DNA of 57,836 nt, taken from Tritonibacter mobilis (GTDB lineage Bacteria; Pseudomonadota; Alphaproteobacteria; Rhodobacterales; Rhodobacteraceae). The notes beneath the pieces were generated by a model. It ran no database searches, was not told the DNA's origin, and saw nothing but the letters and a program-made list of their open reading frames with translations. Below, piece by piece: positions 1 to 57,836 of this stretch (positions are counted from its first letter, which is position 1; every line of letters begins with the position of its first letter). The DNA lies in the NCBI RefSeq assembly GCF_001681715.1, contig NZ_LNWY01000026.1, positions 1 through 57,836 on the forward strand. The letters are read 5' to 3'. Made by a program: the position numbers and the translations under genes.

Positions 1-29
1 AAACCGCCGCGCCCGTCACAAAGCCTCAT
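1..29 (-). CDS. Possible start of the next fds-operon gene (partial)
   Basis: Fourteen bases after the fdsA stop a minus-strand ATG is preceded by AAGGG about ten bases upstream and stays open to the window edge; a GTG in another frame at 17-19 is an alternative start. In related operons a chaperone gene of the FdhD/FdsC type follows fdsA, so this may be its beginning. Fewer than ten codons are visible, so the identity rests on context alone. Confidence 0.22.
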
Positions 30-42
30 GTGATGCCATCCC

Positions 43-2817
43 TTACTCAGCCGCGATTTCACCTACCGCCTTCTCCACCCGAACAGCAGAGAATTTAAAT
101 TCCGGGATCTTACCGTAGGGATCGATCGCAGGGTTGGTCAGGATGTTGGCTGCTGCCTCCACATAGGCGAAGGGAACAAAGACCATATCCTCCGCAACTG
201 CACGGTCCGCACGCGCCATGATCTCGATTGAGCCACGACGCGTTGACAGACGTACCATTTCGCCCGGCTCGACACCAAGGACGCGCAGCGTGCGGGGATG
301 CAAAGAGCAATTAGCCTCCGGCTCTACCGTATCGAGTACAAGAGAGCGCCGCGTCATAGACCCCGTGTGCCAATGCTCTAGCTGGCGTCCGGTGGTCATA
401 ATCATCGGGTACTCGTCATCCGGGGCCTCATCCGGAGGGATGACAGATGCCGGAGTGAACTTGGCCCGCCCCTCGGGACGCGGGAAGCCGTCGCCAAATA
501 CAATCGCCTGACCGGGATCGGTTTCGCTTAGTGATGGGTACGTGATGGTCTCTGTCTCCAGACGCTCCCAAGTGATGTTATCGAGCGACTTCATATTGAG
601 CTTCATCTCACCGAAGACTTCGGACACATCTTTATAGGCCCAAGGCAGCCCAATCCGCTGCGCCAACTCCACAGTGATCTTCCAGTCCTCACGCGCCTCG
701 CCGGGCGGTGCAACAGCAGGACGAACACGTTGCACCTGACGATTGGTGTTTGAGACGGTGCCGTTCTTTTCATAGAGGGCCGAGGCCGGCAGGATGATGT
801 CGGCGAAGTTCGCGGTTTCCGTCAGAAAGATGTCCTGCACGATCATCAGGTCAAGTTTGGCAAAGGCCTCGCGCGCGTGGTCCGCGTCCGGGTCGGACAT
901 GGCCGGATTCTCACCCTGAATGTACATGCCCTTGATGTTGCCCGCGTAGACCTGATCGACGATTTCGGTCACGGTGAGTCCCTTCTCGTTTGAGAAATCC
1001 CCACCGCCCCACACATCGGTAAAGCTACGACGCACGTCATCCGAGGTGACGGTCTGATAGTCAGGCAAGAACATCGGGATGAGACCCGCATCCGACGCAC
1101 CTTGCACATTATTCTGCCCCCGCAGCGGATGCAGACCCGCGCCGGATTTGCCAACATTTCCGGTCATCAGCGCGAGTGAGATCAAGCAGCGGGAGTTATC
1201 GGTGCCATGGATGTGCTGGCTGACGCCCATGCCCCAAAAAATCATCCCCGCTTGCGCGCCCGCAAAGGTTCGCGCAACGCGGCGCAGCTGCTCAGGATCG
1301 ATACCGCAGATTTCAGACATTTTTTCCGGGGTGAACTGGCGCAGGTGTTCTTTCTCTGCCTCCCAGTTCTCGGTCCAGCGGTGGATATACTGGCTGTCGT
1401 ATAGCTCTTCTCCGACGATCACATTCATGATCGCGTTCAGCATCGACACATCGGCGCCGGGGCGGAATTGCAGCATCTCGTCCGCATAGCGCCGCATGCC
1501 GACGCCTCGCGGATCCATCACGATGAGCTTGCCGCCGCGTTTGGTGAATTGCTTAAAGTAGGTCGCCGCAACCGGATGGTTCTCAATCGGGTTGGCCCCG
1601 ATGATGATCGCCACATCTGCATTCTCGATCTCATTAAAGGTCGCAGTCACCGCACCTGAGCCCACGTTCTCAATCAGCGCCGCAACAGACGACGCGTGGC
1701 ACAGGCGCGTACAGTGATCGACGTTGTTGTGCTTGAAGCCCTGGCGGATGAACTTCTGGAAAAGATAGGCCTCTTCGTTGGTGCATTTGGCCGAACCAAA
1801 CCCTGCAACGGATTTTGGATCGTCATCGCGCAAGCGCATCAACCCCTTGGCCGCGAGGTCCATTGCCTCGTCCCAAGTGGCTTCGCGGAAGTGGGTCATC
1901 AGGTTGCCGGGATCGACGTTCAGCCCCTTGGCGGGTGCATCGTCGCGGCGGATCAGCGGCTTGGTCAAACGGTGCGGGTGGTGGATATAGTCAAAGCCAA
2001 ACCGGCCTTTCACACAGAGGCGGCCTTCGTTGGCGGGACCGTTGATGCCCTCGACATATTTGACCTTGCCGTCCTTGACCTTGAGCGACACCTTGCAGCC
2101 GACGCCACAGAAGGGGCAGACACTCTCAGTCTCAGAGTCGAAATCCGCACTGTCACCGACCTGAGCCTCATTCACTACGGTGGCGGGCATGAGCGCACCC
2201 GTCGGGCAGGCCTGCACGCATTCGCCGCAGGCCACACAGGAAGATGCCCCCATCGGATCGGCAATATCAAAGGTCGGATAGGCATTGTGACCGCGACCGG
2301 CCATCCCGATCACATCGTTCACCTGCACTTCACGGCAGGCCCGGACGCAGAGGCCGCAGGAAATACAGGCATCCAAGTTCACGCTCATCGCGACGTGGCT
2401 GTCATCCAGAAGCGGGATGTGCCCCTCTTCCAGCTTAGGAAAGCGTGACTCCGAAACCCCGTTCAACTCCGCCATATCCCACATATGCGAGGACTTATCG
2501 TGCGCGATATCCTGCGCGGGTTGATCTGCCACAAGGAGTTCCATCACCATCTTACGCGCATTAGTCGCGCGAGCATTGTTGGTGGTGACGACCATGCCCT
2601 CACTTGGTTCGCGAATACAGGAAGCCGCGAGGGTCCGCTCGCCTTCGATCTCCACCATACAGGCGCGGCAGTTGCCGTCGGAGCGATAGCCCGGTTGCGG
2701 CTTGTGACACAGATGTGGGATCTTGAGGCCGCGGCCATTGGCGACTTCCCAGATGGTCAGGCCAGCCTCGGCCGTGACCTGTTCGCCGTCGAGGGTAAAG
2801 GTGACTTTTTGGGACAT
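43..2817 (-). CDS. fdsA: NAD-dependent formate dehydrogenase, molybdenum catalytic subunit (FdsA type)
   Basis: The catalytic subunit oxidises formate to CO2 at a molybdenum bis-MGD centre and passes electrons to the FeS/flavin subunit encoded just upstream. The 924-residue protein has an N-terminal 2Fe-2S domain (Cys37, 50, 53, 67), two ferredoxin-type 4Fe-4S motifs (Cys151/154/157/161 and 194/197/200/204), and a further cluster (Cys234/237/241/268) opening the molybdopterin domain. In the motif HCTRLCHASS, Cys373 is the expected molybdenum ligand, so this is the cysteine and not the selenocysteine form. The C-terminal MGD-binding domain is complete. Length and domain order match cytoplasmic FdsA/FdhA of Rhodobacter and Methylobacterium. 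The ATG is supported by a GGGGAG element eleven bases upstream. It is the second gene of an operon after the fused FdsGB-type subunit. Confidence 0.95.
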   Translation of the reverse strand: MSQKVTFTLDGEQVTAEAGLTIWEVANGRGLKIPHLCHKPQPGYRSDGNCRACMVEIEGERTLAASCIREPSEGMVVTTNNARATNARKMVMELLVADQPAQDIAHDKSSHMWDMAELNGVSESRFPKLEEGHIPLLDDSHVAMSVNLDACISCGLCVRACREVQVNDVIGMAGRGHNAYPTFDIADPMGASSCVACGECVQACPTGALMPATVVNEAQVGDSADFDSETESVCPFCGVGCKVSLKVKDGKVKYVEGINGPANEGRLCVKGRFGFDYIHHPHRLTKPLIRRDDAPAKGLNVDPGNLMTHFREATWDEAMDLAAKGLMRLRDDDPKSVAGFGSAKCTNEEAYLFQKFIRQGFKHNNVDHCTRLCHASSVAALIENVGSGAVTATFNEIENADVAIIIGANPIENHPVAATYFKQFTKRGGKLIVMDPRGVGMRRYADEMLQFRPGADVSMLNAIMNVIVGEELYDSQYIHRWTENWEAEKEHLRQFTPEKMSEICGIDPEQLRRVARTFAGAQAGMIFWGMGVSQHIHGTDNSRCLISLALMTGNVGKSGAGLHPLRGQNNVQGASDAGLIPMFLPDYQTVTSDDVRRSFTDVWGGGDFSNEKGLTVTEIVDQVYAGNIKGMYIQGENPAMSDPDADHAREAFAKLDLMIVQDIFLTETANFADIILPASALYEKNGTVSNTNRQVQRVRPAVAPPGEAREDWKITVELAQRIGLPWAYKDVSEVFGEMKLNMKSLDNITWERLETETITYPSLSETDPGQAIVFGDGFPRPEGRAKFTPASVIPPDEAPDDEYPMIMTTGRQLEHWHTGSMTRRSLVLDTVEPEANCSLHPRTLRVLGVEPGEMVRLSTRRGSIEIMARADRAVAEDMVFVPFAYVEAAANILTNPAIDPYGKIPEFKFSAVRVEKAVGEIAAE

Positions 2818-2879
2818 TTCTTATTTCTCCCCGTTCTGCGTTGAGGGCAGCGACCGGCCCGAGGGGTGGGTGCAAAGCG

Positions 2880-2927
2880 CCCGCCCCATGGGGGCGGGTC
2901 GGGCGCTGCCCGGCTTATCAGCCGGGC
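2880..2927 (-). promoter_or_regulatory. Two consecutive GC-rich hairpins between the fds genes
   Basis: In the 137-base gap between the two formate dehydrogenase genes lie two perfect hairpins. CCCGCCCC / GGGGCGGG has a 3-nt loop (2880-2898), and GCCCGGCT / AGCCGGGC has the loop TATC (2908-2927). Neither has a T-run, so they look less like a full terminator than like mRNA-stabilising or partial attenuating structures that set the ratio of the subunits. That role is inferred. Confidence 0.5.
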
Positions 2928-2954
2928 GGGAGTTCAATGTGACACTCGACATGC

Positions 2955-4643
2955 TCACACCTCCTCGGGGAAGTGTTTCATGGTCAGGCGGATCGGGTTC
3001 GGCGCGGCTTGACCAAGACCGCAGATGGACGCGTCCACCATGGTCTGGCTCAGCTCTTCCAATAGGGACTGGTCCCATTTCTCCGCCTGCATCAGCTTCA
3101 CCGCCTTTTCACAGCCGACACGACATGGTGTGCATTGGCCGCAGCTTTCATCTTCAAAAAAGCGCAGCATGTTGAGCGCCGCGTCGCGCGCCGAGTCCTG
3201 ATCCGATAGCACCACCACGGCAGCCGACCCAATGAACGAGCCATGTGGTTGCAACGTGTCAAAATCGAGCGGGATGTCATTCATATGTGCAGGCAACAGA
3301 CCCGACGACGGGCCACCGGGCTGATAGGCCTTGAACGAATGGCCATCCAGCATACCACCCGCCGCTTCGATCACATCGAGGATGGTGGACCCCGCAGGCA
3401 GCAGGTGTACGCCTGGATTTTTTACCCGGCCAGACACGGAATAAGAACGCAGCCCCTTGCGACCGTTCTTTTCAACCGTGTTCAGGCACTCTGGTCCCTC
3501 GCGGTTGATTTTGGCGATCCAATATAGGGTCTCGACATTATGTACGAGGGTCGGGCGACCAAAGATCCCGACCTGCGCGACAAACGGTGGCCGATGTCTC
3601 GGTTCGCCACGCTTGCCTTCGATGGACTCGATCATCGCGGATTCTTCACCGCAGATGTAGGCCCCTGCCCCGCGCCGCAGGTCAATGTAGCCTGCCTTGA
3701 CGATCCCGGCTTCCTCCAGCGCACGGATCTCACGACGCAAGATCTCCAGGACCGCCGGATATTCGTCCCGCATATAAATGAACGCTTTTTCTGCCTCGAC
3801 CGCCCACGCGGCGATCAGCATGCCTTCGAGAAACAGATGCGGAGTACGTTCAAGGTAATAGCGATCCTTAAATGTACCCGGTTCACCTTCATCACCATTG
3901 ACGGCAAGGTAACGCGGCCCCTCATTGGCGCGCACGAAGCCCCACTTCTTACCGGACGGGAAACCTGCCCCACCAAGTCCACGCAGACCCGCAGAGAGCA
4001 ACGTTTCCTGCACGGCTTCCCAATCGCCATGCGCGCGCAGGTTCTTCAGAACCTCGTAACCTCCGGCAATCGCGTATTCACGATAGATCTCATAAGGCGG
4101 CACATGCACATGGGTGTCATCGGCAGCAATCGCGGCCTCAACTTTTTCAACTGTCGCGTTGTCGATGTGGTTGTGGCCGATTTCCAGCACCGGCGCTGTA
4201 TCGCAGCGCCCCATGCAGGGGGCACGCAAAACACGCACCTTTGCCGGATTCATGCCCTCTTCCAGCGCTTTTTTCAGCTGCTCCGCACCCGCCAACTCGC
4301 AGGACAACGAATCGCAAACCCGGATCGTCAACGCGGGCGGTGGGGTCTCGCCTTCTTTGACGACATCAAAATGGGCGTAAAAACTGGCAACCTCAAAGAT
4401 CTCGGCCTGTCCGGTGCGCATCTCTTCCGCAAGCGCACGGATGTGCGCTGCAGAAATATAACCAAACTTGTCCTGAACTAAGTGCAGGAACTCTATAAGA
4501 AGATCGCGATCCCGAGGGCGTTCCCCCAGCAGGTCAAGGATCTCGGAATGAGCCTGATCATCAAGCTGACGACCCTTTGGGGTTTTGCGCCCCTTGCCGC
4601 GCCCGGATTTCCAGACTCCGGAGGTGTTATCTAGAGGTGCCAT
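2955..4643 (-). CDS. fdsB: NAD-dependent formate dehydrogenase, fused FdsG-FdsB (NuoE-NuoF-like) subunit
   Basis: This 562-residue protein is the diaphorase side of formate dehydrogenase: it takes electrons from FdsA and reduces NAD+. Residues 1-170 form a NuoE/FdsG thioredoxin-like 2Fe-2S domain (Cys110, 115, 143, 147). The rest is NuoF/FdsB-like, with the nucleotide-binding glycine loop RGLGGAGFPSGKKW at 221-234, the flavin site NGDEGEPGTFKDR at 249-261, and a 4Fe-4S motif (Cys501, 504, 507 and 541). In Rhodobacter capsulatus these are two proteins, whereas Methylobacterium FDH1 uses a fused beta subunit like this one. The start at 4643 has GGGAG at good spacing; an in-frame ATG at 4673 with GAGGGTGGGA upstream is the alternative. 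The gene is first in the operon, 113 bases after the LysR gene. Confidence 0.93.
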   Translation of the reverse strand: MAPLDNTSGVWKSGRGKGRKTPKGRQLDDQAHSEILDLLGERPRDRDLLIEFLHLVQDKFGYISAAHIRALAEEMRTGQAEIFEVASFYAHFDVVKEGETPPPALTIRVCDSLSCELAGAEQLKKALEEGMNPAKVRVLRAPCMGRCDTAPVLEIGHNHIDNATVEKVEAAIAADDTHVHVPPYEIYREYAIAGGYEVLKNLRAHGDWEAVQETLLSAGLRGLGGAGFPSGKKWGFVRANEGPRYLAVNGDEGEPGTFKDRYYLERTPHLFLEGMLIAAWAVEAEKAFIYMRDEYPAVLEILRREIRALEEAGIVKAGYIDLRRGAGAYICGEESAMIESIEGKRGEPRHRPPFVAQVGIFGRPTLVHNVETLYWIAKINREGPECLNTVEKNGRKGLRSYSVSGRVKNPGVHLLPAGSTILDVIEAAGGMLDGHSFKAYQPGGPSSGLLPAHMNDIPLDFDTLQPHGSFIGSAAVVVLSDQDSARDAALNMLRFFEDESCGQCTPCRVGCEKAVKLMQAEKWDQSLLEELSQTMVDASICGLGQAAPNPIRLTMKHFPEEV

Positions 4644-4756
4644 GGGTGTCTCCCAGTTCAGGTGCCTGAACATCGAGATCCCACCCTCACCTTCTATGGT
4701 CAAATTCGAATGCCCGAAGGCGCAATCAGCATTCTTTATGATGCATTCGCAGCGAT

Positions 4757-5644
4757 TTATGGCGCAGTTGCAGCAATCACACCCTTTAGCGCGCGAATGG
4801 TAGTAAGCTCAGGCTGCCGCTCAATCGAGGCCAAACATATTGGCCATGACGGCTCGGGCTCAATCAGCTTGAGCGCCCTAGTGCCTTCGAGGGGGCCCAG
4901 AGCTTCAATCAGGGCTCGTGGTAAGATGGTGGCAACCGATCCTGCTCGCGCCATCACGATGGAAGCCATAAAGCCGCTTGCCTCTGAAACGATTTCTGGC
5001 CGCAAGCTCAGGTCCGAGAAAATGCGATCCAGAATGCGCCGGTTTTGCATCTGTGGTTCCAGCAAACTGAGCGGCAACTGCGCCGCCGCCTGCCATGATA
5101 TATCAGGACCATGACCTTCTAGTAGTTGCTCGGAGGCGAACAGCACATATGCTTCATCGTAGAGATGTTGAACGCTCATATCATCGCGCCCCACGCTATC
5201 GCTATAGGTCACGCCGACATCCAGCGTGCCATCATAAAGCCGCTGCTGAATGTTGAGCGACGTTGTGACCTCAAGCCGGACCAGCACACGGGGATGCGCC
5301 TGATGCATACGATCAATAAGTTGGGCCGCGTAGGAGGTCGCCGTCGGAACCACACCGACAATCAACGTCCCAGTGACTTCGCCTCGTGCTGCAGCGATCT
5401 CCTGATTGAGCGCTTTTGCGTCATCCAGAATGCTCCGCGCCCGCTCCACGATCATCTGACCTTCTGCGGTGAGACCTTGAAAACGGTTGCCGCGTCGCAC
5501 GATGGACAGGCCCAGCTTGTCTTCAAGGCCACGAATGCGCATGGAAAACGCAGGCTGAGACATATTGCAGGCCTCAGCCGCTTTGGCAAAATGCTGATGA
5601 CGCGCCAGTGCCGTCAACAACTGCAAGTCTTTCAGCTCAATCAT
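4757..5644 (-). CDS. LysR-family regulator upstream of the formate dehydrogenase operon
   Basis: The 295-residue protein has a classic LysR winged helix-turn-helix at residues 1-60 (the segment AKAAEACNMSQPAFSMRIRG lies in the recognition region) followed by a periplasmic-binding-protein-like effector domain. It lies immediately upstream of and codirectional with the fds genes, so it is the probable formate or redox-responsive regulator of that operon, comparable in role to FdsR of Cupriavidus (context inference). The ATG at 5644 is preferred over a TTG one codon earlier. A perfect palindrome starts 37 bases upstream of the start and may be its own operator. Glycine betaine, formate or another metabolite could be the ligand; sequence does not decide. 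Confidence 0.88.
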   Translation of the reverse strand: MIELKDLQLLTALARHQHFAKAAEACNMSQPAFSMRIRGLEDKLGLSIVRRGNRFQGLTAEGQMIVERARSILDDAKALNQEIAAARGEVTGTLIVGVVPTATSYAAQLIDRMHQAHPRVLVRLEVTTSLNIQQRLYDGTLDVGVTYSDSVGRDDMSVQHLYDEAYVLFASEQLLEGHGPDISWQAAAQLPLSLLEPQMQNRRILDRIFSDLSLRPEIVSEASGFMASIVMARAGSVATILPRALIEALGPLEGTRALKLIEPEPSWPICLASIERQPELTTIRALKGVIAATAP

Positions 5645-5647
5645 CAA

Positions 5648-5980
5648 CGCCTACTGATCTCATTCGATGCCTCACATGCTGATTTTGCGCATCGCAAAAT
5701 CCCCGTAGTGCCTCGCCCAGTCACAACGATACATTACTTAGACGAGACTTGCCGCACCATCCTCAATGCCTGACCATAGGAGGACCGGCTCGATAAGGTA
5801 TTGATCCGGATATTCTTTATTGAGACAGCATATCCTTCTGTCTGGTTTATTTCTGCCCGCCACACGGCAACAAACGGACAAATAACGCCAAATATACGGG
5901 TTAATCGGCTGGTAAACTCTCTGCGCTAACCCAAGAGAACATAATCTTCACGGATGCCCCCGGCATGAAGGAGTTAAATC
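5648..5980. other. 333-base intergenic region between lysR and the sensor/MCP pair
   Basis: The two flanking genes point away from each other, so both promoters must lie here. I see one strong palindrome (5681-5701, entered separately), AT-rich stretches around 5800-5910 suitable for the promoter of the downstream pair, and the AAGGAG ribosome site of that pair at 5968-5973. No convincing small gene is visible on either strand. Confidence 0.5.
5681..5701. promoter_or_regulatory. Perfect palindrome upstream of lysR, candidate LysR operator
   Basis: GATTTTGCG and CGCAAAATC are exact inverted repeats of 9 bp around the 3-nt centre CAT. The inner part fits the T-N11-A rule for LysR operators. 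The site ends 36 bases before the lysR start codon, the usual place for an autoregulatory site. Binding itself is inferred. Confidence 0.55.
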
Positions 5981-6550
5981 GTGCGTCTCGTAACCACTCT
6001 TGCGGCCTTGCTCATGGCTGCTCCGGCTTTTGCAGCAGATGAATTCACCCCGGCCTTGCAAGCCTATATGGACGATGAAATCAGCGATTGGGCCAACGCC
6101 CCAGAAATCGTCACAGCCATCAAAGCGCAAAATGAGGCACACGCCGGTCTCAGCCAAACTCAAATCGACGAAATGGATCAGGCATGGCGCGCCTCGGTCG
6201 GCTCGCCCTCCAATGACCCCATCGAACCTGTATTGAACAACCCGGTTTCAGACGCGCTGCGTGCGCGGATTGAGGCGTCAATGGGCGCTATGACTGAGGT
6301 CTTCATCATGGATGAACATGGGCTGAACGTCGCCGCTTCTGCGGTTACTTCTGACATGTGGCAGGGCGATGAAGCGAAATTCCAAGATACATACGGCAAG
6401 GGTGCCGGAAGCGTTCACATCAGTGAGGTGGAGCTCGATGAGTCCACTCAGCGCTATCAGGGTCAGATTTCGGTGACCATTGTGGATCCGGACACAGGTG
6501 CGCCCATCGGTGCGCTCACAGTTGGAGTTGATGCAGAAAGCCTTCTGTAA
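5981..6550 (+). CDS. Secreted sensor-like (PDC/Cache-type) protein paired with a chemoreceptor
   Basis: A 189-residue protein with a clear Sec signal peptide (MRLVTTLAALLMAAPAFA, cleaved before ADE). The mature part resembles small PDC/Cache-type ligand domains: an amphipathic helical first half, then the strand pattern TEVFIMDEHGLNVAAS and a closing VTIVDPDTGAPIGALTVGVD, typical of the last strands of such folds. There is no membrane anchor. The GTG start is chosen because AAGGAG lies seven bases upstream. It ends 37 bases before a methyl-accepting chemotaxis protein, so the two are very likely cotranscribed, and this protein may present a ligand to the receptor in the periplasm. The specific ligand is unknown; the fold is read from pattern only. 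Confidence 0.82.
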   Translation: MRLVTTLAALLMAAPAFAADEFTPALQAYMDDEISDWANAPEIVTAIKAQNEAHAGLSQTQIDEMDQAWRASVGSPSNDPIEPVLNNPVSDALRARIEASMGAMTEVFIMDEHGLNVAASAVTSDMWQGDEAKFQDTYGKGAGSVHISEVELDESTQRYQGQISVTIVDPDTGAPIGALTVGVDAESLL

Positions 6551-6587
6551 CACTCAAAATCACCTGGCAACTGAACGGGTAACACCA

Positions 6588-8432
6588 ATGGCGACCACCG
6601 AAACCACACGCTCCGCCATCAAAGGATGGTCAATCTTTGCAAAACTCAGCCTCCTGCTGACGGCAGCAACGCTTGTGACTGCGACGTTTATCATCGTCGC
6701 AAACAAATTGATCATCGATCAAACCGTTCAAGAGGGCGTGTACACGCTGGGAGAGAATGTAACCTATTCGGTTGCCTCTCGCAGCGGCGGGGCAATCCGT
6801 TTCGGCGACCAGGAGAAGCTCTTGGCCGATCTGTCTACCGTCATGGAGATGTCTGAAGGCCGCTCCTTGCATGGCATCGCGATCAAAACGGACGGCGCGG
6901 TGGTGGCGTCAACGGGAACAGCAGGTGAGGGCGAGATTGCGGAGCTTTCTGCATTGGCCCTCGCTGCGATCGAAACCAACACAGCGCAAGCCAGCGCTGA
7001 TGGCGAGTTCTTTGCAGCACCGGCCACAACCTCAAAAGGTGTTCCGGTGGGTGCTGTGGCCATGCTTTGGTCCAGTGAAACAGCGAAGGCAGATGCCTTT
7101 AATCACCAACTCATGGCCTATGGCGTTGGTGCGGGGCTGTTTCTGCTGATGATATTCCTCTCCTCTTTGATTTTGCGCCGAGTGGTGAGCGGCCCTCTGA
7201 ACGACCTTGGGTCTAGCATTGTCAGTATCGCTGAGGGGAACTACACTCAGCCGGGTCAGTATCTTTCGCGCGCAGACGAGGTGGGGCGGATCGCTCGCAA
7301 TGTCGACGATTTAAAACGTCAGCTCGCATCAGCAAAAGCTATGGAGCAAGAGCGCGAAACCGCGCAAGCTCACCAAAAACACGTCGTCGACGCCTTGAAC
7401 AATGCGCTAAAGCGCATGTCCGATGGCGATCTGACTCATGCCATCAATGATCCGTTCGCGGAAGAATACGAAACCCTGCGGCGCAACTTTAATTCTACCC
7501 GCGCGACGATGGTCAGCATTATCGATTCCGTGATCGAAAGCTCTGAACGCATCCGCTCAAGCGCCGAGGAAATCAGTGTGTCATCCTCTGATCTTTCCCA
7601 GCGCACGGAGAGCCAAGCAGCCACATTGGAAGAGACCGCTGCCGCGATGGAACAGCTGAACGGCAGCGTACGTTCAGCAGCCGAAGGGGCACGTGAAGTC
7701 GAAGGCATTATGGACGAAACCCGCGCCACGGCCGAGCAAAGCAGCAAAGTCGTGACCGACGCCGTCGAAGCGATGTCCAACATTGAGGCTTCGTCCGTCA
7801 AGATATCGAAAATTTTGACAGTTATCGATGACATCGCCTTCCAAACAAACCTGCTCGCGCTGAACGCTGGCGTTGAAGCCGCCCGCGCGGGGGAAGCAGG
7901 ACGCGGTTTTGCGGTCGTCGCCTCCGAGGTGCGCGCGCTCGCACAGCGCTCTTCTGACGCGGCCCAAGAAATCAAACATCTGATCGTCGAAAGCACCGAG
8001 CAGGTAGGCGAAGGTGTTCGCCTAGTCGGCCGCACGGGCGAGGAACTGGATAAGATCGTCAGCCGTGTGGGGACGATTTCAGGTCATGTCAGTGGCATCG
8101 CCACCGGTGCAGAGGAACAATCGACCACGTTGAATGAGATCAACACTGGCGTGTCTCAGCTCGACCAAGTAACACAACACAACGCCGCTATGGTCGAAGA
8201 AACGACAGCTGCCAGCCAGGTGCTTCGCAACGATGCTGCCCAGCTCGCGCGCGTTGTTGCTGTCTTCAAAACAAATGGCGCACAACATCAGGTCACACCT
8301 GAGCCGCAGGCCGAAACGGTCGCAGATCTTGCCATGCAATCCACATCAGAGCCGTTAGACTCGCCCGCACACGCGCCAGGAGCAGAGGCTGACACTCCAT
8401 TGAAGGCAGCAGTGGGCTGGGAGGATTTCTGA
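6588..8432 (+). CDS. Methyl-accepting chemotaxis protein
   Basis: A 614-residue transmembrane chemoreceptor. A first membrane helix lies near residues 16-38 and a second near 177-199, enclosing a periplasmic domain of about 140 residues. A HAMP domain follows (RADEVGRIARNVDDLKRQL), and then a long signalling coiled coil. Its hairpin tip is well conserved around residues 412-460 (IDDIAFQTNLLALNAGVEAA, then AGRGFAVVASEVRALAQRS) and binds CheA and CheW. The protein ends in GWEDF, a C-terminal aromatic pentapeptide of the type that tethers CheR/CheB, so it is probably methylated. The ATG at 6588 starts the natural hydrophilic N-terminus and has only a weak ribosome site, which fits translational coupling to the upstream sensor-like gene. 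Confidence 0.93.
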   Translation: MATTETTRSAIKGWSIFAKLSLLLTAATLVTATFIIVANKLIIDQTVQEGVYTLGENVTYSVASRSGGAIRFGDQEKLLADLSTVMEMSEGRSLHGIAIKTDGAVVASTGTAGEGEIAELSALALAAIETNTAQASADGEFFAAPATTSKGVPVGAVAMLWSSETAKADAFNHQLMAYGVGAGLFLLMIFLSSLILRRVVSGPLNDLGSSIVSIAEGNYTQPGQYLSRADEVGRIARNVDDLKRQLASAKAMEQERETAQAHQKHVVDALNNALKRMSDGDLTHAINDPFAEEYETLRRNFNSTRATMVSIIDSVIESSERIRSSAEEISVSSSDLSQRTESQAATLEETAAAMEQLNGSVRSAAEGAREVEGIMDETRATAEQSSKVVTDAVEAMSNIEASSVKISKILTVIDDIAFQTNLLALNAGVEAARAGEAGRGFAVVASEVRALAQRSSDAAQEIKHLIVESTEQVGEGVRLVGRTGEELDKIVSRVGTISGHVSGIATGAEEQSTTLNEINTGVSQLDQVTQHNAAMVEETTAASQVLRNDAAQLARVVAVFKTNGAQHQVTPEPQAETVADLAMQSTSEPLDSPAHAPGAEADTPLKAAVGWEDF

Positions 8433-8475
8433 TCCTGCTCACACTTGCTCTAAGAATGCGGAAACCACACTAGTT

Positions 8476-8634
8476 TCAAAGCGGCCGCCAGTCATAAGCG
8501 CGGCCGCTTAATTCATTTCGATCACGACAAACCTGTTTAGCGTGCGCCACTTGATCACGCGTATTCCCTTGGATGCGTGAGCGCGTGCGCGATCCGTTGG
8601 GGCTCATGCCGTGTTGTTGGGTAGAATCAGACAT
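8476..8634 (-). CDS. Candidate 52-residue small protein, unknown function
   Basis: A complete minus-strand frame from ATG (8634) to TGA reads as a hydrophilic, arginine-rich peptide (MSDSTQQHGMSPNGSRTRSR at the start, AHAKQVCRDRNEL in the middle, YDWRPL at the end). It has no hydrophobic segment. The last codons lie inside the hairpin that terminates the convergent chemoreceptor gene. The only ribosome-site-like sequence is AGAGAG about nine bases upstream, which is weak. I do not recognise the family. It is listed because composition and codon choice look protein-like; it could be chance. Confidence 0.28.
   Translation of the reverse strand: MSDSTQQHGMSPNGSRTRSRIQGNTRDQVAHAKQVCRDRNELSGRAYDWRPL
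8479..8509 (+). terminator. Hairpin terminator after the chemoreceptor gene
   Basis: AAGCGGCCGC and GCGGCCGCTT form a perfect 10-bp stem with an 11-nt loop, 46 bases after the stop codon. Only a short TTAATT follows, so termination efficiency is uncertain. The stem is symmetric and could act on both strands. Confidence 0.55.
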
Positions 8635-8880
8635 GCCGCTGCTCTCTTTCTCTCGCTTGTCCCTAGTGGCTCAACCCACTGCAACTGTGCGATAAAATTC
8701 CAGCGTAAAGAGCGTAACGCCTCCGAGGCAGAAGACATCTACTAAAAGTAGCTTTCGAGGCGAATAGCTGCTTCAGACGACAACCAATGGACATCGTCAC
8801 CTTCCGACACCAAGCTCATAACTAAAAAATTATCATTAAAATCAGATAGCTAAGGAAATTTCTCGGCCTCCTTCAGAATT

Positions 8881-8910
8881 ATTGGATTTTGGATACTTTA
8901 TAAGTATAAC
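8881..8910 (+). promoter_or_regulatory. TRAP operon promoter with a motif shared by the hydroxyproline operon
   Basis: ATTGGATTTTGGATAC (8881-8896) is identical to 12225-12240 in front of the hydroxyproline genes. TTGGAT (8882-8887) and TATAAC (8905-8910) are 17 bases apart and make a plausible sigma-70 promoter. Between them ATACTT-TAT-AAGTAT (8893-8907) is a perfect inverted repeat. A regulator bound here would control the TRAP transporter. The identity of the regulator (GntR type would fit) is inferred; none is encoded nearby. Confidence 0.5.
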
Positions 8911-9093
8911 AAACGCAGATGCGTTGGAGAGGACAGCCAGCCCGACAAAATGCACCCATCTGAAGCAACGGCTCCGTTGCGCGGCACCCCGCTGAAAGTG
9001 TTGTGGTGTCTTGTGCGAACGATGAACGGCACGGTGAGAACCCCGGCACACACAATGAAAAATCAAAGATCTCACAACATGGAGAACTCAGGA

Positions 9094-10092
9094 ATGAACG
9101 TGTTTTTGAAAGCAGTGGCCGTCAGCTCGGTGGCCCTTCAGTTTGCGGCTCCGGCTCTCGCCGATGACATCAAACTGCGCTTTGCAGGCGTGTTTCCCAT
9201 CGACCATCAGGGTACAAAAATGATGGAACAGGTGGCAGCCGATGTGAACGCAGCCAATGTTGGCCTCGACATGACTGTCTTTCCCGCTAGCCAATTGGGA
9301 TCCGGCGAAGCCCTGTTCGAAGACGTGGCACGCGGCAATATCGATTTTGCATCTGCCTTCATCTACTCGGACACTGACCCGCGGCTTGAATTCCTCAACA
9401 TGCCATTCCTCGTCAGCAACTACGACGACATGGAACGCGTGTTGAGAGATATGGATTCGGACTACAATCGCATTTTGCAGGATATCACTGACGAATATGG
9501 TATCCGCGTGATGGCAGCGAACCCCGAAGGCTTCGTCGGCATCGTTGCGTCCAAAGAGCCGGACAACTGGAACAATTTTGAAGACAAAGGCATGAACATT
9601 CGTGTTTGGTCTTCGAACGCGGTGAAATCCACAGTTGAGGCACTGGGGTACCGTGCCACCACCATGGCTTGGGGTGACATCTTTCCCGCGCTTCAGTCTG
9701 GCATTGTAGACGGCGCGATCTGCTGCACCAAAACGGCGACTTATTCGATCTTCGCAAAGTCGGATGTCGGCACACACTTCATCGAGTATAACTCTCTGCT
9801 GGAGCAGACATTTTACTACGGTTCAGAGCGCACCCTGGCGAAACTGAACGACGAGCAGCGTGAAGTTGTGCAAGCAGCGATGACCAAAGCCTCGGCAGAT
9901 TTCTTCGCATATAACCGCGAAAATGATGCCGCTTTCGGCCAAAAACTCATCGATAGTGGCTACACTATTCTGAAGCTCAACGATGAAGATCAAAAAGCGA
10001 TGGCTGAGTATGTGCGCGCAACGATCTGGCCCACTATGGAAAGCGCTGTTGGCAAAGACGTAATTGATCAAGTCTTGGCAGCTGTTCAATAA
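9094..10092 (+). CDS. TRAP transporter substrate-binding protein (DctP family), likely for hydroxyproline
   Basis: A 332-residue periplasmic binding protein with a cleavable signal peptide (residues 1-23, ending PALA|DD). It has family landmarks of DctP: the early motif LRFAGVFPIDHQGTKMM, the segment ASQLGSGEALFEDVARGNID, and WGDIFPALQSGIVDGAICC near the ligand-binding hinge. It captures the substrate and delivers it to the membrane subunits encoded next. The ATG at 9094 is used because the signal peptide starts there and GGAG lies nine bases upstream; an open frame extends to 8950 without support. The neighbouring hydroxyproline enzymes and the shared promoter motif suggest a hydroxyproline or proline-betaine-like substrate, which is an inference. 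Confidence 0.9.
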   Translation: MNVFLKAVAVSSVALQFAAPALADDIKLRFAGVFPIDHQGTKMMEQVAADVNAANVGLDMTVFPASQLGSGEALFEDVARGNIDFASAFIYSDTDPRLEFLNMPFLVSNYDDMERVLRDMDSDYNRILQDITDEYGIRVMAANPEGFVGIVASKEPDNWNNFEDKGMNIRVWSSNAVKSTVEALGYRATTMAWGDIFPALQSGIVDGAICCTKTATYSIFAKSDVGTHFIEYNSLLEQTFYYGSERTLAKLNDEQREVVQAAMTKASADFFAYNRENDAAFGQKLIDSGYTILKLNDEDQKAMAEYVRATIWPTMESAVGKDVIDQVLAAVQ

Positions 10093-10099
10093 CTCGGCA

Positions 10100-10132
10100 C
10101 GGCAGGGGCGGCATCAATTGCTGCCCCTGCCG
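10100..10132 (+). promoter_or_regulatory. Intercistronic hairpin after the TRAP binding-protein gene
   Basis: GGCAGGGGCGGC and GCTGCCCCTGCC pair over 12 bp with one G-T wobble, extended by a C-G pair, around a 7-nt loop. It begins seven bases after the dctP stop and lacks a T-run. Such hairpins often protect the binding-protein mRNA or lower transcription into the membrane-subunit genes; that role is inferred. Confidence 0.55.
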
Positions 10133-10253
10133 GCATCTAATGACATAGAGTTTTCTGGCAGAATGAGGCACCAAAGCGGGCTGCAAGAGCCCCAATTGTG
10201 CATCAGCACTTCAGCGCACAAGAGACTCAAAGCAATAATAAAAAGGGGGGGAG

Positions 10254-10811
10254 ATGGCACGCATCACAGATGAGTTGCCGCGTTTCATCGGGGCACCGAT
10301 GAACTGGGCAATGTTCCTCATGAAGGTCCTCGTGGTATTTTCCGGGGCAATGATGGCCTTGACCTTCGGGGCGGTCGTCGTCGTCCGATACGGATTTAGC
10401 GGCGATCTTTTTGCCTACGAAGAATGGCTGCTCGCAATCAGTATCGTGGGTTTTTTTGCAGGGGCTGTGCTGGCCTCAGAACGCAAACTGCACATCAACG
10501 CCGATATTCTGGAAGTTGTGATAAAGAACCCGCGCCTGATCTGGTGGCGCGGCTTTGCAGTCCTGATGATCGAACTCGTGGTTACAGTTTTCATCGTCTA
10601 CGCCTGCTACGTATCGCTTGCTGATGATTTCTCTTTTCCTCGTCTGCGAGCAACCCCTGCTCTTCGCATTCCTTTCGTCTCCTGGCGAATTGCAATCATG
10701 ATCGCTTTTGGATTTATGGCAATGTTCTCCGCCGCCTATCTCTATGTGCACATACGTAAGGGGCTTGGCCTGCCACTTAAATCTGACCTCAAAAAGGATG
10801 TGGCATCATGA
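10254..10811 (+). CDS. TRAP transporter small membrane subunit (DctQ family)
   Basis: The 185-residue protein has four predicted membrane helices (around residues 17-42, 55-75, 95-118 and 143-163) and the conserved Y/F-E-EW element (FAYEEWLLAISIV) typical of DctQ. It forms the complex with the large DctM subunit that carries out sodium-driven uptake. The ATG is preceded by a GGGGGGAG ribosome site. The stop overlaps the start of the next gene by four bases (ATGA), so the two are translationally coupled. Confidence 0.9.
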   Translation: MARITDELPRFIGAPMNWAMFLMKVLVVFSGAMMALTFGAVVVVRYGFSGDLFAYEEWLLAISIVGFFAGAVLASERKLHINADILEVVIKNPRLIWWRGFAVLMIELVVTVFIVYACYVSLADDFSFPRLRATPALRIPFVSWRIAIMIAFGFMAMFSAAYLYVHIRKGLGLPLKSDLKKDVAS

Positions 10812-12097
10812 TCATCGTCGGAAGTCTCGTCATCGTTTGCGTCATGCTACTGCTGGGCGTCAGCGTTTTTGTCGCTTTTGGCGCAGTATTGATGTTCATC
10901 GCCGTATTTGGAGATCAATCCATCACTGGTTATCTCCCGACCGGGGCAACGGGTTTACGCTCATTGGTCTTGCTTGCCATCCCCTTGTTTATGATCGCAG
11001 GTGGCGTGATGGAGCGTGGCCGCATCGCAGCGCCGCTTGTTGCCATTGCGGAGATGTTCGTCGGTCACCTCAAGGGAGGTCTGAGTGCCGCCGCAGTATT
11101 GGCTTGTGGTGTATTCGGCTCAATCGCGGGCAGCGCAAATTCAACGTTAACATGCATTGGCGGCATCATGCTGCCGCACCTAAAAAAAGCGAACTACCCG
11201 GAAGGTAAATCAGCTGCACTGCTGGTCGCAGCAAGCCCGCTGGGCCTTTTGATTCCGCCGAGCGCGAACCACATCCTCTATGGTTGGGTGGCGCAACAGC
11301 ACGTCCTGAAATGCTTTTTGTCTACGGTGATCCCTGCGTTCATCCTGATCACGCTGTTGATTATCACCAACCATTTCATGTTGCGAAAACATGATGAAAT
11401 CAAACTGTCAGAGCGCCCTTCCCCGTTCTTCCCTGCTCTGAAAGCACAAGGACGAGTCGCAGGGCCTGCCTTGATGATGCCAATCATCATCCTTGGCGGC
11501 ATCTATGGTGGCATCATGACCCCGACCGAAGCCGCAGGGATTGCCGTCGTTTATGCAATCCCGGTCGCGATCTATTTCTATCGCGGTCTCACCTGGAGAG
11601 GCCTGATGGAGACATTCCAGAAATCAGGCATTACGATTGGCGTGGTGATGATCATGATCTTCATGGTGCTGATCGTCTCGGACAATCTGATCGCTCAGGG
11701 CGCACCGCAAATCGCCCAGCAAATGGTCTACTCCGTTTCTGACAATCCCATCGTGATCCTCCTGATGATCAATGTCGTGATGATCCTGATCGGCATGCTC
11801 ATGGATGATATCTCCGGTTTGCTCCTGTCGACGCCCATTTTGTTGCCTATCGCGCAGAGTGTCGGGATGGACCCGATCCACTTTGCTGCGGTCATCGGTG
11901 TAAATCTCGGCATGGCGAATATCACGCCACCCACTGCACCTCTGCTCTATCTTGGGGCACAAGTGTCAGAGACCCCGGTGGCAAAGATGCTCTGGCCAAC
12001 GCTGATTTTCATCGTCTTTGCGTGGCTTCCGACCCTCATGCTGACAACCTTTGTTCCGTCAGTCGCCTTGTGGCTGCCGGAACTGCTACTCGGCTGA
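10808..12097 (+). CDS. TRAP transporter large membrane subunit (DctM family)
   Basis: A 429-residue, very hydrophobic protein with about twelve membrane helices. It has DctM family landmarks: IPLFMIAGGVMERGRIAAPL near residue 60, the FGSIAGSANSTLTCIGGIMLP segment containing the first signature, GIYGGIMTPTEAAGIAVVYA near residue 230, and LGMANITPPTAPLLY near the C-terminus. It is the sodium-coupled permease channel. The start overlaps the DctQ stop (ATGA). A terminator follows 31 bases after the stop. Confidence 0.93.
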   Translation: MIIVGSLVIVCVMLLLGVSVFVAFGAVLMFIAVFGDQSITGYLPTGATGLRSLVLLAIPLFMIAGGVMERGRIAAPLVAIAEMFVGHLKGGLSAAAVLACGVFGSIAGSANSTLTCIGGIMLPHLKKANYPEGKSAALLVAASPLGLLIPPSANHILYGWVAQQHVLKCFLSTVIPAFILITLLIITNHFMLRKHDEIKLSERPSPFFPALKAQGRVAGPALMMPIIILGGIYGGIMTPTEAAGIAVVYAIPVAIYFYRGLTWRGLMETFQKSGITIGVVMIMIFMVLIVSDNLIAQGAPQIAQQMVYSVSDNPIVILLMINVVMILIGMLMDDISGLLLSTPILLPIAQSVGMDPIHFAAVIGVNLGMANITPPTAPLLYLGAQVSETPVAKMLWPTLIFIVFAWLPTLMLTTFVPSVALWLPELLLG

Positions 12098-12128
12098 TCG
12101 CGTCCCGGAGCGACAGCCTACTCTGATT

Positions 12129-12155
12129 AAAAGCCGGCGCAGCGCGTCGGCTTTT
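12129..12155 (+). terminator. Terminator of the TRAP operon
   Basis: AAAAGCCGGCGC and GCGTCGGCTTTT form a 12-bp stem (one G-T pair) around the loop AGC, with the T-run contained in the closing arm. This is a standard intrinsic terminator and separates the TRAP operon from the hydroxyproline operon, so the latter needs its own promoter. Confidence 0.8.
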
Positions 12156-12191
12156 ACGTTTCTGGGGCACCAATGGTGCAAGGAACGTCAC

Positions 12192-12260
12192 ATGGGAAAA
12201 ATTCTGGTGGTGGCGTTAAAACAGATTGGATTTTGGATACATAATGCGGTAAGCCTTTGA
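12192..12260 (+). CDS. Possible 22-residue leader peptide before the hydroxyproline operon
   Basis: An ATG at 12192 with AAGGA seven bases upstream starts a short frame, MGKILVVALKQIGFWIHNAV followed by SL and stop. It lies 130 bases before the first hydroxyproline gene and overlaps the shared 16-nt motif. A good ribosome site is the only support; it contains no proline codons, so a classical proline attenuator is not suggested. Function unknown, and it may be chance. Confidence 0.22.
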   Translation: MGKILVVALKQIGFWIHNAVSL

Positions 12261-12292
12261 TGTAGGGTCTAAGACCTACGTCGAGACCTACG
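12225..12292 (+). promoter_or_regulatory. Candidate operator region of the hydroxyproline operon
   Basis: The 16-nt motif at 12225-12240 is identical to the one in front of the TRAP operon. Downstream lies an imperfect inverted repeat around GGTCT-A-AGACC (12265-12275), and AGACCTACG occurs twice with a 12-base period (12272-12280 and 12284-12292). Together they look like binding sites for one or two regulators about 100-160 bases before the first gene. Confidence 0.42.
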
Positions 12293-12389
12293 AGAGATTA
12301 TCGAGAATTCAGGCACTTGCTGTGGCTCAGGCCAGATTCTCAATACGGTTGGCTGGGCTTCCGGTCCGCCTCAGCAAATAGGAGAACTC

Positions 12390-13349
12390 ATGTCTCAGAA
12401 TATTTTCTCGGGCACCATGCCCGCACTGATGACCCCCTGTAAGGCGGATCGCACTCCGGATTTTGATGCTCTGGTGAAGAAGGGCAAAGAAATGATCGGG
12501 GCAGGCATGTCTGCGGTGGTCTATTGCGGCTCCATGGGCGACTGGCCACTGCTCAGCGACCAAGATCGCATGACCGGCGTCGAACGCCTGATCGAAGCTG
12601 GCGTGCCGACCGTGGTGGGCACTGGCGCGATCAACTCAAAATCCGCCGTTTCGCTGGCTGCACACGCCCAGAAAGTTGGCGCTGCAGGCCTGATGGTGAT
12701 CCCGCGAGTTTTGTCGCGCGGCACGTCCGCAACGGCGCAAAAACACCATTTCAAGGCGATCCTGTCCGCCGCCCCTGATGTGCCCGCAATCATTTACAAC
12801 AGCCCCGTCTACGGGTTCGCCACACGTGCGGAACTTTTCTTTGCTTTGCGCGCAGAACACCCGAACCTGATCGGCTTCAAAGAATTCGGCGGCAAGGACG
12901 ATCTACGTTACGCGGCAGAGCACATCACGAGCCAGGACGATCAGGTCACACTGATGGTCGGAGTTGACACCGAGGTTTATCATGGCTTTGTAAATTGTGG
13001 TGCAACCGGATCTATCACCGGGATCGGCACCGCCCTGCCCAAAGAAGCACTGCTGCTTGCCGCACTGGCGCAAAAGGCTGCCGAAGGCCACGCTGAGGCG
13101 CGTTTGCGTGCACGTCAACTGGAAGAAGCCTTTGGCGTTCTGGCAAGCTTTGACGAAGGCACCGATCTGGTTCTTTACTACAAGTACCTCTTGGTTCTGA
13201 ACGGCGAAGACGAATATCGCCTTCATTTCATCGAGACCGACGCGCTCACCGACGCACAGCGAAACTACTGCGAGCAGCAATACAACCTGTTCCGCGCTTG
13301 GTTTGCCGATTGGTCCAAACAGGGCGGGATTATCGCCGAATGCATGTAA
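12390..13349 (+). CDS. Delta1-pyrroline-4-hydroxy-2-carboxylate deaminase (dihydrodipicolinate synthase family)
   Basis: This 319-residue (beta/alpha)8 aldolase-family protein has the Schiff-base lysine (Lys164 in NLIGFKEFGGKDD), the partner tyrosine (Tyr136 in IIYNSPVYG) and the family motif VVYCGSMGDWPLL in place of the GTTGE loop of true DapA. Within a hydroxyproline operon this sequence type converts Delta1-pyrroline-4-hydroxy-2-carboxylate to alpha-ketoglutarate semialdehyde with loss of ammonia. AGGAG lies five bases before the ATG. The next gene, the epimerase, overlaps its end by 10 bases. No semialdehyde dehydrogenase for the last step is in the window, so it must be encoded elsewhere. 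Confidence 0.87.
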   Translation: MSQNIFSGTMPALMTPCKADRTPDFDALVKKGKEMIGAGMSAVVYCGSMGDWPLLSDQDRMTGVERLIEAGVPTVVGTGAINSKSAVSLAAHAQKVGAAGLMVIPRVLSRGTSATAQKHHFKAILSAAPDVPAIIYNSPVYGFATRAELFFALRAEHPNLIGFKEFGGKDDLRYAAEHITSQDDQVTLMVGVDTEVYHGFVNCGATGSITGIGTALPKEALLLAALAQKAAEGHAEARLRARQLEEAFGVLASFDEGTDLVLYYKYLLVLNGEDEYRLHFIETDALTDAQRNYCEQQYNLFRAWFADWSKQGGIIAECM

Positions 13350-14266
13350 TCGACAGCCATACCGGCGGGATGCCCACGCGGGTTATTCTTGATGGCGGTC
13401 CCGATCTTGGATCGGGACCGCTTGGTGAGCGCGCTGAAGCCTTGTCCAAAAACCACTTGGAGTTTTGCAACTCCGTCCTGCTGGAACCGCGCGGGCAACC
13501 CGGAATGGTCGCGGCCCTACTGGTAGAGCCGGTGGATCCCGAATGCGTGACCGGTGTGATCTATTTTGATGCGGATGCCGTCCTGGGCATGTGCGGGCAC
13601 GGCACGATTGGCCTAGCGGTGACGCTCGCTCATATGGGCCGTATCAAGGTAGGTATCCACAAGATCGAAACTCCCGCAGGTGTGGTCACGGTCGAACTAC
13701 ATGACGCCAATACAGTGTCGGTCACCAACATCGAAAGCCGCCGCATTCATCACGCTGTCAGCGTTGAAGTGCCCGACCATGGAGTAATCACTGGCGATAT
13801 GGCCTATGGTGGCAATTGGTTCTTCATCGCTGATGCGCCAATGGAGGTCACCACTGGCAACATCCCTGCACTGACGAACCTGTCGATTGCGATCAGAGAA
13901 GCCTGCCATCGCTCCGCCATAAGCGGCCCCGCTGGTCAGCCCGTAGATCATGTTATCCTGAGTGGTACGAGCCCCGACACAGCAACTCTGCGGCGCAATT
14001 TCGTGCTCTGCCCTGACAATGAATACGACCGCTCTCCGTGCGGCACAGGCAGCTCTGGTTTTATCTCCTGCCTGGCGGCAGCCGGGCAGCTGGCAGAGAG
14101 TGAAGAAATCGTGTTGGAGAGCGTGATTGGCAGTTCCTACACGATGTCGTACCATAACGGCCCGTCCGGCGGGATCATCCCCAAAATAAGAGGACAGGCT
14201 TACGTGATGGCTGAGGCGACTTTGCTTTTTGCATCAAACGATCCGTTTAGAGCCGGGATCACATAA
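13340..14266 (+). CDS. 4-hydroxyproline 2-epimerase (proline racemase family)
   Basis: The 308-residue enzyme converts trans-4-hydroxy-L-proline to cis-4-hydroxy-D-proline, the first catabolic step. Both catalytic cysteines are present: Cys85 in GMCGHGTIG and Cys234 in DRSPCGTGSSG. The N-terminal signature DSHTGGMPTRVI is typical of the epimerase. Length is normal for the family. The start at 13340 overlaps the previous gene by 10 bases, and an upstream open extension in this frame has no support. Cytoplasmic. It works with the oxidase encoded next, which acts on the D-product. Confidence 0.92.
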   Translation: MHVIDSHTGGMPTRVILDGGPDLGSGPLGERAEALSKNHLEFCNSVLLEPRGQPGMVAALLVEPVDPECVTGVIYFDADAVLGMCGHGTIGLAVTLAHMGRIKVGIHKIETPAGVVTVELHDANTVSVTNIESRRIHHAVSVEVPDHGVITGDMAYGGNWFFIADAPMEVTTGNIPALTNLSIAIREACHRSAISGPAGQPVDHVILSGTSPDTATLRRNFVLCPDNEYDRSPCGTGSSGFISCLAAAGQLAESEEIVLESVIGSSYTMSYHNGPSGGIIPKIRGQAYVMAEATLLFASNDPFRAGIT

Positions 14267-14339
14267 CCGGGTTTCATCAGAACTGAGGGGCCGTTCTCAC
14301 CGCCCTCAATCACTTCACCGACTTAAAAGGCGCATTACC

Positions 14340-15578
14340 ATGCCGCAGGATATCGTTGTCATTGGTGCAGGTGTCGTGGGGATCAGCATCGCAGCTGAGC
14401 TGATCCGGCATGGGCACAAGGTTCGGGTGCTTGATCGCACCGGGGTTGCTGCCGAAACCTCGCAGGGCAATGCGGGCGCTTTTGCCTTTACTGATGTGAT
14501 GCCTTTGGCCGCGCCCGGTATCATGCGCAAGGCCCCAAAATGGCTGCTCGACCCGCTGGGGCCGCTTTCGATCCCTCCGCGGTATGCGCTGCAGATCGCG
14601 CCGTGGATGTTGCGGTTTTGGCGTGCAAGCTGGCGAGATCGCCATGATGCCTCAGTCGCCGCTCAAAGCGCGCTTATGGATCTGTCCAAAGCCGCTCTCG
14701 AACGGCAAATCGCATCGACGGATGGCGAACATCTCATTCAGCGCGATGGACAATTGCAACTCTACGAAGGTGAAGCGCAATTTCGCGAGAGCCTTCCCGG
14801 ATGGGAACTGCGCGGCCGCTACGGCATTAAATATGATCTATTGCGAACCCCAGAAGAGATTGCAGAGATCCAACCCGGCCTTGACCGTCGGTTTACGCAT
14901 GCAGGATTCACCCCTGACTGGATCAATACCACCGACCCCAAAGCCTGGACGCGGCATCTGGCGCAAAGTTTTCAGGCCGCTGGCGGCGAAATCCTGCAGT
15001 GCGATATAAAATCTATCTCTTCAACTACATCCCAAGTGGAACTTACCCACGCGGGAGGCACCATCACCGCAGATAAAGTGGTATTGGCGGCAGGTGCATG
15101 GTCGCATCACCTTGCCCGAACGTTAGGTGATCGCATCCCGCTGGAGACTGAACGCGGCTACAACACCACTCTGCCCGCAGGCGCATTCGATGTCCGCACC
15201 CATCTGACATTTGGCGCGCATGGCTTTGTCGTCAGCCGCATCAACGGCGGCGTGCGTGTCGGTGGCGCGGTAGAGCTGGGTGGGTTGACGTTACCACCCA
15301 ACTACAAGCGTGCAGAGGTTCTGTTGGAAAAGGCCAGTCGTTTCTTGCCAGGACTGGATACCTCAGGCGGCACCCAATGGATGGGATACCGCCCATCTAT
15401 CCCGGACACACTCCCCGTCATTGGCTCATCTCCCAAGACAGACAATGTGATTTACGCCTTTGGTCACGGGCACCTTGGACTGACGCAATCTGCCGCGACT
15501 GCCGAAATCGTGCGGGATATGATCGCGGGCACCAAGGGCGCGATTTCGCTATCACCCTATCGGGCTGACCGTTTTTGA
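14340..15578 (+). CDS. FAD-dependent D-hydroxyproline dehydrogenase (DadA/DAO family)
   Basis: A 412-residue oxidoreductase with the N-terminal dinucleotide-binding motif IVVIGAGVVGISIAAEL and a conserved C-terminal FAD contact (IYAFGHGHLGLTQSAATAE). It belongs to the D-amino-acid dehydrogenase family. By position between the 4-hydroxyproline epimerase and a second proline-racemase-family gene it should oxidise cis-4-hydroxy-D-proline to Delta1-pyrroline-4-hydroxy-2-carboxylate, passing electrons to the respiratory chain. ATG at 14340 follows an AAAGG element; the open frame upstream overlaps the previous gene and is not used. It starts 73 bases after the epimerase. Confidence 0.88.
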   Translation: MPQDIVVIGAGVVGISIAAELIRHGHKVRVLDRTGVAAETSQGNAGAFAFTDVMPLAAPGIMRKAPKWLLDPLGPLSIPPRYALQIAPWMLRFWRASWRDRHDASVAAQSALMDLSKAALERQIASTDGEHLIQRDGQLQLYEGEAQFRESLPGWELRGRYGIKYDLLRTPEEIAEIQPGLDRRFTHAGFTPDWINTTDPKAWTRHLAQSFQAAGGEILQCDIKSISSTTSQVELTHAGGTITADKVVLAAGAWSHHLARTLGDRIPLETERGYNTTLPAGAFDVRTHLTFGAHGFVVSRINGGVRVGGAVELGGLTLPPNYKRAEVLLEKASRFLPGLDTSGGTQWMGYRPSIPDTLPVIGSSPKTDNVIYAFGHGHLGLTQSAATAEIVRDMIAGTKGAISLSPYRADRF

Positions 15579-15593
15579 CTGAGGGAGCTATCT

Positions 15594-16619
15594 ATGCGCA
15601 GCACTAAGACTATTCACGTAATTTCAGCCCATGCCGAGGGCGAAGTCGGTGATGTGATCGTAGGCGGAGTGCTCCCGCCTCCGGGTGAAACACTATGGGA
15701 GCAGCGAAATTTCATCGCAAAAGACGAGACATTACGCAACTTTGTGCTGAACGAGCCCCGCGGCGGCGTGTTTCGCCATGTGAACCTGCTCGTTCCTCCC
15801 AAACATCCCGATGCCATCGCCGCTTGGATCATCATGGAGCCGGAAGATACCCCGCCCATGTCTGGCTCGAACTCAATCTGCGTTTCTACGGTTCTGCTGG
15901 ACGGTGGGCTTGTTCCTATGCAGGAGCCGGAAACCCACATGGTGCTAGAAGCGCCGGGTGGGCTGGTCAAAGTTCGTGCCGAATGCAGCAATGGCAAAGC
16001 GCAGCGGATTTTTGTGCAAAACCTGCCAAGCTTTGCAGATAAGCTGCAAGTCCCGCTTGAGGTCGAAGGTCTCGGCACCATTACCGTCGATACCGCCTAT
16101 GGCGGCGACAGTTTTGTGGTGGTTGATGCTCAGGCGTTGGGGTTCGAGATCGTTGAATCGGAGGCTAAGGATATTGCCCGCCTTGGCGTGCGCATCACTG
16201 ACGCCGCAAACGCGCAACTGGGCTTTCGCCATCCCGAAAATCCCGAGTGGGATCACATCTCGTTTTGTGCCTTTTTTGGGCCACTTACGCCAACAGACAC
16301 AGGCTTGACCGGGAAATCCGCAGTCGCAATTCAGCCAGGTAAAGTGGATCGCTCACCAACTGGCACTGCCGTCTCAGCACGCATGGCATTGATGGCCGCG
16401 CGTGGACAATTGCAGATCGGCCAGACATTTGATGCGATGTCGATCATCGGATCACGGTTTTCCGGTCGCATTCTGGACAATACCGAGGTTGGGGATCGGC
16501 CAGCCATTGTCCCGGAAATCAGTGGTAGAGGTTGGGTGACAGGGGTTCATCAACATATGCTCGATCCAGAAGACCCATGGCCGGGCGGTTACCGTCTCTC
16601 CGACACGTGGGGGGCGTGA
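15594..16619 (+). CDS. Proline racemase family protein, probable trans-3-hydroxy-L-proline dehydratase
   Basis: The 341-residue protein is a second proline racemase superfamily member in the operon. At the two catalytic positions it has Ser90 ([11 protein letters not shown]) and Thr256 ([12 protein letters not shown]) in place of the Cys/Cys pair of racemases and epimerases. Loss of the second cysteine to threonine is known from trans-3-hydroxy-L-proline dehydratases, so dehydration of trans-3-hydroxyproline to a pyrroline carboxylate is the best guess. The N-terminus ([18 protein letters not shown]) also differs from the epimerase. A ribosome site (GAGGGAG) precedes the ATG. It is the last gene; a terminator follows 100 bases on. 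Exact activity is uncertain. Confidence 0.82.
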
Positions 16620-16717
16620 CTATTAAGGAAACCCTGCAATCTCTGTCACAGCCCAATCAGTGCAAGCCCTATCAGGCGTTGATAACACTGGTTTTCATCG
16701 AACTGTGTAGAGCCGCT

Positions 16718-16745
16718 GCTGGCACCACGAACACGCGGTGCCAGC
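16718..16745. terminator. Bidirectional terminator between the hydroxyproline operon and znuA
   Basis: GCTGGCACC and GGTGCCAGC form a perfect 9-bp stem with a 10-nt loop in the 151-base gap between two convergent genes. There is no strong T-run on either side. It probably serves both transcripts. Confidence 0.6.
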
Positions 16746-16770
16746 ACAACACAATCAATGGGCAATTCGA

Positions 16771-17835
16771 TCAGCGCGACAAGCACTCGACAAAATCTGC
16801 CCCGATGTCACTCAATAGATCCGTGTAAAACGATGCACCCGGTGCAATTTCAGTACCGAGGGGATCAATCACAACCGATTTGACATCGCGCCCTTCCGCG
16901 ACGGTCGCGACGAGACCGGGATTGAATTGCAGCTCGGAGAACACGCAGGATACATTCGCCTCCGCGATTGCATCCCGAATTTCCGCAATTCGTGCAACGC
17001 TGGGGTCTGATGCATCCGCGAGCGAAATCGCCCCCAACGTGGACACACCAAAGCTGTGTTCAAAATACTGATAGGCGTCATGGAAGACGACAAACTCACC
17101 TTGTGTTTGGCTTAGGTCGGCCTTCACTTGTTCGACAACTGCGTCGATTTCAGCCTGCCCCGCAAGCGCATTGCTCTGGTAAATTTCGGCGTTGGCAGGA
17201 TCAATCTCTGAAAGTTCCTCGGCGATCAGTGCCAACCACTGCTTACCGTTCTGGGGCGCGAGCCATGCATGTGGATCGACACCTTCGTGCGAATGACCGT
17301 GATCCCCATGATCATGCCCCCCATGGCTATGGTCATGATCGGAGTGATCATGGCCATGTGCGTCGTGATCACCATGGTCATGCGCGTGTTCGTCATGATC
17401 GGCGTGATCGTGACCATCGTGATTATGGTCATCGTGACTGTGGTCATCATGCCCGTGATCGTCATGACCGTCTGCCGCAAAGACCGCTCCATTGCGGAAT
17501 TCCAGCTGCAAAGTCCCCGGTGCCTCAAGCAGAGACACAACATGCGCATCAGACGCCAATTCTTCTAACGAGCCTTCCAACCAGGGCGACAGCGCATCTC
17601 CGACCCAGAACACCGCATCGGCCGAAGACAAAGCGCGCGCATCAGAAGGCTTCAGGCTATGCCCATGCGGTGAAGCCCCCGGAGGAACCAGCAGGTCAGG
17701 CTCTCCAACGCCGGCCATTACACGGGCAACCAAACCTTGTACTGGCGCGATATCCGCGACCACTCGCGGTGCCTCCGCAAGAACAGGCAGAGCGGACACG
17801 CTTAGAAAGAGAGCGGACAATACTGATTTGGGCAC
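16771..17835 (-). CDS. znuA: Zinc ABC transporter substrate-binding protein ZnuA
   Basis: A 354-residue periplasmic zinc-binding protein with a signal peptide (residues 1-20, ending LA|EAP). Candidate zinc ligands are His59 (SPHGHSLKP), His189 (DPHAWLAP) and the histidine in VFHDAYQYF. Residues 123-185 form an exceptionally long His/Asp-rich insert of about 60 residues with more than 25 histidines, the charged loop that distinguishes zinc-specific ZnuA. It hands zinc to ZnuBC encoded divergently. The start is GTG with GGAG eight bases upstream. Candidate Zur boxes lie in the shared promoter region. Confidence 0.95.
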   Translation of the reverse strand: MPKSVLSALFLSVSALPVLAEAPRVVADIAPVQGLVARVMAGVGEPDLLVPPGASPHGHSLKPSDARALSSADAVFWVGDALSPWLEGSLEELASDAHVVSLLEAPGTLQLEFRNGAVFAADGHDDHGHDDHSHDDHNHDGHDHADHDEHAHDHGDHDAHGHDHSDHDHSHGGHDHGDHGHSHEGVDPHAWLAPQNGKQWLALIAEELSEIDPANAEIYQSNALAGQAEIDAVVEQVKADLSQTQGEFVVFHDAYQYFEHSFGVSTLGAISLADASDPSVARIAEIRDAIAEANVSCVFSELQFNPGLVATVAEGRDVKSVVIDPLGTEIAPGASFYTDLLSDIGADFVECLSR

Positions 17836-17855
17836 GATTCAGGCTCCAGTGCTGT

Positions 17856-17903
17856 GTTATATCATAACGTCTTTGCCGCTTGATAAACCGCATGTTGTAA
17901 CAT
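17856..17903. promoter_or_regulatory. Two candidate Zur boxes in the divergent znuA / zur-znuCB promoter
   Basis: GTTAT-ATC-ATAAC (17856-17868) and ATGTT-GT-AACAT (17892-17903) are AT-rich inverted repeats that fit the alphaproteobacterial Zur pattern of ATGTTAT / ATAACAT half sites. One lies near each divergent promoter. With zur as the first gene this implies zinc repression of both units and autoregulation. Confidence 0.65.
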
Positions 17904-17939
17904 ATCAATCCCCAATTGACCGCCCTCGAAGGAGGCCCC

Positions 17940-18410
17940 ATGGACAGCGTCGGCTTTACCTCTCACGATCATAACCGCTGCATTTCCGGCGGGCTCCAGA
18001 CTGTCGAGGATTTCTGCAAAACCAATCGTTTGCAGCTCACCCCAGTGCGCCGGCGTGTTTTGGAGATCCTTCTCCAGCAGCATCGCGCTTTGGGAGCCTA
18101 TGAGATTTTGGATTTCCTGCGAGACGAAGGCCTTGGTTCGCAACCGCCAGTCGCCTATCGCGCGCTCGATTTTTTGGTGAAACACGGCTTCGTACATAAA
18201 ATCGAACGGTTGAACGCCTTTATTGCCTGTATGCACCCCGGCGAAACTCATACTCCGGTGTTTATGATTTGCAGATCGTGCGACAGCGTTGCAGAAGCGC
18301 AGCGTGAACCCATGCATGGCCAATTGGGAGATGTAGCACGCGCCGCCGGGTTCGTTATTGAACGCGCCGTCATCGAAGCAGAGGGCCTGTGCCCCAAGTG
18401 CCAAGGGTAG
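17940..18410 (+). CDS. zur: Zinc uptake regulator Zur (Fur family)
   Basis: The 156-residue repressor has a Fur winged helix (LQLTPVRRRVLEILL, then GSQPPVAYRALDFLVKHGFV) and a C-terminal dimer/metal domain. The structural zinc site is given by two CxxC pairs (CRSC and the C-terminal CPKC), and HPGETHTPVFMIC supplies further ligands. In Zn2+-replete cells it should repress znuA and its own operon. ATG at 17940 has GGAGG five bases upstream; an earlier in-frame TTG is not used. It is followed five bases later by znuC. Confidence 0.93.
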   Translation: MDSVGFTSHDHNRCISGGLQTVEDFCKTNRLQLTPVRRRVLEILLQQHRALGAYEILDFLRDEGLGSQPPVAYRALDFLVKHGFVHKIERLNAFIACMHPGETHTPVFMICRSCDSVAEAQREPMHGQLGDVARAAGFVIERAVIEAEGLCPKCQG

Positions 18411-18415
18411 CTGAG

Positions 18416-19165
18416 ATGCGTCTCGTCACGCTGCGGCAGGCCACCATCCGCCACAGCGGAGCGCCTGCACTGGAGAATGTCGACTTCCACATCGACAAAG
18501 GCGAAATCGTCACGATCCTAGGCCCCAACGGGTCAGGAAAATCCACGCTTTTGCGCGCGATTATTCGTGCCATCCCGCTGAGCGCGGGTACACTTGAGCG
18601 CGCAGAAAATCTGCGCATCGGGTACGTTCCCCAAAAGCTTCATATTGATCCGACATTGCCGCTTACAGTCGAGCGTTTCCTGAGCCTGCCCGTCCGCATC
18701 AGCCCAGACGAAGCAGAGGCAGCGCTTTCAGATGCAGGTGCTTCTGGTCTGAGGAAAAGGCAAATGACAGGTCTGTCGGGCGGGCAAATGCAGCGCGTGC
18801 TGCTTGCGCGTGCGCTGCTGTCCAAACCGGACCTGTTGATCTTGGACGAAGCAACGCAGGGGCTGGATCAGCCCGGATCCGCCGCATTTTATCAGAAGAT
18901 CGAGACAGTGCGTCAGCAGTTTGGCTGTGCGGTCCTGATGGTGAGCCACGAGCTTCACGTCGTCATGGCGGCCTCTGATCGCGTGATCTGCTTGAACGGG
19001 CATGTGTGCTGTGAGGGGGAACCAGCACAAGTCGCGAGTGCACCAGAATATCAGGCTCTGTTTGGCACGGGCACGCTCGGTGCTCTCGCGTTGTACCGGC
19101 ATGAGCACGATCACAGCCATGATTGCGACCACGATCATGTTGGAAAAGGACATGAACACGCATGA
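18416..19165 (+). CDS. znuC: Zinc ABC transporter ATP-binding protein ZnuC
   Basis: A 249-residue ATPase with Walker A (GPNGSGKST), ABC signature (LSGGQMQRV), Walker B (LLILDEATQGLD) and the switch histidine (MVSHELH). The C-terminus is a His/Asp-rich tail (HEHDHSHDCDHDH and GKGHEHA), common in zinc-type ZnuC and possibly a metal buffer or sensor. It drives zinc uptake with ZnuB and ZnuA. It starts five bases after the zur stop and overlaps znuB by four bases. Confidence 0.94.
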   Translation: MRLVTLRQATIRHSGAPALENVDFHIDKGEIVTILGPNGSGKSTLLRAIIRAIPLSAGTLERAENLRIGYVPQKLHIDPTLPLTVERFLSLPVRISPDEAEAALSDAGASGLRKRQMTGLSGGQMQRVLLARALLSKPDLLILDEATQGLDQPGSAAFYQKIETVRQQFGCAVLMVSHELHVVMAASDRVICLNGHVCCEGEPAQVASAPEYQALFGTGTLGALALYRHEHDHSHDCDHDHVGKGHEHA

Positions 19166-19971
19166 CCTTCTTGGATGATTTTATGATCCGAGCTGCCCTC
19201 GCCGGCATCGGCGTCGCTTTCGCTGCCGCCCCATTGGGTTGTTTCGTAGTCTGGCGACGCATGGCTTATTTTGGCGATGCCACGGCGCATGCCTCGATCT
19301 TGGGCGTCGCGCTGGCACTCACTTTTGATGTGTCCATTTTCAGCGGGGTGCTTGTCACGGCATTGCTGATGGCCAGTACCATTTCCACACTGAGCGGGCG
19401 TGGATACGCGATGGATACCTTGCTTGGTGTGCTGGCTCATAGCGCGTTGGCCTTCGGCTTGGTTGCCGTTTCTTTTTTGCAAGGCGTACGCGTCGACCTC
19501 ATGGCCTATCTTTTTGGGGACATTCTGGCGGTGTCCCGCGGTGATCTGGCCGTCGTCTGGTCAGGCGCGTTGTTGGTCATTTCGCTGATGTGGTGGCGCT
19601 GGTCCTCGCTGTTGACCGCGACACTCAACCCGGAACTTGCGCAAGCATCGGGCATCAATCCGCAACGTGAGCAACTTGTTCTGACGCTCGCCCTCGCTGT
19701 GGTCGTTGCTGTCGCGATCAAAGTCGTCGGAGTGTTATTGATTGCCGCGATGCTACTGATCCCCGCCGCAACCGCGCGAATATTCTCAACCACGCCCGAA
19801 CGCATGGCGTTTTTAGCGGTTTTGATCGGTTGCGGCTCTGTGATTGGAGGGATGTATATGTCCTTTAGTGCAGACACTCCGACAGGACCAACGATTGTCA
19901 GCACGGGAACGGCGCTGTTTGCAGCAGCTAGCTTGGTTGCCGTGATCGCACGCAGCTTACGCCGTCCATAA
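19162..19971 (+). CDS. znuB: Zinc ABC transporter permease ZnuB
   Basis: A 269-residue integral membrane protein of the ABC-3 metal permease family, with about eight membrane helices. It has the conserved early motif GCFVVWRRMAYFGDATAHAS, the metal-permease signature around SHS/AHAS-ILG, and KVVGVLLIAAMLLIPAATAR in the coupling region. The start overlaps the znuC stop (ATGA). It ends 32 bases from a convergent kinase gene. Confidence 0.94.
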   Translation: MTFLDDFMIRAALAGIGVAFAAAPLGCFVVWRRMAYFGDATAHASILGVALALTFDVSIFSGVLVTALLMASTISTLSGRGYAMDTLLGVLAHSALAFGLVAVSFLQGVRVDLMAYLFGDILAVSRGDLAVVWSGALLVISLMWWRWSSLLTATLNPELAQASGINPQREQLVLTLALAVVVAVAIKVVGVLLIAAMLLIPAATARIFSTTPERMAFLAVLIGCGSVIGGMYMSFSADTPTGPTIVSTGTALFAAASLVAVIARSLRRP

Positions 19972-20003
19972 TGTTGTCATGCTCGCGCAGGGAGCACCTT
20001 CGC

Positions 20004-22316
20004 TCAGGCCTCAACCTGCCGTGCAGGTGCAGCATCCGCTCGAACATCATACCACTTGTGTAAAGTCTCAAGCAGAGCTTGCTTTCGGATCGGTTTACTG
20101 AGGAAATCATCCATACCAACCTCCAAACATGCTTCTTCGTGACTTTGCAACGCATTGGCCGTCAGGGCAATGATCGGGACGTGCGGTTGATCGCCTTCGC
20201 TTTCAAGTCGTCTGATTTCTTCAGTCGCCTCAAGCCCGTCCATCACTGGCATCATCATGTCCATGAGGATTAGATCAGGCTCGTCTCTGAGGTACATCTC
20301 AACTGCTTCCTGCCCATTCGCCGCGATCGTAATGTCCACGTTTTCATTCTTGAGCATGCGGGTGACAACCACCTGATTGGTACGATTGTCTTCTGCCATC
20401 AGAAGTTTGATGCGCTTACCGAGCTTTGGACTGCCAGCATCAGATCTATCGCGGCTATTTCCGCTTGCCTCACCACCCAGAGCCTGACTGATGACCACGC
20501 GCAGCTGATCAGCACGCACGGGTTTCAGTACCTGATGGCAAGATCCGATGTCGGCCAACATGGATTGTGACAACGCCGGATCAACAGAAGAAATCACGAT
20601 AATCGGAACCCGCGCCGCATTCGGCAAGCCTCGAATGCGCAAGGCCAATTCGTAGCCATCACAGTCAGGCATGTTGAAGTCGAGGAAAAGCAGATCGCAG
20701 GTGTCCGTCGCGTCCCGCATCTCGTCCAGATGCAGCATGGCTTCCATCGCCGAGGCGGCTTCTGTAACACGCAGGCCCCAGGAGCGCAGCCTTTCACCCA
20801 GAATGCGCCTGTTGAGTTCCAGATCATCTACGATCAGGGCATGCAGCCCGGCAACAGGTTGCTCTGGCAAGAACGCAACAGGGGCGCGGTCGCTCGTTGG
20901 CAATGTGATGTCGATCGTAAAGACAGACCCTTTGCCCTCGCTAGAGGTCACATGAATGCGACCCTTCATCAGTTGAAGAAGGCGGGTCGAGATCGCAAGC
21001 CCGAGCCCTGTCCCTTCAAAGCTGCGAGTTGCGGCTCCGTCCACCTGCTCAAAGGCATGGAAAATCCGGTCTAGCTTCTCTGCTGGAATGCCAATTCCTG
21101 TATCCACCACAGAAATTCGCAGGTCCATTTCTTCGCCGCGCAAAGTCCCGGTCACATCGATATGTACCGATCCTTGCGAGGTAAATTTGACCGCGTTGCC
21201 GACCACATTGGTGATGATTTGTCGAATACGACCCGCATCACCGTCATAGAATTCCACAAGGTCCGGGTCATACCGCAGCGTGAGCTGGACCCACTTTTCG
21301 GCCGCTTTTGGAGCCAAAAGCATAACCACATCTTCAACCACGGTACGCAGGTTGAAGGTCGCCTGCGTCAACTCTAGCTTGCCCGCCTCAATTTTCGAAA
21401 AATTGAGGATATCGTTGATGATAGTCAAAAGAGCGTTGCCCGATTTGACGATCGTATCAGTGTACATTTCCTGATCTGGCGTGAGCTTGGTTTCTCGCAA
21501 AACCTCCGCCATGCCGATCACACCATTCATAGGGGTGCGGATTTCATGGCTCATATTTGCGAGGAACTCAGACTTGGCACGGCTCGCGATTTCGGCTTGT
21601 TCGCGTGCGCGCTCCAATGCCTGCTCGCGCTCATCACGTTCGGCAAAGCTATCTTCCAGAACGCCAACCGAAACATTCAACGCCTGAAACTCTCGGCTTG
21701 AGTACCACGGAAGCGAAGAATGAGCCGTCTTTGCTCCGGCTACTGCATTCGACATTCGCGCATGAACGATCTGCAGCGGGTTGAGAGCCAACCGGTACAC
21801 CAAATAGAGCATCAGCAGCGACATTGCGATCACCGCCAGAACCGTCCAAGTGATCGTCTGGCGCACTTTATCAAGAACGATTTCACGCCCTTCTTCGGTC
21901 GACCATTGAACGACCATTGTGCCAAAGACGAAGCCTTCGAATTCGACCGGGCGGCGATACATCACATAGCCCTCAGCCTCGTCTGCTGAACTATTGGCTG
22001 CCTCCGCGATCACTTCCCCTTCACCATTCTCGATATGAATCGATAGGATCTTGGGGTAGCGCGTGATCGCCTCGACCAGACCGGTTTCCAGCACCGGGAC
22101 GTCCTCGACGATAATCGCTTCAAGCATGAGGCCACTCAGGAGCGAGACCGTCAAATTGGCCTGCTCACTCAATTGCTCGCTGACCCGCTCGACCTCATAG
22201 CGCCGCGCAACACCTCCCACCGCGACCACGACAAGAAGCGCCGCGAGCGACATCGACACGACGATCTGGGACAAGATCCCTTTGCTTTGTAGGAGTGTGC
22301 GCAGTGGCGCTATCAA
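20004..22316 (-). CDS. Hybrid sensor histidine kinase with two receiver domains
   Basis: A 770-residue membrane kinase. Helices near residues 18-38 and 154-178 flank a periplasmic sensor domain of about 115 residues. A HAMP-like linker and coiled coil follow, then the HisKA domain with His257 in [16 protein letters not shown], and the ATPase domain ([26 protein letters not shown]). Two receivers come next, with Asp546 (LFLDFNMP) and Asp686 (LILMDMMMP). No HPt domain or output regulator is nearby, so the phosphorelay must continue elsewhere. The start is a TTG overlapping the stop of the upstream PhnD-like gene (TTGA), which implies coupled translation and a shared sensing job. The likely trigger is a ligand bound by that partner protein. 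Confidence 0.9.
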
Positions 22317-23218
22317 AAGTCGCTGCTCCGTTTCATTGCGCGCCGGACAAAATCATAGTCATCATCGCTACCCGCTAGAAATCCGTTTTTGGCGACGCGT
22401 TTCACCATTTCTTCGTTCTGAGAAGCCAGCATGACTGATTTCATCGCCTCCAGAACTCTTTCGTCCAGATCAGCACGCGCGAGCCAAGGCTTGGTTACGT
22501 TGTCAAACGACACCAACGCCCTGATCGGGACTCCTTTAGCCACCAGCTCTTTGAACGTGCTTTCTTTCAAAGCACCCGCGCTGAACTTACCGGCCCCAAC
22601 CGCCTCTCCAACCAGATCATGACGCCCCAGATACTCGTATCCGTGCAACTCGTTGGCGGAGATACCGGCATCCAACAGATAGGCTTGGGACAGGTAACGT
22701 CCAATGGTCGACAGTTCATCACCAAAGGCAAATGAAAGGCCAGCGAGGTCTTCGACACTTTCTATATCGCTGTCTTTGTGCACCGCAATCACACCTTTAA
22801 AGCGCTTACTGCCTTTTTTGGATTCCATCGCGATAATCGATATGCCCGGATTGCGATCTGTTGCATGGACATAGGATGCTGGACCAAAGCGCGCGAAATC
22901 GACGCGTCCACTGACAAGATCGTCAATGCTGGACTCATAGTCTTTGGAGATTTTCAGACCGATCGTCACTTCCTCGCCCAGACTGGCCTCCATCCGATTT
23001 TCCAGAAATGTCAGGAAGGGGCGATACTTGCGCACAGTAGCGGAGGGCTTGTCAGCGGCGTAGGTGCCAAACACAAGCTCAATCTCAGCGCGAACGGTTG
23101 ATGCAGGCGCGAGCCAAATGATCAACGCAACTATAGCGGTGGCGAACAGTTGCACAAGATCGCAACGTAGAGGCGACTCAGTCTGTGAACGTCGTCCAAA
23201 CGAGTATGCCGTAGGCAT
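22313..23218 (-). CDS. PhnD-like periplasmic binding protein, probable sensor partner of the kinase
   Basis: The 301-residue protein belongs to the phosphate/phosphite/phosphonate-binding PhnD superfamily. An N-terminal hydrophobic segment ([21 protein letters not shown]) acts as signal peptide. The fold landmarks are [33 protein letters not shown] and [14 protein letters not shown]. No transporter genes accompany it; it overlaps a hybrid histidine kinase, so sensing is more likely than uptake. In known systems PhnD-like domains sense tetrathionate (TtrS) and thiosulfate (ThsS). The neighbouring rhodanese fusion makes a sulfur ligand an attractive guess, which is inference only. The ATG at 23218 has GGAGAG six bases upstream; earlier in-frame starts are less supported. 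Confidence 0.86.
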
Positions 23219-23433
23219 GAAACTCTCCAATCTCATCGCTTTCGACCGAGTGTCACCCCCGGAGCGCCCGTTTCCAACCAACTCTATGCCATAGATAAGC
23301 CGAAAACTTATTGAAATTTAACCGGTAATCACTCGTCGCGTGCAAAAATTAACCATCTGGAAAGGATTGCGACGTTTCTATGACGCATCCCAAAACCGCT
23401 AAACGGTTCCCTTTCCGTTCAGAAGGACAACTC

Positions 23434-26400
23434 GTGATTACACCAAACCTACCGCCTTGTATCGCCCGGACGGTTAAAATTTGCTTTTGTTTATTCATAA
23501 TTGCGGCGTTTTTATCCGCAACGCCTTCGGCTGCTTATGCGATACCCTCACCTGAACTGGTCCTTGGATCAGTCTCATCCTTGTCACAGATTCTTGCGGT
23601 GGTTGTAGCGACCATCTCAGGTTTTGGCGCTATCATAGCGTCTCGTCTGGGCCTCAAAACCCGTTCAGGTGGTGGAAAATACCCGACCAAAACGATCTCT
23701 GCATTGATCCTAGTTGCGGTTGCTTTGGCCTTTGCAAATCACTGGCAGTGGCAGCGAAATAAATCGCAGGAACAACAGCGCCTTCAGGCAACTCTGACGC
23801 GCCCGGCTCAGTTTGACGGCACAAAAATCAAAGATGCTGAGTTGAAAGAGACCAGTTACACCGCGCAAGAGACGCATGCTCAGGGCATCACCACCGAAGA
23901 CGCCGCTGCGCTCCTTTCTGAGGGGGATGTGAAGTTCTTCGACATTCGCGAAAGCGCTGAAAACGCGATGGGCACGCTTCCCGGTGCTGAACACATTCGG
24001 TTTCCAGACTTTCGTGAAACACCCCCGGTTGCACCGGGCGATAAGGTTGTCTTGTTCTGCCATAACGGCAACAGAAGTTCGGAAACCTGCACAGAACTGG
24101 CAAAGCTCGGTATTGACTGCCGCTTCATCGCGGGAGGCATCGAAAAGTGGATCGTTGAAGGCCGCTCGTTCTCCGACAGCCGCGTACAAAGCCTCTCTGA
24201 TCTGCGCGCAATCCCAGAGTACCAAAATAAGTCCCGCTTAATGAGCACGGCAGACTTCAAAACCTATATGGAGAGCGGCGCGGCTCAGATCGTCGACACC
24301 CGCTACCCCAAGGATTTTGAAGCAGGACACCTGCCGGGTGCGGTGAACATCCCTCTCAGGGCACTGACGACAAAAGAACTTCAAAGCCGGATCGCAAAAC
24401 TGCGCAAGGTGCCGACTGTCGCCGCCTGCTATGACCGGCGCAGCTGCTTTATGGGGCAAGTGTTAGGTTTGGAACTGACACAAGCAGGCATCCCGTTTGA
24501 GGGCCGCTACACCGTTCCATGGGAGTATTTCATCCCACCCGCTCCGAAACCCCATGTGGTGACATGGATGGCGGAACAGGAAAGCGGACTATGGGATAAG
24601 GCGGTACAAGGTATCAGCGCGGCGCTGATATGGGGCCACAATAAATCTCATCTGCTCTTGAGCCTTCTTGTGATGGCACTGATCTCGCGCATCATGGTGC
24701 TCCCGATCGCGCTGAAATCCGAACGGGATCAAATCAAGCTGCGCGACCATAAAACCGAACTCAACGAACTGAAGAGCACGCTCGCGCATGATCCCATGCG
24801 CAAAGCACGCGCAATCCGCGGCTTTTATGCAAAGCATGGGCTTACGCCAATGCGCAACATGGCAGCGTTGTTGTTCCTACCTCTGATGATGTTGGGGCTG
24901 CAAGCAGCAGAGCGCGCCTCTTCGGGGATCGTTGAGGGTTTTCTTTGGATTGCCGATTTAGGTGCGCCGGATCCGTTGTGGATTGCCCCGGCACTGACCT
25001 GCGCATTGGCTGGGCTCTATCTTGTCCTCGCGATTGCAAAATCCCGTCGTAGTGCGGTGCTTTGGCTTGGCCTCGGTGTGCCTGCTTTGTTTGTGCTCAC
25101 GATGGGACTTTCGGCGGCCGGGAACCTCTATCTCTGTATGAGCCTTATCGGTCTGCTGGCGCAGTATCTGTTCGTCTCCGGCACATTCAGACGGATCGGG
25201 CATAAACTACGCATGCTGTCTCGCCTTCCCGATGGGGCATACAAACTGGGAGATACCGACAAGCTCGCCTTGGCTGGTAACAAGGCTCTGCGCCTTTCGC
25301 ATATGGCCCAAGCAGGTTTCCCCGTTCCAAATGCCGTGGTCCTAACGGATGGCTTTCTAACCCGGTATCGTGCGGCCAATGCGCGCCAACGCGCACACAT
25401 GGCCAGCAAGATTTGGCAATACATTGGGCCGAACCCATGTGCAGTGCGCTCCTCTGCCAGCAACGAAGATGGCGCCGAACAGAGCTTTGCCGGGGTGTTT
25501 GACTCTGCGCTCGACGTGAAAGAGCACAATATCGCGGAGGCCATTGAGACCGTGCTGGCGTCGTTCAGTTCTGATCGGGCCGACAGCTACCAGATCGCCA
25601 GCGCGGGTCAGGCCAATATCCTCGTGCAGGAAATGGTTGATGCCTCCTTTGCGGGCGTGCTGTTCACCCAGGATCCTCAAGCACCAGGTATGATGCTGCT
25701 GGAGTGGGTCGAGGGATGTGGTGAGGATCTTGTATCCGGGCGCAAAACCCCTGGAACCGCGCGGTTTGGCCGTGTCAGTGGCTCGCAAGCCCCCGATACC
25801 GAGACGCCGCCCTTTGATCCCACACATCTATTGCAAATGGGACAAGCTATCGAGACTCTGTTTGATCAAGCTCAGGATATCGAATGGGCCTGGGCAGACG
25901 GGCAATTCTACATCCTGCAATCGCGTGACATCACGACCGTTGCCGTTGGCAGCGAGTCTGAACAGGCCGCTGCAGAGGAATGGCGTCGCTTGTTTGCGTC
26001 ACGCAGCACGAGCGATGATCCCGAAGGTATCATTCTGGAGCAAGACGAAATGAGTGAGGTGCTTCCGCGCCCCACTCCGCTCTCTTTTTCCTTGATGACC
26101 GACCTCTGGGCACCGGGCGGCAGCCTTGATCTGGCAAGCCGTGCCCTCGGCCTGCCCTACACGCTGCCCGAAGGGCCGGATGCGCATCTCGTACGGTTGT
26201 TTGGTAAGACCTACGTCAACACTAGCATGAAGAAGAAGCTCGCAATGGACCTGCGGGGCAATCGTGCAAATCGTCTGCGCAAGCAATTGCAGCCCACATT
26301 GGAGGCGTTCGAGCGCGATGTATTGCCGAAGCTGCAGGATCGTGTCGAAGATTGGCAGGCCATGCGTTTTGAGGCTCTGCCGCAGCGCAAATTGCTGGAG

Positions 26401-27441
26401 GCAATCTCGCAGATACGCGACTACTTTGTCACCGGCATTTACGTGGAAGCCGAGAAAATCAACCTGCTTGCGGCCTTTGCGATGCAAGAAGCCAACTCTG
26501 CTGCGCAGGGTGATCCCGCATTGCGCAGTCACCTCATGCAAGCAGAGCTAAAATACTCGCCCGCAAGTCTGCTTGCACAATGCAAGGGCAGCGAAGACGA
26601 CGCACAGGCCCGCGCATTGGAGTTGATGGGCCATCGGGCGATGTTTGACTATGAGCTGTCAACGCCGCGCTATCATGAGGCACCGGGGCTATTGTTCACC
26701 CTGCTTGACCCCTCTCACGAGGCTTTGGAGCCTTCGCAGTTGCCTCAAGGCGTGCCTCAAGACCTGAAGCACACCCTTGAAATGGCAATTGCATTTCAGG
26801 ATCTGAAAGAGCGCGCCAAACACGAGGCGCTGCGGGTTCTGAACGAGATGCGCCGGGCCTTGCGCGCCTTTGCAGATCAAAATGGACTAGGGCAGTTGGT
26901 GTTCCACCTTACAATGGAAGAACTTCTCACCGGCGACTGGGCGCAGCCTGAACGCCTGCGTGAACGCGCTAAAGAACGGCAGCGTCACGATGAGCTATGC
27001 CGCGAGCACGCTCCCACCAATGTGCAGCTCAGTTTGCTGGATTGCGAACATCTGTCGTCGGGCGCTGTGAAAACGCTCGAAGATGGTGCTTTGGGTGGGA
27101 TCTGTGTTGCCGGTTCTGGCAACGCAACGGGTCGTGTGTTCCGGGTGGCGGATGAGACCGCCTATGGCCCCGACGCCTTTGAAGGGTTCGAACCCGGCGA
27201 CATCATCGTATGCCACATGGTCAATCCCGCATGGCTTCCGCAAGTCCAGCAAGCCGGAGCGGTGGTCAGCATCGTCGGCGGTTGGCTTAGCCATATGGCG
27301 ATTGTTGCCCGCGAAAAGCACATCCTGATGCTCGTAGGCGCCCAAGGCCTTGATGCGCTGGCGCAAGGTGACATCATCACCGTGACGGATAGCGGCGAGA
27401 TTGAGCCGCAAAACAACGAGTCTCAGGCGCTACGCGCCTAA
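23434..27441 (+). CDS. Fusion of two rhodanese domains, a YidC/Oxa1-like core and a PEP-synthase-like enzyme
   Basis: A 1335-residue membrane protein (numbering from the GTG at 23434, AAGGA six bases upstream; an in-frame ATG at 23380 is the alternative). A signal-like helix (16-36) and two more helices (about 52-72 and 88-104) come first. Two rhodanese domains follow at about 152-245 (Cys209 in CHNGNRSS) and 270-365 (Cys332 in CYDRRSC), both with the active cysteine. Residues 405-585 resemble the YidC/Oxa1 core: five helices, the groove arginine in SRIMVLPIALKSE, and the charged loop ending GFYAKHGLTPMRNM. Next come a PEP-synthase ATP-grasp domain at 605-835 (NPCAVRSSASNEDGAEQSFA, LQSRDIT), a middle region beginning DEMSEVLPRPTPLS, and the swivelling phosphohistidine domain with His1287 (GGWLSHMAIVARE). 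The whole order is conserved in frame without stops. Substrate and partners are unknown. Confidence 0.87.
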   Translation: MITPNLPPCIARTVKICFCLFIIAAFLSATPSAAYAIPSPELVLGSVSSLSQILAVVVATISGFGAIIASRLGLKTRSGGGKYPTKTISALILVAVALAFANHWQWQRNKSQEQQRLQATLTRPAQFDGTKIKDAELKETSYTAQETHAQGITTEDAAALLSEGDVKFFDIRESAENAMGTLPGAEHIRFPDFRETPPVAPGDKVVLFCHNGNRSSETCTELAKLGIDCRFIAGGIEKWIVEGRSFSDSRVQSLSDLRAIPEYQNKSRLMSTADFKTYMESGAAQIVDTRYPKDFEAGHLPGAVNIPLRALTTKELQSRIAKLRKVPTVAACYDRRSCFMGQVLGLELTQAGIPFEGRYTVPWEYFIPPAPKPHVVTWMAEQESGLWDKAVQGISAALIWGHNKSHLLLSLLVMALISRIMVLPIALKSERDQIKLRDHKTELNELKSTLAHDPMRKARAIRGFYAKHGLTPMRNMAALLFLPLMMLGLQAAERASSGIVEGFLWIADLGAPDPLWIAPALTCALAGLYLVLAIAKSRRSAVLWLGLGVPALFVLTMGLSAAGNLYLCMSLIGLLAQYLFVSGTFRRIGHKLRMLSRLPDGAYKLGDTDKLALAGNKALRLSHMAQAGFPVPNAVVLTDGFLTRYRAANARQRAHMASKIWQYIGPNPCAVRSSASNEDGAEQSFAGVFDSALDVKEHNIAEAIETVLASFSSDRADSYQIASAGQANILVQEMVDASFAGVLFTQDPQAPGMMLLEWVEGCGEDLVSGRKTPGTARFGRVSGSQAPDTETPPFDPTHLLQMGQAIETLFDQAQDIEWAWADGQFYILQSRDITTVAVGSESEQAAAEEWRRLFASRSTSDDPEGIILEQDEMSEVLPRPTPLSFSLMTDLWAPGGSLDLASRALGLPYTLPEGPDAHLVRLFGKTYVNTSMKKKLAMDLRGNRANRLRKQLQPTLEAFERDVLPKLQDRVEDWQAMRFEALPQRKLLEAISQIRDYFVTGIYVEAEKINLLAAFAMQEANSAAQGDPALRSHLMQAELKYSPASLLAQCKGSEDDAQARALELMGHRAMFDYELSTPRYHEAPGLLFTLLDPSHEALEPSQLPQGVPQDLKHTLEMAIAFQDLKERAKHEALRVLNEMRRALRAFADQNGLGQLVFHLTMEELLTGDWAQPERLRERAKERQRHDELCREHAPTNVQLSLLDCEHLSSGAVKTLEDGALGGICVAGSGNATGRVFRVADETAYGPDAFEGFEPGDIIVCHMVNPAWLPQVQQAGAVVSIVGGWLSHMAIVAREKHILMLVGAQGLDALAQGDIITVTDSGEIEPQNNESQALRA

Positions 27442-27453
27442 GACTCCCTCGCG

Positions 27454-27498
27454 CAGATCATATGTTTTGAGTACTCACACTTCAGAACATATGATCTG
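27454..27498. promoter_or_regulatory. Perfect 13-bp inverted repeat in front of the RpiR regulator gene
   Basis: CAGATCATATGTT and AACATATGATCTG are exact inverted repeats separated by 19 bases, starting 12 bases after the fusion-gene stop and ending 8 bases before the regulator ATG. The low GC content and lack of a T-run argue for an operator, probably autoregulatory, more than for a terminator. Confidence 0.5.
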
Positions 27499-27506
27499 AT
27501 GAGGCC

Positions 27507-28430
27507 ATGACGACACCGTTTGATCCACAGCAGGCAAACCGCCTGCTCAGTACAATAAAATCCCGTATTGAAACGCTGCCGCCGAAGCTGAAAACGGCGG
27601 CGAAATATGTAATCGACTCCCCCGGCGACTTCGGCCTCGACCCGATCCGGGTCAGCGCCGACAAAGCAGGCGTCAGCCCCAATACGCTAACCAGACTCGC
27701 CGAAGTCTTTGACTATCCCGGCTTTGAGAGTTTTCGCGCGCCCTTTCGGGCCGCGCTGGTCACAGATCGAGAAGCGGACCTTGGCATGGACTGGCTCGAT
27801 CAGCTTGCCACCGGTGATCGCACATCTGCGCTACAAGCCCGCGCGGCGCGCAATGCACTCAATATCACCGCGCGCTCGCTTCGGCTGATGACACCAGAGC
27901 GAACTGCGGCACTCATTGCTGCGATGACCTCTGCACGACATTGCTTCATCACCGCGAGCAGGTCGACACATGCGCTGGCGTATTATTTCCATTACGTTGG
28001 TCGCATGGCGCTGCCAACGTTGGAGTTGGTGCCGCGTCATATGGGGGATGCGGCGGATGATCTGCTTGATATCGGCCCGGAGGATTGCCTGTTCGCAATG
28101 ACCTTTGCCCCCTACTCTACCAGCACGATCCGCGCGATCCGCATGGCGCATGAGGCGGGCGCGACAGTTATCTTGCTCTCGGACAGCGACACGATTGCAC
28201 CGGGCGTTCAGGCGGATCACCAACTCACATTTTCCGCGCAGTCTCCCCATCATTTCGGATGCCTATCGGGCGCGATGGTGATCCTGGAGAGCCTCTTGTC
28301 CCATCTGATCGACGCGGGCGGCAAAGCTGCGCAAACCCGGATTGCACGCTATGAATCTCTCCGCCAAGACAATGGCGTCTATTGGAGCGGCAAGCGCCTG
28401 CCGCGCGCTCCGACCAGACCGCCAGAGTAA
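27507..28430 (+). CDS. RpiR/MurR-family transcriptional regulator
   Basis: The 307-residue protein has the N-terminal helix-turn-helix of the RpiR family (residues 20-85, including VSADKAGVSPNTLTRLAEVF) and a SIS sugar-phosphate-binding domain at about 130-265 (RHCFITASRSTHALAYYFHY, then LFAMTFAPYSTSTIRAIRMA). Members usually respond to sugar phosphates, but some in Rhodobacterales accompany amino-acid genes. It lies 65 bases downstream of the fusion gene on the same strand and convergent to the amino-acid symporter gene. The target is not evident. A GAGG element precedes the ATG. Autoregulation is suggested by the inverted repeat just upstream. Confidence 0.85.
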   Translation: MTTPFDPQQANRLLSTIKSRIETLPPKLKTAAKYVIDSPGDFGLDPIRVSADKAGVSPNTLTRLAEVFDYPGFESFRAPFRAALVTDREADLGMDWLDQLATGDRTSALQARAARNALNITARSLRLMTPERTAALIAAMTSARHCFITASRSTHALAYYFHYVGRMALPTLELVPRHMGDAADDLLDIGPEDCLFAMTFAPYSTSTIRAIRMAHEAGATVILLSDSDTIAPGVQADHQLTFSAQSPHHFGCLSGAMVILESLLSHLIDAGGKAAQTRIARYESLRQDNGVYWSGKRLPRAPTRPPE

Positions 28431-28432
28431 AA

Positions 28433-28456
28433 CAGGCCGCCCTTTGGGGCGACCTG
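28433..28456. terminator. Terminator between the RpiR gene and the AGCS symporter gene
   Basis: CAGGCCGCCC and GGGCGACCTG pair over ten positions with one mismatch around the loop TTTG, in the 46-base gap between convergent genes. It is placed to serve both; only a short TTTATCT follows on the plus strand. Confidence 0.5.
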
Positions 28457-28476
28457 CAGGTTTATCTGTTCTGTGC

Positions 28477-29898
28477 TTAGTCGCGGTTCGGCCACGCCCT
28501 AGGGTCAAGATCAAGATCCGGGAAATCCTCCAGACGCAGCACCGGTCGCGCAACACCTGCTTTGAGCTGCTTGCGGAAGTCCTGCAGCACACGCAGCGCG
28601 ATGGGGAACAACATCATCAGCACGAGCAGGTTCACCAACGCCAAGACCCCCATGAGCGGGTCTGAGAAGAAGAAGACAGAGGTGGCATTCGGTGCAACTG
28701 CGCCCACGAAGACGATCCCGACAACAACGATTTTCAGCACAATCGTTGCCACAGGCGTTTTGGTCAGAACGGTGATCGCATTTTCGCCGAGATAATAGTT
28801 GTAGATCACCGACGAGAACGCAAACAGCAGGATCGCAAAAGTCATGAAGTACTGCGTCCATTCGCCAAGATGCGAAACCATTGCAGTCTGCGTCAGCGCA
28901 ATACCGTCAATGTCAGTTGCCCCGGGCACATAAACATCGCTCAACAAAATCACAAAGGCCGTACAGCTGCAGATGATGATGGTATCGATAAAGACTGAGA
29001 ATGCCTGTGTGATGCCTTGGCTGATCGGATGATTGACCTCTGCTGTCGCTGCAACGTTCGGCGCAGATCCCAAACCCGCCTCATTTGAGAACAGACCGCG
29101 GCGCAGGCCCTGCGCAAGTGCTGCGCCCATGCCACCGCTTACCGCTTCTTCAAATCCAAAAGCGTTGGCGACAATGCTGCTGAGCACCGACGGGATTTCG
29201 CCGAGATTGGTCAGGATCACCACCAGCGCCATCAGCAAATAACCCACCGCCATCACAGGCACCACGACTTCAGATGCTTTGGCGATGCGGCGAATGCCGC
29301 CGAAAACGATAAAACCGGTCATAACCGCAAGAAAAATCGCCGACCACATACGATCGATCCCAAGCGAGGCCTCTGCTGCGCCAGCCACTGTGTTGCCCTG
29401 AAATGCATTGAACCCAAGCGCAAAGGCCGCAATCAGGCAGATCGCGTAGATCACAGCCAACCAGCGGTAGTTTTCACCCAAACCGTGTAGGATCGCCCGT
29501 GCAGGGCCACCACGATATTGGCCCGTCAACGGGTCCGCTCGTTTAAAGAGCTGCGCAAGCGAGCATTCGACCAGACTGGTGGCCATGCCAACCAGTGCAA
29601 TGGCCCACATCCAGAACACGGCACCGGGCCCGCCCAGCGTAATCGCCACAGCAACACCTGCGATGTTGCCACCACCTACACGACCACCGACCGACACCAA
29701 CAGTGCCTCACGTGCTGAAATCTTGCCGGATTCGGTACGGCCCCGGGTCAAAACACGGAACATGCGCCCGAAGAATTCGAACTGAACAAAACCGGTTGCG
29801 ACAGTGATGAAGGTGCCGAATATGACCAATATCGGAACCAGCGACCATCCCCATGTCAGGTCTCCGATCACTCCGAAGAACTGTTCGAGCGCTTGCAT
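28477..29898 (-). CDS. Alanine/glycine:cation symporter family transporter (AGCS)
   Basis: A 473-residue membrane protein with about eleven helices. It carries AGCS family features: the early stretch GTFITVATGFVQFEFFGRMF, the conserved GGRVGGGNIAGVAVAITLGG, FSNEAGLGSAPNVAATAEV in the middle, and a C-terminal region ending in a charged tail. It imports alanine, glycine or a related amino acid with Na+ or H+. A GGAG site lies seven bases before the ATG. It is the last gene of a minus-strand series after the asparaginase gene (100-base gap). Confidence 0.92.
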   Translation of the reverse strand: MQALEQFFGVIGDLTWGWSLVPILVIFGTFITVATGFVQFEFFGRMFRVLTRGRTESGKISAREALLVSVGGRVGGGNIAGVAVAITLGGPGAVFWMWAIALVGMATSLVECSLAQLFKRADPLTGQYRGGPARAILHGLGENYRWLAVIYAICLIAAFALGFNAFQGNTVAGAAEASLGIDRMWSAIFLAVMTGFIVFGGIRRIAKASEVVVPVMAVGYLLMALVVILTNLGEIPSVLSSIVANAFGFEEAVSGGMGAALAQGLRRGLFSNEAGLGSAPNVAATAEVNHPISQGITQAFSVFIDTIIICSCTAFVILLSDVYVPGATDIDGIALTQTAMVSHLGEWTQYFMTFAILLFAFSSVIYNYYLGENAITVLTKTPVATIVLKIVVVGIVFVGAVAPNATSVFFFSDPLMGVLALVNLLVLMMLFPIALRVLQDFRKQLKAGVARPVLRLEDFPDLDLDPRAWPNRD

Positions 29899-29998
29899 AG
29901 CGTTTCTCCACTCACATTATGATACGCGGGCGGAATACGTGGCTCAATGCAGGGATGCAACGCCACAATTCGGCGATAGAAGGCCTAAAGTGCCCAAT

Positions 29999-30949
29999 TT
30001 ATAAGGCCCATTCACCACAAAGTCGGGTTTCGAGCAGTTTGCGCTGTACTGCGGGATCATCGCTTTGCGACAGGGCGTGCAGTAGCTTGGCATAGGCCGC
30101 CTCTACCGTCATATCTCGTCCGTCGATTGCACCGGCCTGAGCCAGCACTGCGCCCGCCGCGTAGGTTCCCAAGGAAATGCCACCTTCCGCGCATTGGCTA
30201 ACCGCAAGTACCGGAACACCTTTTTCGCGCGCCCGCAACATTGCTTTGCGCAGCCCCACCCCTTCAGGCACCGTTCCCGAACCGTAACACCGCAACACGA
30301 TCCCGGACGCATGTTCGACGGCCAAAGCAATGAGGTCCGCATTCATCGCGGGCGCGACGGCTGCAATCAGCGCGGTTGCATCACCATATTCACAGAAACT
30401 GAACCGCTCAGCCGGCTGAACGGGCGCCTTATCTGTCGGCGAGGCGTTAAAGGCATCAAACGCGACCGAATGGGATTTCCAAACACGCGCGCCATGCAGA
30501 AACTTCCCTGCGAATTGAACCCAAACTCCGGGCTCCGCCCTCTCTGCCGCAGAGAATGCATCTCGTAAGTTGCCGCTGCCGTCGCTGCCCGATTCCGTGA
30601 GCGGCAACATCGCCCCGGTCACGATGACGGGTTTTCGCACCCCCTTCAGGCCAAACGCCAGTGCCGCAGCGGTAAATGCCAGCGTATCGGTGCCATGTGT
30701 CACCACAAAGCCATCGCAGGCCTCATGATGGGCCGCGATTTTCCTCATGATCCAGTTCCAATCCGCAGGTGTGGCATTGGCACTGTCGATCAAAGGAGCG
30801 GCTGTCAAAACAATATAGTCAGACTGGATTTCACGACTGTCGTGCAGACGCTTTAGCTCGGCCTCAACCACGCCCTCTTTCGGTGCGAACCCATCAGGGG
30901 TAGCTGCCATTCCAATGGTGCCCCCGGTGTGGATGACGCAAATGGTCAT
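29999..30949 (-). CDS. Asparaginase family amidohydrolase
   Basis: A 316-residue asparaginase/glutaminase-type enzyme with both active-site threonine motifs: IHTGGTIGMAA near the N-terminus and FVVTHGTDTLAFTAAAL around residues 80-95, with the catalytic lysine region in VIVTGAMLPLTESGSDG. There is no signal peptide, so it is the cytoplasmic form. It hydrolyses asparagine or a similar amide to aspartate and ammonia. The ATG at 30949 has a perfect AGGAGG seven bases upstream; the upstream open extension is not used. It sits 19 bases after the broken nucleotide-sugar dehydrogenase and before the amino-acid symporter. Confidence 0.92.
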   Translation of the reverse strand: MTICVIHTGGTIGMAATPDGFAPKEGVVEAELKRLHDSREIQSDYIVLTAAPLIDSANATPADWNWIMRKIAAHHEACDGFVVTHGTDTLAFTAAALAFGLKGVRKPVIVTGAMLPLTESGSDGSGNLRDAFSAAERAEPGVWVQFAGKFLHGARVWKSHSVAFDAFNASPTDKAPVQPAERFSFCEYGDATALIAAVAPAMNADLIALAVEHASGIVLRCYGSGTVPEGVGLRKAMLRAREKGVPVLAVSQCAEGGISLGTYAAGAVLAQAGAIDGRDMTVEAAYAKLLHALSQSDDPAVQRKLLETRLCGEWAL

Positions 30950-30968
30950 TTGAACCTCCTGATTGCAA

Positions 30969-32253
30969 TCACAGGCGCAAATCCGCATCAGTCGCGGGCA
31001 GCACATACTTCAGATCATAAAGAAGCGCCCCCGCTTTCCCAAAAGAGCGCAGCACCTCAGCTCCCATTTCCCGGAACTCCTGATGTGCGACGGCCAGGAT
31101 CATCCCATCATAGGTTGCGGGTTGCGGTGTATCGATCAGTTCCAGCCCATATTCTTTACGCGCTTCTTCAGGGTTCGCGTGTGGATCATAGACGTCAACA
31201 GCAACGCCAAAATCGCGCAGCCCGTCGATTACATCGACAACGCGGGTGTTGCGCAAATCCGGGCAGTTCTCTTTGAATGTCAACCCCATCACCAAAACCC
31301 GCGAGTCCACAACCGGCACTCTGCGCTTCAGCATCGCCTTGATCATCTGTTGCGCAACATAGGCCCCCATTCCGTCATTGAGCCTGCGTCCAGAGAGTTA
31401 AAATCTCTGGATGATAGCCAACTTCCTGAGCTTTATACGTAAGGTAATACGGGTCCACACCGATACAGTGCCCGCCCACAAGGCCGGGACGAAAGTTAAG
31501 GAAGTTCCACTTGGTGCCTGCTGCATTCAGAACCGCCTCGGTGTCGATGTCCATCCGGTTGAAGATCTTCGCCAACTCATTGATCAAGGCAATATTGATA
31601 TCGCGCTGACTGTTCTCGATGACTTTGGCCGCTTCGGCGACGCGGATGCTCTCGGCGCGATATGTGCCAGCGGTAACAATGCTGGCATAAAGCGCATCAA
31701 CCTTGTCGGCCGTCTCTGCAGACGAACCAGAGGTTACTTTGATGATATCTGGCAGGCGTCTGGTTTTATCGCCGGGATTGATCCGCTCAGGACTATATCC
31801 AACCCCAAAATCCATATTGAGAGTGAGACCTGAAATTTCCTCAAGCAAGGGCACACAGTCTTCTTCGGTCGCGCCGGGATAGACTGTCGATTCATATATG
31901 ACGGTATCGCCAGCTTTCAGGACTTGCGCCACAGTGCGCGTCGCCGACAACAGCGGTCCCAGATCCGGACGACGGGTCGCATCAATCGGCGTTGGCACCG
32001 TGACAATATAGATCGACGCGTCAGAAATCTCTGAAATCTCAGCCGTCAGATCCAGATAATCTGCGGATCTAAGCGTCGCGCTGTCGATTTCGCGCGTTCG
32101 ATCCTTGCCGAGACGTAACTCTTCAATTCGACTTTGGTCGATATCAAAACCAACCACAGGGCGATTGCGCCCAAATTCAACGGCAAGCGGCAAGCCGACA
32201 TACCCGAGCCCAATGATACAAATCTGTTCGTCAGCCAGCTGGTGGTCTGCCAT
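30969..32253 (-). pseudogene. Nucleotide-sugar dehydrogenase (WbpA/TviB-like), frameshifted
   Basis: Two adjacent frames encode one UDP-GlcNAc/UDP-GalNAc 6-dehydrogenase. The first (32253 to 31375) holds the NAD motif [17 protein letters not shown], the central domain and the catalytic cysteine in [13 protein letters not shown], then runs into a stop after YHPEILTLW. The second (31370 to 30969) holds the C-terminal UDP-sugar domain (LVMGLTFKENCPDLRNTR). Removing one base near 31398-31402, in the run AGTTAAAATC on the plus strand, joins them into a 427-residue protein reading [17 protein letters not shown], as expected for the family. So this is a recent one-base insertion or a sequencing error. 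It would make a uronic acid sugar for surface polysaccharide. The ATG has AGGAGAG upstream. Confidence 0.88.
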
Positions 32254-32360
32254 CTTGGACTCTCCTGCAGTTCACGAGTCCACTTGACCCGAAGTGACAC
32301 TTCATAAAACGCGCCATGGAGAGGTTTCAACCGACACTCGCCAGTTTGTGTTGTAGCGCC

Positions 32361-33554
32361 CTACTCTGCCGCAACAGAAACGGATCGCGCAAATTCGGAA
32401 ATCCGGTCCACAGCCTGCGTCATAGCGACATCATCAACCGTCAGAGCAAGTCGCACCCAATGCGTTAAATGAGCACCAAAGGACGACCCGGGCATTACTG
32501 CAACCCCTGCTTTATCAAGGAGCGCCCAAGCAAAACTATCGCAATCCATGCCAAGTGGACTCACATCCACCAACGCAAACATGCCCGCCTCCGGGCGATG
32601 TACGCGCAGCGCGGTCTCAGCTTCCAATCGATCCGCAAGATACTTTGCGCGTCTGGCAAAACGATGTCGCATCCCAGCCGCCACGGGCGATCCCGCTCGG
32701 ATGGCGTGTTCGGTCATATCCGCAATGAAAGGCTGGTTGCCAAACAGCATTGTTTCAGACACCGGCAGCAGCGCATCCATAAACGCCCGAGGACCAATGG
32801 CCCAACCACTGCGCAATCCCGGCGCTGCGTGGGACTTGGAAATCGAGGAAACGGCAATTACACGATCAGCAATATTGGGCAGTGCCAGCGGTGATGTGAA
32901 ACTGTTGCCATCAAAAACAAGATCCTCATAGACCTCGTCGGAGATCAGCCAAAGATCATGCTTCAGCGCGATCTCGGCAATCGCCTCCAGTTCCGCAGGC
33001 CGTAAAATCGCACCGGTCGGATTATGCGGCGTATTGAGCAAGATCGCACGGGTTCGGCTGGTGACCCGTGCCTCAATATCCACCGCCTGCATCCGAAAGC
33101 CGTGTTCCGGCTTGAGCGGTACAGACACCATTTCTGCACCTGTTGCACGGATAACGCCCTCATACGTGGCATAGAGCGGATCTCCGACCAACACCTCATC
33201 GCCTACTTCTGCGACGCCTTGCATCACGGCATAAAGTGCCGTTTGCGTGCCCGGGAAGCACAAGACATTGTCGCGATCAAACCGCCGCCCGCGACGGGTG
33301 TAATAAATCTCCGCTAGCGCCTCTCTCAGACCGTTTTCACCGCGCCCATTCGAATACTGGGTCCGCCCGGCCTCAAGCCCATCAATGGCTGATCGTTTCA
33401 ATGCGTCTGGCAATGACACGTCGGGTTCACCAATTGTCATCTCAACAATCTGCTCACCCCGGTCCAGACGCTCTCTTGCGGCTGTGTGCAAATCCCACTT
33501 GGCCCCACCAAGATCCGCGAGACGACGAGTGATTGATGTGGTCTTCATAGCCAT
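32361..33554 (-). CDS. Pyridoxal-phosphate aminotransferase, class I/II
   Basis: The 397-residue fold-type I aminotransferase has the PLP lysine in SISKSHAAPGLRSGW, the phosphate and ring contacts NTPHNPTGA and SDEVYEDLVF, and the C-terminal substrate arginine in HWVRLAL. It probably transfers amino groups between an amino acid and an oxo acid; the exact substrate (aspartate, arginine or aromatic type) cannot be read. The ATG at 33554 has GGAG five bases upstream. It lies upstream of the nucleotide-sugar dehydrogenase and downstream of the phn terminator, with its own candidate promoter. Confidence 0.9.
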   Translation of the reverse strand: MAMKTTSITRRLADLGGAKWDLHTAARERLDRGEQIVEMTIGEPDVSLPDALKRSAIDGLEAGRTQYSNGRGENGLREALAEIYYTRRGRRFDRDNVLCFPGTQTALYAVMQGVAEVGDEVLVGDPLYATYEGVIRATGAEMVSVPLKPEHGFRMQAVDIEARVTSRTRAILLNTPHNPTGAILRPAELEAIAEIALKHDLWLISDEVYEDLVFDGNSFTSPLALPNIADRVIAVSSISKSHAAPGLRSGWAIGPRAFMDALLPVSETMLFGNQPFIADMTEHAIRAGSPVAAGMRHRFARRAKYLADRLEAETALRVHRPEAGMFALVDVSPLGMDCDSFAWALLDKAGVAVMPGSSFGAHLTHWVRLALTVDDVAMTQAVDRISEFARSVSVAAE

Positions 33555-33588
33555 TGTCTCCGCGCGCGCTGCATTTCACCAGATCACT

Positions 33589-33619
33589 ATTATACAAATG
33601 TGCGACAAGTCAAAGACAA
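33589..33619 (-). promoter_or_regulatory. Candidate promoter of the aminotransferase gene
   Basis: On the minus strand a perfect -10 box TATAAT (33594-33589) lies 35 bases before the ATG. A TTGTCT at 33619-33614 is 19 bases upstream of it, a longer than ideal spacing. The -10 box is convincing, the -35 less so. Confidence 0.4.
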
Positions 33620-33644
33620 TCCTGCAAAGTCCGAGATGGCACAT

Positions 33645-33673
33645 AAAAAAGGCCCCGGTAGAACCGGGGCCTT
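33645..33673 (-). terminator. Intrinsic terminator of the phn operon
   Basis: AAGGCCCCGGT and ACCGGGGCCTT form a perfect 11-bp stem with a 3-nt loop. On the minus strand it is followed by TTTTTT, a textbook rho-independent terminator 27 bases after the last phn gene. Confidence 0.85.
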
Positions 33674-33699
33674 GATAGGGGAAGAATAATCCCCTCAGA

Positions 33700-34512
33700 T
33701 CAGAGGATCTTTTTCCGCAGGTAAGAAGACACCACCTCACCAAACACCACCAGTGCAAGAATGGTAAGCAACACCATCGATACTTCTGGCCAGTTAAAGG
33801 TGTCGATCGCGCCCTGCAGGATCATTCCGATACCGCCAGCCCCGACAAGACCCAGCACCGTGGATTCTCGCAGGTTGATATCCCAGCGCAGGATGGCCAC
33901 TGCAAAAAACGCCGGCATCACTTGCGGGACAATACCGTAGAGAACAACTTTGAAACGTGACGCGCCACAGGCTTCCAGTGCCTCTACCGGCTTGCGGTCG
34001 ATTTCCTCAATCGCCTCACCAAGGAGTTTGCCCAAGAAGCCAATGGAGCGGAACATGATCGCTACGATGCCCGCCACGATACCGGGGCCAAAGATTGCCA
34101 CAAACAGCAGCGCCCAGATAATGGTGTTCACCGACCGCGAGGACACGAGGATAAACCGACCGACCCAGAGCGCGAACTTGTTCGGGGTGGTGTTCTGCGC
34201 CGCGATATAGGCCACCGGCAGCGAGACGACGACAGCGATCATCGTGGCCAGCGTGGCAATGTTGACCGTCTGCCAGATCGCTTCAAGGATCGAGGGCAGA
34301 TTGCTGGGATCGGGTGGCATCATCCGGCCAAACAGGTCGCCCATCTGCGAGGGGGCATCCCAGACCCATTCCCAGATCACATCGATACTGCTCAGGGCCC
34401 ATGCGACGACCAGCAAGGTCAGCGCAAAACCACCATAGCGCATCACCCTTTGACGCAGAGTGAAACGAGACCAGTGGTCGAGGGTTTGGTTCAAAGACTG
34501 ACTGGTCATCAT
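33700..34512 (-). CDS. phnE: Phosphonate-type ABC transporter permease (PhnE, second copy)
   Basis: A 270-residue inner-membrane permease with about six helices and the conserved loop EAIEEIDRKPVEALEACGAS, the EAA-type coupling motif that contacts the ATPase. It pairs with the upstream PhnE-type protein as the membrane part of the transporter. Its ATG overlaps the stop of that gene, so they are coupled. Two adjacent ATG codons (34512, 34509) are possible. It is the last gene before the operon terminator. Confidence 0.92.
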   Translation of the reverse strand: MMTSQSLNQTLDHWSRFTLRQRVMRYGGFALTLLVVAWALSSIDVIWEWVWDAPSQMGDLFGRMMPPDPSNLPSILEAIWQTVNIATLATMIAVVVSLPVAYIAAQNTTPNKFALWVGRFILVSSRSVNTIIWALLFVAIFGPGIVAGIVAIMFRSIGFLGKLLGEAIEEIDRKPVEALEACGASRFKVVLYGIVPQVMPAFFAVAILRWDINLRESTVLGLVGAGGIGMILQGAIDTFNWPEVSMVLLTILALVVFGEVVSSYLRKKIL

Positions 34513-35303
34513 GCAATCCGCTTTCTGATAAATCCGCTCACCGCCTCGGAGACGAGGATCACGCCGACGATCACCATGGTGATGGCGAGGGCAAAGTCGT
34601 AGTCATAGCGACCAAAGGCATTGGCGAGGGTCGCGCCGATCCCGCCCGCACCTACGATCCCCACCACGGCAGAGGCACGCAGGTTACTGTCGAGCTGATA
34701 GATCCCCAAACCAACCAGACGTGGCATGATCTGCGGCATCACCGCATAGGCCAGCGTGGCGATGAACCCCGCCCCGGCGGAGCGCATGGCCTCTACCTGA
34801 CCAAAGTCGATTTCCTCGATCCGTTCTGCGAGCAGTTTGGCGACAAATCCGACAGAGTAGACCACCAGCGTCAGCGCACCCGCAAAGGGGCCAAAACCCA
34901 CGGCCTTGACAAAAATGATCGCGACGATCACCGGGTGAAAGCTGCGCGCGACAATGATGATGCCCCGGCCCAACAGGTAGATCGGACGGATCGAAATGTT
35001 GCTTGCCGCCATGAACGCCAATGGCACCGAGATTGCAATACCGCCCACGGTGGCAAGGATCGCGATTTTCAGGCTTTCCAGAAAGCCATCAATCAACAAT
35101 CCCGAACGCTCAAAGCTGGGCGGGAACGCCCCGCTGAAAATCCGCTGGGCCCGTGTCATACCGTCTGAAACGCGCGCCCAATCGATAGGCAATGTAGCGA
35201 GTGTCACCACAAAGTAGATCGCGACCGCAGCATAAAATCCGTAACGCACAAGCGGGTTGGAAATGAACGGCGGCTTGCTCCATGTGTCCTTGATCGCGCT
35301 CAT
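34509..35303 (-). CDS. phnE: Phosphonate-type ABC transporter permease (PhnE, first copy)
   Basis: A 264-residue permease with about six helices and the coupling motif AERIEEIDFGQVEAMRSAGA. It resembles the following gene product at the level of family motifs, so the channel is probably a heterodimer. It starts within the last four bases of phnC (ATGA-type overlap) and overlaps the next permease gene by four bases. Confidence 0.93.
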   Translation of the reverse strand: MSAIKDTWSKPPFISNPLVRYGFYAAVAIYFVVTLATLPIDWARVSDGMTRAQRIFSGAFPPSFERSGLLIDGFLESLKIAILATVGGIAISVPLAFMAASNISIRPIYLLGRGIIIVARSFHPVIVAIIFVKAVGFGPFAGALTLVVYSVGFVAKLLAERIEEIDFGQVEAMRSAGAGFIATLAYAVMPQIMPRLVGLGIYQLDSNLRASAVVGIVGAGGIGATLANAFGRYDYDFALAITMVIVGVILVSEAVSGFIRKRIA

Positions 35304-36073
35304 GCCGCCGCCCCGACCTGCGCACGGTCCTCTGCTGGCACCCCTGCGTAAATCTCGTCCATCTCGCCCTTGCCCAATTTCTCGGGCAAATCGTCAAAGA
35401 TGATCCGACCATAACGCATACCTACGATGCGGTCGCTGTATTCCTTGGCTTCGGTGACGTTGTGAATGTTGATGATCACTGGCAGTTTCAACTCGCTGGC
35501 CAGATCCCGCAGCAGCGACATGATCTGTTCGGAGGTCTTGGGATCGAGCGAGGCCGTTGGTTCATCCGCCAGCAGGATCTCGGGGCGCTGCATCAACGCG
35601 CGCACCACACCAACCCGCTGGCGTTCACCACCAGACAACTCGTCGGCGCGTTTGTCGGCGTAATGGGCGATCCCCACGCGTTCCATCAGTTCATAGGCGT
35701 GGCGGATATCTTCGCGCGGGTAGCGCCGGGTGAGTGCCGCCCACGTCGAGATATAGCCCAACCGCCCGGACTGTACATTTTCCATCACCGTCAACCGGTC
35801 AATCAGGTTGAAGCTCTGAAACACCATCCCGATCCGGCGGCGCGCCGCACGCAATTCTCGGCGGTTCAGGGTGGTAAACTCTGTACCGTTCAGATCAATG
35901 GACCCGGACGTGGGTTCCACCAGACGGTTAATGCAGCGCAGCAATGTGCTTTTACCTGCGCCCGACGAGCCGATCACGGAAGTGAGCTGGTCCCCTTCCA
36001 CAGTCAGATCGAGTTCTTTCAACACAGGATCACCCGATCCATAGCGTTTGGTCAGTTTGGAAATCTTCAGCAT
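35300..36073 (-). CDS. phnC: Phosphonate-type ABC transporter ATP-binding protein PhnC
   Basis: The 257-residue ATPase has Walker A (GSSGAGKST), signature (LSGGERQRV), Walker B (EILLADEPTASLD) and the switch histidine (NIHNVTEAKEY). The spacing is typical of PhnC. It energises import of phosphonate, phosphite or a related anion. The ATG at 36073 has GGGAG six bases upstream; the longer open frame overlaps phnD and is rejected. No C-P lyase genes are in the window. Confidence 0.94.
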   Translation of the reverse strand: MLKISKLTKRYGSGDPVLKELDLTVEGDQLTSVIGSSGAGKSTLLRCINRLVEPTSGSIDLNGTEFTTLNRRELRAARRRIGMVFQSFNLIDRLTVMENVQSGRLGYISTWAALTRRYPREDIRHAYELMERVGIAHYADKRADELSGGERQRVGVVRALMQRPEILLADEPTASLDPKTSEQIMSLLRDLASELKLPVIINIHNVTEAKEYSDRIVGMRYGRIIFDDLPEKLGKGEMDEIYAGVPAEDRAQVGAAA

Positions 36074-36162
36074 GGCGGTCTCCCGGACATAGCGCGGCCC
36101 TGCCTCTGCCGCGATGCCCTCTGGCACAGGAGGCAGAGACGCACGGGAGGCCGCGAAAAGCA

Positions 36163-36187
36163 CCCGGCCAGACCAATGCTGACCGGG
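36163..36187 (-). promoter_or_regulatory. Intercistronic hairpin after phnD
   Basis: On the minus strand CCCGGTCAG and CTGGCCGGG pair over nine positions with one wobble around a 7-nt loop. It lies 21 bases after the phnD stop and before phnC, without a T-run, as in the other two binding-protein operons of this window. Confidence 0.5.
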
Positions 36188-36207
36188 CTGTTTCGATTTT
36201 GGTGGGA

Positions 36208-37188
36208 TTAGTTCCCGGCGAGACCCTGAGGGGTATATTCCACGCCGTTGGACTTTTGAATCTGACGGATAACCGCCCATTGATCCTTATAGGTGATCGG
36301 GATGAACTTGCTCACGCCCTCAAACTCGTCGCCCAGTTTGGTGCCCTCGAAATCAAAGGAGAAGAACGCTTCTTTGATCTTTTCCGCCAGTTCCGGGTCG
36401 AGGTTATGTGCAAGAGTGAACGAAGTTGTTGGGAACGGATCGCTTTCCCAGATTTTGCGCACGTCTGCAGGATCATAAAGACCACGTTCGGCCATCCGAT
36501 CGACCACTTCCGACGCCACCGGTGCGGCATCGTAATCGCCCGCAACCACGCCCAGCATCGATTGGTCGTGCGAGCCGGAATAGATCACCTCGTAATCCTT
36601 GTCGGGCTCCGCTCCGAGATCCGGGAACAGCGCGCGCGGCGCCTGGTTGCCGGAGTTGGAAGTCGGCGAGGTATGCGCGACGCGGCGACCAGCCAGATCC
36701 TTCACATCCTTGATGTCGCTATCAGCCTGTGTGAAGACCTGCAGTTTGTAGCCAAACTGACCATCCTCAGCGCCCATGATGGCGAAAGGCACAGCGCCTG
36801 CGAGGTTCACCGCAAATGGGGTTGGTCCGGTGGAGAAACCCGCCACATGCAGACGGCCAGAGCGCATAGCTTCAACCTCGGCAGAGTTAGACTGCACCGC
36901 AAAGAACTGAACATCCTTGCCTGTTGTTTCTTCCAGATGCGCGATGAACGGCTCCCAGATGTCGGCATAAACTGCAGGATCCTCAACCGGTGTATATGCA
37001 AAGACCAGCGTGTCGGGGTTGCTCAGTTCCGCCGGATCGGTTGGCGTATCTGCAACCAGATCGCCATTGGCGTCGCAATACAGAACGTCCAATGCGCCAC
37101 GCTCGGCACAATCTTCAGCGGCTGCCGCAAATGCGCTTGCGGACAGGATGCCCAGAGCTGCAGCGGCACGGGTGATAGTTCTCGTCAT
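36208..37188 (-). CDS. phnD: Phosphonate-type ABC transporter substrate-binding protein PhnD
   Basis: A 326-residue periplasmic protein with a signal peptide (MTRTITRAAAALGILSASAF, cleaved near AAA|ED). It carries PhnD family landmarks: FAYTPVEDPAVYADIWEPFI, the binding-site segment HVAGFSTGPTPFAVNLAGA and VAHTSPTSNSGNQAPRALF. It binds the anion and passes it to PhnCE. The length is normal for PhnD. The ATG at 37188 has GGAGG six bases upstream. It is the first gene of the operon and divergent from the response regulator/kinase pair. Confidence 0.94.
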   Translation of the reverse strand: MTRTITRAAAALGILSASAFAAAAEDCAERGALDVLYCDANGDLVADTPTDPAELSNPDTLVFAYTPVEDPAVYADIWEPFIAHLEETTGKDVQFFAVQSNSAEVEAMRSGRLHVAGFSTGPTPFAVNLAGAVPFAIMGAEDGQFGYKLQVFTQADSDIKDVKDLAGRRVAHTSPTSNSGNQAPRALFPDLGAEPDKDYEVIYSGSHDQSMLGVVAGDYDAAPVASEVVDRMAERGLYDPADVRKIWESDPFPTTSFTLAHNLDPELAEKIKEAFFSFDFEGTKLGDEFEGVSKFIPITYKDQWAVIRQIQKSNGVEYTPQGLAGN

Positions 37189-37291
37189 AGTGTCCTCCCT
37201 TATGTCGCCCACCCCGCAACGACTCTCGCGAAGGCATGGCGCAGACCCCAGCACGATAGGAGCGACACCAGACCCGATGCGAGGCGCGTTC

Positions 37292-37329
37292 TGTTAACGG
37301 AACAATCGAAACGACGGTTTAATGTTAAC
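37292..37329. promoter_or_regulatory. TGTTAAC direct repeats in the phnD / response-regulator promoter region
   Basis: TGTTAAC occurs at 37292-37298 and 37323-37329, 31 bases apart, which is three helical turns, in the 236-base divergent promoter region. OmpR-type regulators bind direct repeats, so the adjacent regulator is a natural candidate. Binding is inferred. Confidence 0.35.
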
Positions 37330-37424
37330 AATATTACAAATGCAAACGCAGGGACTTAAACCTCGTGCTAATTTGCAGCACTCAATAGAAACACCGATCA
37401 GGCTCAGATCATCAGGAGGGGAAC

Positions 37425-38147
37425 ATGCAGGCAGATAAAAGTGAGCCGCTTATTGCCATCGTGGACGATGATCCGAATATGCGTGAAACCCTGTCTGCCT
37501 TGATGCGCGACAGCGGCTTTGCACCAATATGCTGTGCTGACATCGCGGGTTTTCACGCCCTTGGAGACCCACCGCCGGTAGATCTGGCGCTGATCGATCT
37601 GCGTCTGCGCGGCGAGTCTGGCCTGACACTGGCGATCCATATTCGCGAACGCTATGAAATCCCGATTGTGATGCTCACAGGCGTCGGAGATGAGATCGAC
37701 AAGATCATCGGACTGGAAACAGGCGCAGATGACTACCTGATCAAGCCATTCAACCCGCGCGAATTGGTGGCCCGCATCCGCGCGGTGCTGCGCCGGTATG
37801 GTCATGGCACCGCCCGGCCAAGTGTCTCTCCCGGGCAAGACATCGCTTTTGGCACTCTCAGGATCGACGTCCAGTCTCGCCGCCTGCTTGACGCCGAAGG
37901 TGAGGAGATCCCGCTCACCAATGCCGAATACCGCTTGCTGGAATATTTTGCCAAGAACCCGGACCGGGTGATCCCGCGCCCCGAGCTTCTGGAAGAGCTC
38001 GGGTCTGACATGCAACGCTATGTGGATCGCACCATTGACGTGCTGATCCTGCGCCTGCGTCGCAAGATCGAAAAGGTGCCCTCAAAACCCGTTCATTTAC
38101 AGACGCGTCGCGCGCAGGGGTACATCTTTCATCTGGCCGCGACCTGA
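37425..38147 (+). CDS. OmpR-family response regulator
   Basis: The 240-residue regulator has a receiver domain with the acidic pair DDD near residue 15, phosphoacceptor Asp58 (LALIDLRLRG), Thr in IVMLTGVGD and Lys in YLIKPFNP. A C-terminal winged helix (EIPLTNAEYRLLEYFAKNP ... VLILRLRRKIE) follows. AGGAGGGG precedes the ATG. It lies 6 bases before the hybrid kinase gene, so they form a pair. Being divergent from phnD it may control phosphonate transport, which is a contextual guess. Confidence 0.92.
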   Translation: MQADKSEPLIAIVDDDPNMRETLSALMRDSGFAPICCADIAGFHALGDPPPVDLALIDLRLRGESGLTLAIHIRERYEIPIVMLTGVGDEIDKIIGLETGADDYLIKPFNPRELVARIRAVLRRYGHGTARPSVSPGQDIAFGTLRIDVQSRRLLDAEGEEIPLTNAEYRLLEYFAKNPDRVIPRPELLEELGSDMQRYVDRTIDVLILRLRRKIEKVPSKPVHLQTRRAQGYIFHLAAT

Positions 38148-38153
38148 TCTGCT

Positions 38154-40655
38154 ATGTTTGCACTCTCAAGTCTCAGCGTCCGCTTTCGCCTTTCCGCTGC
38201 AATCGCAGTGATGTTTGCGCTCATCTTACTGGTGAGTGTCATCGGTTTGCGCGTTCTGAATCGCACTGAACTTTGGATGAATGTCTTGCATCAAGACACG
38301 TTGAGCGAAGTCTCCGACGCATTGGACCTATCGCGTCGCGCCGCTGACCTCGCAACCTCGGCACCGTTTCTATACGCGCTCTTCCCACCGTTTCAGCTGG
38401 AACAAGAAGCGCAAAACGTGCGCGAAAACCTGCGCCTCATTGAGGCTCATGCGGCAAGTGATCCGGCGCTGGATCTTCCTCTGGCACGCCTAAGCCTCGC
38501 GATCGAAGACCTGACCACCGCATTGGTTCCGCAAACTGCACGCAAAGCTGATCTCACCGCCATCGACAGAGATATGCTGCGCCTCAATCAGCGTGCACGC
38601 AGGCACGCCGGTGACGGATCACTGCCGCTCGCTGAACGTGAGATCTGGGCGGAGTTGCAGCAACTCACCGCCAGTGCACTTGGTGCCGGACGGGCAGAGG
38701 CGTTGATCGAACTCGGCGAATTTGCACGCCGTTACAGGGTATTGCGTGAACAGATCACGCCTCGAATTCAGCCCGTCCACCAACAGACCTTCGCAGAAAT
38801 TCAGCAAGCGGTCGCGAGAAGCGCCGGGCTGTTCGTCCTCAAACACAATGAGCTTGCAGCGCGCCTTGATGCGGAGAACGCATTGTTTCGCATTCGTCAG
38901 GAGGCGGGCCGCATCTCCACCTTTGCCGAAGAGAAGGTCACACAGGCCGAAGCCCGCCTATCGCAGGCGCGTGCGGAGACCTCTTCCAACCTTGGTATCG
39001 CAAAAAAGTCATTTCTGATTTTCACTGCGATGAGTTTGCTGGTGGCTGTGACGTCGTCTCTTTATGTCTCAAGATATGTGGCGGGGAATTTGCGGCGTAT
39101 TGCCAATGCCATGCGCACATTGGCAGCCGGGGATCACAGCAACGACCTTCCACGCGCGCGGGCCTCGGATGACGAGATCGGTCAGCTGTTTGCCGCCTTT
39201 CAGGTCTTTCGCGACAACGCTCGAAAACTTGATCGGCGCACCGGTGAAATTCGCCGCCAAAATGCGCTGTTTTCCCGCGTGTTTCGCAACATTCAGGATG
39301 GTGTCGCCATTACATCAGTCGATGGTCAGATCGAGGCGGAGAACGAGAACTTTCGCAAACTCCTCCGCGTGACGTCAGAGAAGAGCGCGCCACCATTACG
39401 GATGGATGATCTGATCGCGCGGTCTGCCTTCACCCGCCAAGCCACCGCACATGAACGCGGTGGCTTTGAGGAATATGCCGATGCCTCCGGCCATGTGCTG
39501 GAGTTGCGCCATTCTCCGCTGCCTGATGGGGGGGCGGTCTGGCTGTTGTCGGAAACCACTGAACGCAAGCGCATCGATGAACGGCTGGAAGAAATCCGCC
39601 GCGTAGAGACACTTGGCAAGGTCACAGGCGAGGTTGCGCATGATTTTGGCAATATCCTGTCGAGCATCTCTGGCAATATGCACCTGCTGTCCACGGCGAC
39701 CGAAGAAAACGCAAGTCGCGTACGCGAACGCATCGGCGCCGCGCTAGACCTCGGTGTGTCGCTGACAGAGCGCCTGCTGGCCTTTGCACGCAAACAGCAT
39801 CTGGAACCGCAGGTCACCGATGTGGCTCAACTGATCGAGGGCATGGCAGATCTGTTGGAGATCGCCCTCCCTGAGAGTGTCGCGCTGCATTTCGACCTAC
39901 CCGTCGATCCGGTTCTGGCCAAGGTTGACCCGGGCCAGTTGGAAAGCGCGATTCTTAATCTATGCGTCAACGCGGGACAGGCCATCAGCGAGGCGGGCAG
40001 TATCCACATAGCAGTCACGCGTGACGCAACGGACGGAGCATGTATTAGCATCCGCGATACAGGATGTGGCATGGCACCAGAGGTTCTGCAGCACGCGACA
40101 GAGCCGTTCTTTACGCATCGCAGCGATGGCAATGGCACCGGGCTGGGCCTGTCTATGGTTGACGGTTTCGTTCACCAGTCCGGGGGGCAAATGTCGCTGT
40201 CCTCACAAGAGAACATCGGAACAGAGATACGCCTGTCCTTTCCGCCACTTACGGGACACACAGAGGCAGGACCCTTAGCGCAGGCTCGCAATGGCTCCGG
40301 TCATGCGTTGGTGGTGGACGATGATCCCGGCCATCTGCGGTCCACGGTCGAGATATTGACACAGCTTGGATGGGCTGTGCATCAGGCACCAACCTATAAC
40401 GACGGCGCGCAAGCGCTCAGGACATTGCCCCTGCTCGATTTGGTGGTGAGTGATCTTAATCTCGATCACGGCGCATCCGGCTGGGAGATACTGGAATTGG
40501 CAAAAGACAAACGCCCGGACTGCCAACTCATAGTCATGTCGACCCGCCGGATCACTGGCATGCCCGCCACTCTCCAGGATGTGGCCCATCTCGGTCGAAT
40601 TGAAAAACCGATGACCACCGCAAAGATAAAAGACCTGCTGCATCCGCAGGCTTAG
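38154..40655 (+). CDS. Hybrid sensor histidine kinase with C-terminal receiver
   Basis: An 833-residue membrane kinase resembling TorS in layout. Helices at about 13-33 and 286-307 enclose a long helical periplasmic sensor domain. A HAMP domain follows (ANAMRTLAAGDHSNDLP), then a PAS-like domain, the H-box with His496 (GEVAHDFGNILSSISG), the ATPase domain (LCVNAGQAI, DTGCGMAP, GTGLGLSM), and a receiver with Asp767 (LVVSDLNLDHG). It should phosphorylate the OmpR-type regulator encoded six bases upstream. The ribosome site is weak, consistent with coupling to that gene. Stimulus unknown. Confidence 0.91.
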   Translation: MFALSSLSVRFRLSAAIAVMFALILLVSVIGLRVLNRTELWMNVLHQDTLSEVSDALDLSRRAADLATSAPFLYALFPPFQLEQEAQNVRENLRLIEAHAASDPALDLPLARLSLAIEDLTTALVPQTARKADLTAIDRDMLRLNQRARRHAGDGSLPLAEREIWAELQQLTASALGAGRAEALIELGEFARRYRVLREQITPRIQPVHQQTFAEIQQAVARSAGLFVLKHNELAARLDAENALFRIRQEAGRISTFAEEKVTQAEARLSQARAETSSNLGIAKKSFLIFTAMSLLVAVTSSLYVSRYVAGNLRRIANAMRTLAAGDHSNDLPRARASDDEIGQLFAAFQVFRDNARKLDRRTGEIRRQNALFSRVFRNIQDGVAITSVDGQIEAENENFRKLLRVTSEKSAPPLRMDDLIARSAFTRQATAHERGGFEEYADASGHVLELRHSPLPDGGAVWLLSETTERKRIDERLEEIRRVETLGKVTGEVAHDFGNILSSISGNMHLLSTATEENASRVRERIGAALDLGVSLTERLLAFARKQHLEPQVTDVAQLIEGMADLLEIALPESVALHFDLPVDPVLAKVDPGQLESAILNLCVNAGQAISEAGSIHIAVTRDATDGACISIRDTGCGMAPEVLQHATEPFFTHRSDGNGTGLGLSMVDGFVHQSGGQMSLSSQENIGTEIRLSFPPLTGHTEAGPLAQARNGSGHALVVDDDPGHLRSTVEILTQLGWAVHQAPTYNDGAQALRTLPLLDLVVSDLNLDHGASGWEILELAKDKRPDCQLIVMSTRRITGMPATLQDVAHLGRIEKPMTTAKIKDLLHPQA

Positions 40656-40662
40656 GCATGCC

Positions 40663-40683
40663 CGTTTCGGATTAGCCGAGACG
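40663..40683. terminator. Weak hairpin between the convergent kinase and IclR genes
   Basis: CGTTTCGG and CCGAGACG pair over 8 bp (one G-T) with a 5-nt loop in the 35-base gap between convergent genes. No T-run follows. The position is the main support for a terminator role. Confidence 0.35.
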
Positions 40684-40690
40684 TCTCTAA

Positions 40691-41452
40691 TCAGCCGGGA
40701 ATGCCACCTGCCGTGTCCAGCAATGCTGGCAAGATCTCACCTTTCAAGCGCGCTTCATCATAGGTCAGGCTGGAGACAGAAACCTGCACGGCGGCATTCG
40801 CCCGGCCATCGATAGATATCACCGGCACCGCAAGACTGATTTCATTCAACATCATCTGGCCATCCGTGATCGAATAGCCATCGTTTTTCGCACGGGCAAT
40901 ATCTTCGGCAATGGCTTCGCGATCCGTGATCGTCTTGGGCGTGGCGGAGCGGATTGGCCAGTTTTCCAGTGCATGTGTCACCTCCTCCTTGGACCAAGTG
41001 GCGAGCATGACGCGCCCCGATGCCGTGCCAAGCGCCGGCAGGCGGCGCCCGACGATACTGGCTGCAAATTGTGTGCGCTGGTTGGGCAGACGCAGGGAAT
41101 AGATGATATGATCCCCGGAAATCTGCGCCAAATTCACCGTTTCTCCGTAGGCACGGCTGAATTCCACCAGCTTCGGCAATGCGCGCGAAATCAGCGGATC
41201 GGACCAATAATAAGCGTAGGCCAACTCGAGCCACGCATGACTTGGCCTGTAGCGGCGTGTGCCGGGGTCACGCTCCAACATCCCCTCGTGATGGAGCGTA
41301 TGCGCCATTCGCTGCACGGCGCTTTTTTCCAGTCCGGTGCGCGCCACCAGTTCCGCCAAAGAAAGCGACACATGTGATTCGTCAAACGCCCGCAACAATC
41401 GCAGCCCTTTGGCCAGTGTCCCCACGAACAGAGGATTTTGCTTCTTTTCCAT
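40691..41452 (-). CDS. IclR-family regulator of the adjacent peptide-transport operon
   Basis: A 253-residue regulator with an N-terminal winged helix (SLAELVARTGLEKSAVQRMA) and the IclR effector domain at about 85-250 (GRRLPALGTASGRVMLAT is the family motif). It is divergent from an ABC transporter, gamma-glutamyltransferase and peptidase operon and very likely controls it. A near-palindromic site lies in the promoter region. The ATG is followed by MEKKQNPLFVGTLAKGLRLL; the ribosome site is weak. Confidence 0.91.
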   Translation of the reverse strand: MEKKQNPLFVGTLAKGLRLLRAFDESHVSLSLAELVARTGLEKSAVQRMAHTLHHEGMLERDPGTRRYRPSHAWLELAYAYYWSDPLISRALPKLVEFSRAYGETVNLAQISGDHIIYSLRLPNQRTQFAASIVGRRLPALGTASGRVMLATWSKEEVTHALENWPIRSATPKTITDREAIAEDIARAKNDGYSITDGQMMLNEISLAVPVISIDGRANAAVQVSVSSLTYDEARLKGEILPALLDTAGGIPG

Positions 41453-41503
41453 TCTTTTACCCCGTTTCAGCGGTGACTCACAAAATTCGAACGTAACAAA
41501 GAC

Positions 41504-41572
41504 TTGACTAAAACCGGCAGCCTCTGAGTATGATGGTCAAATAACAATCATAAGTATCAAATAATGATACTT
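41504..41572 (+). promoter_or_regulatory. Promoter and IclR-type operator of the peptide-transport operon
   Basis: TTGACT (41504-41509) and TATGAT (41529-41534) are separated by 19 bases. Downstream is a perfect inverted repeat AAGTATCA-AATAA-TGATACTT (41552-41572), and TATGAT / ATCATA (41529-41552) form a second one overlapping the -10 box. Repressor binding at these would block the promoter. The adjacent IclR gene is the likely source. Confidence 0.58.
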
Positions 41573-41605
41573 CAATCACTCCATCGCATTAGACAGGGAA
41601 ATGAC

Positions 41606-43129
41606 ATGATTGATCTTTCTTTCACCCGCTCGGCGCTTGTTGCGCTGACATTGGCCTCGACCACCGCGATGCCTGTTTTGGCCGAGAAGGCTTCGGGCAC
41701 TTTGAACGTGGCTTTCACCAAAGAGCTGGAAAACGTTGACAGCTACTTCAATTCATCGCGCGAAGGTGTGGTTATGCAGCGCGCGGTTTGGGACGGGCTG
41801 ATCTATCGTGATCCGCAAACCAACGAATACATCGGCAACCTTGCGACAAGCTGGGAATGGATCGACGACACCACGCTGGAACTGAAACTGCGTGAGGGCG
41901 TGACCTTCCACAATGGCGAACCCTTCAACGCGGATGATGTCGTCTACACCGTGAACTTTGTTGCAAAGGAAGAGAACGGCGTCAAAACTCAGCGCAACGT
42001 CAACTGGATGAAATCGGCTGAGAAAGTCGACGACTACACAGTGCGCATCCTGCTAAAAGAAAAATTCCCGGCGGCGATTGAGTTCCTCTCCGGTCCCGTC
42101 TCGATATACCCGAATGAATATTACGCCGAGGCTGGCCCCTCCGGCATGGGCCTGAAGCCCATCGGCACCGGCCCCTACAAGGTCACCGAAGTGGTTCCGG
42201 GTCAGCATTTCGTTCTGGAAGCGAATGAAAACTACCACGACAGCCCCAAAGGGCAGCCGGAAATCGAGAAAATCGACATCCGCACCATTCCTGATGTGAA
42301 CACCCAGATGGCAGAGTTGTTTTCCGGCTCGCTCGATCTGATCTGGCAGGTGCCTGCAGATCAGGCCGAGAAACTTGGCCAAATGGGGCAATTCACCGTT
42401 GCCAACGAATCCACCATGCGCGTCGGCTATCTGCAAATGGACTCTGCTGGACGTTCCGGTGCGGACAACCCTTTTACCAAAGCCAAGGTGCGCGAAGCGG
42501 TCAATTACGCGATCAACCGTCAGGAGCTTGTGGATGCTTTGCTGAAAGGCTCCAGTCAGGTTGTGAACACGCCGTGCTTCCCCAGCCAGTTCGGCTGCGT
42601 GCAGGACGTGACCACCTATGAATACAACCCCGAAAAAGCCAAAGAGCTTCTGGCAGAAGCAGGGTATCCTGACGGGTTCTCGACCGAGTTCTACGCCTAT
42701 CGCGACCGTCAATATGCAGAGGCCATCGTTTCTTATCTGAACGCCGTAGGTATCAAGACCGACTTCAAGATGCTGCAGTATTCCGCACTGCGCGAGCTGA
42801 ACATGAAGGGCGACGTTCCGCTGTCTTTCCAGACGTGGGGCAGCTACTCGATCAATGATGCCTCCGCGATGGTCAGCCAGTTCTTCAAGCACGGTTCGCT
42901 TGACAGCACCCGTGACGACGAGGTGCTGGAATGGCTGAACGTGGCCGATAGCTCCACCAACCCGGACGAGCGGATCGAATACTACACCAAGGCGATCAAG
43001 AAGATCACCGGCGAAGCCTATTGGGCACCGATGTTCAGCTACAACACCAACTATGTGTTCACCAACGACGTAAGCTACACGCCCACCGCGGACGAGGTTC
43101 TGCGGTTCGTAGATATGTCCTGGAACTGA
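41606..43129 (+). CDS. ABC transporter substrate-binding protein, peptide/opine family (DppA-like)
   Basis: A 507-residue family-5 solute-binding protein with a signal peptide (about 28 residues, ending PVLA|EK). Landmarks include the early domain motif NEYIGNLATSWEWIDDTTLELKL split over residues 75-100, GVTFHNGEPFNADDVVYTVN, and IGTGPYKVTEVVPGQ. It binds a peptide-like substrate for the Dpp-type transporter that follows. Because gamma-glutamyltransferase and M20 peptidase genes close the operon, a gamma-glutamyl or acylated amino acid is a reasonable guess. ATG at 41606 has AGGGA upstream. Confidence 0.92.
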   Translation: MIDLSFTRSALVALTLASTTAMPVLAEKASGTLNVAFTKELENVDSYFNSSREGVVMQRAVWDGLIYRDPQTNEYIGNLATSWEWIDDTTLELKLREGVTFHNGEPFNADDVVYTVNFVAKEENGVKTQRNVNWMKSAEKVDDYTVRILLKEKFPAAIEFLSGPVSIYPNEYYAEAGPSGMGLKPIGTGPYKVTEVVPGQHFVLEANENYHDSPKGQPEIEKIDIRTIPDVNTQMAELFSGSLDLIWQVPADQAEKLGQMGQFTVANESTMRVGYLQMDSAGRSGADNPFTKAKVREAVNYAINRQELVDALLKGSSQVVNTPCFPSQFGCVQDVTTYEYNPEKAKELLAEAGYPDGFSTEFYAYRDRQYAEAIVSYLNAVGIKTDFKMLQYSALRELNMKGDVPLSFQTWGSYSINDASAMVSQFFKHGSLDSTRDDEVLEWLNVADSSTNPDERIEYYTKAIKKITGEAYWAPMFSYNTNYVFTNDVSYTPTADEVLRFVDMSWN

Positions 43130-43141
43130 TCACTCCCGGTT

Positions 43142-43161
43142 GAGGGGGCAACTGCCCCCTC
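43142..43161 (+). promoter_or_regulatory. Intercistronic hairpin after the DppA-like gene
   Basis: GAGGGGGC and GCCCCCTC form a perfect 8-bp GC-rich stem around AACT, twelve bases after the binding-protein stop. The following GATTTCC is a poor T-run, so partial termination or mRNA protection is more likely than complete termination. Confidence 0.55.
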
Positions 43162-43231
43162 GATTTCCGACATCCCCCTTACGACACAACCCCAGATGCG
43201 CGGGCCTGAGGCCTGACGCCCGAGGTAACTT

Positions 43232-44149
43232 ATGCTTCCTTTCATCCTGAAGAGACTGGGCTTGGCTCTGCTGGTCGCCTTTACGGTCAGCTTCATCAGT
43301 TTTTCGCTGCTGTTCCTGTCCGGTGATCCCGCCGCTGCCCTTGCCGGTGAAACCGCAAGTGGCGAAGACATCGAGGCCATCCGCCGCGTCTACGGTTTTG
43401 ACCGCCCGATGCTGGTGCAATATGGCGAGTGGCTATTCTCGGCCATTCGAGGCGATTTTGGCGAGAGCTATTATTTCAAACTCCCCGTTGCCAGCCTGAT
43501 CGCAGAGCGCCTGCAAGTCACCATGCTGCTCGGCGTCTGTGGTATCACCTTCGCACTTCTGACGGCGGTTCCGCTTGGCGTTGCCGCAGCCATCCGCCCC
43601 AACTCCCTCATCGATCGCGTGGCACTGTTCCTGTCCGTTGCAGGTCAGGCGATGCCTTCCTTTTGGTTTGGTTTGATCCTCATCGTGGTCTTTGCAATTC
43701 AACTTGGTCTGTTGCCGCCATCCGGTGCTGCGACGTGGCGCCATTTCATCATGCCGACCATCGTGCTGGGCTATTATGCGATGCCCGCGATCATGCGCCT
43801 GACCCGTGCGGGTATGCTGGACGTCTTGAACTCTGATTTCATCCGCACAGCCCGCGCCAAGGGTGCAGGCGAAGGACGGGTCTTGTTCAAACACGCTTTG
43901 CGCAATGCGATCATCCCGGTGGTCAGCCTCGCTGCGGTGCAAATGGGCTTTATGCTGGGTGGCTCCATCGTTGTGGAATCCGTCTTTGCGTTGCATGGCG
44001 CGGGTTTCCTCGCATGGGAGAGCATTGCCCGCAACGACCTGCCCACCGTGCAGGCACTGATCCTCGTTTTCTCAATGTTCTACATTGTCTTCACCTTCCT
44101 TGCCGACGTTCTGAACGCTTGGCTGGACCCAAGAATGCGGAGTTCCTGA
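43232..44149 (+). CDS. ABC transporter permease, DppB type
   Basis: A 305-residue permease with six helices. The DppB landmarks are the N-terminal MLPFILKRLGLALLVAFTVS, the segment YGFDRPMLVQYGEWL after the first periplasmic loop, and the coupling motif FIRTARAKGAGEGRVLFKHA. It forms the channel with the DppC-type protein encoded one base downstream. GAGG lies seven bases before the ATG. Confidence 0.94.
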   Translation: MLPFILKRLGLALLVAFTVSFISFSLLFLSGDPAAALAGETASGEDIEAIRRVYGFDRPMLVQYGEWLFSAIRGDFGESYYFKLPVASLIAERLQVTMLLGVCGITFALLTAVPLGVAAAIRPNSLIDRVALFLSVAGQAMPSFWFGLILIVVFAIQLGLLPPSGAATWRHFIMPTIVLGYYAMPAIMRLTRAGMLDVLNSDFIRTARAKGAGEGRVLFKHALRNAIIPVVSLAAVQMGFMLGGSIVVESVFALHGAGFLAWESIARNDLPTVQALILVFSMFYIVFTFLADVLNAWLDPRMRSS

Positions 44150-44150
44150 C

Positions 44151-45047
44151 GTGACCGACGCGACTGATCCTCTCTATCAAGAAGTCCAAGGGCCGACGCC
44201 GCGCCAAATGCTGAAGCTGCGCGCTCTTGGCCACAAAGGGCTTATCTTTGGCCTGATCGTAGTTGGCCTGTTGGTTGTCATCGCCATACTTGCGCCCATT
44301 CTGGCCCCCCACGACCCCTACGAACAAAGCCTGATGAACCGCATGGTACCGCCCGTGTTTCTGGGCGGCACATGGGAACACCCACTCGGCACCGACCATC
44401 TAGGCCGGGATTATTTGTCGCGCCTGATCTACGGCGCGCGTGTTTCTCTGCTGATCGGTGCGGTGGCCGCGCTCATTTCGGGCGTGATCGGTACCGCGAT
44501 GGGGGTGGCCGCTGGCTACTTTGGTGGCAAGGTCGACGCGGTTGTCACCTTCCTCATCAATGTGCGTTTGGCGATGCCTGTGGTGTTGGTGGCCCTCGCG
44601 GTGGTGGCCATCCTCGGCGGCTCGCTGACGGTCGTGGTCTGCGTTCTTGGCCTCCTTTTGTGGGACCGCTTCGCCGTGGTGATGCGGGCGTCAACCTTGC
44701 AGGTCAGCCGCCGCGACTACGTGGCCGCCGCGCAGGTCATCGGTGCCTCTACGCCGCGCATTTTGCTGACCGAAATCATGCCCAACATCTTCAACAATCT
44801 GATCGTGGTGATCACGCTGGAGATGGCCCATGCGATCCTGCTCGAAGCGGCATTGAGCTTCCTTGGCCTTGGTGTGCAACCGCCGACCCCTTCGTGGGGG
44901 CTGATGGTGAGCGAAGGCAAAAACATGATGCTGTTCGAGCCATGGCTCGTTCTCATCCCCGGCGCTGTGCTCTTCTTGCTGGTGCTGGCGATCAATCTGA
45001 TGGGCGACGGACTGCGTGACGTCACCGCCCCCGAAGGACGGAGCTGA
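44151..45047 (+). CDS. ABC transporter permease, DppC type
   Basis: A 298-residue permease. The N-terminal helix (GLIFGLIVVGLLVVIAILAP) is followed by the DppC signature HPLGTDHLGRDYLSRLIYGA, and the coupling motif DYVAAAQVIGASTPRILLTE is present. GTG is the start codon, with GGAG nine bases upstream. It is separated from DppB by one base and from the ATPase gene by three. Confidence 0.93.
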   Translation: MTDATDPLYQEVQGPTPRQMLKLRALGHKGLIFGLIVVGLLVVIAILAPILAPHDPYEQSLMNRMVPPVFLGGTWEHPLGTDHLGRDYLSRLIYGARVSLLIGAVAALISGVIGTAMGVAAGYFGGKVDAVVTFLINVRLAMPVVLVALAVVAILGGSLTVVVCVLGLLLWDRFAVVMRASTLQVSRRDYVAAAQVIGASTPRILLTEIMPNIFNNLIVVITLEMAHAILLEAALSFLGLGVQPPTPSWGLMVSEGKNMMLFEPWLVLIPGAVLFLLVLAINLMGDGLRDVTAPEGRS

Positions 45048-45050
45048 CCC

Positions 45051-46046
45051 ATGACCGATACGCTTCTTTCCGTAAAGAACCTGACCCTCAACATCCCGAC
45101 CGGCAGCGGCACGTTGCACGCGGTGCGTGGCATTGATTTTGATCTCAAACGCGGCGAGACCCTTTCCATCGTTGGCGAAAGTGGCTCTGGCAAATCGCTC
45201 ACATCGCTTGCGGTAATGGGGCTTTTGGGAAAATCGATCAAACGTCAGGCCGATGAGATGCGGTTTGACAATGTCGATCTGCAAACCGCCAATCGCCGGG
45301 TGATGCGCGATCTGCGCGGCAACCGGATCGCGATGATCTTTCAGGAACCGATGACCTCGCTCAATCCGGCCTACACCATTGGCGATCAGTTGACCGAGAC
45401 GCTGCTGCTGCATCGCAAGGTCAGCAAATCCGTCGCTCGGGCGCGCGCGATTGAACTGCTGGAAAAGGTCGGCATCACTGCCGCCGAAAGCCGCCTGTCG
45501 CAATATCCGCACCAATTGTCTGGCGGTTTGCGGCAGCGGGTGATGATCGCCTTGGCTTTGATGTGTGAACCAGACCTGCTGATCGCGGATGAACCTACCA
45601 CCGCACTTGATGTGACCATTCAGGCACAGATCCTGCGGTTGTTGGTGGATCTCACGCGCGAGATGAACATGGCCATGATCCTGATCACCCATGATCTCGG
45701 CGTGGTGGCACGCGTGGCGGACAAAGTGGCCGTGATGTATGCGGGTGAATTGGTCGAAACCGGCCCCGCAGCAGAGGTGTTTGCAACACCCAGCCACCCC
45801 TACACACGCGGACTTTTGCGCTGCATCCCGCAGCCCGGCAAAACCGAGCGCGGCGCACCTCTTGGCACCATTCCGGGCATTGTGCCCTCGTTGATTGGCG
45901 AGGTCAGCGGCTGTGTGTTCCGCACCCGCTGCCCACATGCCCGCCCGGAATGCCGCGCGGATATCCCGCTGCGGGGCGATGCCAGTCATGAATTCAAATG
46001 CATCCACCCCGATGGAGCGCTATCCGAAGAAGGAGAGGCGGCATGA
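45051..46046 (+). CDS. Peptide ABC transporter ATP-binding protein, DppD type
   Basis: A 331-residue ATPase with Walker A ([11 protein letters not shown]), signature (LSGGLRQRV), Walker B ([12 protein letters not shown]) and switch histidine (ITHDLGVVA). The C-terminal oligopeptide-family extension has four cysteines expected for an FeS cluster (CIPQPG region, then [15 protein letters not shown]). It powers import with the DppF-type partner. It overlaps the next gene by four bases. Confidence 0.94.
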
Positions 46047-47026
46047 GCGATGTTCTGACCCTTGAAGGGGTAAAGAAAACCTATAGCGTCAAACAGGGCC
46101 TGTTCGGAGCGCGCAAGCCGTTGACGGCCGTCAACGACGTCTCACTGTCGCTCGGCAAGGGCGAGGTCTTAGGGCTGGTGGGCGAGTCCGGCTGTGGTAA
46201 ATCCACATTGGCCAAACTCTTGCTCGGACTGGAGAAACCCACCTCTGGTCAGGTGCTGGTTGATGGCGAGTCGATGGAGACGCTGGACCGGCGCGGTCTG
46301 GCAGGACGGTTGCAGCCCATCTTTCAGGACCCTTATTCCTCGCTCAATCCGCGCAAGTCGATCTACGATATCATTTCGCTGCCCTTACGTGTTCACAACA
46401 TCGGTGACAGCGCCAGCCAGCGCAAAGCCGTAAAGGACATGCTGGATGTGGTGGGCCTGCCGCAGCGGGTCATGAACACCTACCCCAGCCAAATGTCGGG
46501 CGGTCAACGCCAGCGCGTCGCCATTGCGCGTGCCTTGGTGATGAAGCCCGAAATCGTGATCTGCGACGAGCCGACTTCGGCCTTGGATGTCTCGGTGCAA
46601 AGCCAGATCCTCAACCTTCTGGGCGATCTGCGGCGCGAATTTGGCCTCACCTATCTGTTCATCAGCCATGACCTTGCGGTTGTTGAACATCTGGCGACAC
46701 GCGTGGCGGTGATGTATCTGGGCCGGATCGTCGAAGAGGCCCCGGTTGCAGAACTCTTTGACAATCCCAAGCACCCCTACACGCGCGCGCTCCTGAGTTC
46801 GGTTCTGACACCTGAGCCGGGACTTGGCGTGCCGGAAACTGCGCTTGGTACGGCCTATCCAAACCCCATCAATCCCCCGTCGGGATGCGCATTCCATCCA
46901 CGGTGCCCGCTGGCAACACAGCACTGCAAAACCGTCGCGCCACGGCCGATCAAGACAGATCACGGCCATGTCGAATGCCATTTGGCAGACCCCGATAGCC
47001 CCATGACGCGAAAGGATGCAGCATGA
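46043..47026 (+). CDS. Peptide ABC transporter ATP-binding protein, DppF type
   Basis: A 327-residue ATPase with Walker A (GESGCGKSTLAK), signature (MSGGQRQRV), Walker B (IVICDEPTSALD) and switch histidine (ISHDLAVVE). It has the same family extension with cysteines (GCAFHPRCPLATQHC). It is the second nucleotide-binding subunit. AAGGAGAGG precedes the ATG at 46043; an upstream in-frame start lies inside dppD and is not used. Confidence 0.94.
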   Translation: MSDVLTLEGVKKTYSVKQGLFGARKPLTAVNDVSLSLGKGEVLGLVGESGCGKSTLAKLLLGLEKPTSGQVLVDGESMETLDRRGLAGRLQPIFQDPYSSLNPRKSIYDIISLPLRVHNIGDSASQRKAVKDMLDVVGLPQRVMNTYPSQMSGGQRQRVAIARALVMKPEIVICDEPTSALDVSVQSQILNLLGDLRREFGLTYLFISHDLAVVEHLATRVAVMYLGRIVEEAPVAELFDNPKHPYTRALLSSVLTPEPGLGVPETALGTAYPNPINPPSGCAFHPRCPLATQHCKTVAPRPIKTDHGHVECHLADPDSPMTRKDAA

Positions 47027-48588
47027 GTGCTCTGTCAAAGACGCAAGTCACCCGCAAACACGTCGTTAAGACCGCCGGCGGCGTGGTCGCCTCGCAGCAC
47101 CGACAAGCCGCAGAAGCAGGCGCAGCCGTATTACGCGCCGGAGGCGACGCCGTGGACGCTGCAGTCGCGACGTCCTTTGTGGTGGGGGTGCTTGAACCGT
47201 GGATGAGCGGCCCCGCTGGGGGCGGTGCGGCCATCCACTGGCGCGCGGACACAGGCGAGGCGGTGGCGATCAACTTTGGCATGCGCTCGCCCAAAGGTCT
47301 GGATGTTGCCAACTATCCGCTCTCGGGAGATGGCAAGGCGGGCGATTTGTTCCCATGGGAACGGGTGGTCGACGATCGCAACGTCGAAGGCGCAACCGCA
47401 ATCGCCGTTCCCGGCACCGTCGATGGTATTGGGCAGGCACATGCGCGTTGGGGCAAGATGCCTTGGGCAGACCTGCTTGAACCGGCCATTGCCCACGCCA
47501 AAGAGGGCATGCTGGTAGACTGGTATGCCGCACTCTTGATCGCCTCCACCGCGCGCAATCTGGCTCGCGACCCGGATGCGGCGACCCTGTTTCTGGATGA
47601 CGGTATTTGGCCCAAAGGGTCCGGCTGGACCGCAGTTCCTGACAATCGCCTCGATCAAAGCCGCATGGCAGACTCGCTGAGCCATATCGCTCAATCTGGC
47701 GCACGGGGGTTCTATGAGGGCGATCTGGCACAAGCTATGGCCCGCGACGTGCAAGACAAAGGTGGCTACCTCTCCGCCGAGGACCTCGCAGGCTACAAGG
47801 CCTGGATGGGGGCCGCGCAACCGGTCTCTTACCGCGATGCCCAGTTCCACGTGATGCCGGGCCTCACCGCCGGTCCCACATTCGCGCGGGTGATGGAGCA
47901 ACTGGAAGGTGCGGACCTGTCGACACCAGCGGCAACTTATGTAGCCTATGCCCGCGCCCTTGACCGGGCCTATGCGGAACGTCTCGGCAAAATGGGCGAT
48001 GACGGCGAAGTGCCAGAAGCCCCCGGTTGCACCACCCATTTTTCGGTGGTGGACCGCGACGGAAACATGGTCACCCACACCCAAACGCTTTTGTCGATCT
48101 TTGGCAGCCGCGTGGTCTCCCCTGCGACGGGATTCCTGATGAACAACGGCATCATGTGGTTTGATCCCGAACAAGGGCGTCCAAACTCCTTGGCCCCCAA
48201 TAAAGCATGTCTGATGAACGTCTGCCCGGTGCTAGGCAGCGTTGGTGACAAACGCTTTGCACTGGGGGCGTCAGGGGGGCGGAAAATCGTCTCTGCCGTC
48301 TCTCAGATCGCGTCATTCATGGTTGATGGCAAAATGGATGTGGAGCAGGCCTTTCACACGCCGCGCATCGACATGTCAGGCGGTGACCAGATCATCGCAG
48401 ATGAAACCCTCCCCCCAGAGGTTCTTTCTGCGCTTGCCGAGGAAAAACCCACTAGCACCACGCGCCGCACCGTATCCCCTTATGCCTTTGCCTGCCCCGC
48501 AGGTGTGATGCGTAAAGGAGATGTGAACAGCGGCTGCACCGAAATCATGTCGCCATGGGGCGACGCAATCTCCGAGGACGACCTATGA
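47023..48588 (+). CDS. Gamma-glutamyltransferase family protein
   Basis: The 521-residue N-terminal-nucleophile hydrolase has the autoprocessing site at GC-TTHFSVVDRDGN, where Thr337 becomes the nucleophile of the small subunit, and the early motif VASQHRQAAEAGAAVLRAGG. The C-terminal GASGGRKIVSAVSQI is also typical. There is no signal peptide, so it is probably cytoplasmic. It should cleave gamma-glutamyl bonds or a related amide in an imported substrate. It overlaps the ATPase gene by four bases and the peptidase gene by four, so it is firmly part of the operon. Confidence 0.9.
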   Translation: MSALSKTQVTRKHVVKTAGGVVASQHRQAAEAGAAVLRAGGDAVDAAVATSFVVGVLEPWMSGPAGGGAAIHWRADTGEAVAINFGMRSPKGLDVANYPLSGDGKAGDLFPWERVVDDRNVEGATAIAVPGTVDGIGQAHARWGKMPWADLLEPAIAHAKEGMLVDWYAALLIASTARNLARDPDAATLFLDDGIWPKGSGWTAVPDNRLDQSRMADSLSHIAQSGARGFYEGDLAQAMARDVQDKGGYLSAEDLAGYKAWMGAAQPVSYRDAQFHVMPGLTAGPTFARVMEQLEGADLSTPAATYVAYARALDRAYAERLGKMGDDGEVPEAPGCTTHFSVVDRDGNMVTHTQTLLSIFGSRVVSPATGFLMNNGIMWFDPEQGRPNSLAPNKACLMNVCPVLGSVGDKRFALGASGGRKIVSAVSQIASFMVDGKMDVEQAFHTPRIDMSGGDQIIADETLPPEVLSALAEEKPTSTTRRTVSPYAFACPAGVMRKGDVNSGCTEIMSPWGDAISEDDL

Positions 48589-49976
48589 GCCGCGACGCCG
48601 CCATTTCCCGCGTAACCGACTATTTTGAGGCCGGACAGTTCCAATCCGACCTTGCAGATCTCGTGACCTATCGCAGCGAGAGCCAAAGCGACGCCCCCGA
48701 AGCCCGCTCCGAATGTCAGCGCTACCTCGAACAAGCGATGCTGCCACGCCTGAACGCGCTGGGGTTCAACTGTGAAATCATCGACAACCCAGATCCCAGA
48801 GGCGGCCCGCTCTTGATCGGCGAACGCGTGGAGGGCGACGATTTGCCCACCGTACTGACCTACGGTCACGGCGATGCGGTGCTCGGACAGGACGGCATGT
48901 GGCGCGATGGTCTGTCACCTTGGAAAATCGTTGAGGAAGGCGACCGCCTATATGGACGCGGCACTGCGGATAACAAAGGTCAGCATCTGATCAACATCGC
49001 CGCCCTTGAGGCCGTTGTGGCAGAACGCGGCAGCCTTGGTTTCAACACCCGCATCGTGCTTGAAATGAGTGAAGAGGTCGGCTCGGTCGGTCTGCCCGAA
49101 GTGTTCAAGGCCTATAAGGATCGGCTGACAGCGGATGTTCTGATCGCCTCGGATGGTCCGCGCTTGCAGCCCGACGTTCCAACCATGTTTATGGGGTCGC
49201 GCGGCGGCACAACCTTTGATCTGGTGGTGGAAACACACGAGGGCGCGCATCACTCGGGCAACTGGGGTGGGTTACTGTCTGACCCGGCGATGATCCTTGC
49301 CCATGCTTTGGCCTGCATCACCGATGTGCGCGGCCAGATCAAAGTTCCCGAATGGCGCCCCGACAGCCTTACGGACAGTGTGCGCGCCGCCCTGAGAGAC
49401 TTGCCCGTCGCAGGCGGCCAAGGACCGGCGGTGAACCCGGATTGGGGCGAAGAAGACCTCACCCCGGCAGAGCGAGTCTTTGGCTGGAACAGCTTTACCG
49501 TTCTGGCGATGGTGTCTGGCGTGCCGGATGCGCCGGTCAATGCGATTTCCGGCTGGGCGCGCGCCACCTGCCAGCTGCGATACGTGGTCGGCACCGATCC
49601 CGAAGACGTGGTCCCTGCCCTGCGCCGCCACCTTGATGCGCACGGGTTTGAAAATGTCGAGATCCGCTGCCACGATCGCGGGTTCTTTGCTGCAACGCGT
49701 CTGGACCCCGAGCACCCTTGGGCGCAGTTTGTGGGCGACTCGATCCGAAAGACCTCAGGTGAGTTGCATGTGTTGCCAAACCTCGCAGGCTCGCTGCCAA
49801 ACGACAGTTTCACCGATATTCTGGAGGTTCCGACGATCTGGGTGCCACACTCTTACCGTGGCTGTTCGCAGCACGCACCCAACGAACATGTGCTAAAACC
49901 TGTCTGCCGCGATGCCCTGCGGGTGATGGCAGGCGTATTCTGGGATCTCGGAGAACAGGGCGGACCAAAGTCCTGA
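48585..49976 (+). CDS. M20 family metallopeptidase
   Basis: A 463-residue zinc-dependent peptidase or amidohydrolase. Metal ligands appear as His in LTYGHGDAVLGQDGMW, Asp in YGRGTADNKGQHL, and Glu-Glu in VLEMSEEVGSVGLPE (with the catalytic Glu first). The C-terminal ligand is in WVPHSYRGCSQHAPNEH. It likely splits a dipeptide or acyl amino acid released from the imported substrate. The ATG at 48585 overlaps the previous stop (ATGA). It closes the operon. Confidence 0.9.
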   Translation: MSRDAAISRVTDYFEAGQFQSDLADLVTYRSESQSDAPEARSECQRYLEQAMLPRLNALGFNCEIIDNPDPRGGPLLIGERVEGDDLPTVLTYGHGDAVLGQDGMWRDGLSPWKIVEEGDRLYGRGTADNKGQHLINIAALEAVVAERGSLGFNTRIVLEMSEEVGSVGLPEVFKAYKDRLTADVLIASDGPRLQPDVPTMFMGSRGGTTFDLVVETHEGAHHSGNWGGLLSDPAMILAHALACITDVRGQIKVPEWRPDSLTDSVRAALRDLPVAGGQGPAVNPDWGEEDLTPAERVFGWNSFTVLAMVSGVPDAPVNAISGWARATCQLRYVVGTDPEDVVPALRRHLDAHGFENVEIRCHDRGFFAATRLDPEHPWAQFVGDSIRKTSGELHVLPNLAGSLPNDSFTDILEVPTIWVPHSYRGCSQHAPNEHVLKPVCRDALRVMAGVFWDLGEQGGPKS

Positions 49977-49997
49977 CATCGATATGATCGCAAACGC

Positions 49998-50032
49998 AAA
50001 AAGCCCCGCAAGTTATCTTGCGGGGCTTTTTT
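49998..50032 (+). terminator. Strong intrinsic terminator of the peptide-transport operon
   Basis: AAAAGCCCCGCAAG and CTTGCGGGGCTTTT form a perfect 14-bp stem with the loop TTAT, followed by TT. It is symmetric and stands between convergent genes, so it can also end the peroxiredoxin transcript. Confidence 0.93.
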
Positions 50033-50049
50033 AACTGATCCAGAGCGGC

Positions 50050-50595
50050 TTACGCTGCTTCGGTGACCTTTTCTTTCAGGTGCTTCATCAGGTTTTCCGG
50101 CGAAGATTCACCATAGGGATCTTCGGCGTGGTTATCGTCACGGCCGGGCTCTTCAAAATAGGCTTCTACAACGCCATCGTTGATGATGGCCGCATACCGC
50201 CAGGAGCGCATGCCGAAGCCGAGGTTGTCTTTGGCGACCAACATGCCGACTTTACGGGTGAACTCACCGGAGCCATCGGGGATCACTTTGACGTTCTTGA
50301 TGCCCTGCGCTTCGGCCCATTTGTTCATCACAAAGCTGTCGTTGACCGACATGCAGTAAATTTCGTCGATGCCTTCGGCTTTGAAGTCTTCAAACCCGTT
50401 TTCAAAGCCCGGCAACTGATAGGTGGAGCAAGTGGGGGTGAAAGCACCCGGCAACGAGAACAGGATCACGCGCTTGCCCGCGAAGTAATCCGCGGTGGTC
50501 ACATCCTGCCAGCGGAACGGGTTCGGGCCCTCGATGCTGTCGTCGCGAACGCGGGTGCGGAAGGTCACCTGGGGGAGTTTTTGTCCAGCAAACAT
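50050..50595 (-). CDS. Peroxiredoxin, Prx5 type
   Basis: A 181-residue thiol peroxidase with the peroxidatic cysteine in LPGAFTPTCSTYQLPGFE. The Prx5 pattern continues with DEIYCMSVNDSFVMNKWAEA and GMRSWRYAAIINDGVVEA near the C-terminus. It reduces hydrogen peroxide and organic peroxides, probably with glutathione or glutaredoxin. The ATG at 50595 has AAGGA upstream; the longer frame has no ribosome site. It is the last gene of a minus-strand block. Confidence 0.93.
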   Translation of the reverse strand: MFAGQKLPQVTFRTRVRDDSIEGPNPFRWQDVTTADYFAGKRVILFSLPGAFTPTCSTYQLPGFENGFEDFKAEGIDEIYCMSVNDSFVMNKWAEAQGIKNVKVIPDGSGEFTRKVGMLVAKDNLGFGMRSWRYAAIINDGVVEAYFEEPGRDDNHAEDPYGESSPENLMKHLKEKVTEAA

Positions 50596-50719
50596 GGGAG
50601 ATCCTTGAAACTGATTTGGAATTTTCAGCCCGTGTCTTACCGCATCTGGCAAGGGGTGCAAGGGGGCTGGAAAAACTTCACCAAAGTGATTCAATCCCCC
50701 TGCCCCACGCCTATTTTGG

Positions 50720-51652
50720 CTAACTCAGGAGCGTCAGCCACAGCAGCACGGTCACCACGCTGGACGCGGTTGCAATCAGCACCGAAGAGGCCGCCACGCG
50801 TTTGGCGCGGCCATACATATTTGCAAAGATATAAGCATTCACACCGGGCGCCATGGCCGCATTCATAACCCCGGATCGGAACAGGTCTTGGCGCACGTCC
50901 AATGCAGAACCAAGCCCATAGACAATGGCCGGATGCAGCAACAACGCAATACAGCAAACCATTGCGATGGTGCGCAAATCTCCCTCTGGCCGATACTGCA
51001 CCATGATCCCGCCTAGCGCAAAAAGCGCAGTCGGAAGTCCCGCTTTGGCAACCAGCGCCAGCGCCTCATCCACCGGTTCAGGGATGCTCAACCCCGATAG
51101 GTTCACCGCAAACCCGGCGAGGATTGCAATGATCAGGTTGTTCTTAAAGATCGACCGGAAAACAGATTTCACGGTGCGCAAACCGCCCTGCCCCCGGTTG
51201 CGAATGACTTCCATAGCGGTAATGCCAAGCGCGTAGCAAAACGGCGAGTGAAACGCGATAATCGCGTAGTTGCCGACCAACGCATCCGGCCCAAAGGCGC
51301 GCTCGGTAATCGGCAGACCCAGCAGCACCGAATTTGAAAACAGACAACAAAAACCGATGGCAACGCAATCTTCCCAATCACGTTTAAAAATGAGACGTGC
51401 GCCAAAGAAGCCCGCAAAGAAACAGGCCCCCGCGCCGATGTAGAAGCTGATCAGCAAGCGCGGGTCAAAACCGGATTGCAGATCGATCCCCGCCATGGCG
51501 CGAAACAGCAGAAAGGGGATCGCAACACCTTGGGCAAATTTCATCAACCCGTCCATCTGGACTTGCTGGAACATCCCGCGCAGGGTCAGCACGTAGCCGA
51601 TGCCGACCACGACAAAAACCGGCAAGACGACATTGATAAGGTTGAAAATCAT
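50720..51652 (-). CDS. AEC (auxin efflux carrier) family transporter
   Basis: A 310-residue membrane protein with about ten helices and the family pattern of a repeated five-helix bundle. It has the N-terminal VLPVFVVVGIGYVLTLRGMF, NSVLLGLPITERAFG with the GP-type unwound helix motif, and GVMNAAMAPGVNAYIFANMY in the second half. It exports or imports an unknown small organic anion; some roseobacter members are linked to malonate or amino acid transport. It lies 125 bases upstream of the peroxiredoxin start. Confidence 0.88.
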   Translation of the reverse strand: MIFNLINVVLPVFVVVGIGYVLTLRGMFQQVQMDGLMKFAQGVAIPFLLFRAMAGIDLQSGFDPRLLISFYIGAGACFFAGFFGARLIFKRDWEDCVAIGFCCLFSNSVLLGLPITERAFGPDALVGNYAIIAFHSPFCYALGITAMEVIRNRGQGGLRTVKSVFRSIFKNNLIIAILAGFAVNLSGLSIPEPVDEALALVAKAGLPTALFALGGIMVQYRPEGDLRTIAMVCCIALLLHPAIVYGLGSALDVRQDLFRSGVMNAAMAPGVNAYIFANMYGRAKRVAASSVLIATASSVVTVLLWLTLLS

Positions 51653-51688
51653 AAGCCTGTCGTCCCGGTCTTTTAGAATTCTTTTTAT

Positions 51689-52486
51689 TCAATAATCGCT
51701 GTGGATCACCATGCCATCGAAGGCGGGCGTGATGTGGTCAGGTGTCTCGGCCTCGACCGTGTCGTAATCCATATCGATGTGCATATTGGTCAGCACCGCA
51801 CGAGCGGGTTGCATACGATCAATCCACGCCAGCGCCTCCTGATAGGAGAAATGCGTAGGATGCGGTGTACGGCGCAATGAGTCGATCACCCAGCAATCCA
51901 GCCCCTCGAGCACAGGCACCACATGCTCGGGAATTTTGGCGACGTCAGGCAGGTAGGCCAGATCGCCAATCCGGAATCCCAGCGCATCAATTCCGCCGTG
52001 GTTTACCAAAAACGGTATGAATGGAATGGAGCCGCCTGCGCCCGAAATCTCAAACGCGCCGTCGATATCGCGCATCTCCAAAATGGGCGGATAGCTGGAG
52101 CCTTCGGGCTGAATAAAAGCATAGCCAAAACGATCAAGCAGGTCGGTCTTGGTCGGCGTGTCGGCATAGACCGGGATGCGCTCGCGCATGTTGAAAACGA
52201 CCATCCGGAGGTCATCCAGCCCATGCACATGATCTGCATGCGCGTGGGTGTAGACCACCGCATCAAGCCGTCCGATACCGGCATCCAGCAATTGGCTGCG
52301 CATATCGGGGCTGGTGTCGATCAGCACCGTTGTTGTGCCTTCAGGGCCGTCCTGCTGCACCAGCATGGAGCACCGACGGCGACTGTTTTTTGGGTTTTCG
52401 GGATCGCAATCCCCCCAATGACCGCCAAGGCGCGGAACCCCACCAGAAGACCCGCATCCAAGGATCGTGCAACGCAACTCCGGCAT
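51689..52486 (-). CDS. MBL-fold hydrolase of the PhnP type
   Basis: A 265-residue beta-lactamase-fold metallohydrolase with the metal motif YTHAHADHVHGLDDL, the early glycine-rich GCGSSGGVPRLGG and a conserved GCDP/NPKN-SRRRCS stretch typical of PhnP/YcbX-neighbour proteins. PhnP splits a cyclic phosphate of phosphoribose in the C-P lyase route, but this copy lies in the tatD-holB-tmk block, and the general role there is unclear. Its ATG overlaps the tatD stop by one base. Confidence 0.88.
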   Translation of the reverse strand: MPELRCTILGCGSSGGVPRLGGHWGDCDPENPKNSRRRCSMLVQQDGPEGTTTVLIDTSPDMRSQLLDAGIGRLDAVVYTHAHADHVHGLDDLRMVVFNMRERIPVYADTPTKTDLLDRFGYAFIQPEGSSYPPILEMRDIDGAFEISGAGGSIPFIPFLVNHGGIDALGFRIGDLAYLPDVAKIPEHVVPVLEGLDCWVIDSLRRTPHPTHFSYQEALAWIDRMQPARAVLTNMHIDMDYDTVEAETPDHITPAFDGMVIHSDY

Positions 52487-53289
52487 CAGGCAGCGGCCTC
52501 ATATTGCGCGGCTTTCCAGAACAGTCGGTCAAAATTCTCCTGCGTACGGGCTGCAAATTCCGCGTAATCCAAGCCAAACACCTCCGCGCCGACCTTGGCT
52601 GTGTGGGCGGTATAGGCAGGTTCATTGCGTTTGCCGCGATAGGGTGGCGGCGCAAGATAGGGACTGTCGGTTTCCACCAAAATCCGGTCGATAGGGGCAA
52701 TGGCAAAAATGTCGCGTAGTTCCTGGCTCTTGGGGAAGGCGGCGATGCCGGACATCGACAGGTAGAACCCCAGATCCAGCGCGGCGCGCCCCAACTCAGC
52801 CGAAGATGAAAAGCAATGCATCACGCAGCAATAGGCTTTCTCTGCATGTGTTTCGCGCAAAATGCGGGCCATATCCTCATCCGCGGCGCGCGCGTGGATA
52901 ATGAGCGGCAATCCGGTCTCTTGCGCAGCCTTAATATGAATACGCAGGCTTTGCTTTTGGATTTCGGCGCTATCGCCTGTGTAGTGATAGTCCAGACCCG
53001 TCTCGCCGATACCGACAAATTTCGGGTGCTGCGCCAGTGCGACCAACTCATCCACCGTCACGAGCGGCTCTTCGGCAGCGCTCATCGGATGGGTTCCCGC
53101 CGCGTAGAACACCGGCGCATGGGCCGCGGCGAGCGCCCGCACGGTGGGTTCATTTTTGAGCTTGGTGCAGATGGTGACCATACGGGTCACGCCAGCCTCT
53201 GCCGCACGGGCCAGAACCTCTGGAAGTTCCCCGTCAAAATCCGGGAAATCGAGGTGGCAATGGCTGTCTGTGATTTGCGGGGTCGTCAT
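52486..53289 (-). CDS. TatD family hydrolase
   Basis: A 267-residue metal-dependent nuclease-type TIM barrel. Ligands are in DSHCHLDFPDF, VGIGETGLDYHY, a second histidine pair in LPLIIHAR and VMHCFSSS, and Asp in LVETDSPYLAPPPYRG. It probably acts as a 3'-5' exonuclease or on D-aminoacyl-tRNA. The ATG at 53289 (GAGGC upstream) is preferred to a TTG seven codons earlier. It follows holB by 61 bases. Confidence 0.94.
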   Translation of the reverse strand: MTTPQITDSHCHLDFPDFDGELPEVLARAAEAGVTRMVTICTKLKNEPTVRALAAAHAPVFYAAGTHPMSAAEEPLVTVDELVALAQHPKFVGIGETGLDYHYTGDSAEIQKQSLRIHIKAAQETGLPLIIHARAADEDMARILRETHAEKAYCCVMHCFSSSAELGRAALDLGFYLSMSGIAAFPKSQELRDIFAIAPIDRILVETDSPYLAPPPYRGKRNEPAYTAHTAKVGAEVFGLDYAEFAARTQENFDRLFWKAAQYEAAA

Positions 53290-53350
53290 AGTTGCCTCTG
53301 TCGCATTCAAGCTGTCGCGGTTCTGCCGCCGATCGCACAGAGGGAATACT

Positions 53351-54472
53351 TCAGCGCGACGCGGTGTCCTGCATCTTGAATACCGTATCTAGGACCAAGG
53401 CAGCAGGGTCAAGGTTCACCGCCTGACCGTGACGGGTGCGTTCGGTGACCGTGGCTGCAAGATCCGCCCATGCCCGCGCTTTATGCGGATTGGGCGACAG
53501 TCGCGCCAAAATCGCGCCTTCATTTTGCGCCGCTTCCGGCATCGGTGCCTGTCCCGTCGCACCCGTGCGCGCCAAGCGCACCAACAAGACATCAATGAGG
53601 GTCAACATCAGCTCAAACCGCTCTGCCCCCCCTCTCGCGGCTGCCTTTTCAGCAAGCGCCATGGCGCGTTGGCGATCAAGCCGTGGCAGGCTGTCGATGA
53701 TTGCCAAAAGCTCTGAGTAGAGCTTCATCCCCTCCAGCGACAGCAATCGCATCGCGGCCCCCACTGATCCCGCAGCAAGTGCGGCAAGATGGGTCGGGTC
53801 TTCTGGCAATGACGCCCCGGCCTGTTCCAGGGCCGCCTGCATATCGTCGGGCTGAAGCGGGCCAAGCCGCAGCGTCCGGCAGCGCGACCGGATCGTAGGC
53901 AGCAGCCGCGAGGGCTGGTGCGAAATCAGCAGCAATGTGGTGCGCGCGGGCGGCTCTTCGAGCATTTTCAGCAAGGCATTGGCGGCATTAACGTTCATCT
54001 CATCCGCGCTGTCGACGATCACCACCCGGCGTCCGCCTTCGGCAGAAGACAGGCCAAAAAACCGGTTCAATACACGGATGTCGTCCACAACGATCTGATC
54101 GCGCAGGCGACCTTTGTCGTTATAGCTACGGGTGATTGCCGCCATGCCCTGCTCCGCAAGAGCCTGCATGCGGTGGCTCACCGGATGGTCCGGATCAATA
54201 TCAAGGCTGTTCGGCGGCGGTGGCGCACCAAACAAACCGTCCTCTTCCATCGGGGGAGTTGCCAGCAGGAAACGCGCAATGCGCCACGCCAAGGTAGCTT
54301 TGCCAACACCGCGCGGCCCCATGATCAGCCATGCGTGATGCAACCGCTCCGACGAGAATGCGTGTAAAAAATCCGCTTCCGCCTGCGCATGACCATAAAG
54401 CCGCACTGTCTCGCGTGGGTGCGGCGCGCCCTCGGCCTGATCGGCACGCGGAAGATCGTCGGCCTCGCTCAT
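53351..54472 (-). CDS. holB: DNA polymerase III delta-prime subunit
   Basis: A 373-residue clamp-loader subunit. The P-loop region is GPRGVGKATLAWRIARFLL and the SRC-type arginine motif IRSRCRTLRLGPL lies near residue 195; VDSADEMNVNAANALLKMLE is the Walker B/sensor segment. It loads the sliding clamp with the tau and delta subunits. It overlaps tmk by four bases (ATGA), the usual arrangement in Rhodobacterales. Confidence 0.93.
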   Translation of the reverse strand: MSEADDLPRADQAEGAPHPRETVRLYGHAQAEADFLHAFSSERLHHAWLIMGPRGVGKATLAWRIARFLLATPPMEEDGLFGAPPPPNSLDIDPDHPVSHRMQALAEQGMAAITRSYNDKGRLRDQIVVDDIRVLNRFFGLSSAEGGRRVVIVDSADEMNVNAANALLKMLEEPPARTTLLLISHQPSRLLPTIRSRCRTLRLGPLQPDDMQAALEQAGASLPEDPTHLAALAAGSVGAAMRLLSLEGMKLYSELLAIIDSLPRLDRQRAMALAEKAAARGGAERFELMLTLIDVLLVRLARTGATGQAPMPEAAQNEGAILARLSPNPHKARAWADLAATVTERTRHGQAVNLDPAALVLDTVFKMQDTASR

Positions 54473-55113
54473 GAACGCTGATCCAGCTCCGCCTCAGCGA
54501 TGCGTGCAATATCCGCTGCAACCGCGTCCATGTCCTGTGCTCCATCGACAATCCGGAACCGGTCCGCAAATTCATCGGCCAGCGACAAGAAACCTGCACG
54601 CATCTTTTCCTGGAGCGCGAGGCCAAAGTCCTCAAACCGCTCTTCTGTTCCCTGCCGCCCCTTGGCCCGCGCAAGGCCCGTTTCGGGATCCATATCGATC
54701 AATATCGTAACATCCGGCTCGCGCCCGATCATCAGCTTGTGCAGACTGTCGACGGTGGCACGCAAATCGCCGCGGGACAGACCCTGATACATGCGCGTGG
54801 AATCGGCAAAGCGGTCACATATGACAACCTTGCCTGCTGCGAGCGCAGGCAGAATTGTGCGTTCCAGATGGTCACGGCGAGCAGCTGTGAACAGCAAGAT
54901 CTCGGTCTCTGCCGACCAGCGATCAGGATCACCCTCCAGCACGAGGCTACGGATTTCCTCGGCACCGGCAGAGCCGCCGGGCTCGCGTGTTAGCACCACT
55001 TCGCGGCCCAACCCGCGCAGATGATCCGCCAGCAGGCGGCATTGAGACGATTTGCCCGACCCATCGATACCTTCGAAGGTCAGGAACAGGCCGGGGCCTT
55101 GGTATTGGTTCAC
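54469..55113 (-). CDS. tmk: Thymidylate kinase
   Basis: The 214-residue enzyme phosphorylates dTMP to dTDP. It has the P-loop FEGIDGSGKSSQ, the DRX-type motif VVICDRFADSTRMYQG, the acceptor-binding TREPGGSAGAE and the lid segment ARAKGRQGTEERFE. GTG is the start codon, with GAGGA eight bases upstream, and the start overlaps the dac stop by four bases (GTGA). Confidence 0.96.
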   Translation of the reverse strand: MNQYQGPGLFLTFEGIDGSGKSSQCRLLADHLRGLGREVVLTREPGGSAGAEEIRSLVLEGDPDRWSAETEILLFTAARRDHLERTILPALAAGKVVICDRFADSTRMYQGLSRGDLRATVDSLHKLMIGREPDVTILIDMDPETGLARAKGRQGTEERFEDFGLALQEKMRAGFLSLADEFADRFRIVDGAQDMDAVAADIARIAEAELDQRS

Positions 55114-56291
55114 GTCGCGTCCTCAGGACCATTCAGGAAGCGCTTCACCAGAACACGGGCCGCAGTCATCACCTTCACCGGGAACCCCCCGGTCCCCACA
55201 TCGCTTTGCGCCACCAGTGGCAGGCGCATTTCGGGCAGGTCTTCGGGTTTGACAACCAATTCGGCAAGCTGCTGACCGGCCTGAATCGGCGCGGTAACGG
55301 GGCCGGTATAGACAACTTCGGCCTTGATCGCATCACCTGAAAGCGCCGGAAGCAGGATCTCGAGATTTTCTGCGGGCACCAACCCCACGGTTGGGCTGTC
55401 GCCCATCCACACCTCTGCCTGCTCCACTGCAAGACCTTCGCGTGCGATGGTCTTCTTGGTGAACTGACGAAAGGCCCAATTCACAATCGCTTCGCTCTCT
55501 TCTGCGCGCTCAGGTGTACTGTTCATGCCTGAGATCACAAAAATGACACGCCGGTCGCCCTGTTTGGCAGAACCTACAAGCCCGTAACCCGCTTCTTGGG
55601 TGTGACCTGTCTTGAGGCCATCCGCGCCGATATCCAGTTGCAGCAGCGGATTGCGATTGCGCGTGTTGGATGGTGCGCGGCCATCAAAGGCGAACTCCTG
55701 CTCGGAGAACATCGGATAAAATTCGGGGAAATCCTCGATCAGATGTTCCGCCAGAATAGCAAGGTCGCGCACGGACATTTCGTGACCTTGGTCTGGCCAT
55801 CCGTTGGAATTCATGAATGTGCTCTCGCTCATGCCCAGTTCACGCGCGCGGCGGGTCATATAGCGGGCAAAGCCTGCCTCGGTGCCATCGGGGCTCAGGG
55901 CTTCGGCGATCACAGCACATGCGTCATTCCCTGAAAGCACGATAATACCGCGCAACAGATCCTCAACCCGCACCCGGTCGGTGGTATCAAGGAACATGGT
56001 CGAGCCTTTGTAGCTCATCGCATGTTCGCTGACGGGCAGACGTTCATCCATGGTCAGACGTCCATCACGCACCGCCTCAAAGGCAACATAAAGGGTCATC
56101 AGCTTTGACATGGAGGCTGGCGGCATCGGCACGTCAGCATTCTTGCTCAGAAGCACAGTGTTTGTGCCTTGATCGACCACATAGGCCGCTCGGGCCTTGG
56201 TCTCAAAAGCCTGCAGAGCCGTCGTGGAACTCGCAAGCCAAAGCCCGGCCAAAGCGCCAAAGCAAGTTGCGGAAATAAAGCGGATTGTCAC
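55110..56291 (-). CDS. D-alanyl-D-alanine carboxypeptidase (penicillin-binding protein 5/6 type)
   Basis: A 393-residue periplasmic carboxypeptidase that trims the terminal D-alanine of peptidoglycan stem peptides. The three active motifs are SxxK (SMSK), SGN (VLSGNDACAV) and KTG (GLKTGHTQEAGYG). A signal peptide is present (about 28 residues, ending ALQA|FE), and a C-terminal beta-rich domain with a terminal amphipathic helix (AARVLVKRFLNG) should attach it to the membrane. The start codon is GTG with GGAGG upstream. The gene is coupled to tmk. Confidence 0.94.
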   Translation of the reverse strand: MTIRFISATCFGALAGLWLASSTTALQAFETKARAAYVVDQGTNTVLLSKNADVPMPPASMSKLMTLYVAFEAVRDGRLTMDERLPVSEHAMSYKGSTMFLDTTDRVRVEDLLRGIIVLSGNDACAVIAEALSPDGTEAGFARYMTRRARELGMSESTFMNSNGWPDQGHEMSVRDLAILAEHLIEDFPEFYPMFSEQEFAFDGRAPSNTRNRNPLLQLDIGADGLKTGHTQEAGYGLVGSAKQGDRRVIFVISGMNSTPERAEESEAIVNWAFRQFTKKTIAREGLAVEQAEVWMGDSPTVGLVPAENLEILLPALSGDAIKAEVVYTGPVTAPIQAGQQLAELVVKPEDLPEMRLPLVAQSDVGTGGFPVKVMTAARVLVKRFLNGPEDAT

Positions 56292-56353
56292 GGGGGAGGT
56301 CCTCCCTTGGAGCGCTTGTCTGTTTATGCTGGTTCGGGTCGATGAGACCCGGT

Positions 56354-57259
56354 TCAGTTTGTCACGGCATAGGCGTCGGCAAAGCCTGCGCTTTTCACAG
56401 CTTTCAACAGCTGCGTGCGCTCACCTTTGGATTGCGCAGGGCCAACCACCACACGCCAGAAGGCTTTGCCATTGGATGATTGCTCATAAATGGTCGGGAT
56501 GATACCCGCATTTCGCATCTGATCCGCAGTGCGCTTGGCGTTCGCTTCGACACTGAAAATACCAATCTGGATATAAGGTTTGGTCAAAGCAGAGCGCGCT
56601 GGCGCAGGTGCGGCCGGTTTCGGGCTGGCTGGCGCAGGCGCTGCGGCAGGCGCAGTGGCCTCAATAGCGGCTGCGGCGCCGCCCGCGATAGGGTCGAGCG
56701 TCTCAGTTTCAACGGCAGCAGACGCGGCCACTTGCGGGCTCTCGTCCAGCCCTTCGATCTCGGGAACGTCTGATGCAGCTGGTGTTTCTTCAACAGCTTC
56801 GCGACGCAGCGCAGTAACATTCAGCTCCACCGGCGCCCCTGCGAGCATCGACAGCGCCGCTGCCGCGTCAGAGGACACCTGCAACCGTGGCCCCGGAATT
56901 GCGCGTTCACGGCGGAACAAGGCGCCAATTACAAATTTTCCATTGGCGTTGTTGCGAATAATAACACGTTCAGGATCTTTGACGTCAGGATGCGCAACCC
57001 AAACCCCGCCAATGGACGGACGCCCATCCCACAAACCCGCTTCGGTCACCTGAAACACATCCGGCGCTTCAACGTCACGCTCAACCAATTTGGTAGAGTT
57101 GCTTGGTGCCCCTTGTGCGCCCTTGTCTTTGGGTTGCAGGAAGGAAAGGTTCGCCCCCTCTTCACAGCCCGCCAGCGCCAGCACACCTGCAAGCGCAAGT
57201 GCCATACCCTTTGAGACACGTCTGGGGCAGTTTGCCGGGTCCGTATTCCTATCGCTCAT
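56354..57259 (-). CDS. SPOR-domain lipoprotein
   Basis: A 301-residue lipoprotein with lipobox LALAGC near residue 33. An N-terminal globular region (LWDGRPSIGGVWVAHPDVKD ... QVSSDAAAALSMLAGAPVEL) resembles the RlpA double-psi barrel. It is followed by an Ala/Pro-rich linker and a C-terminal SPOR domain (YIQIGIFSVEANAKRTADQM ... WRVVVGPAQSKGERTQLL) that binds denuded glycan at the division site. It probably acts in cell-wall remodelling with the carboxypeptidase encoded downstream (62-base gap). ATG at 57259 has AGGA eight bases upstream; an in-frame ATG at 57280 is the alternative. Confidence 0.9.
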   Translation of the reverse strand: MSDRNTDPANCPRRVSKGMALALAGVLALAGCEEGANLSFLQPKDKGAQGAPSNSTKLVERDVEAPDVFQVTEAGLWDGRPSIGGVWVAHPDVKDPERVIIRNNANGKFVIGALFRRERAIPGPRLQVSSDAAAALSMLAGAPVELNVTALRREAVEETPAASDVPEIEGLDESPQVAASAAVETETLDPIAGGAAAAIEATAPAAAPAPASPKPAAPAPARSALTKPYIQIGIFSVEANAKRTADQMRNAGIIPTIYEQSSNGKAFWRVVVGPAQSKGERTQLLKAVKSAGFADAYAVTN

Positions 57260-57545
57260 GCGCGTATCCTGCCTGCTCATGGTCCGTCATCACCTGTGTT
57301 CGCCTCGACGCATCCATCCCTAACGAAATCAAGGTTCGATGGTTGCCGATTTTCCGGTCTCCTGCGTCGTCGCACAAAGCATAAACGCAGTGTTTTGGTA
57401 TGGAAACCCTGACGTTTGGCTTCTCCCCTTCAATGGGCGGTGGATTGCGCGTCATTCTCGCAAGATCTGAGCAAAGAGGTTGCATTTCTCCTTGCCACCG
57501 GTGCGCTTGCACCCTAAACCGCACCACAGTTCGATCTGCAGAACC

Positions 57546-57635
57546 GGGGAGGTGGCAGAGTGGTCGAATGCGGCGGTCTTGAAAACCGTTGAACGTGAGA
57601 GCGTTCCCAGGGTTCGAATCCCTGTCTCCCCGCCA
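57546..57635 (+). tRNA. tRNA-Ser(UGA)
   Basis: The 90-base segment folds as a class II tRNA. The acceptor GGGGAGG pairs with TCTCCCC, followed by discriminator G and encoded CCA. The anticodon loop CTTGAAA gives anticodon TGA, a long variable arm (GAACGTGAGAGCGTTC) is present, and the T arm reads CAGGGTTCGAATCCCTG. Serine is the only match to this shape and anticodon. Confidence 0.95.
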
Positions 57636-57752
57636 TTAAGTCAATGGGTTACAAACTTTCATGCAGATCTCGGAAACGACCACAACTTGGCAGTTTCCTA
57701 CAAAGTTTCCCACTTTCACGTTTTGCTCCATTTTTGTTCTCGTAGGTTTTGG

Positions 57753-57774
57753 GCCTCTTTTGCGAGGCGTTTTT
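57753..57774 (+). terminator. Terminator downstream of tRNA-Ser
   Basis: GCCTC and GAGGC form a 5-bp stem with the loop TTTTGC, followed by GTTTTT. It is 118 bases after the tRNA and probably ends its transcript. Confidence 0.5.
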
Positions 57775-57816
57775 GGTTCGCTCCCTTGGAATATTTCTGC
57801 ACCATTGCTAAGCTCT

Positions 57817-57836
57817 GGCTCTGTTGCGCAAAGTAG
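57817..57836 (+). mobile_element. Possible insertion-sequence terminal repeat at the window edge
   Basis: The last 20 bases, GGCTCTGTTGCGCAAAGTAG, look like the GGCTCTGTTGC ends of IS6/IS5-type elements common in Alphaproteobacteria. The element itself would lie beyond the window. Only the end pattern supports it. Confidence 0.3.

Follow-up and report, generated by a model that had tools for sequence, protein, structure and literature searches.

Proteins of the Oxa1 superfamily function in protein insertion, and Gram-negative YidC is distinguished by a periplasmic P1 domain. Rhodaneses follow a rule of active-loop length, with six residues in the loop. In the available part of one report on Rph, the residues R666, E667, and K670 are assigned to its second active site (PMC4844700), and in the accessible parts of the sources on Rph-type dikinases (Rph, HpeHI, CreHI, and PpsAB), the substrates are rifampin or phenolic compounds. 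Two further papers (PMC5408782 and PMC5908839), in their accessible parts, report PhnD-like sensors that detect thiosulfate, tetrathionate, and arsenic oxyanions. Here, we analyzed 57,836 nucleotides of Tritonibacter mobilis (GCF_001681715.1, contig NZ_LNWY01000026.1, positions 1–57,836, forward strand; the window), in which domains of these kinds are combined in a single gene and its divergent neighbors.

The fusion gene (23380..27441, +) encodes 1353 aa in the order rhodanese, rhodanese, YidC core, ATP-grasp, middle domain, and phosphohistidine, as identified from the list of open reading frames (ORFs), Pfam, and a family profile. The preliminary description had reported one uninterrupted frame beginning at 23434; the frame is indeed unbroken over 1353 codons, but 23434 is a later in-frame codon of the ORF that opens at 23380. 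The start at 23380 is itself tentative, because conservation is poor before approximately residue 33 in an alignment of 33 proteins chosen by hand from the 120 listed. Pfam assigned Rhodanese (79.6 bits, two stretches), 60KD_IMP (YidC/Oxa1; aa 427–599, 43.1 bits, cut-off 35), PPDK_N (105 bits), and PEP-utilizers (aa 1270–1335, 56.2 bits), and the chain retains C227 and C350 as active-site cysteines, along with groove arginine R437 and histidine H1305. The earlier claims of two rhodanese domains with intact cysteines, and of ATP-grasp and phosphohistidine domains in the same chain, are thus confirmed. The YidC/Oxa1 assignment, which had been put forward beforehand as refutable, also held, with the Pfam score joined by a match of the family profile (32 hand-chosen rows) to E. 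coli YidC over 388–602 (E 4e-24); alignment to YidC chains recovered both the groove arginine and the charged first cytoplasmic hairpin that had been proposed. The profile further matched OXA1L (E 1e-12), as well as rhodaneses and PEP synthase/Rph chains (E to 9e-65). The predicted structures of both halves, from a five-row alignment, were of unusable quality (mean pLDDT 53.1 and 52.7).

Analysis of hydropathy and conservation revealed a signal-peptide-like helix at aa 27–54 (...SAAYA/IPSPEL; 23458..23541, +), with a near-invariant A-I-P-S-P motif (A54 in 45/47, I55 in 44/47, and P56, S57, and P58 each in 46/47 full-length rows). Two more hydrophobic helices follow by hydropathy (aa about 64–92 and 101–120; 23569..23739, +), with a basic loop between them. 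These three helices and all but one of the five YidC helices exceeded the hydropathy threshold; the exception, near residues 493–512, fell under it, and a swivel-domain stretch (1292–1310) rose over it. The order of a signal-peptide-like start ending in AYA-IP, two helices, rhodaneses, YidC helices, and phosphotransferase makes the topology predicted from sequence plausible. Rhodanese 1 (aa 171–258; 23890..24153, +) carries the active loop CHNGNR with C227 at 24058–24060, and rhodanese 2 (about aa 288–382; 24241..24525, +) carries CYDRRS with C350 at 24427–24429, both supported by Pfam and conservation. Each has the rhodanese fold and a catalytic cysteine in a six-residue loop. The YidC/Oxa1 core (aa 427–599; 24658..25176, +), identified by Pfam, the profile, and alignment to YidC chains, has R437 (24688–24690) aligned with the helix-1 arginine of YidC chains, a position that we take to serve the groove. 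A YidC-family match was obtained in 31 of the 32 profile members at E 1e-3. The P1 domain is missing, and the two rhodaneses stand in its place. Since a separate YidC (212 bits) is encoded elsewhere in the same genome, the fusion was rejected as the housekeeping YidC.

The ATP-grasp (PPDK_N) domain (about aa 625–860; 25252..25959, +), supported by Pfam, conservation, and alignment, contains the invariant residues K635, R690, E835, Q847, and R849, of which R690 aligns with Rph R117. The middle (substrate) domain (about aa 880–1235; 26017..27084, +) was delimited by alignment to Rph and conservation, and its later part aligns with the rifampin-binding domain of Rph. The phosphohistidine swivel domain (aa 1270–1335; 27187..27384, +), recognized by Pfam, conservation, and alignment, contains GGWLSH, with H1305 at 27292–27294. 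Alignment of the family profile (635–844 and 1059–1340) with the Rph chain 5hv1 recovered the ATP-grasp domain, the substrate domain, and the C-terminal swivel histidine. At the second active site, K1143-E1144-K1147 (within 26806–26820) align with R666-E667-K670, so that the Arg-Glu-x-x-Lys of Rph reads Lys-Glu-x-x-Lys, with Glu and Lys kept and Arg replaced. No Pfam match to a pyruvate-binding barrel was found in the fusion or among the families scanned in the 32 profile members. The best NCBIfam matches were RedH (1.3e-47; 162 bits, cut-off 1350) and PigC (1.8e-38; 132 bits, cut-off 1300). Because the best match is the ligase RedH and none of the matches listed (25 of 49) reached its cut-off, a condensation might take the place of the phosphotransfer in the second half-reaction.

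All four Pfam domains were observed in 120/120 of the matches listed (of 642 scored) in a search with the window protein and in 118/120 of those listed (of 434 scored) in a distant search, whose matches are about 34% identical; at least 238 proteins, the window's own included, therefore carry the join. Among the distant matches with a taxon name, which was given for few, 11 are Planctomycetota or Planctomycetes and one is a gammaproteobacterial metagenome-assembled genome (MAG). The preliminary description had named a join unique to this assembly as a refutation; the join is instead found in other genomes. Its view that the combination is undescribed agrees with the open literature searched (full text), where none of the results listed described a rhodanese-YidC-phosphotransferase join. 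Recurrence in distant bacteria, together with this silence, suggests a type of membrane machine that has yet to be studied. The conservation alignment combined 17 rows of the Rhodobacterales clade and 6 partial rows with 30 distant ones, taken at every fourth id between P0195 and P0311. C227, C350, R437, and H1305 are invariant in all 47 full-length rows, across two clades about 34% identical; among the six partial rows, P0160 shows Gly in place of R437. Mean identity to the window protein between clades is 43.2% for rhodanese 1, 48.9% for rhodanese 2, 42.3% for the ATP-grasp domain, 38.8% for the histidine domain, and 22–30% for the remaining parts, making the rhodaneses the best-conserved parts and the YidC part (29.5%) the second least conserved. 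PilZ accompanies 90/120 of the matches listed in the distant search (C-terminal in 4/6 scanned) and 14/32 rows of the family profile, and none of the 120 matches listed in the window-protein search.

A split form, consisting of two neighboring overlapping genes, was observed in 2/78 genomes of one order elsewhere in Pseudomonadota, both of one genus. It keeps the groove Arg, KE..K, and His; its rhodanese part was not recognized by Pfam, and neither site shows an aligned cysteine, in an alignment that is uncertain at such distance. As the split form retains the YidC and kinase residues without a rhodanese match or cysteines, a universal role of sulfur as substrate is unlikely. One of the two genomes has the split pair divergently oriented to flagellar-type genes that, judged by sequence, read flgF-G-A-H-I-J...K-L-fliW; in the second, it lies 2.7 kb from a flgF-like gene. 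The split form and the PilZ-bearing relatives, as well as the co-inherited sensor pair, were absent from the preliminary description.

The divergent partner of the fusion is a PhnD/PtxB-like periplasmic oxyanion-binding protein (SBP; 22313..23281, −), identified by Pfam, NCBIfam, co-occurrence, and structure-chain matches. The SBP scored 157.9 bits against PF12974 (cut-off 27) and matched the PtxB-type chains 5jvb (5e-25), 5o2j (9e-21), and AioX 6esk (2e-5); its fold and pocket agree with this class, with Tyr, Ser-Thr, and His-Asp motifs aligned with PtxB chains. The nearest solved relatives are named as phosphite- or phosphonate-binding, not sulfur-binding. The longest frame of a hybrid histidine kinase gene (20004..22316, −; HisKA, HATPase, and two receiver stretches, from the ORF list and Pfam) shares 4 nt with the SBP gene. 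This pair probably senses an oxyanion. In the window's family, the fusion is patchy (14/394 genomes), and the SBP was observed in 14/14 carriers and 1/380 non-carriers (Fisher p 8e-25, kinship ignored). The SBP and the kinase each lie at most three ORFs from the fusion in 27/29 loci, as counted with a longest-ORF picker, with the SBP genes of L046 and L061 found by tblastn. In the six most distant loci (L050–L055), only these two genes recur within that distance, and most neighbors are unannotated. A ZnuA cluster (zinc uptake) in 21/29 loci and an RpiR-type regulator in 10/29 are attributed to synteny, because they are missing in the distant loci.

The intergenic region contains the motif TTAACCATCTGGAAA (23349..23363, +), identified by intergenic alignment. 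TTAAC stands at the aligned place in 21/22 divergent intergenic regions, several of them from close relatives; the alignment covered 22/29 loci, leaving out L054 and L055, whose gene order differs, and another five that lack a clean anchor pair. In the window alone, the pattern matched once against 0.11 expected, which is weak evidence. Comparison of gene content lent no support to a thiosulfate-oxidation link, which was rejected since SoxB is not enriched in carriers (6/14, versus 12/17 non-carriers), or to a selenium link, with SelD over the cut-off in 10/14 carriers and 14/17 non-carriers. The non-carriers were the first 17 listed, not a random sample, with G025 left out, and G130 (SBP without fusion, positive for SelD and SoxB) was kept out of both groups. 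Anti-phage defense was rejected, as PADLOC returned no match for the fusion or the SBP and four weak matches over the kinase and receiver parts of the kinase, as was a phage origin, with five phage records covering 11–17% of the query and 0/39 candidate stretches in viral contigs confirmed.

Taken together, we tentatively favor a conserved inner-membrane Rph-type phosphotransferase that a YidC-like groove couples to periplasmic sulfur chemistry and that is tied to an oxyanion sensor. The preliminary description's proposal of a link between periplasmic sulfur chemistry and ATP-driven phosphotransfer, perhaps for transport or capture of thiosulfate-like compounds, is partly supported: the domain identities and order, the intact active-site residues, and a plausible topology agree with it, the link itself, transport, and a thiosulfate substrate are hypotheses, and the split form and the SoxB counts speak against sulfur having a universal role. 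The tandem rhodaneses would lie in the periplasm and take sulfane sulfur onto C227/C350. The five-helix YidC-like core would open a groove to the inner leaflet, with R437 as its fixed positive charge, through which a substrate may be passed or fed toward the cytoplasm. On that side, the ATP-grasp domain would phosphorylate H1305, yielding AMP and Pi from ATP as Rph does, and the histidine domain would swing to the middle domain, where the substrate would receive the phosphate at K-E-x-x-K. This transfer could make the step one-way, a vectorial phosphotransfer. The SBP-hybrid kinase pair is the near-constant partner of the fusion in the window's family, and its location next to the gene in Phaeobacter or Tritonibacter laboratory strains suggests that an anion acts as inducer. 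Group translocation, in which the Oxa1-superfamily core is a small-molecule conduit that a rhodanese persulfide loads from the periplasm, phosphohistidine capture pulls the cargo (for example, a thiophosphate-type or phosphorylated sulfur compound) inward, and the system's own oxyanion sensor exerts control, is quite unlikely. In the fusion, an Oxa1-superfamily core shares one chain with an ATP-using enzyme, an arrangement that has persisted between phyla. Should the enzyme act on the contents of the groove, it would be a membrane-coupled phosphotransferase, which no transporter or insertase known to us resembles, and would provide a membrane-bound branch for Rph-like enzymes of unassigned substrate.

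In favor of this phosphotransferase are the domains and their invariant residues, the high conservation of the rhodaneses between clades, the recurrence across phyla, the split form with its neighboring halves, the co-inheritance and proximity of the SBP and kinase, the existence of PhnD-like sensors for sulfur and arsenic oxyanions, and the separate YidC. Several observations count against it: the split form lacks the rhodanese features, Rph R666 is replaced by K1143, the best NCBIfam match is a ligase below cut-off, the partial row P0160 has Gly for the groove arginine, SoxB and SelD are not enriched, the solved SBP relatives bind phosphite or phosphonate by name, the distribution is patchy, and the structure predictions are poor. 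An alternative is a kinase that the membrane supplies with a lipid-soluble alcohol or phenol: the YidC core would take up a hydrophobic substrate out of the inner leaflet for phosphorylation by the Rph-type enzyme, and the rhodaneses would do no more than sense the redox or sulfur state or, in some lineages, supply sulfur. The split form, with a YidC-kinase pair but no rhodanese cysteines, the fitting KE..K and His sites, and the substrates in the available accounts of Rph-type dikinases speak for it; the high conservation of the rhodaneses with both cysteines invariant, and the recurrence of only the SBP and kinase in L050–L055, make it somewhat unlikely.

A signaling device, in which the periplasmic rhodaneses and the SBP-kinase pair read the outside, phosphohistidine chemistry, joined by PilZ (cyclic di-GMP) in distant members, relays the signal to motility or surface life, and YidC is a scaffold, would account for the PilZ counts, the flagellar-type neighbors, the adjoining SBP and hybrid kinase, and the conserved upstream TTAAC, a putative CtrA-like box. 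We consider it unlikely, as PilZ is absent from the listed matches of the window-protein search, the flagellar neighbors come from two genomes of one genus, and a relay would hardly seem to need a complete enzyme of ATP-grasp, middle, and swivel domains whose catalytic residues are invariant. A specialized insertase, with rhodaneses replacing P1 and a kinase that regulates or modifies particular membrane-protein clients, agrees with the full-core YidC match, the groove arginine, and the charged hairpin; it is very improbable given the separate YidC and the weak conservation of the YidC part, and we know of no enzyme-fused insertase. An assembly or annotation artefact joining separate genes is scarcely conceivable: nothing was found in its favor, and it is ruled out by the four domains in all 120 matches listed and by complete plasmid records of named strains.

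Comparison with known systems places the fusion between several families. With the prodigiosin-type ligases RedH and PigC, it shares its best NCBIfam matches, with the best stretch over the ATP-grasp part, but scores far under the curated cut-offs, and we know of no membrane core or rhodaneses in these ligases. It resembles tandem rhodaneses/thiosulfate sulfurtransferases (6mxv, 3gk5, 1yt8, and GlpE 1gmx) in fold by profile and six-residue active loops, and differs in having a cysteine in both domains, CYDRRS as the second loop, and membrane attachment. The five-helix core by profile, groove arginine, and charged first hairpin are those of YidC/Oxa1/Alb3 insertases (E. coli YidC 5mg3, YidC2 3wo6, and OXA1L 6zm5), whereas the tandem rhodaneses for P1, two extra N-terminal helices, C-terminal enzyme, and non-housekeeping status set it apart. 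The sensor pair, as far as the available accounts go, is comparable to PhnD/PtxB/AioX proteins with sensor kinases in aio, arx, and arr clusters, a binding protein standing beside a histidine kinase, and to TtrS and ThsS, of which TtrS has a PhnD-like sensor domain; in the window, however, the second Ser of S-T-S is Ile, and the partner is the triple fusion. PEP synthase/PPDK have the ATP-grasp domain and swivel histidine in common with the fusion, which has no pyruvate-binding barrel match and whose histidine is C-terminal rather than central. The likeness to Rph (5fbs/5hv1) and, in the parts of the sources available, to the two-component phenol dikinases HpeHI, CreHI, and PpsAB extends over the ATP-grasp domain, substrate domain, C-terminal swivel histidine, second-site Glu and Lys, and ATP-site Arg. 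Compared with Rph, Arg666 is Lys1143, and the enzyme is attached to a membrane core and rhodaneses.

The fusion gene (23380-27441, + strand) is a single open frame of 1353 codons in the window. Pfam analysis revealed that its product consists of two rhodaneses, a YidC/Oxa1 core (Pfam 60KD_IMP, 43.1 bits vs a cut-off of 35), a PEP synthase-like ATP-grasp domain and a swivelling phosphohistidine domain, in this order. In the NCBIfam scan, none of the best 25 of 49 models reached its cut-off, with the ligase RedH (162 of 1350 bits) ranking highest, followed by PEP synthase models. A family profile built from 32 members was compared with solved chains, and matched E. coli YidC (E 4e-24, positions 388-602), the human OXA1L chain (E 1e-12), PEP synthase and rifampin phosphotransferase (Rph) chains (E down to 9e-65), and rhodanese chains (6mxv, 3e-17). 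A normal YidC is encoded at another place in the T. mobilis genome, besides the fusion. Hydropathy analysis indicated an N-terminal signal-peptide-like helix, then two helices separated by a basic loop, followed by a long soluble stretch bearing the rhodaneses and, after it, four of the five YidC helices. The remaining YidC helix, near 493-512, fell under the chosen threshold, which one stretch within the swivel domain exceeded. Assuming that the AYA-IP site belongs to a signal peptide and that the YidC topology is valid, the rhodaneses would be periplasmic and the enzyme half cytoplasmic. AlphaFold predictions were of low quality for both halves (mean pLDDT 53.1 and 52.7), and no conclusion draws on them.

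A search of 5.8 billion proteins with the window's fusion (E 1e-10 or better) scored 642 relatives, and all four Pfam domains were present in each of the 120 matches listed, the window's own protein included. The fusion was found in 16 of 18 genomes of the genus (own genome counted; one copy divided over two contig pieces) and in 14 of 394 genomes of the Rhodobacteraceae, while a class sample of 385 genomes gave two matches, both within this family. A 97.6% identical copy of the protein is encoded on large T. mobilis plasmids. In Phaeobacter and Leisingera (loci L007, L010, L011, L012 and others), the gene lies on plasmids of ~108-268 kb among the rows listed, and a match covering at least 80% of the query is present in 81 of 72,556 plasmid records. 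For genome G241 (L039 / L050), the protein search reported two stops within the match span and the ORF picker gave a 1345-aa open frame. A second protein search, with a distant relative as the query (E 1e-20), scored 434 proteins; among the 120 listed, the four domains were complete in 118, PilZ was given for 90 (counted by hand), and the taxon names given were Planctomycetota or Planctomycetes (11) and Gammaproteobacteria (1). PilZ was located at the C-terminus in four of six distant members scanned, and 14 of the 32 rows of a hand-chosen family alignment match it. PF27448 appears in the precomputed annotation of many distant members (P0195-P0312) and is absent among the matches of our own Pfam scan; Acyl_transf_3 is precomputed for P0258, and one row of the hand-chosen alignment, which includes P0258, matches it. 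When the N-terminal half was used as the query, 74 proteins were retrieved, some of them partial sequences from MAGs with the labels Hyphomicrobium and Bradyrhizobium.

The window clade and the distant clade share 31-38% identity, and 125 positions are invariant over 47 full-length rows. These include Asp188, Arg190, Cys227, Gly230 and Arg232 in rhodanese 1, Asp306, Arg308, Cys350 and Arg354 in rhodanese 2, the YidC groove residue Arg437, the ATP-site residues Lys635, Arg690, Glu835, Gln847 and Arg849, and the phosphohistidine His1305. Cys237, Cys247 and Cys356 are not conserved throughout the rows. Of the six partial rows, one carries Gly in place of Arg437 and one in place of Arg354. Compared with the window's protein, the distant clade reaches its highest identity in the two rhodaneses (48.9% in rhodanese 2, 43.2% in rhodanese 1), with the ATP-grasp domain just behind (42.3%); values are lower for the His domain (38.8%), the middle domain (30.0%), the YidC part (29.5%) and the N-terminus (22.4%).

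The fusion gene is co-inherited with two genes divergent from it. One (22313-23281) encodes a PhnD/PtxB-like binding protein, the other (20004-22316) a hybrid histidine kinase that has two receiver stretches. Each lies at most three ORFs from the fusion in 27 of 29 loci; the exceptions are G161, where the contig ends and a kinase piece stands beside the fusion, and G036, where the pair is on a different contig. The pair still adjoins the fusion at 41% identity despite an altered gene order (L054, L055). The binding protein is present in 14 of 14 carriers of the fusion and, among the remaining genomes of the same 394, in G130 only, an association for which Fisher values take genomes without correction for relatedness. 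In G130 (L068), both partners are present with no fusion match genome-wide at E 1e-40; either the fusion was lost or the sensor pair serves a second use. Of the 22 intergenic regions that were aligned, 21 have a TTAAC motif, which we take to resemble a CtrA box, at the same place upstream of the fusion (window position 23349); a longer pattern matched once in the window alone, vs 0.11 expected, and was present in 11 of 100 shuffles. Among solved chains, those nearest to the binding protein bear the names of phosphite- and phosphonate-binding proteins (5jvb, 5lv1, 5o2j). PhnD-like sensors responding to tetrathionate and thiosulfate are described, and thiosulfate is termed chemically similar to alkylphosphonates (PMC5408782); the PhnD-like AioX, ArxX and ArrX bind arsenic oxyanions and adjoin a sensor kinase (PMC5908839). 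By analogy with these relatives and sensors, the pair is likely an oxyanion sensor.

Next to the kinase gene are genes of a zinc-type ABC uptake system (16771-19971), for a His-rich ZnuA-like protein, a Fur/Zur-like protein, an ATPase and a permease; the ZnuA cluster occurs in 21 of 29 fusion loci and is absent from the distant loci. Directly downstream of the fusion lies a MurR/RpiR-type regulator gene (27507-28430), whose cluster occurs at 10 of the 29 loci, which belong to Phaeobacter, Leisingera, Tritonibacter, Ruegeria TM1040 and other genomes. Two Leisingera plasmids have a ParD/ParE pair between regulator and fusion. Two ABC permease genes and an ATPase gene at 33700-36280 resemble, by eye and by shared clusters, PhnE, PhnE and PhnC of Tritonibacter scottomollicae (L009), which are annotated as phosphonate transporter genes within 10 kb of the fusion there.

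In G1003, which belongs to another Pseudomonadota order, the protein is divided between two genes, one for the N-terminal half (633 aa) and one for the kinase half (690 aa), with a 4-nt overlap of their longest frames. The congeneric G891 carries this pair as well, overlapping to the same extent; here the second gene leaves the contig at 427 aa, and a C-terminal piece was found on a different contig. These are the two occurrences among 78 genomes of the order. Both first genes still encode the A-L-P-T-P start as well as the groove arginine, and their YidC matches are weak (24.1 bits, below the cut-off, and 37.4 bits, above it). The search listed no rhodanese match for them up to E 1, and neither rhodanese site had a cysteine aligned to it, the alignment being uncertain at such distance. 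The KE..K motif and the histidine are retained in the kinase genes (G1003 and the C-terminal piece of G891). Comparison of the split and fused forms suggests that the YidC-kinase pair is the core of the family and that rhodanese chemistry can be lost. The G1003 pair is divergent from genes that we read as flgF, flgG, flgA, flgH, flgI, flgJ, flgK, flgL and fliW (L071 4383-12896), and the G891 pair lies 2.7 kb from genes presumably like flgF and flgG.

The sequence data show the anatomy, conservation and co-inheritance of the fusion. We infer the topology, catalysis and direction of a membrane phosphotransferase machine, in which the groove would face one side and the kinase the opposite side; in the fused form, the outside rhodaneses would act as a sulfur donor or receptor. 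Both the split form and the absence of a link to SoxB (6 of 14 carriers vs 12 of 17 non-carriers) or SelD (10 of 14 vs 14 of 17) weaken the case for sulfur as a universal substrate of the family. The fusion may alternatively be a kinase for a lipid-soluble alcohol or a specialised insertase, or it may be a signalling device, for which PilZ, the flagellar neighbours and the sensor kinase speak.

No description of the rhodanese-YidC-phosphotransferase combination was found by full-text searching of 5.39 million open-access papers, and the paper on Rph (PMC4844700) contains neither the word rhodanese nor the word YidC in its main text. Among the matches listed, database names refer to individual domains, and some JGI names concatenate the domains. 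Rph is laid out as ATP-grasp, substrate domain and C-terminal histidine, while the histidine of PEP synthase and PPDK lies mid-chain (PMC4844700); the domain order of the fusion's enzyme half is like that of Rph and unlike that of PEP synthase or PPDK. The profile aligned 635-844 and 1059-1340 of the fusion with Rph. In Rph, ATP is positioned by Arg117 and Lys22, and Arg666, Glu667 and Lys670 form the second active site (PMC4844700). Arg690 of the fusion aligned with Arg117, and Lys1143, Glu1144 and Lys1147, all invariant in 47 rows, aligned with Arg666, Glu667 and Lys670. This domain order and these conserved residues suggest that the enzyme should convert ATP to AMP and Pi, phosphorylate its own histidine and hand the phosphate on. 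The acceptor need not resemble rifampin, and the second step may be of the ligase type, as in the prodigiosin-type RedH/PigC relatives. Related two-component dikinases phosphorylate phenols (PMC12167813).
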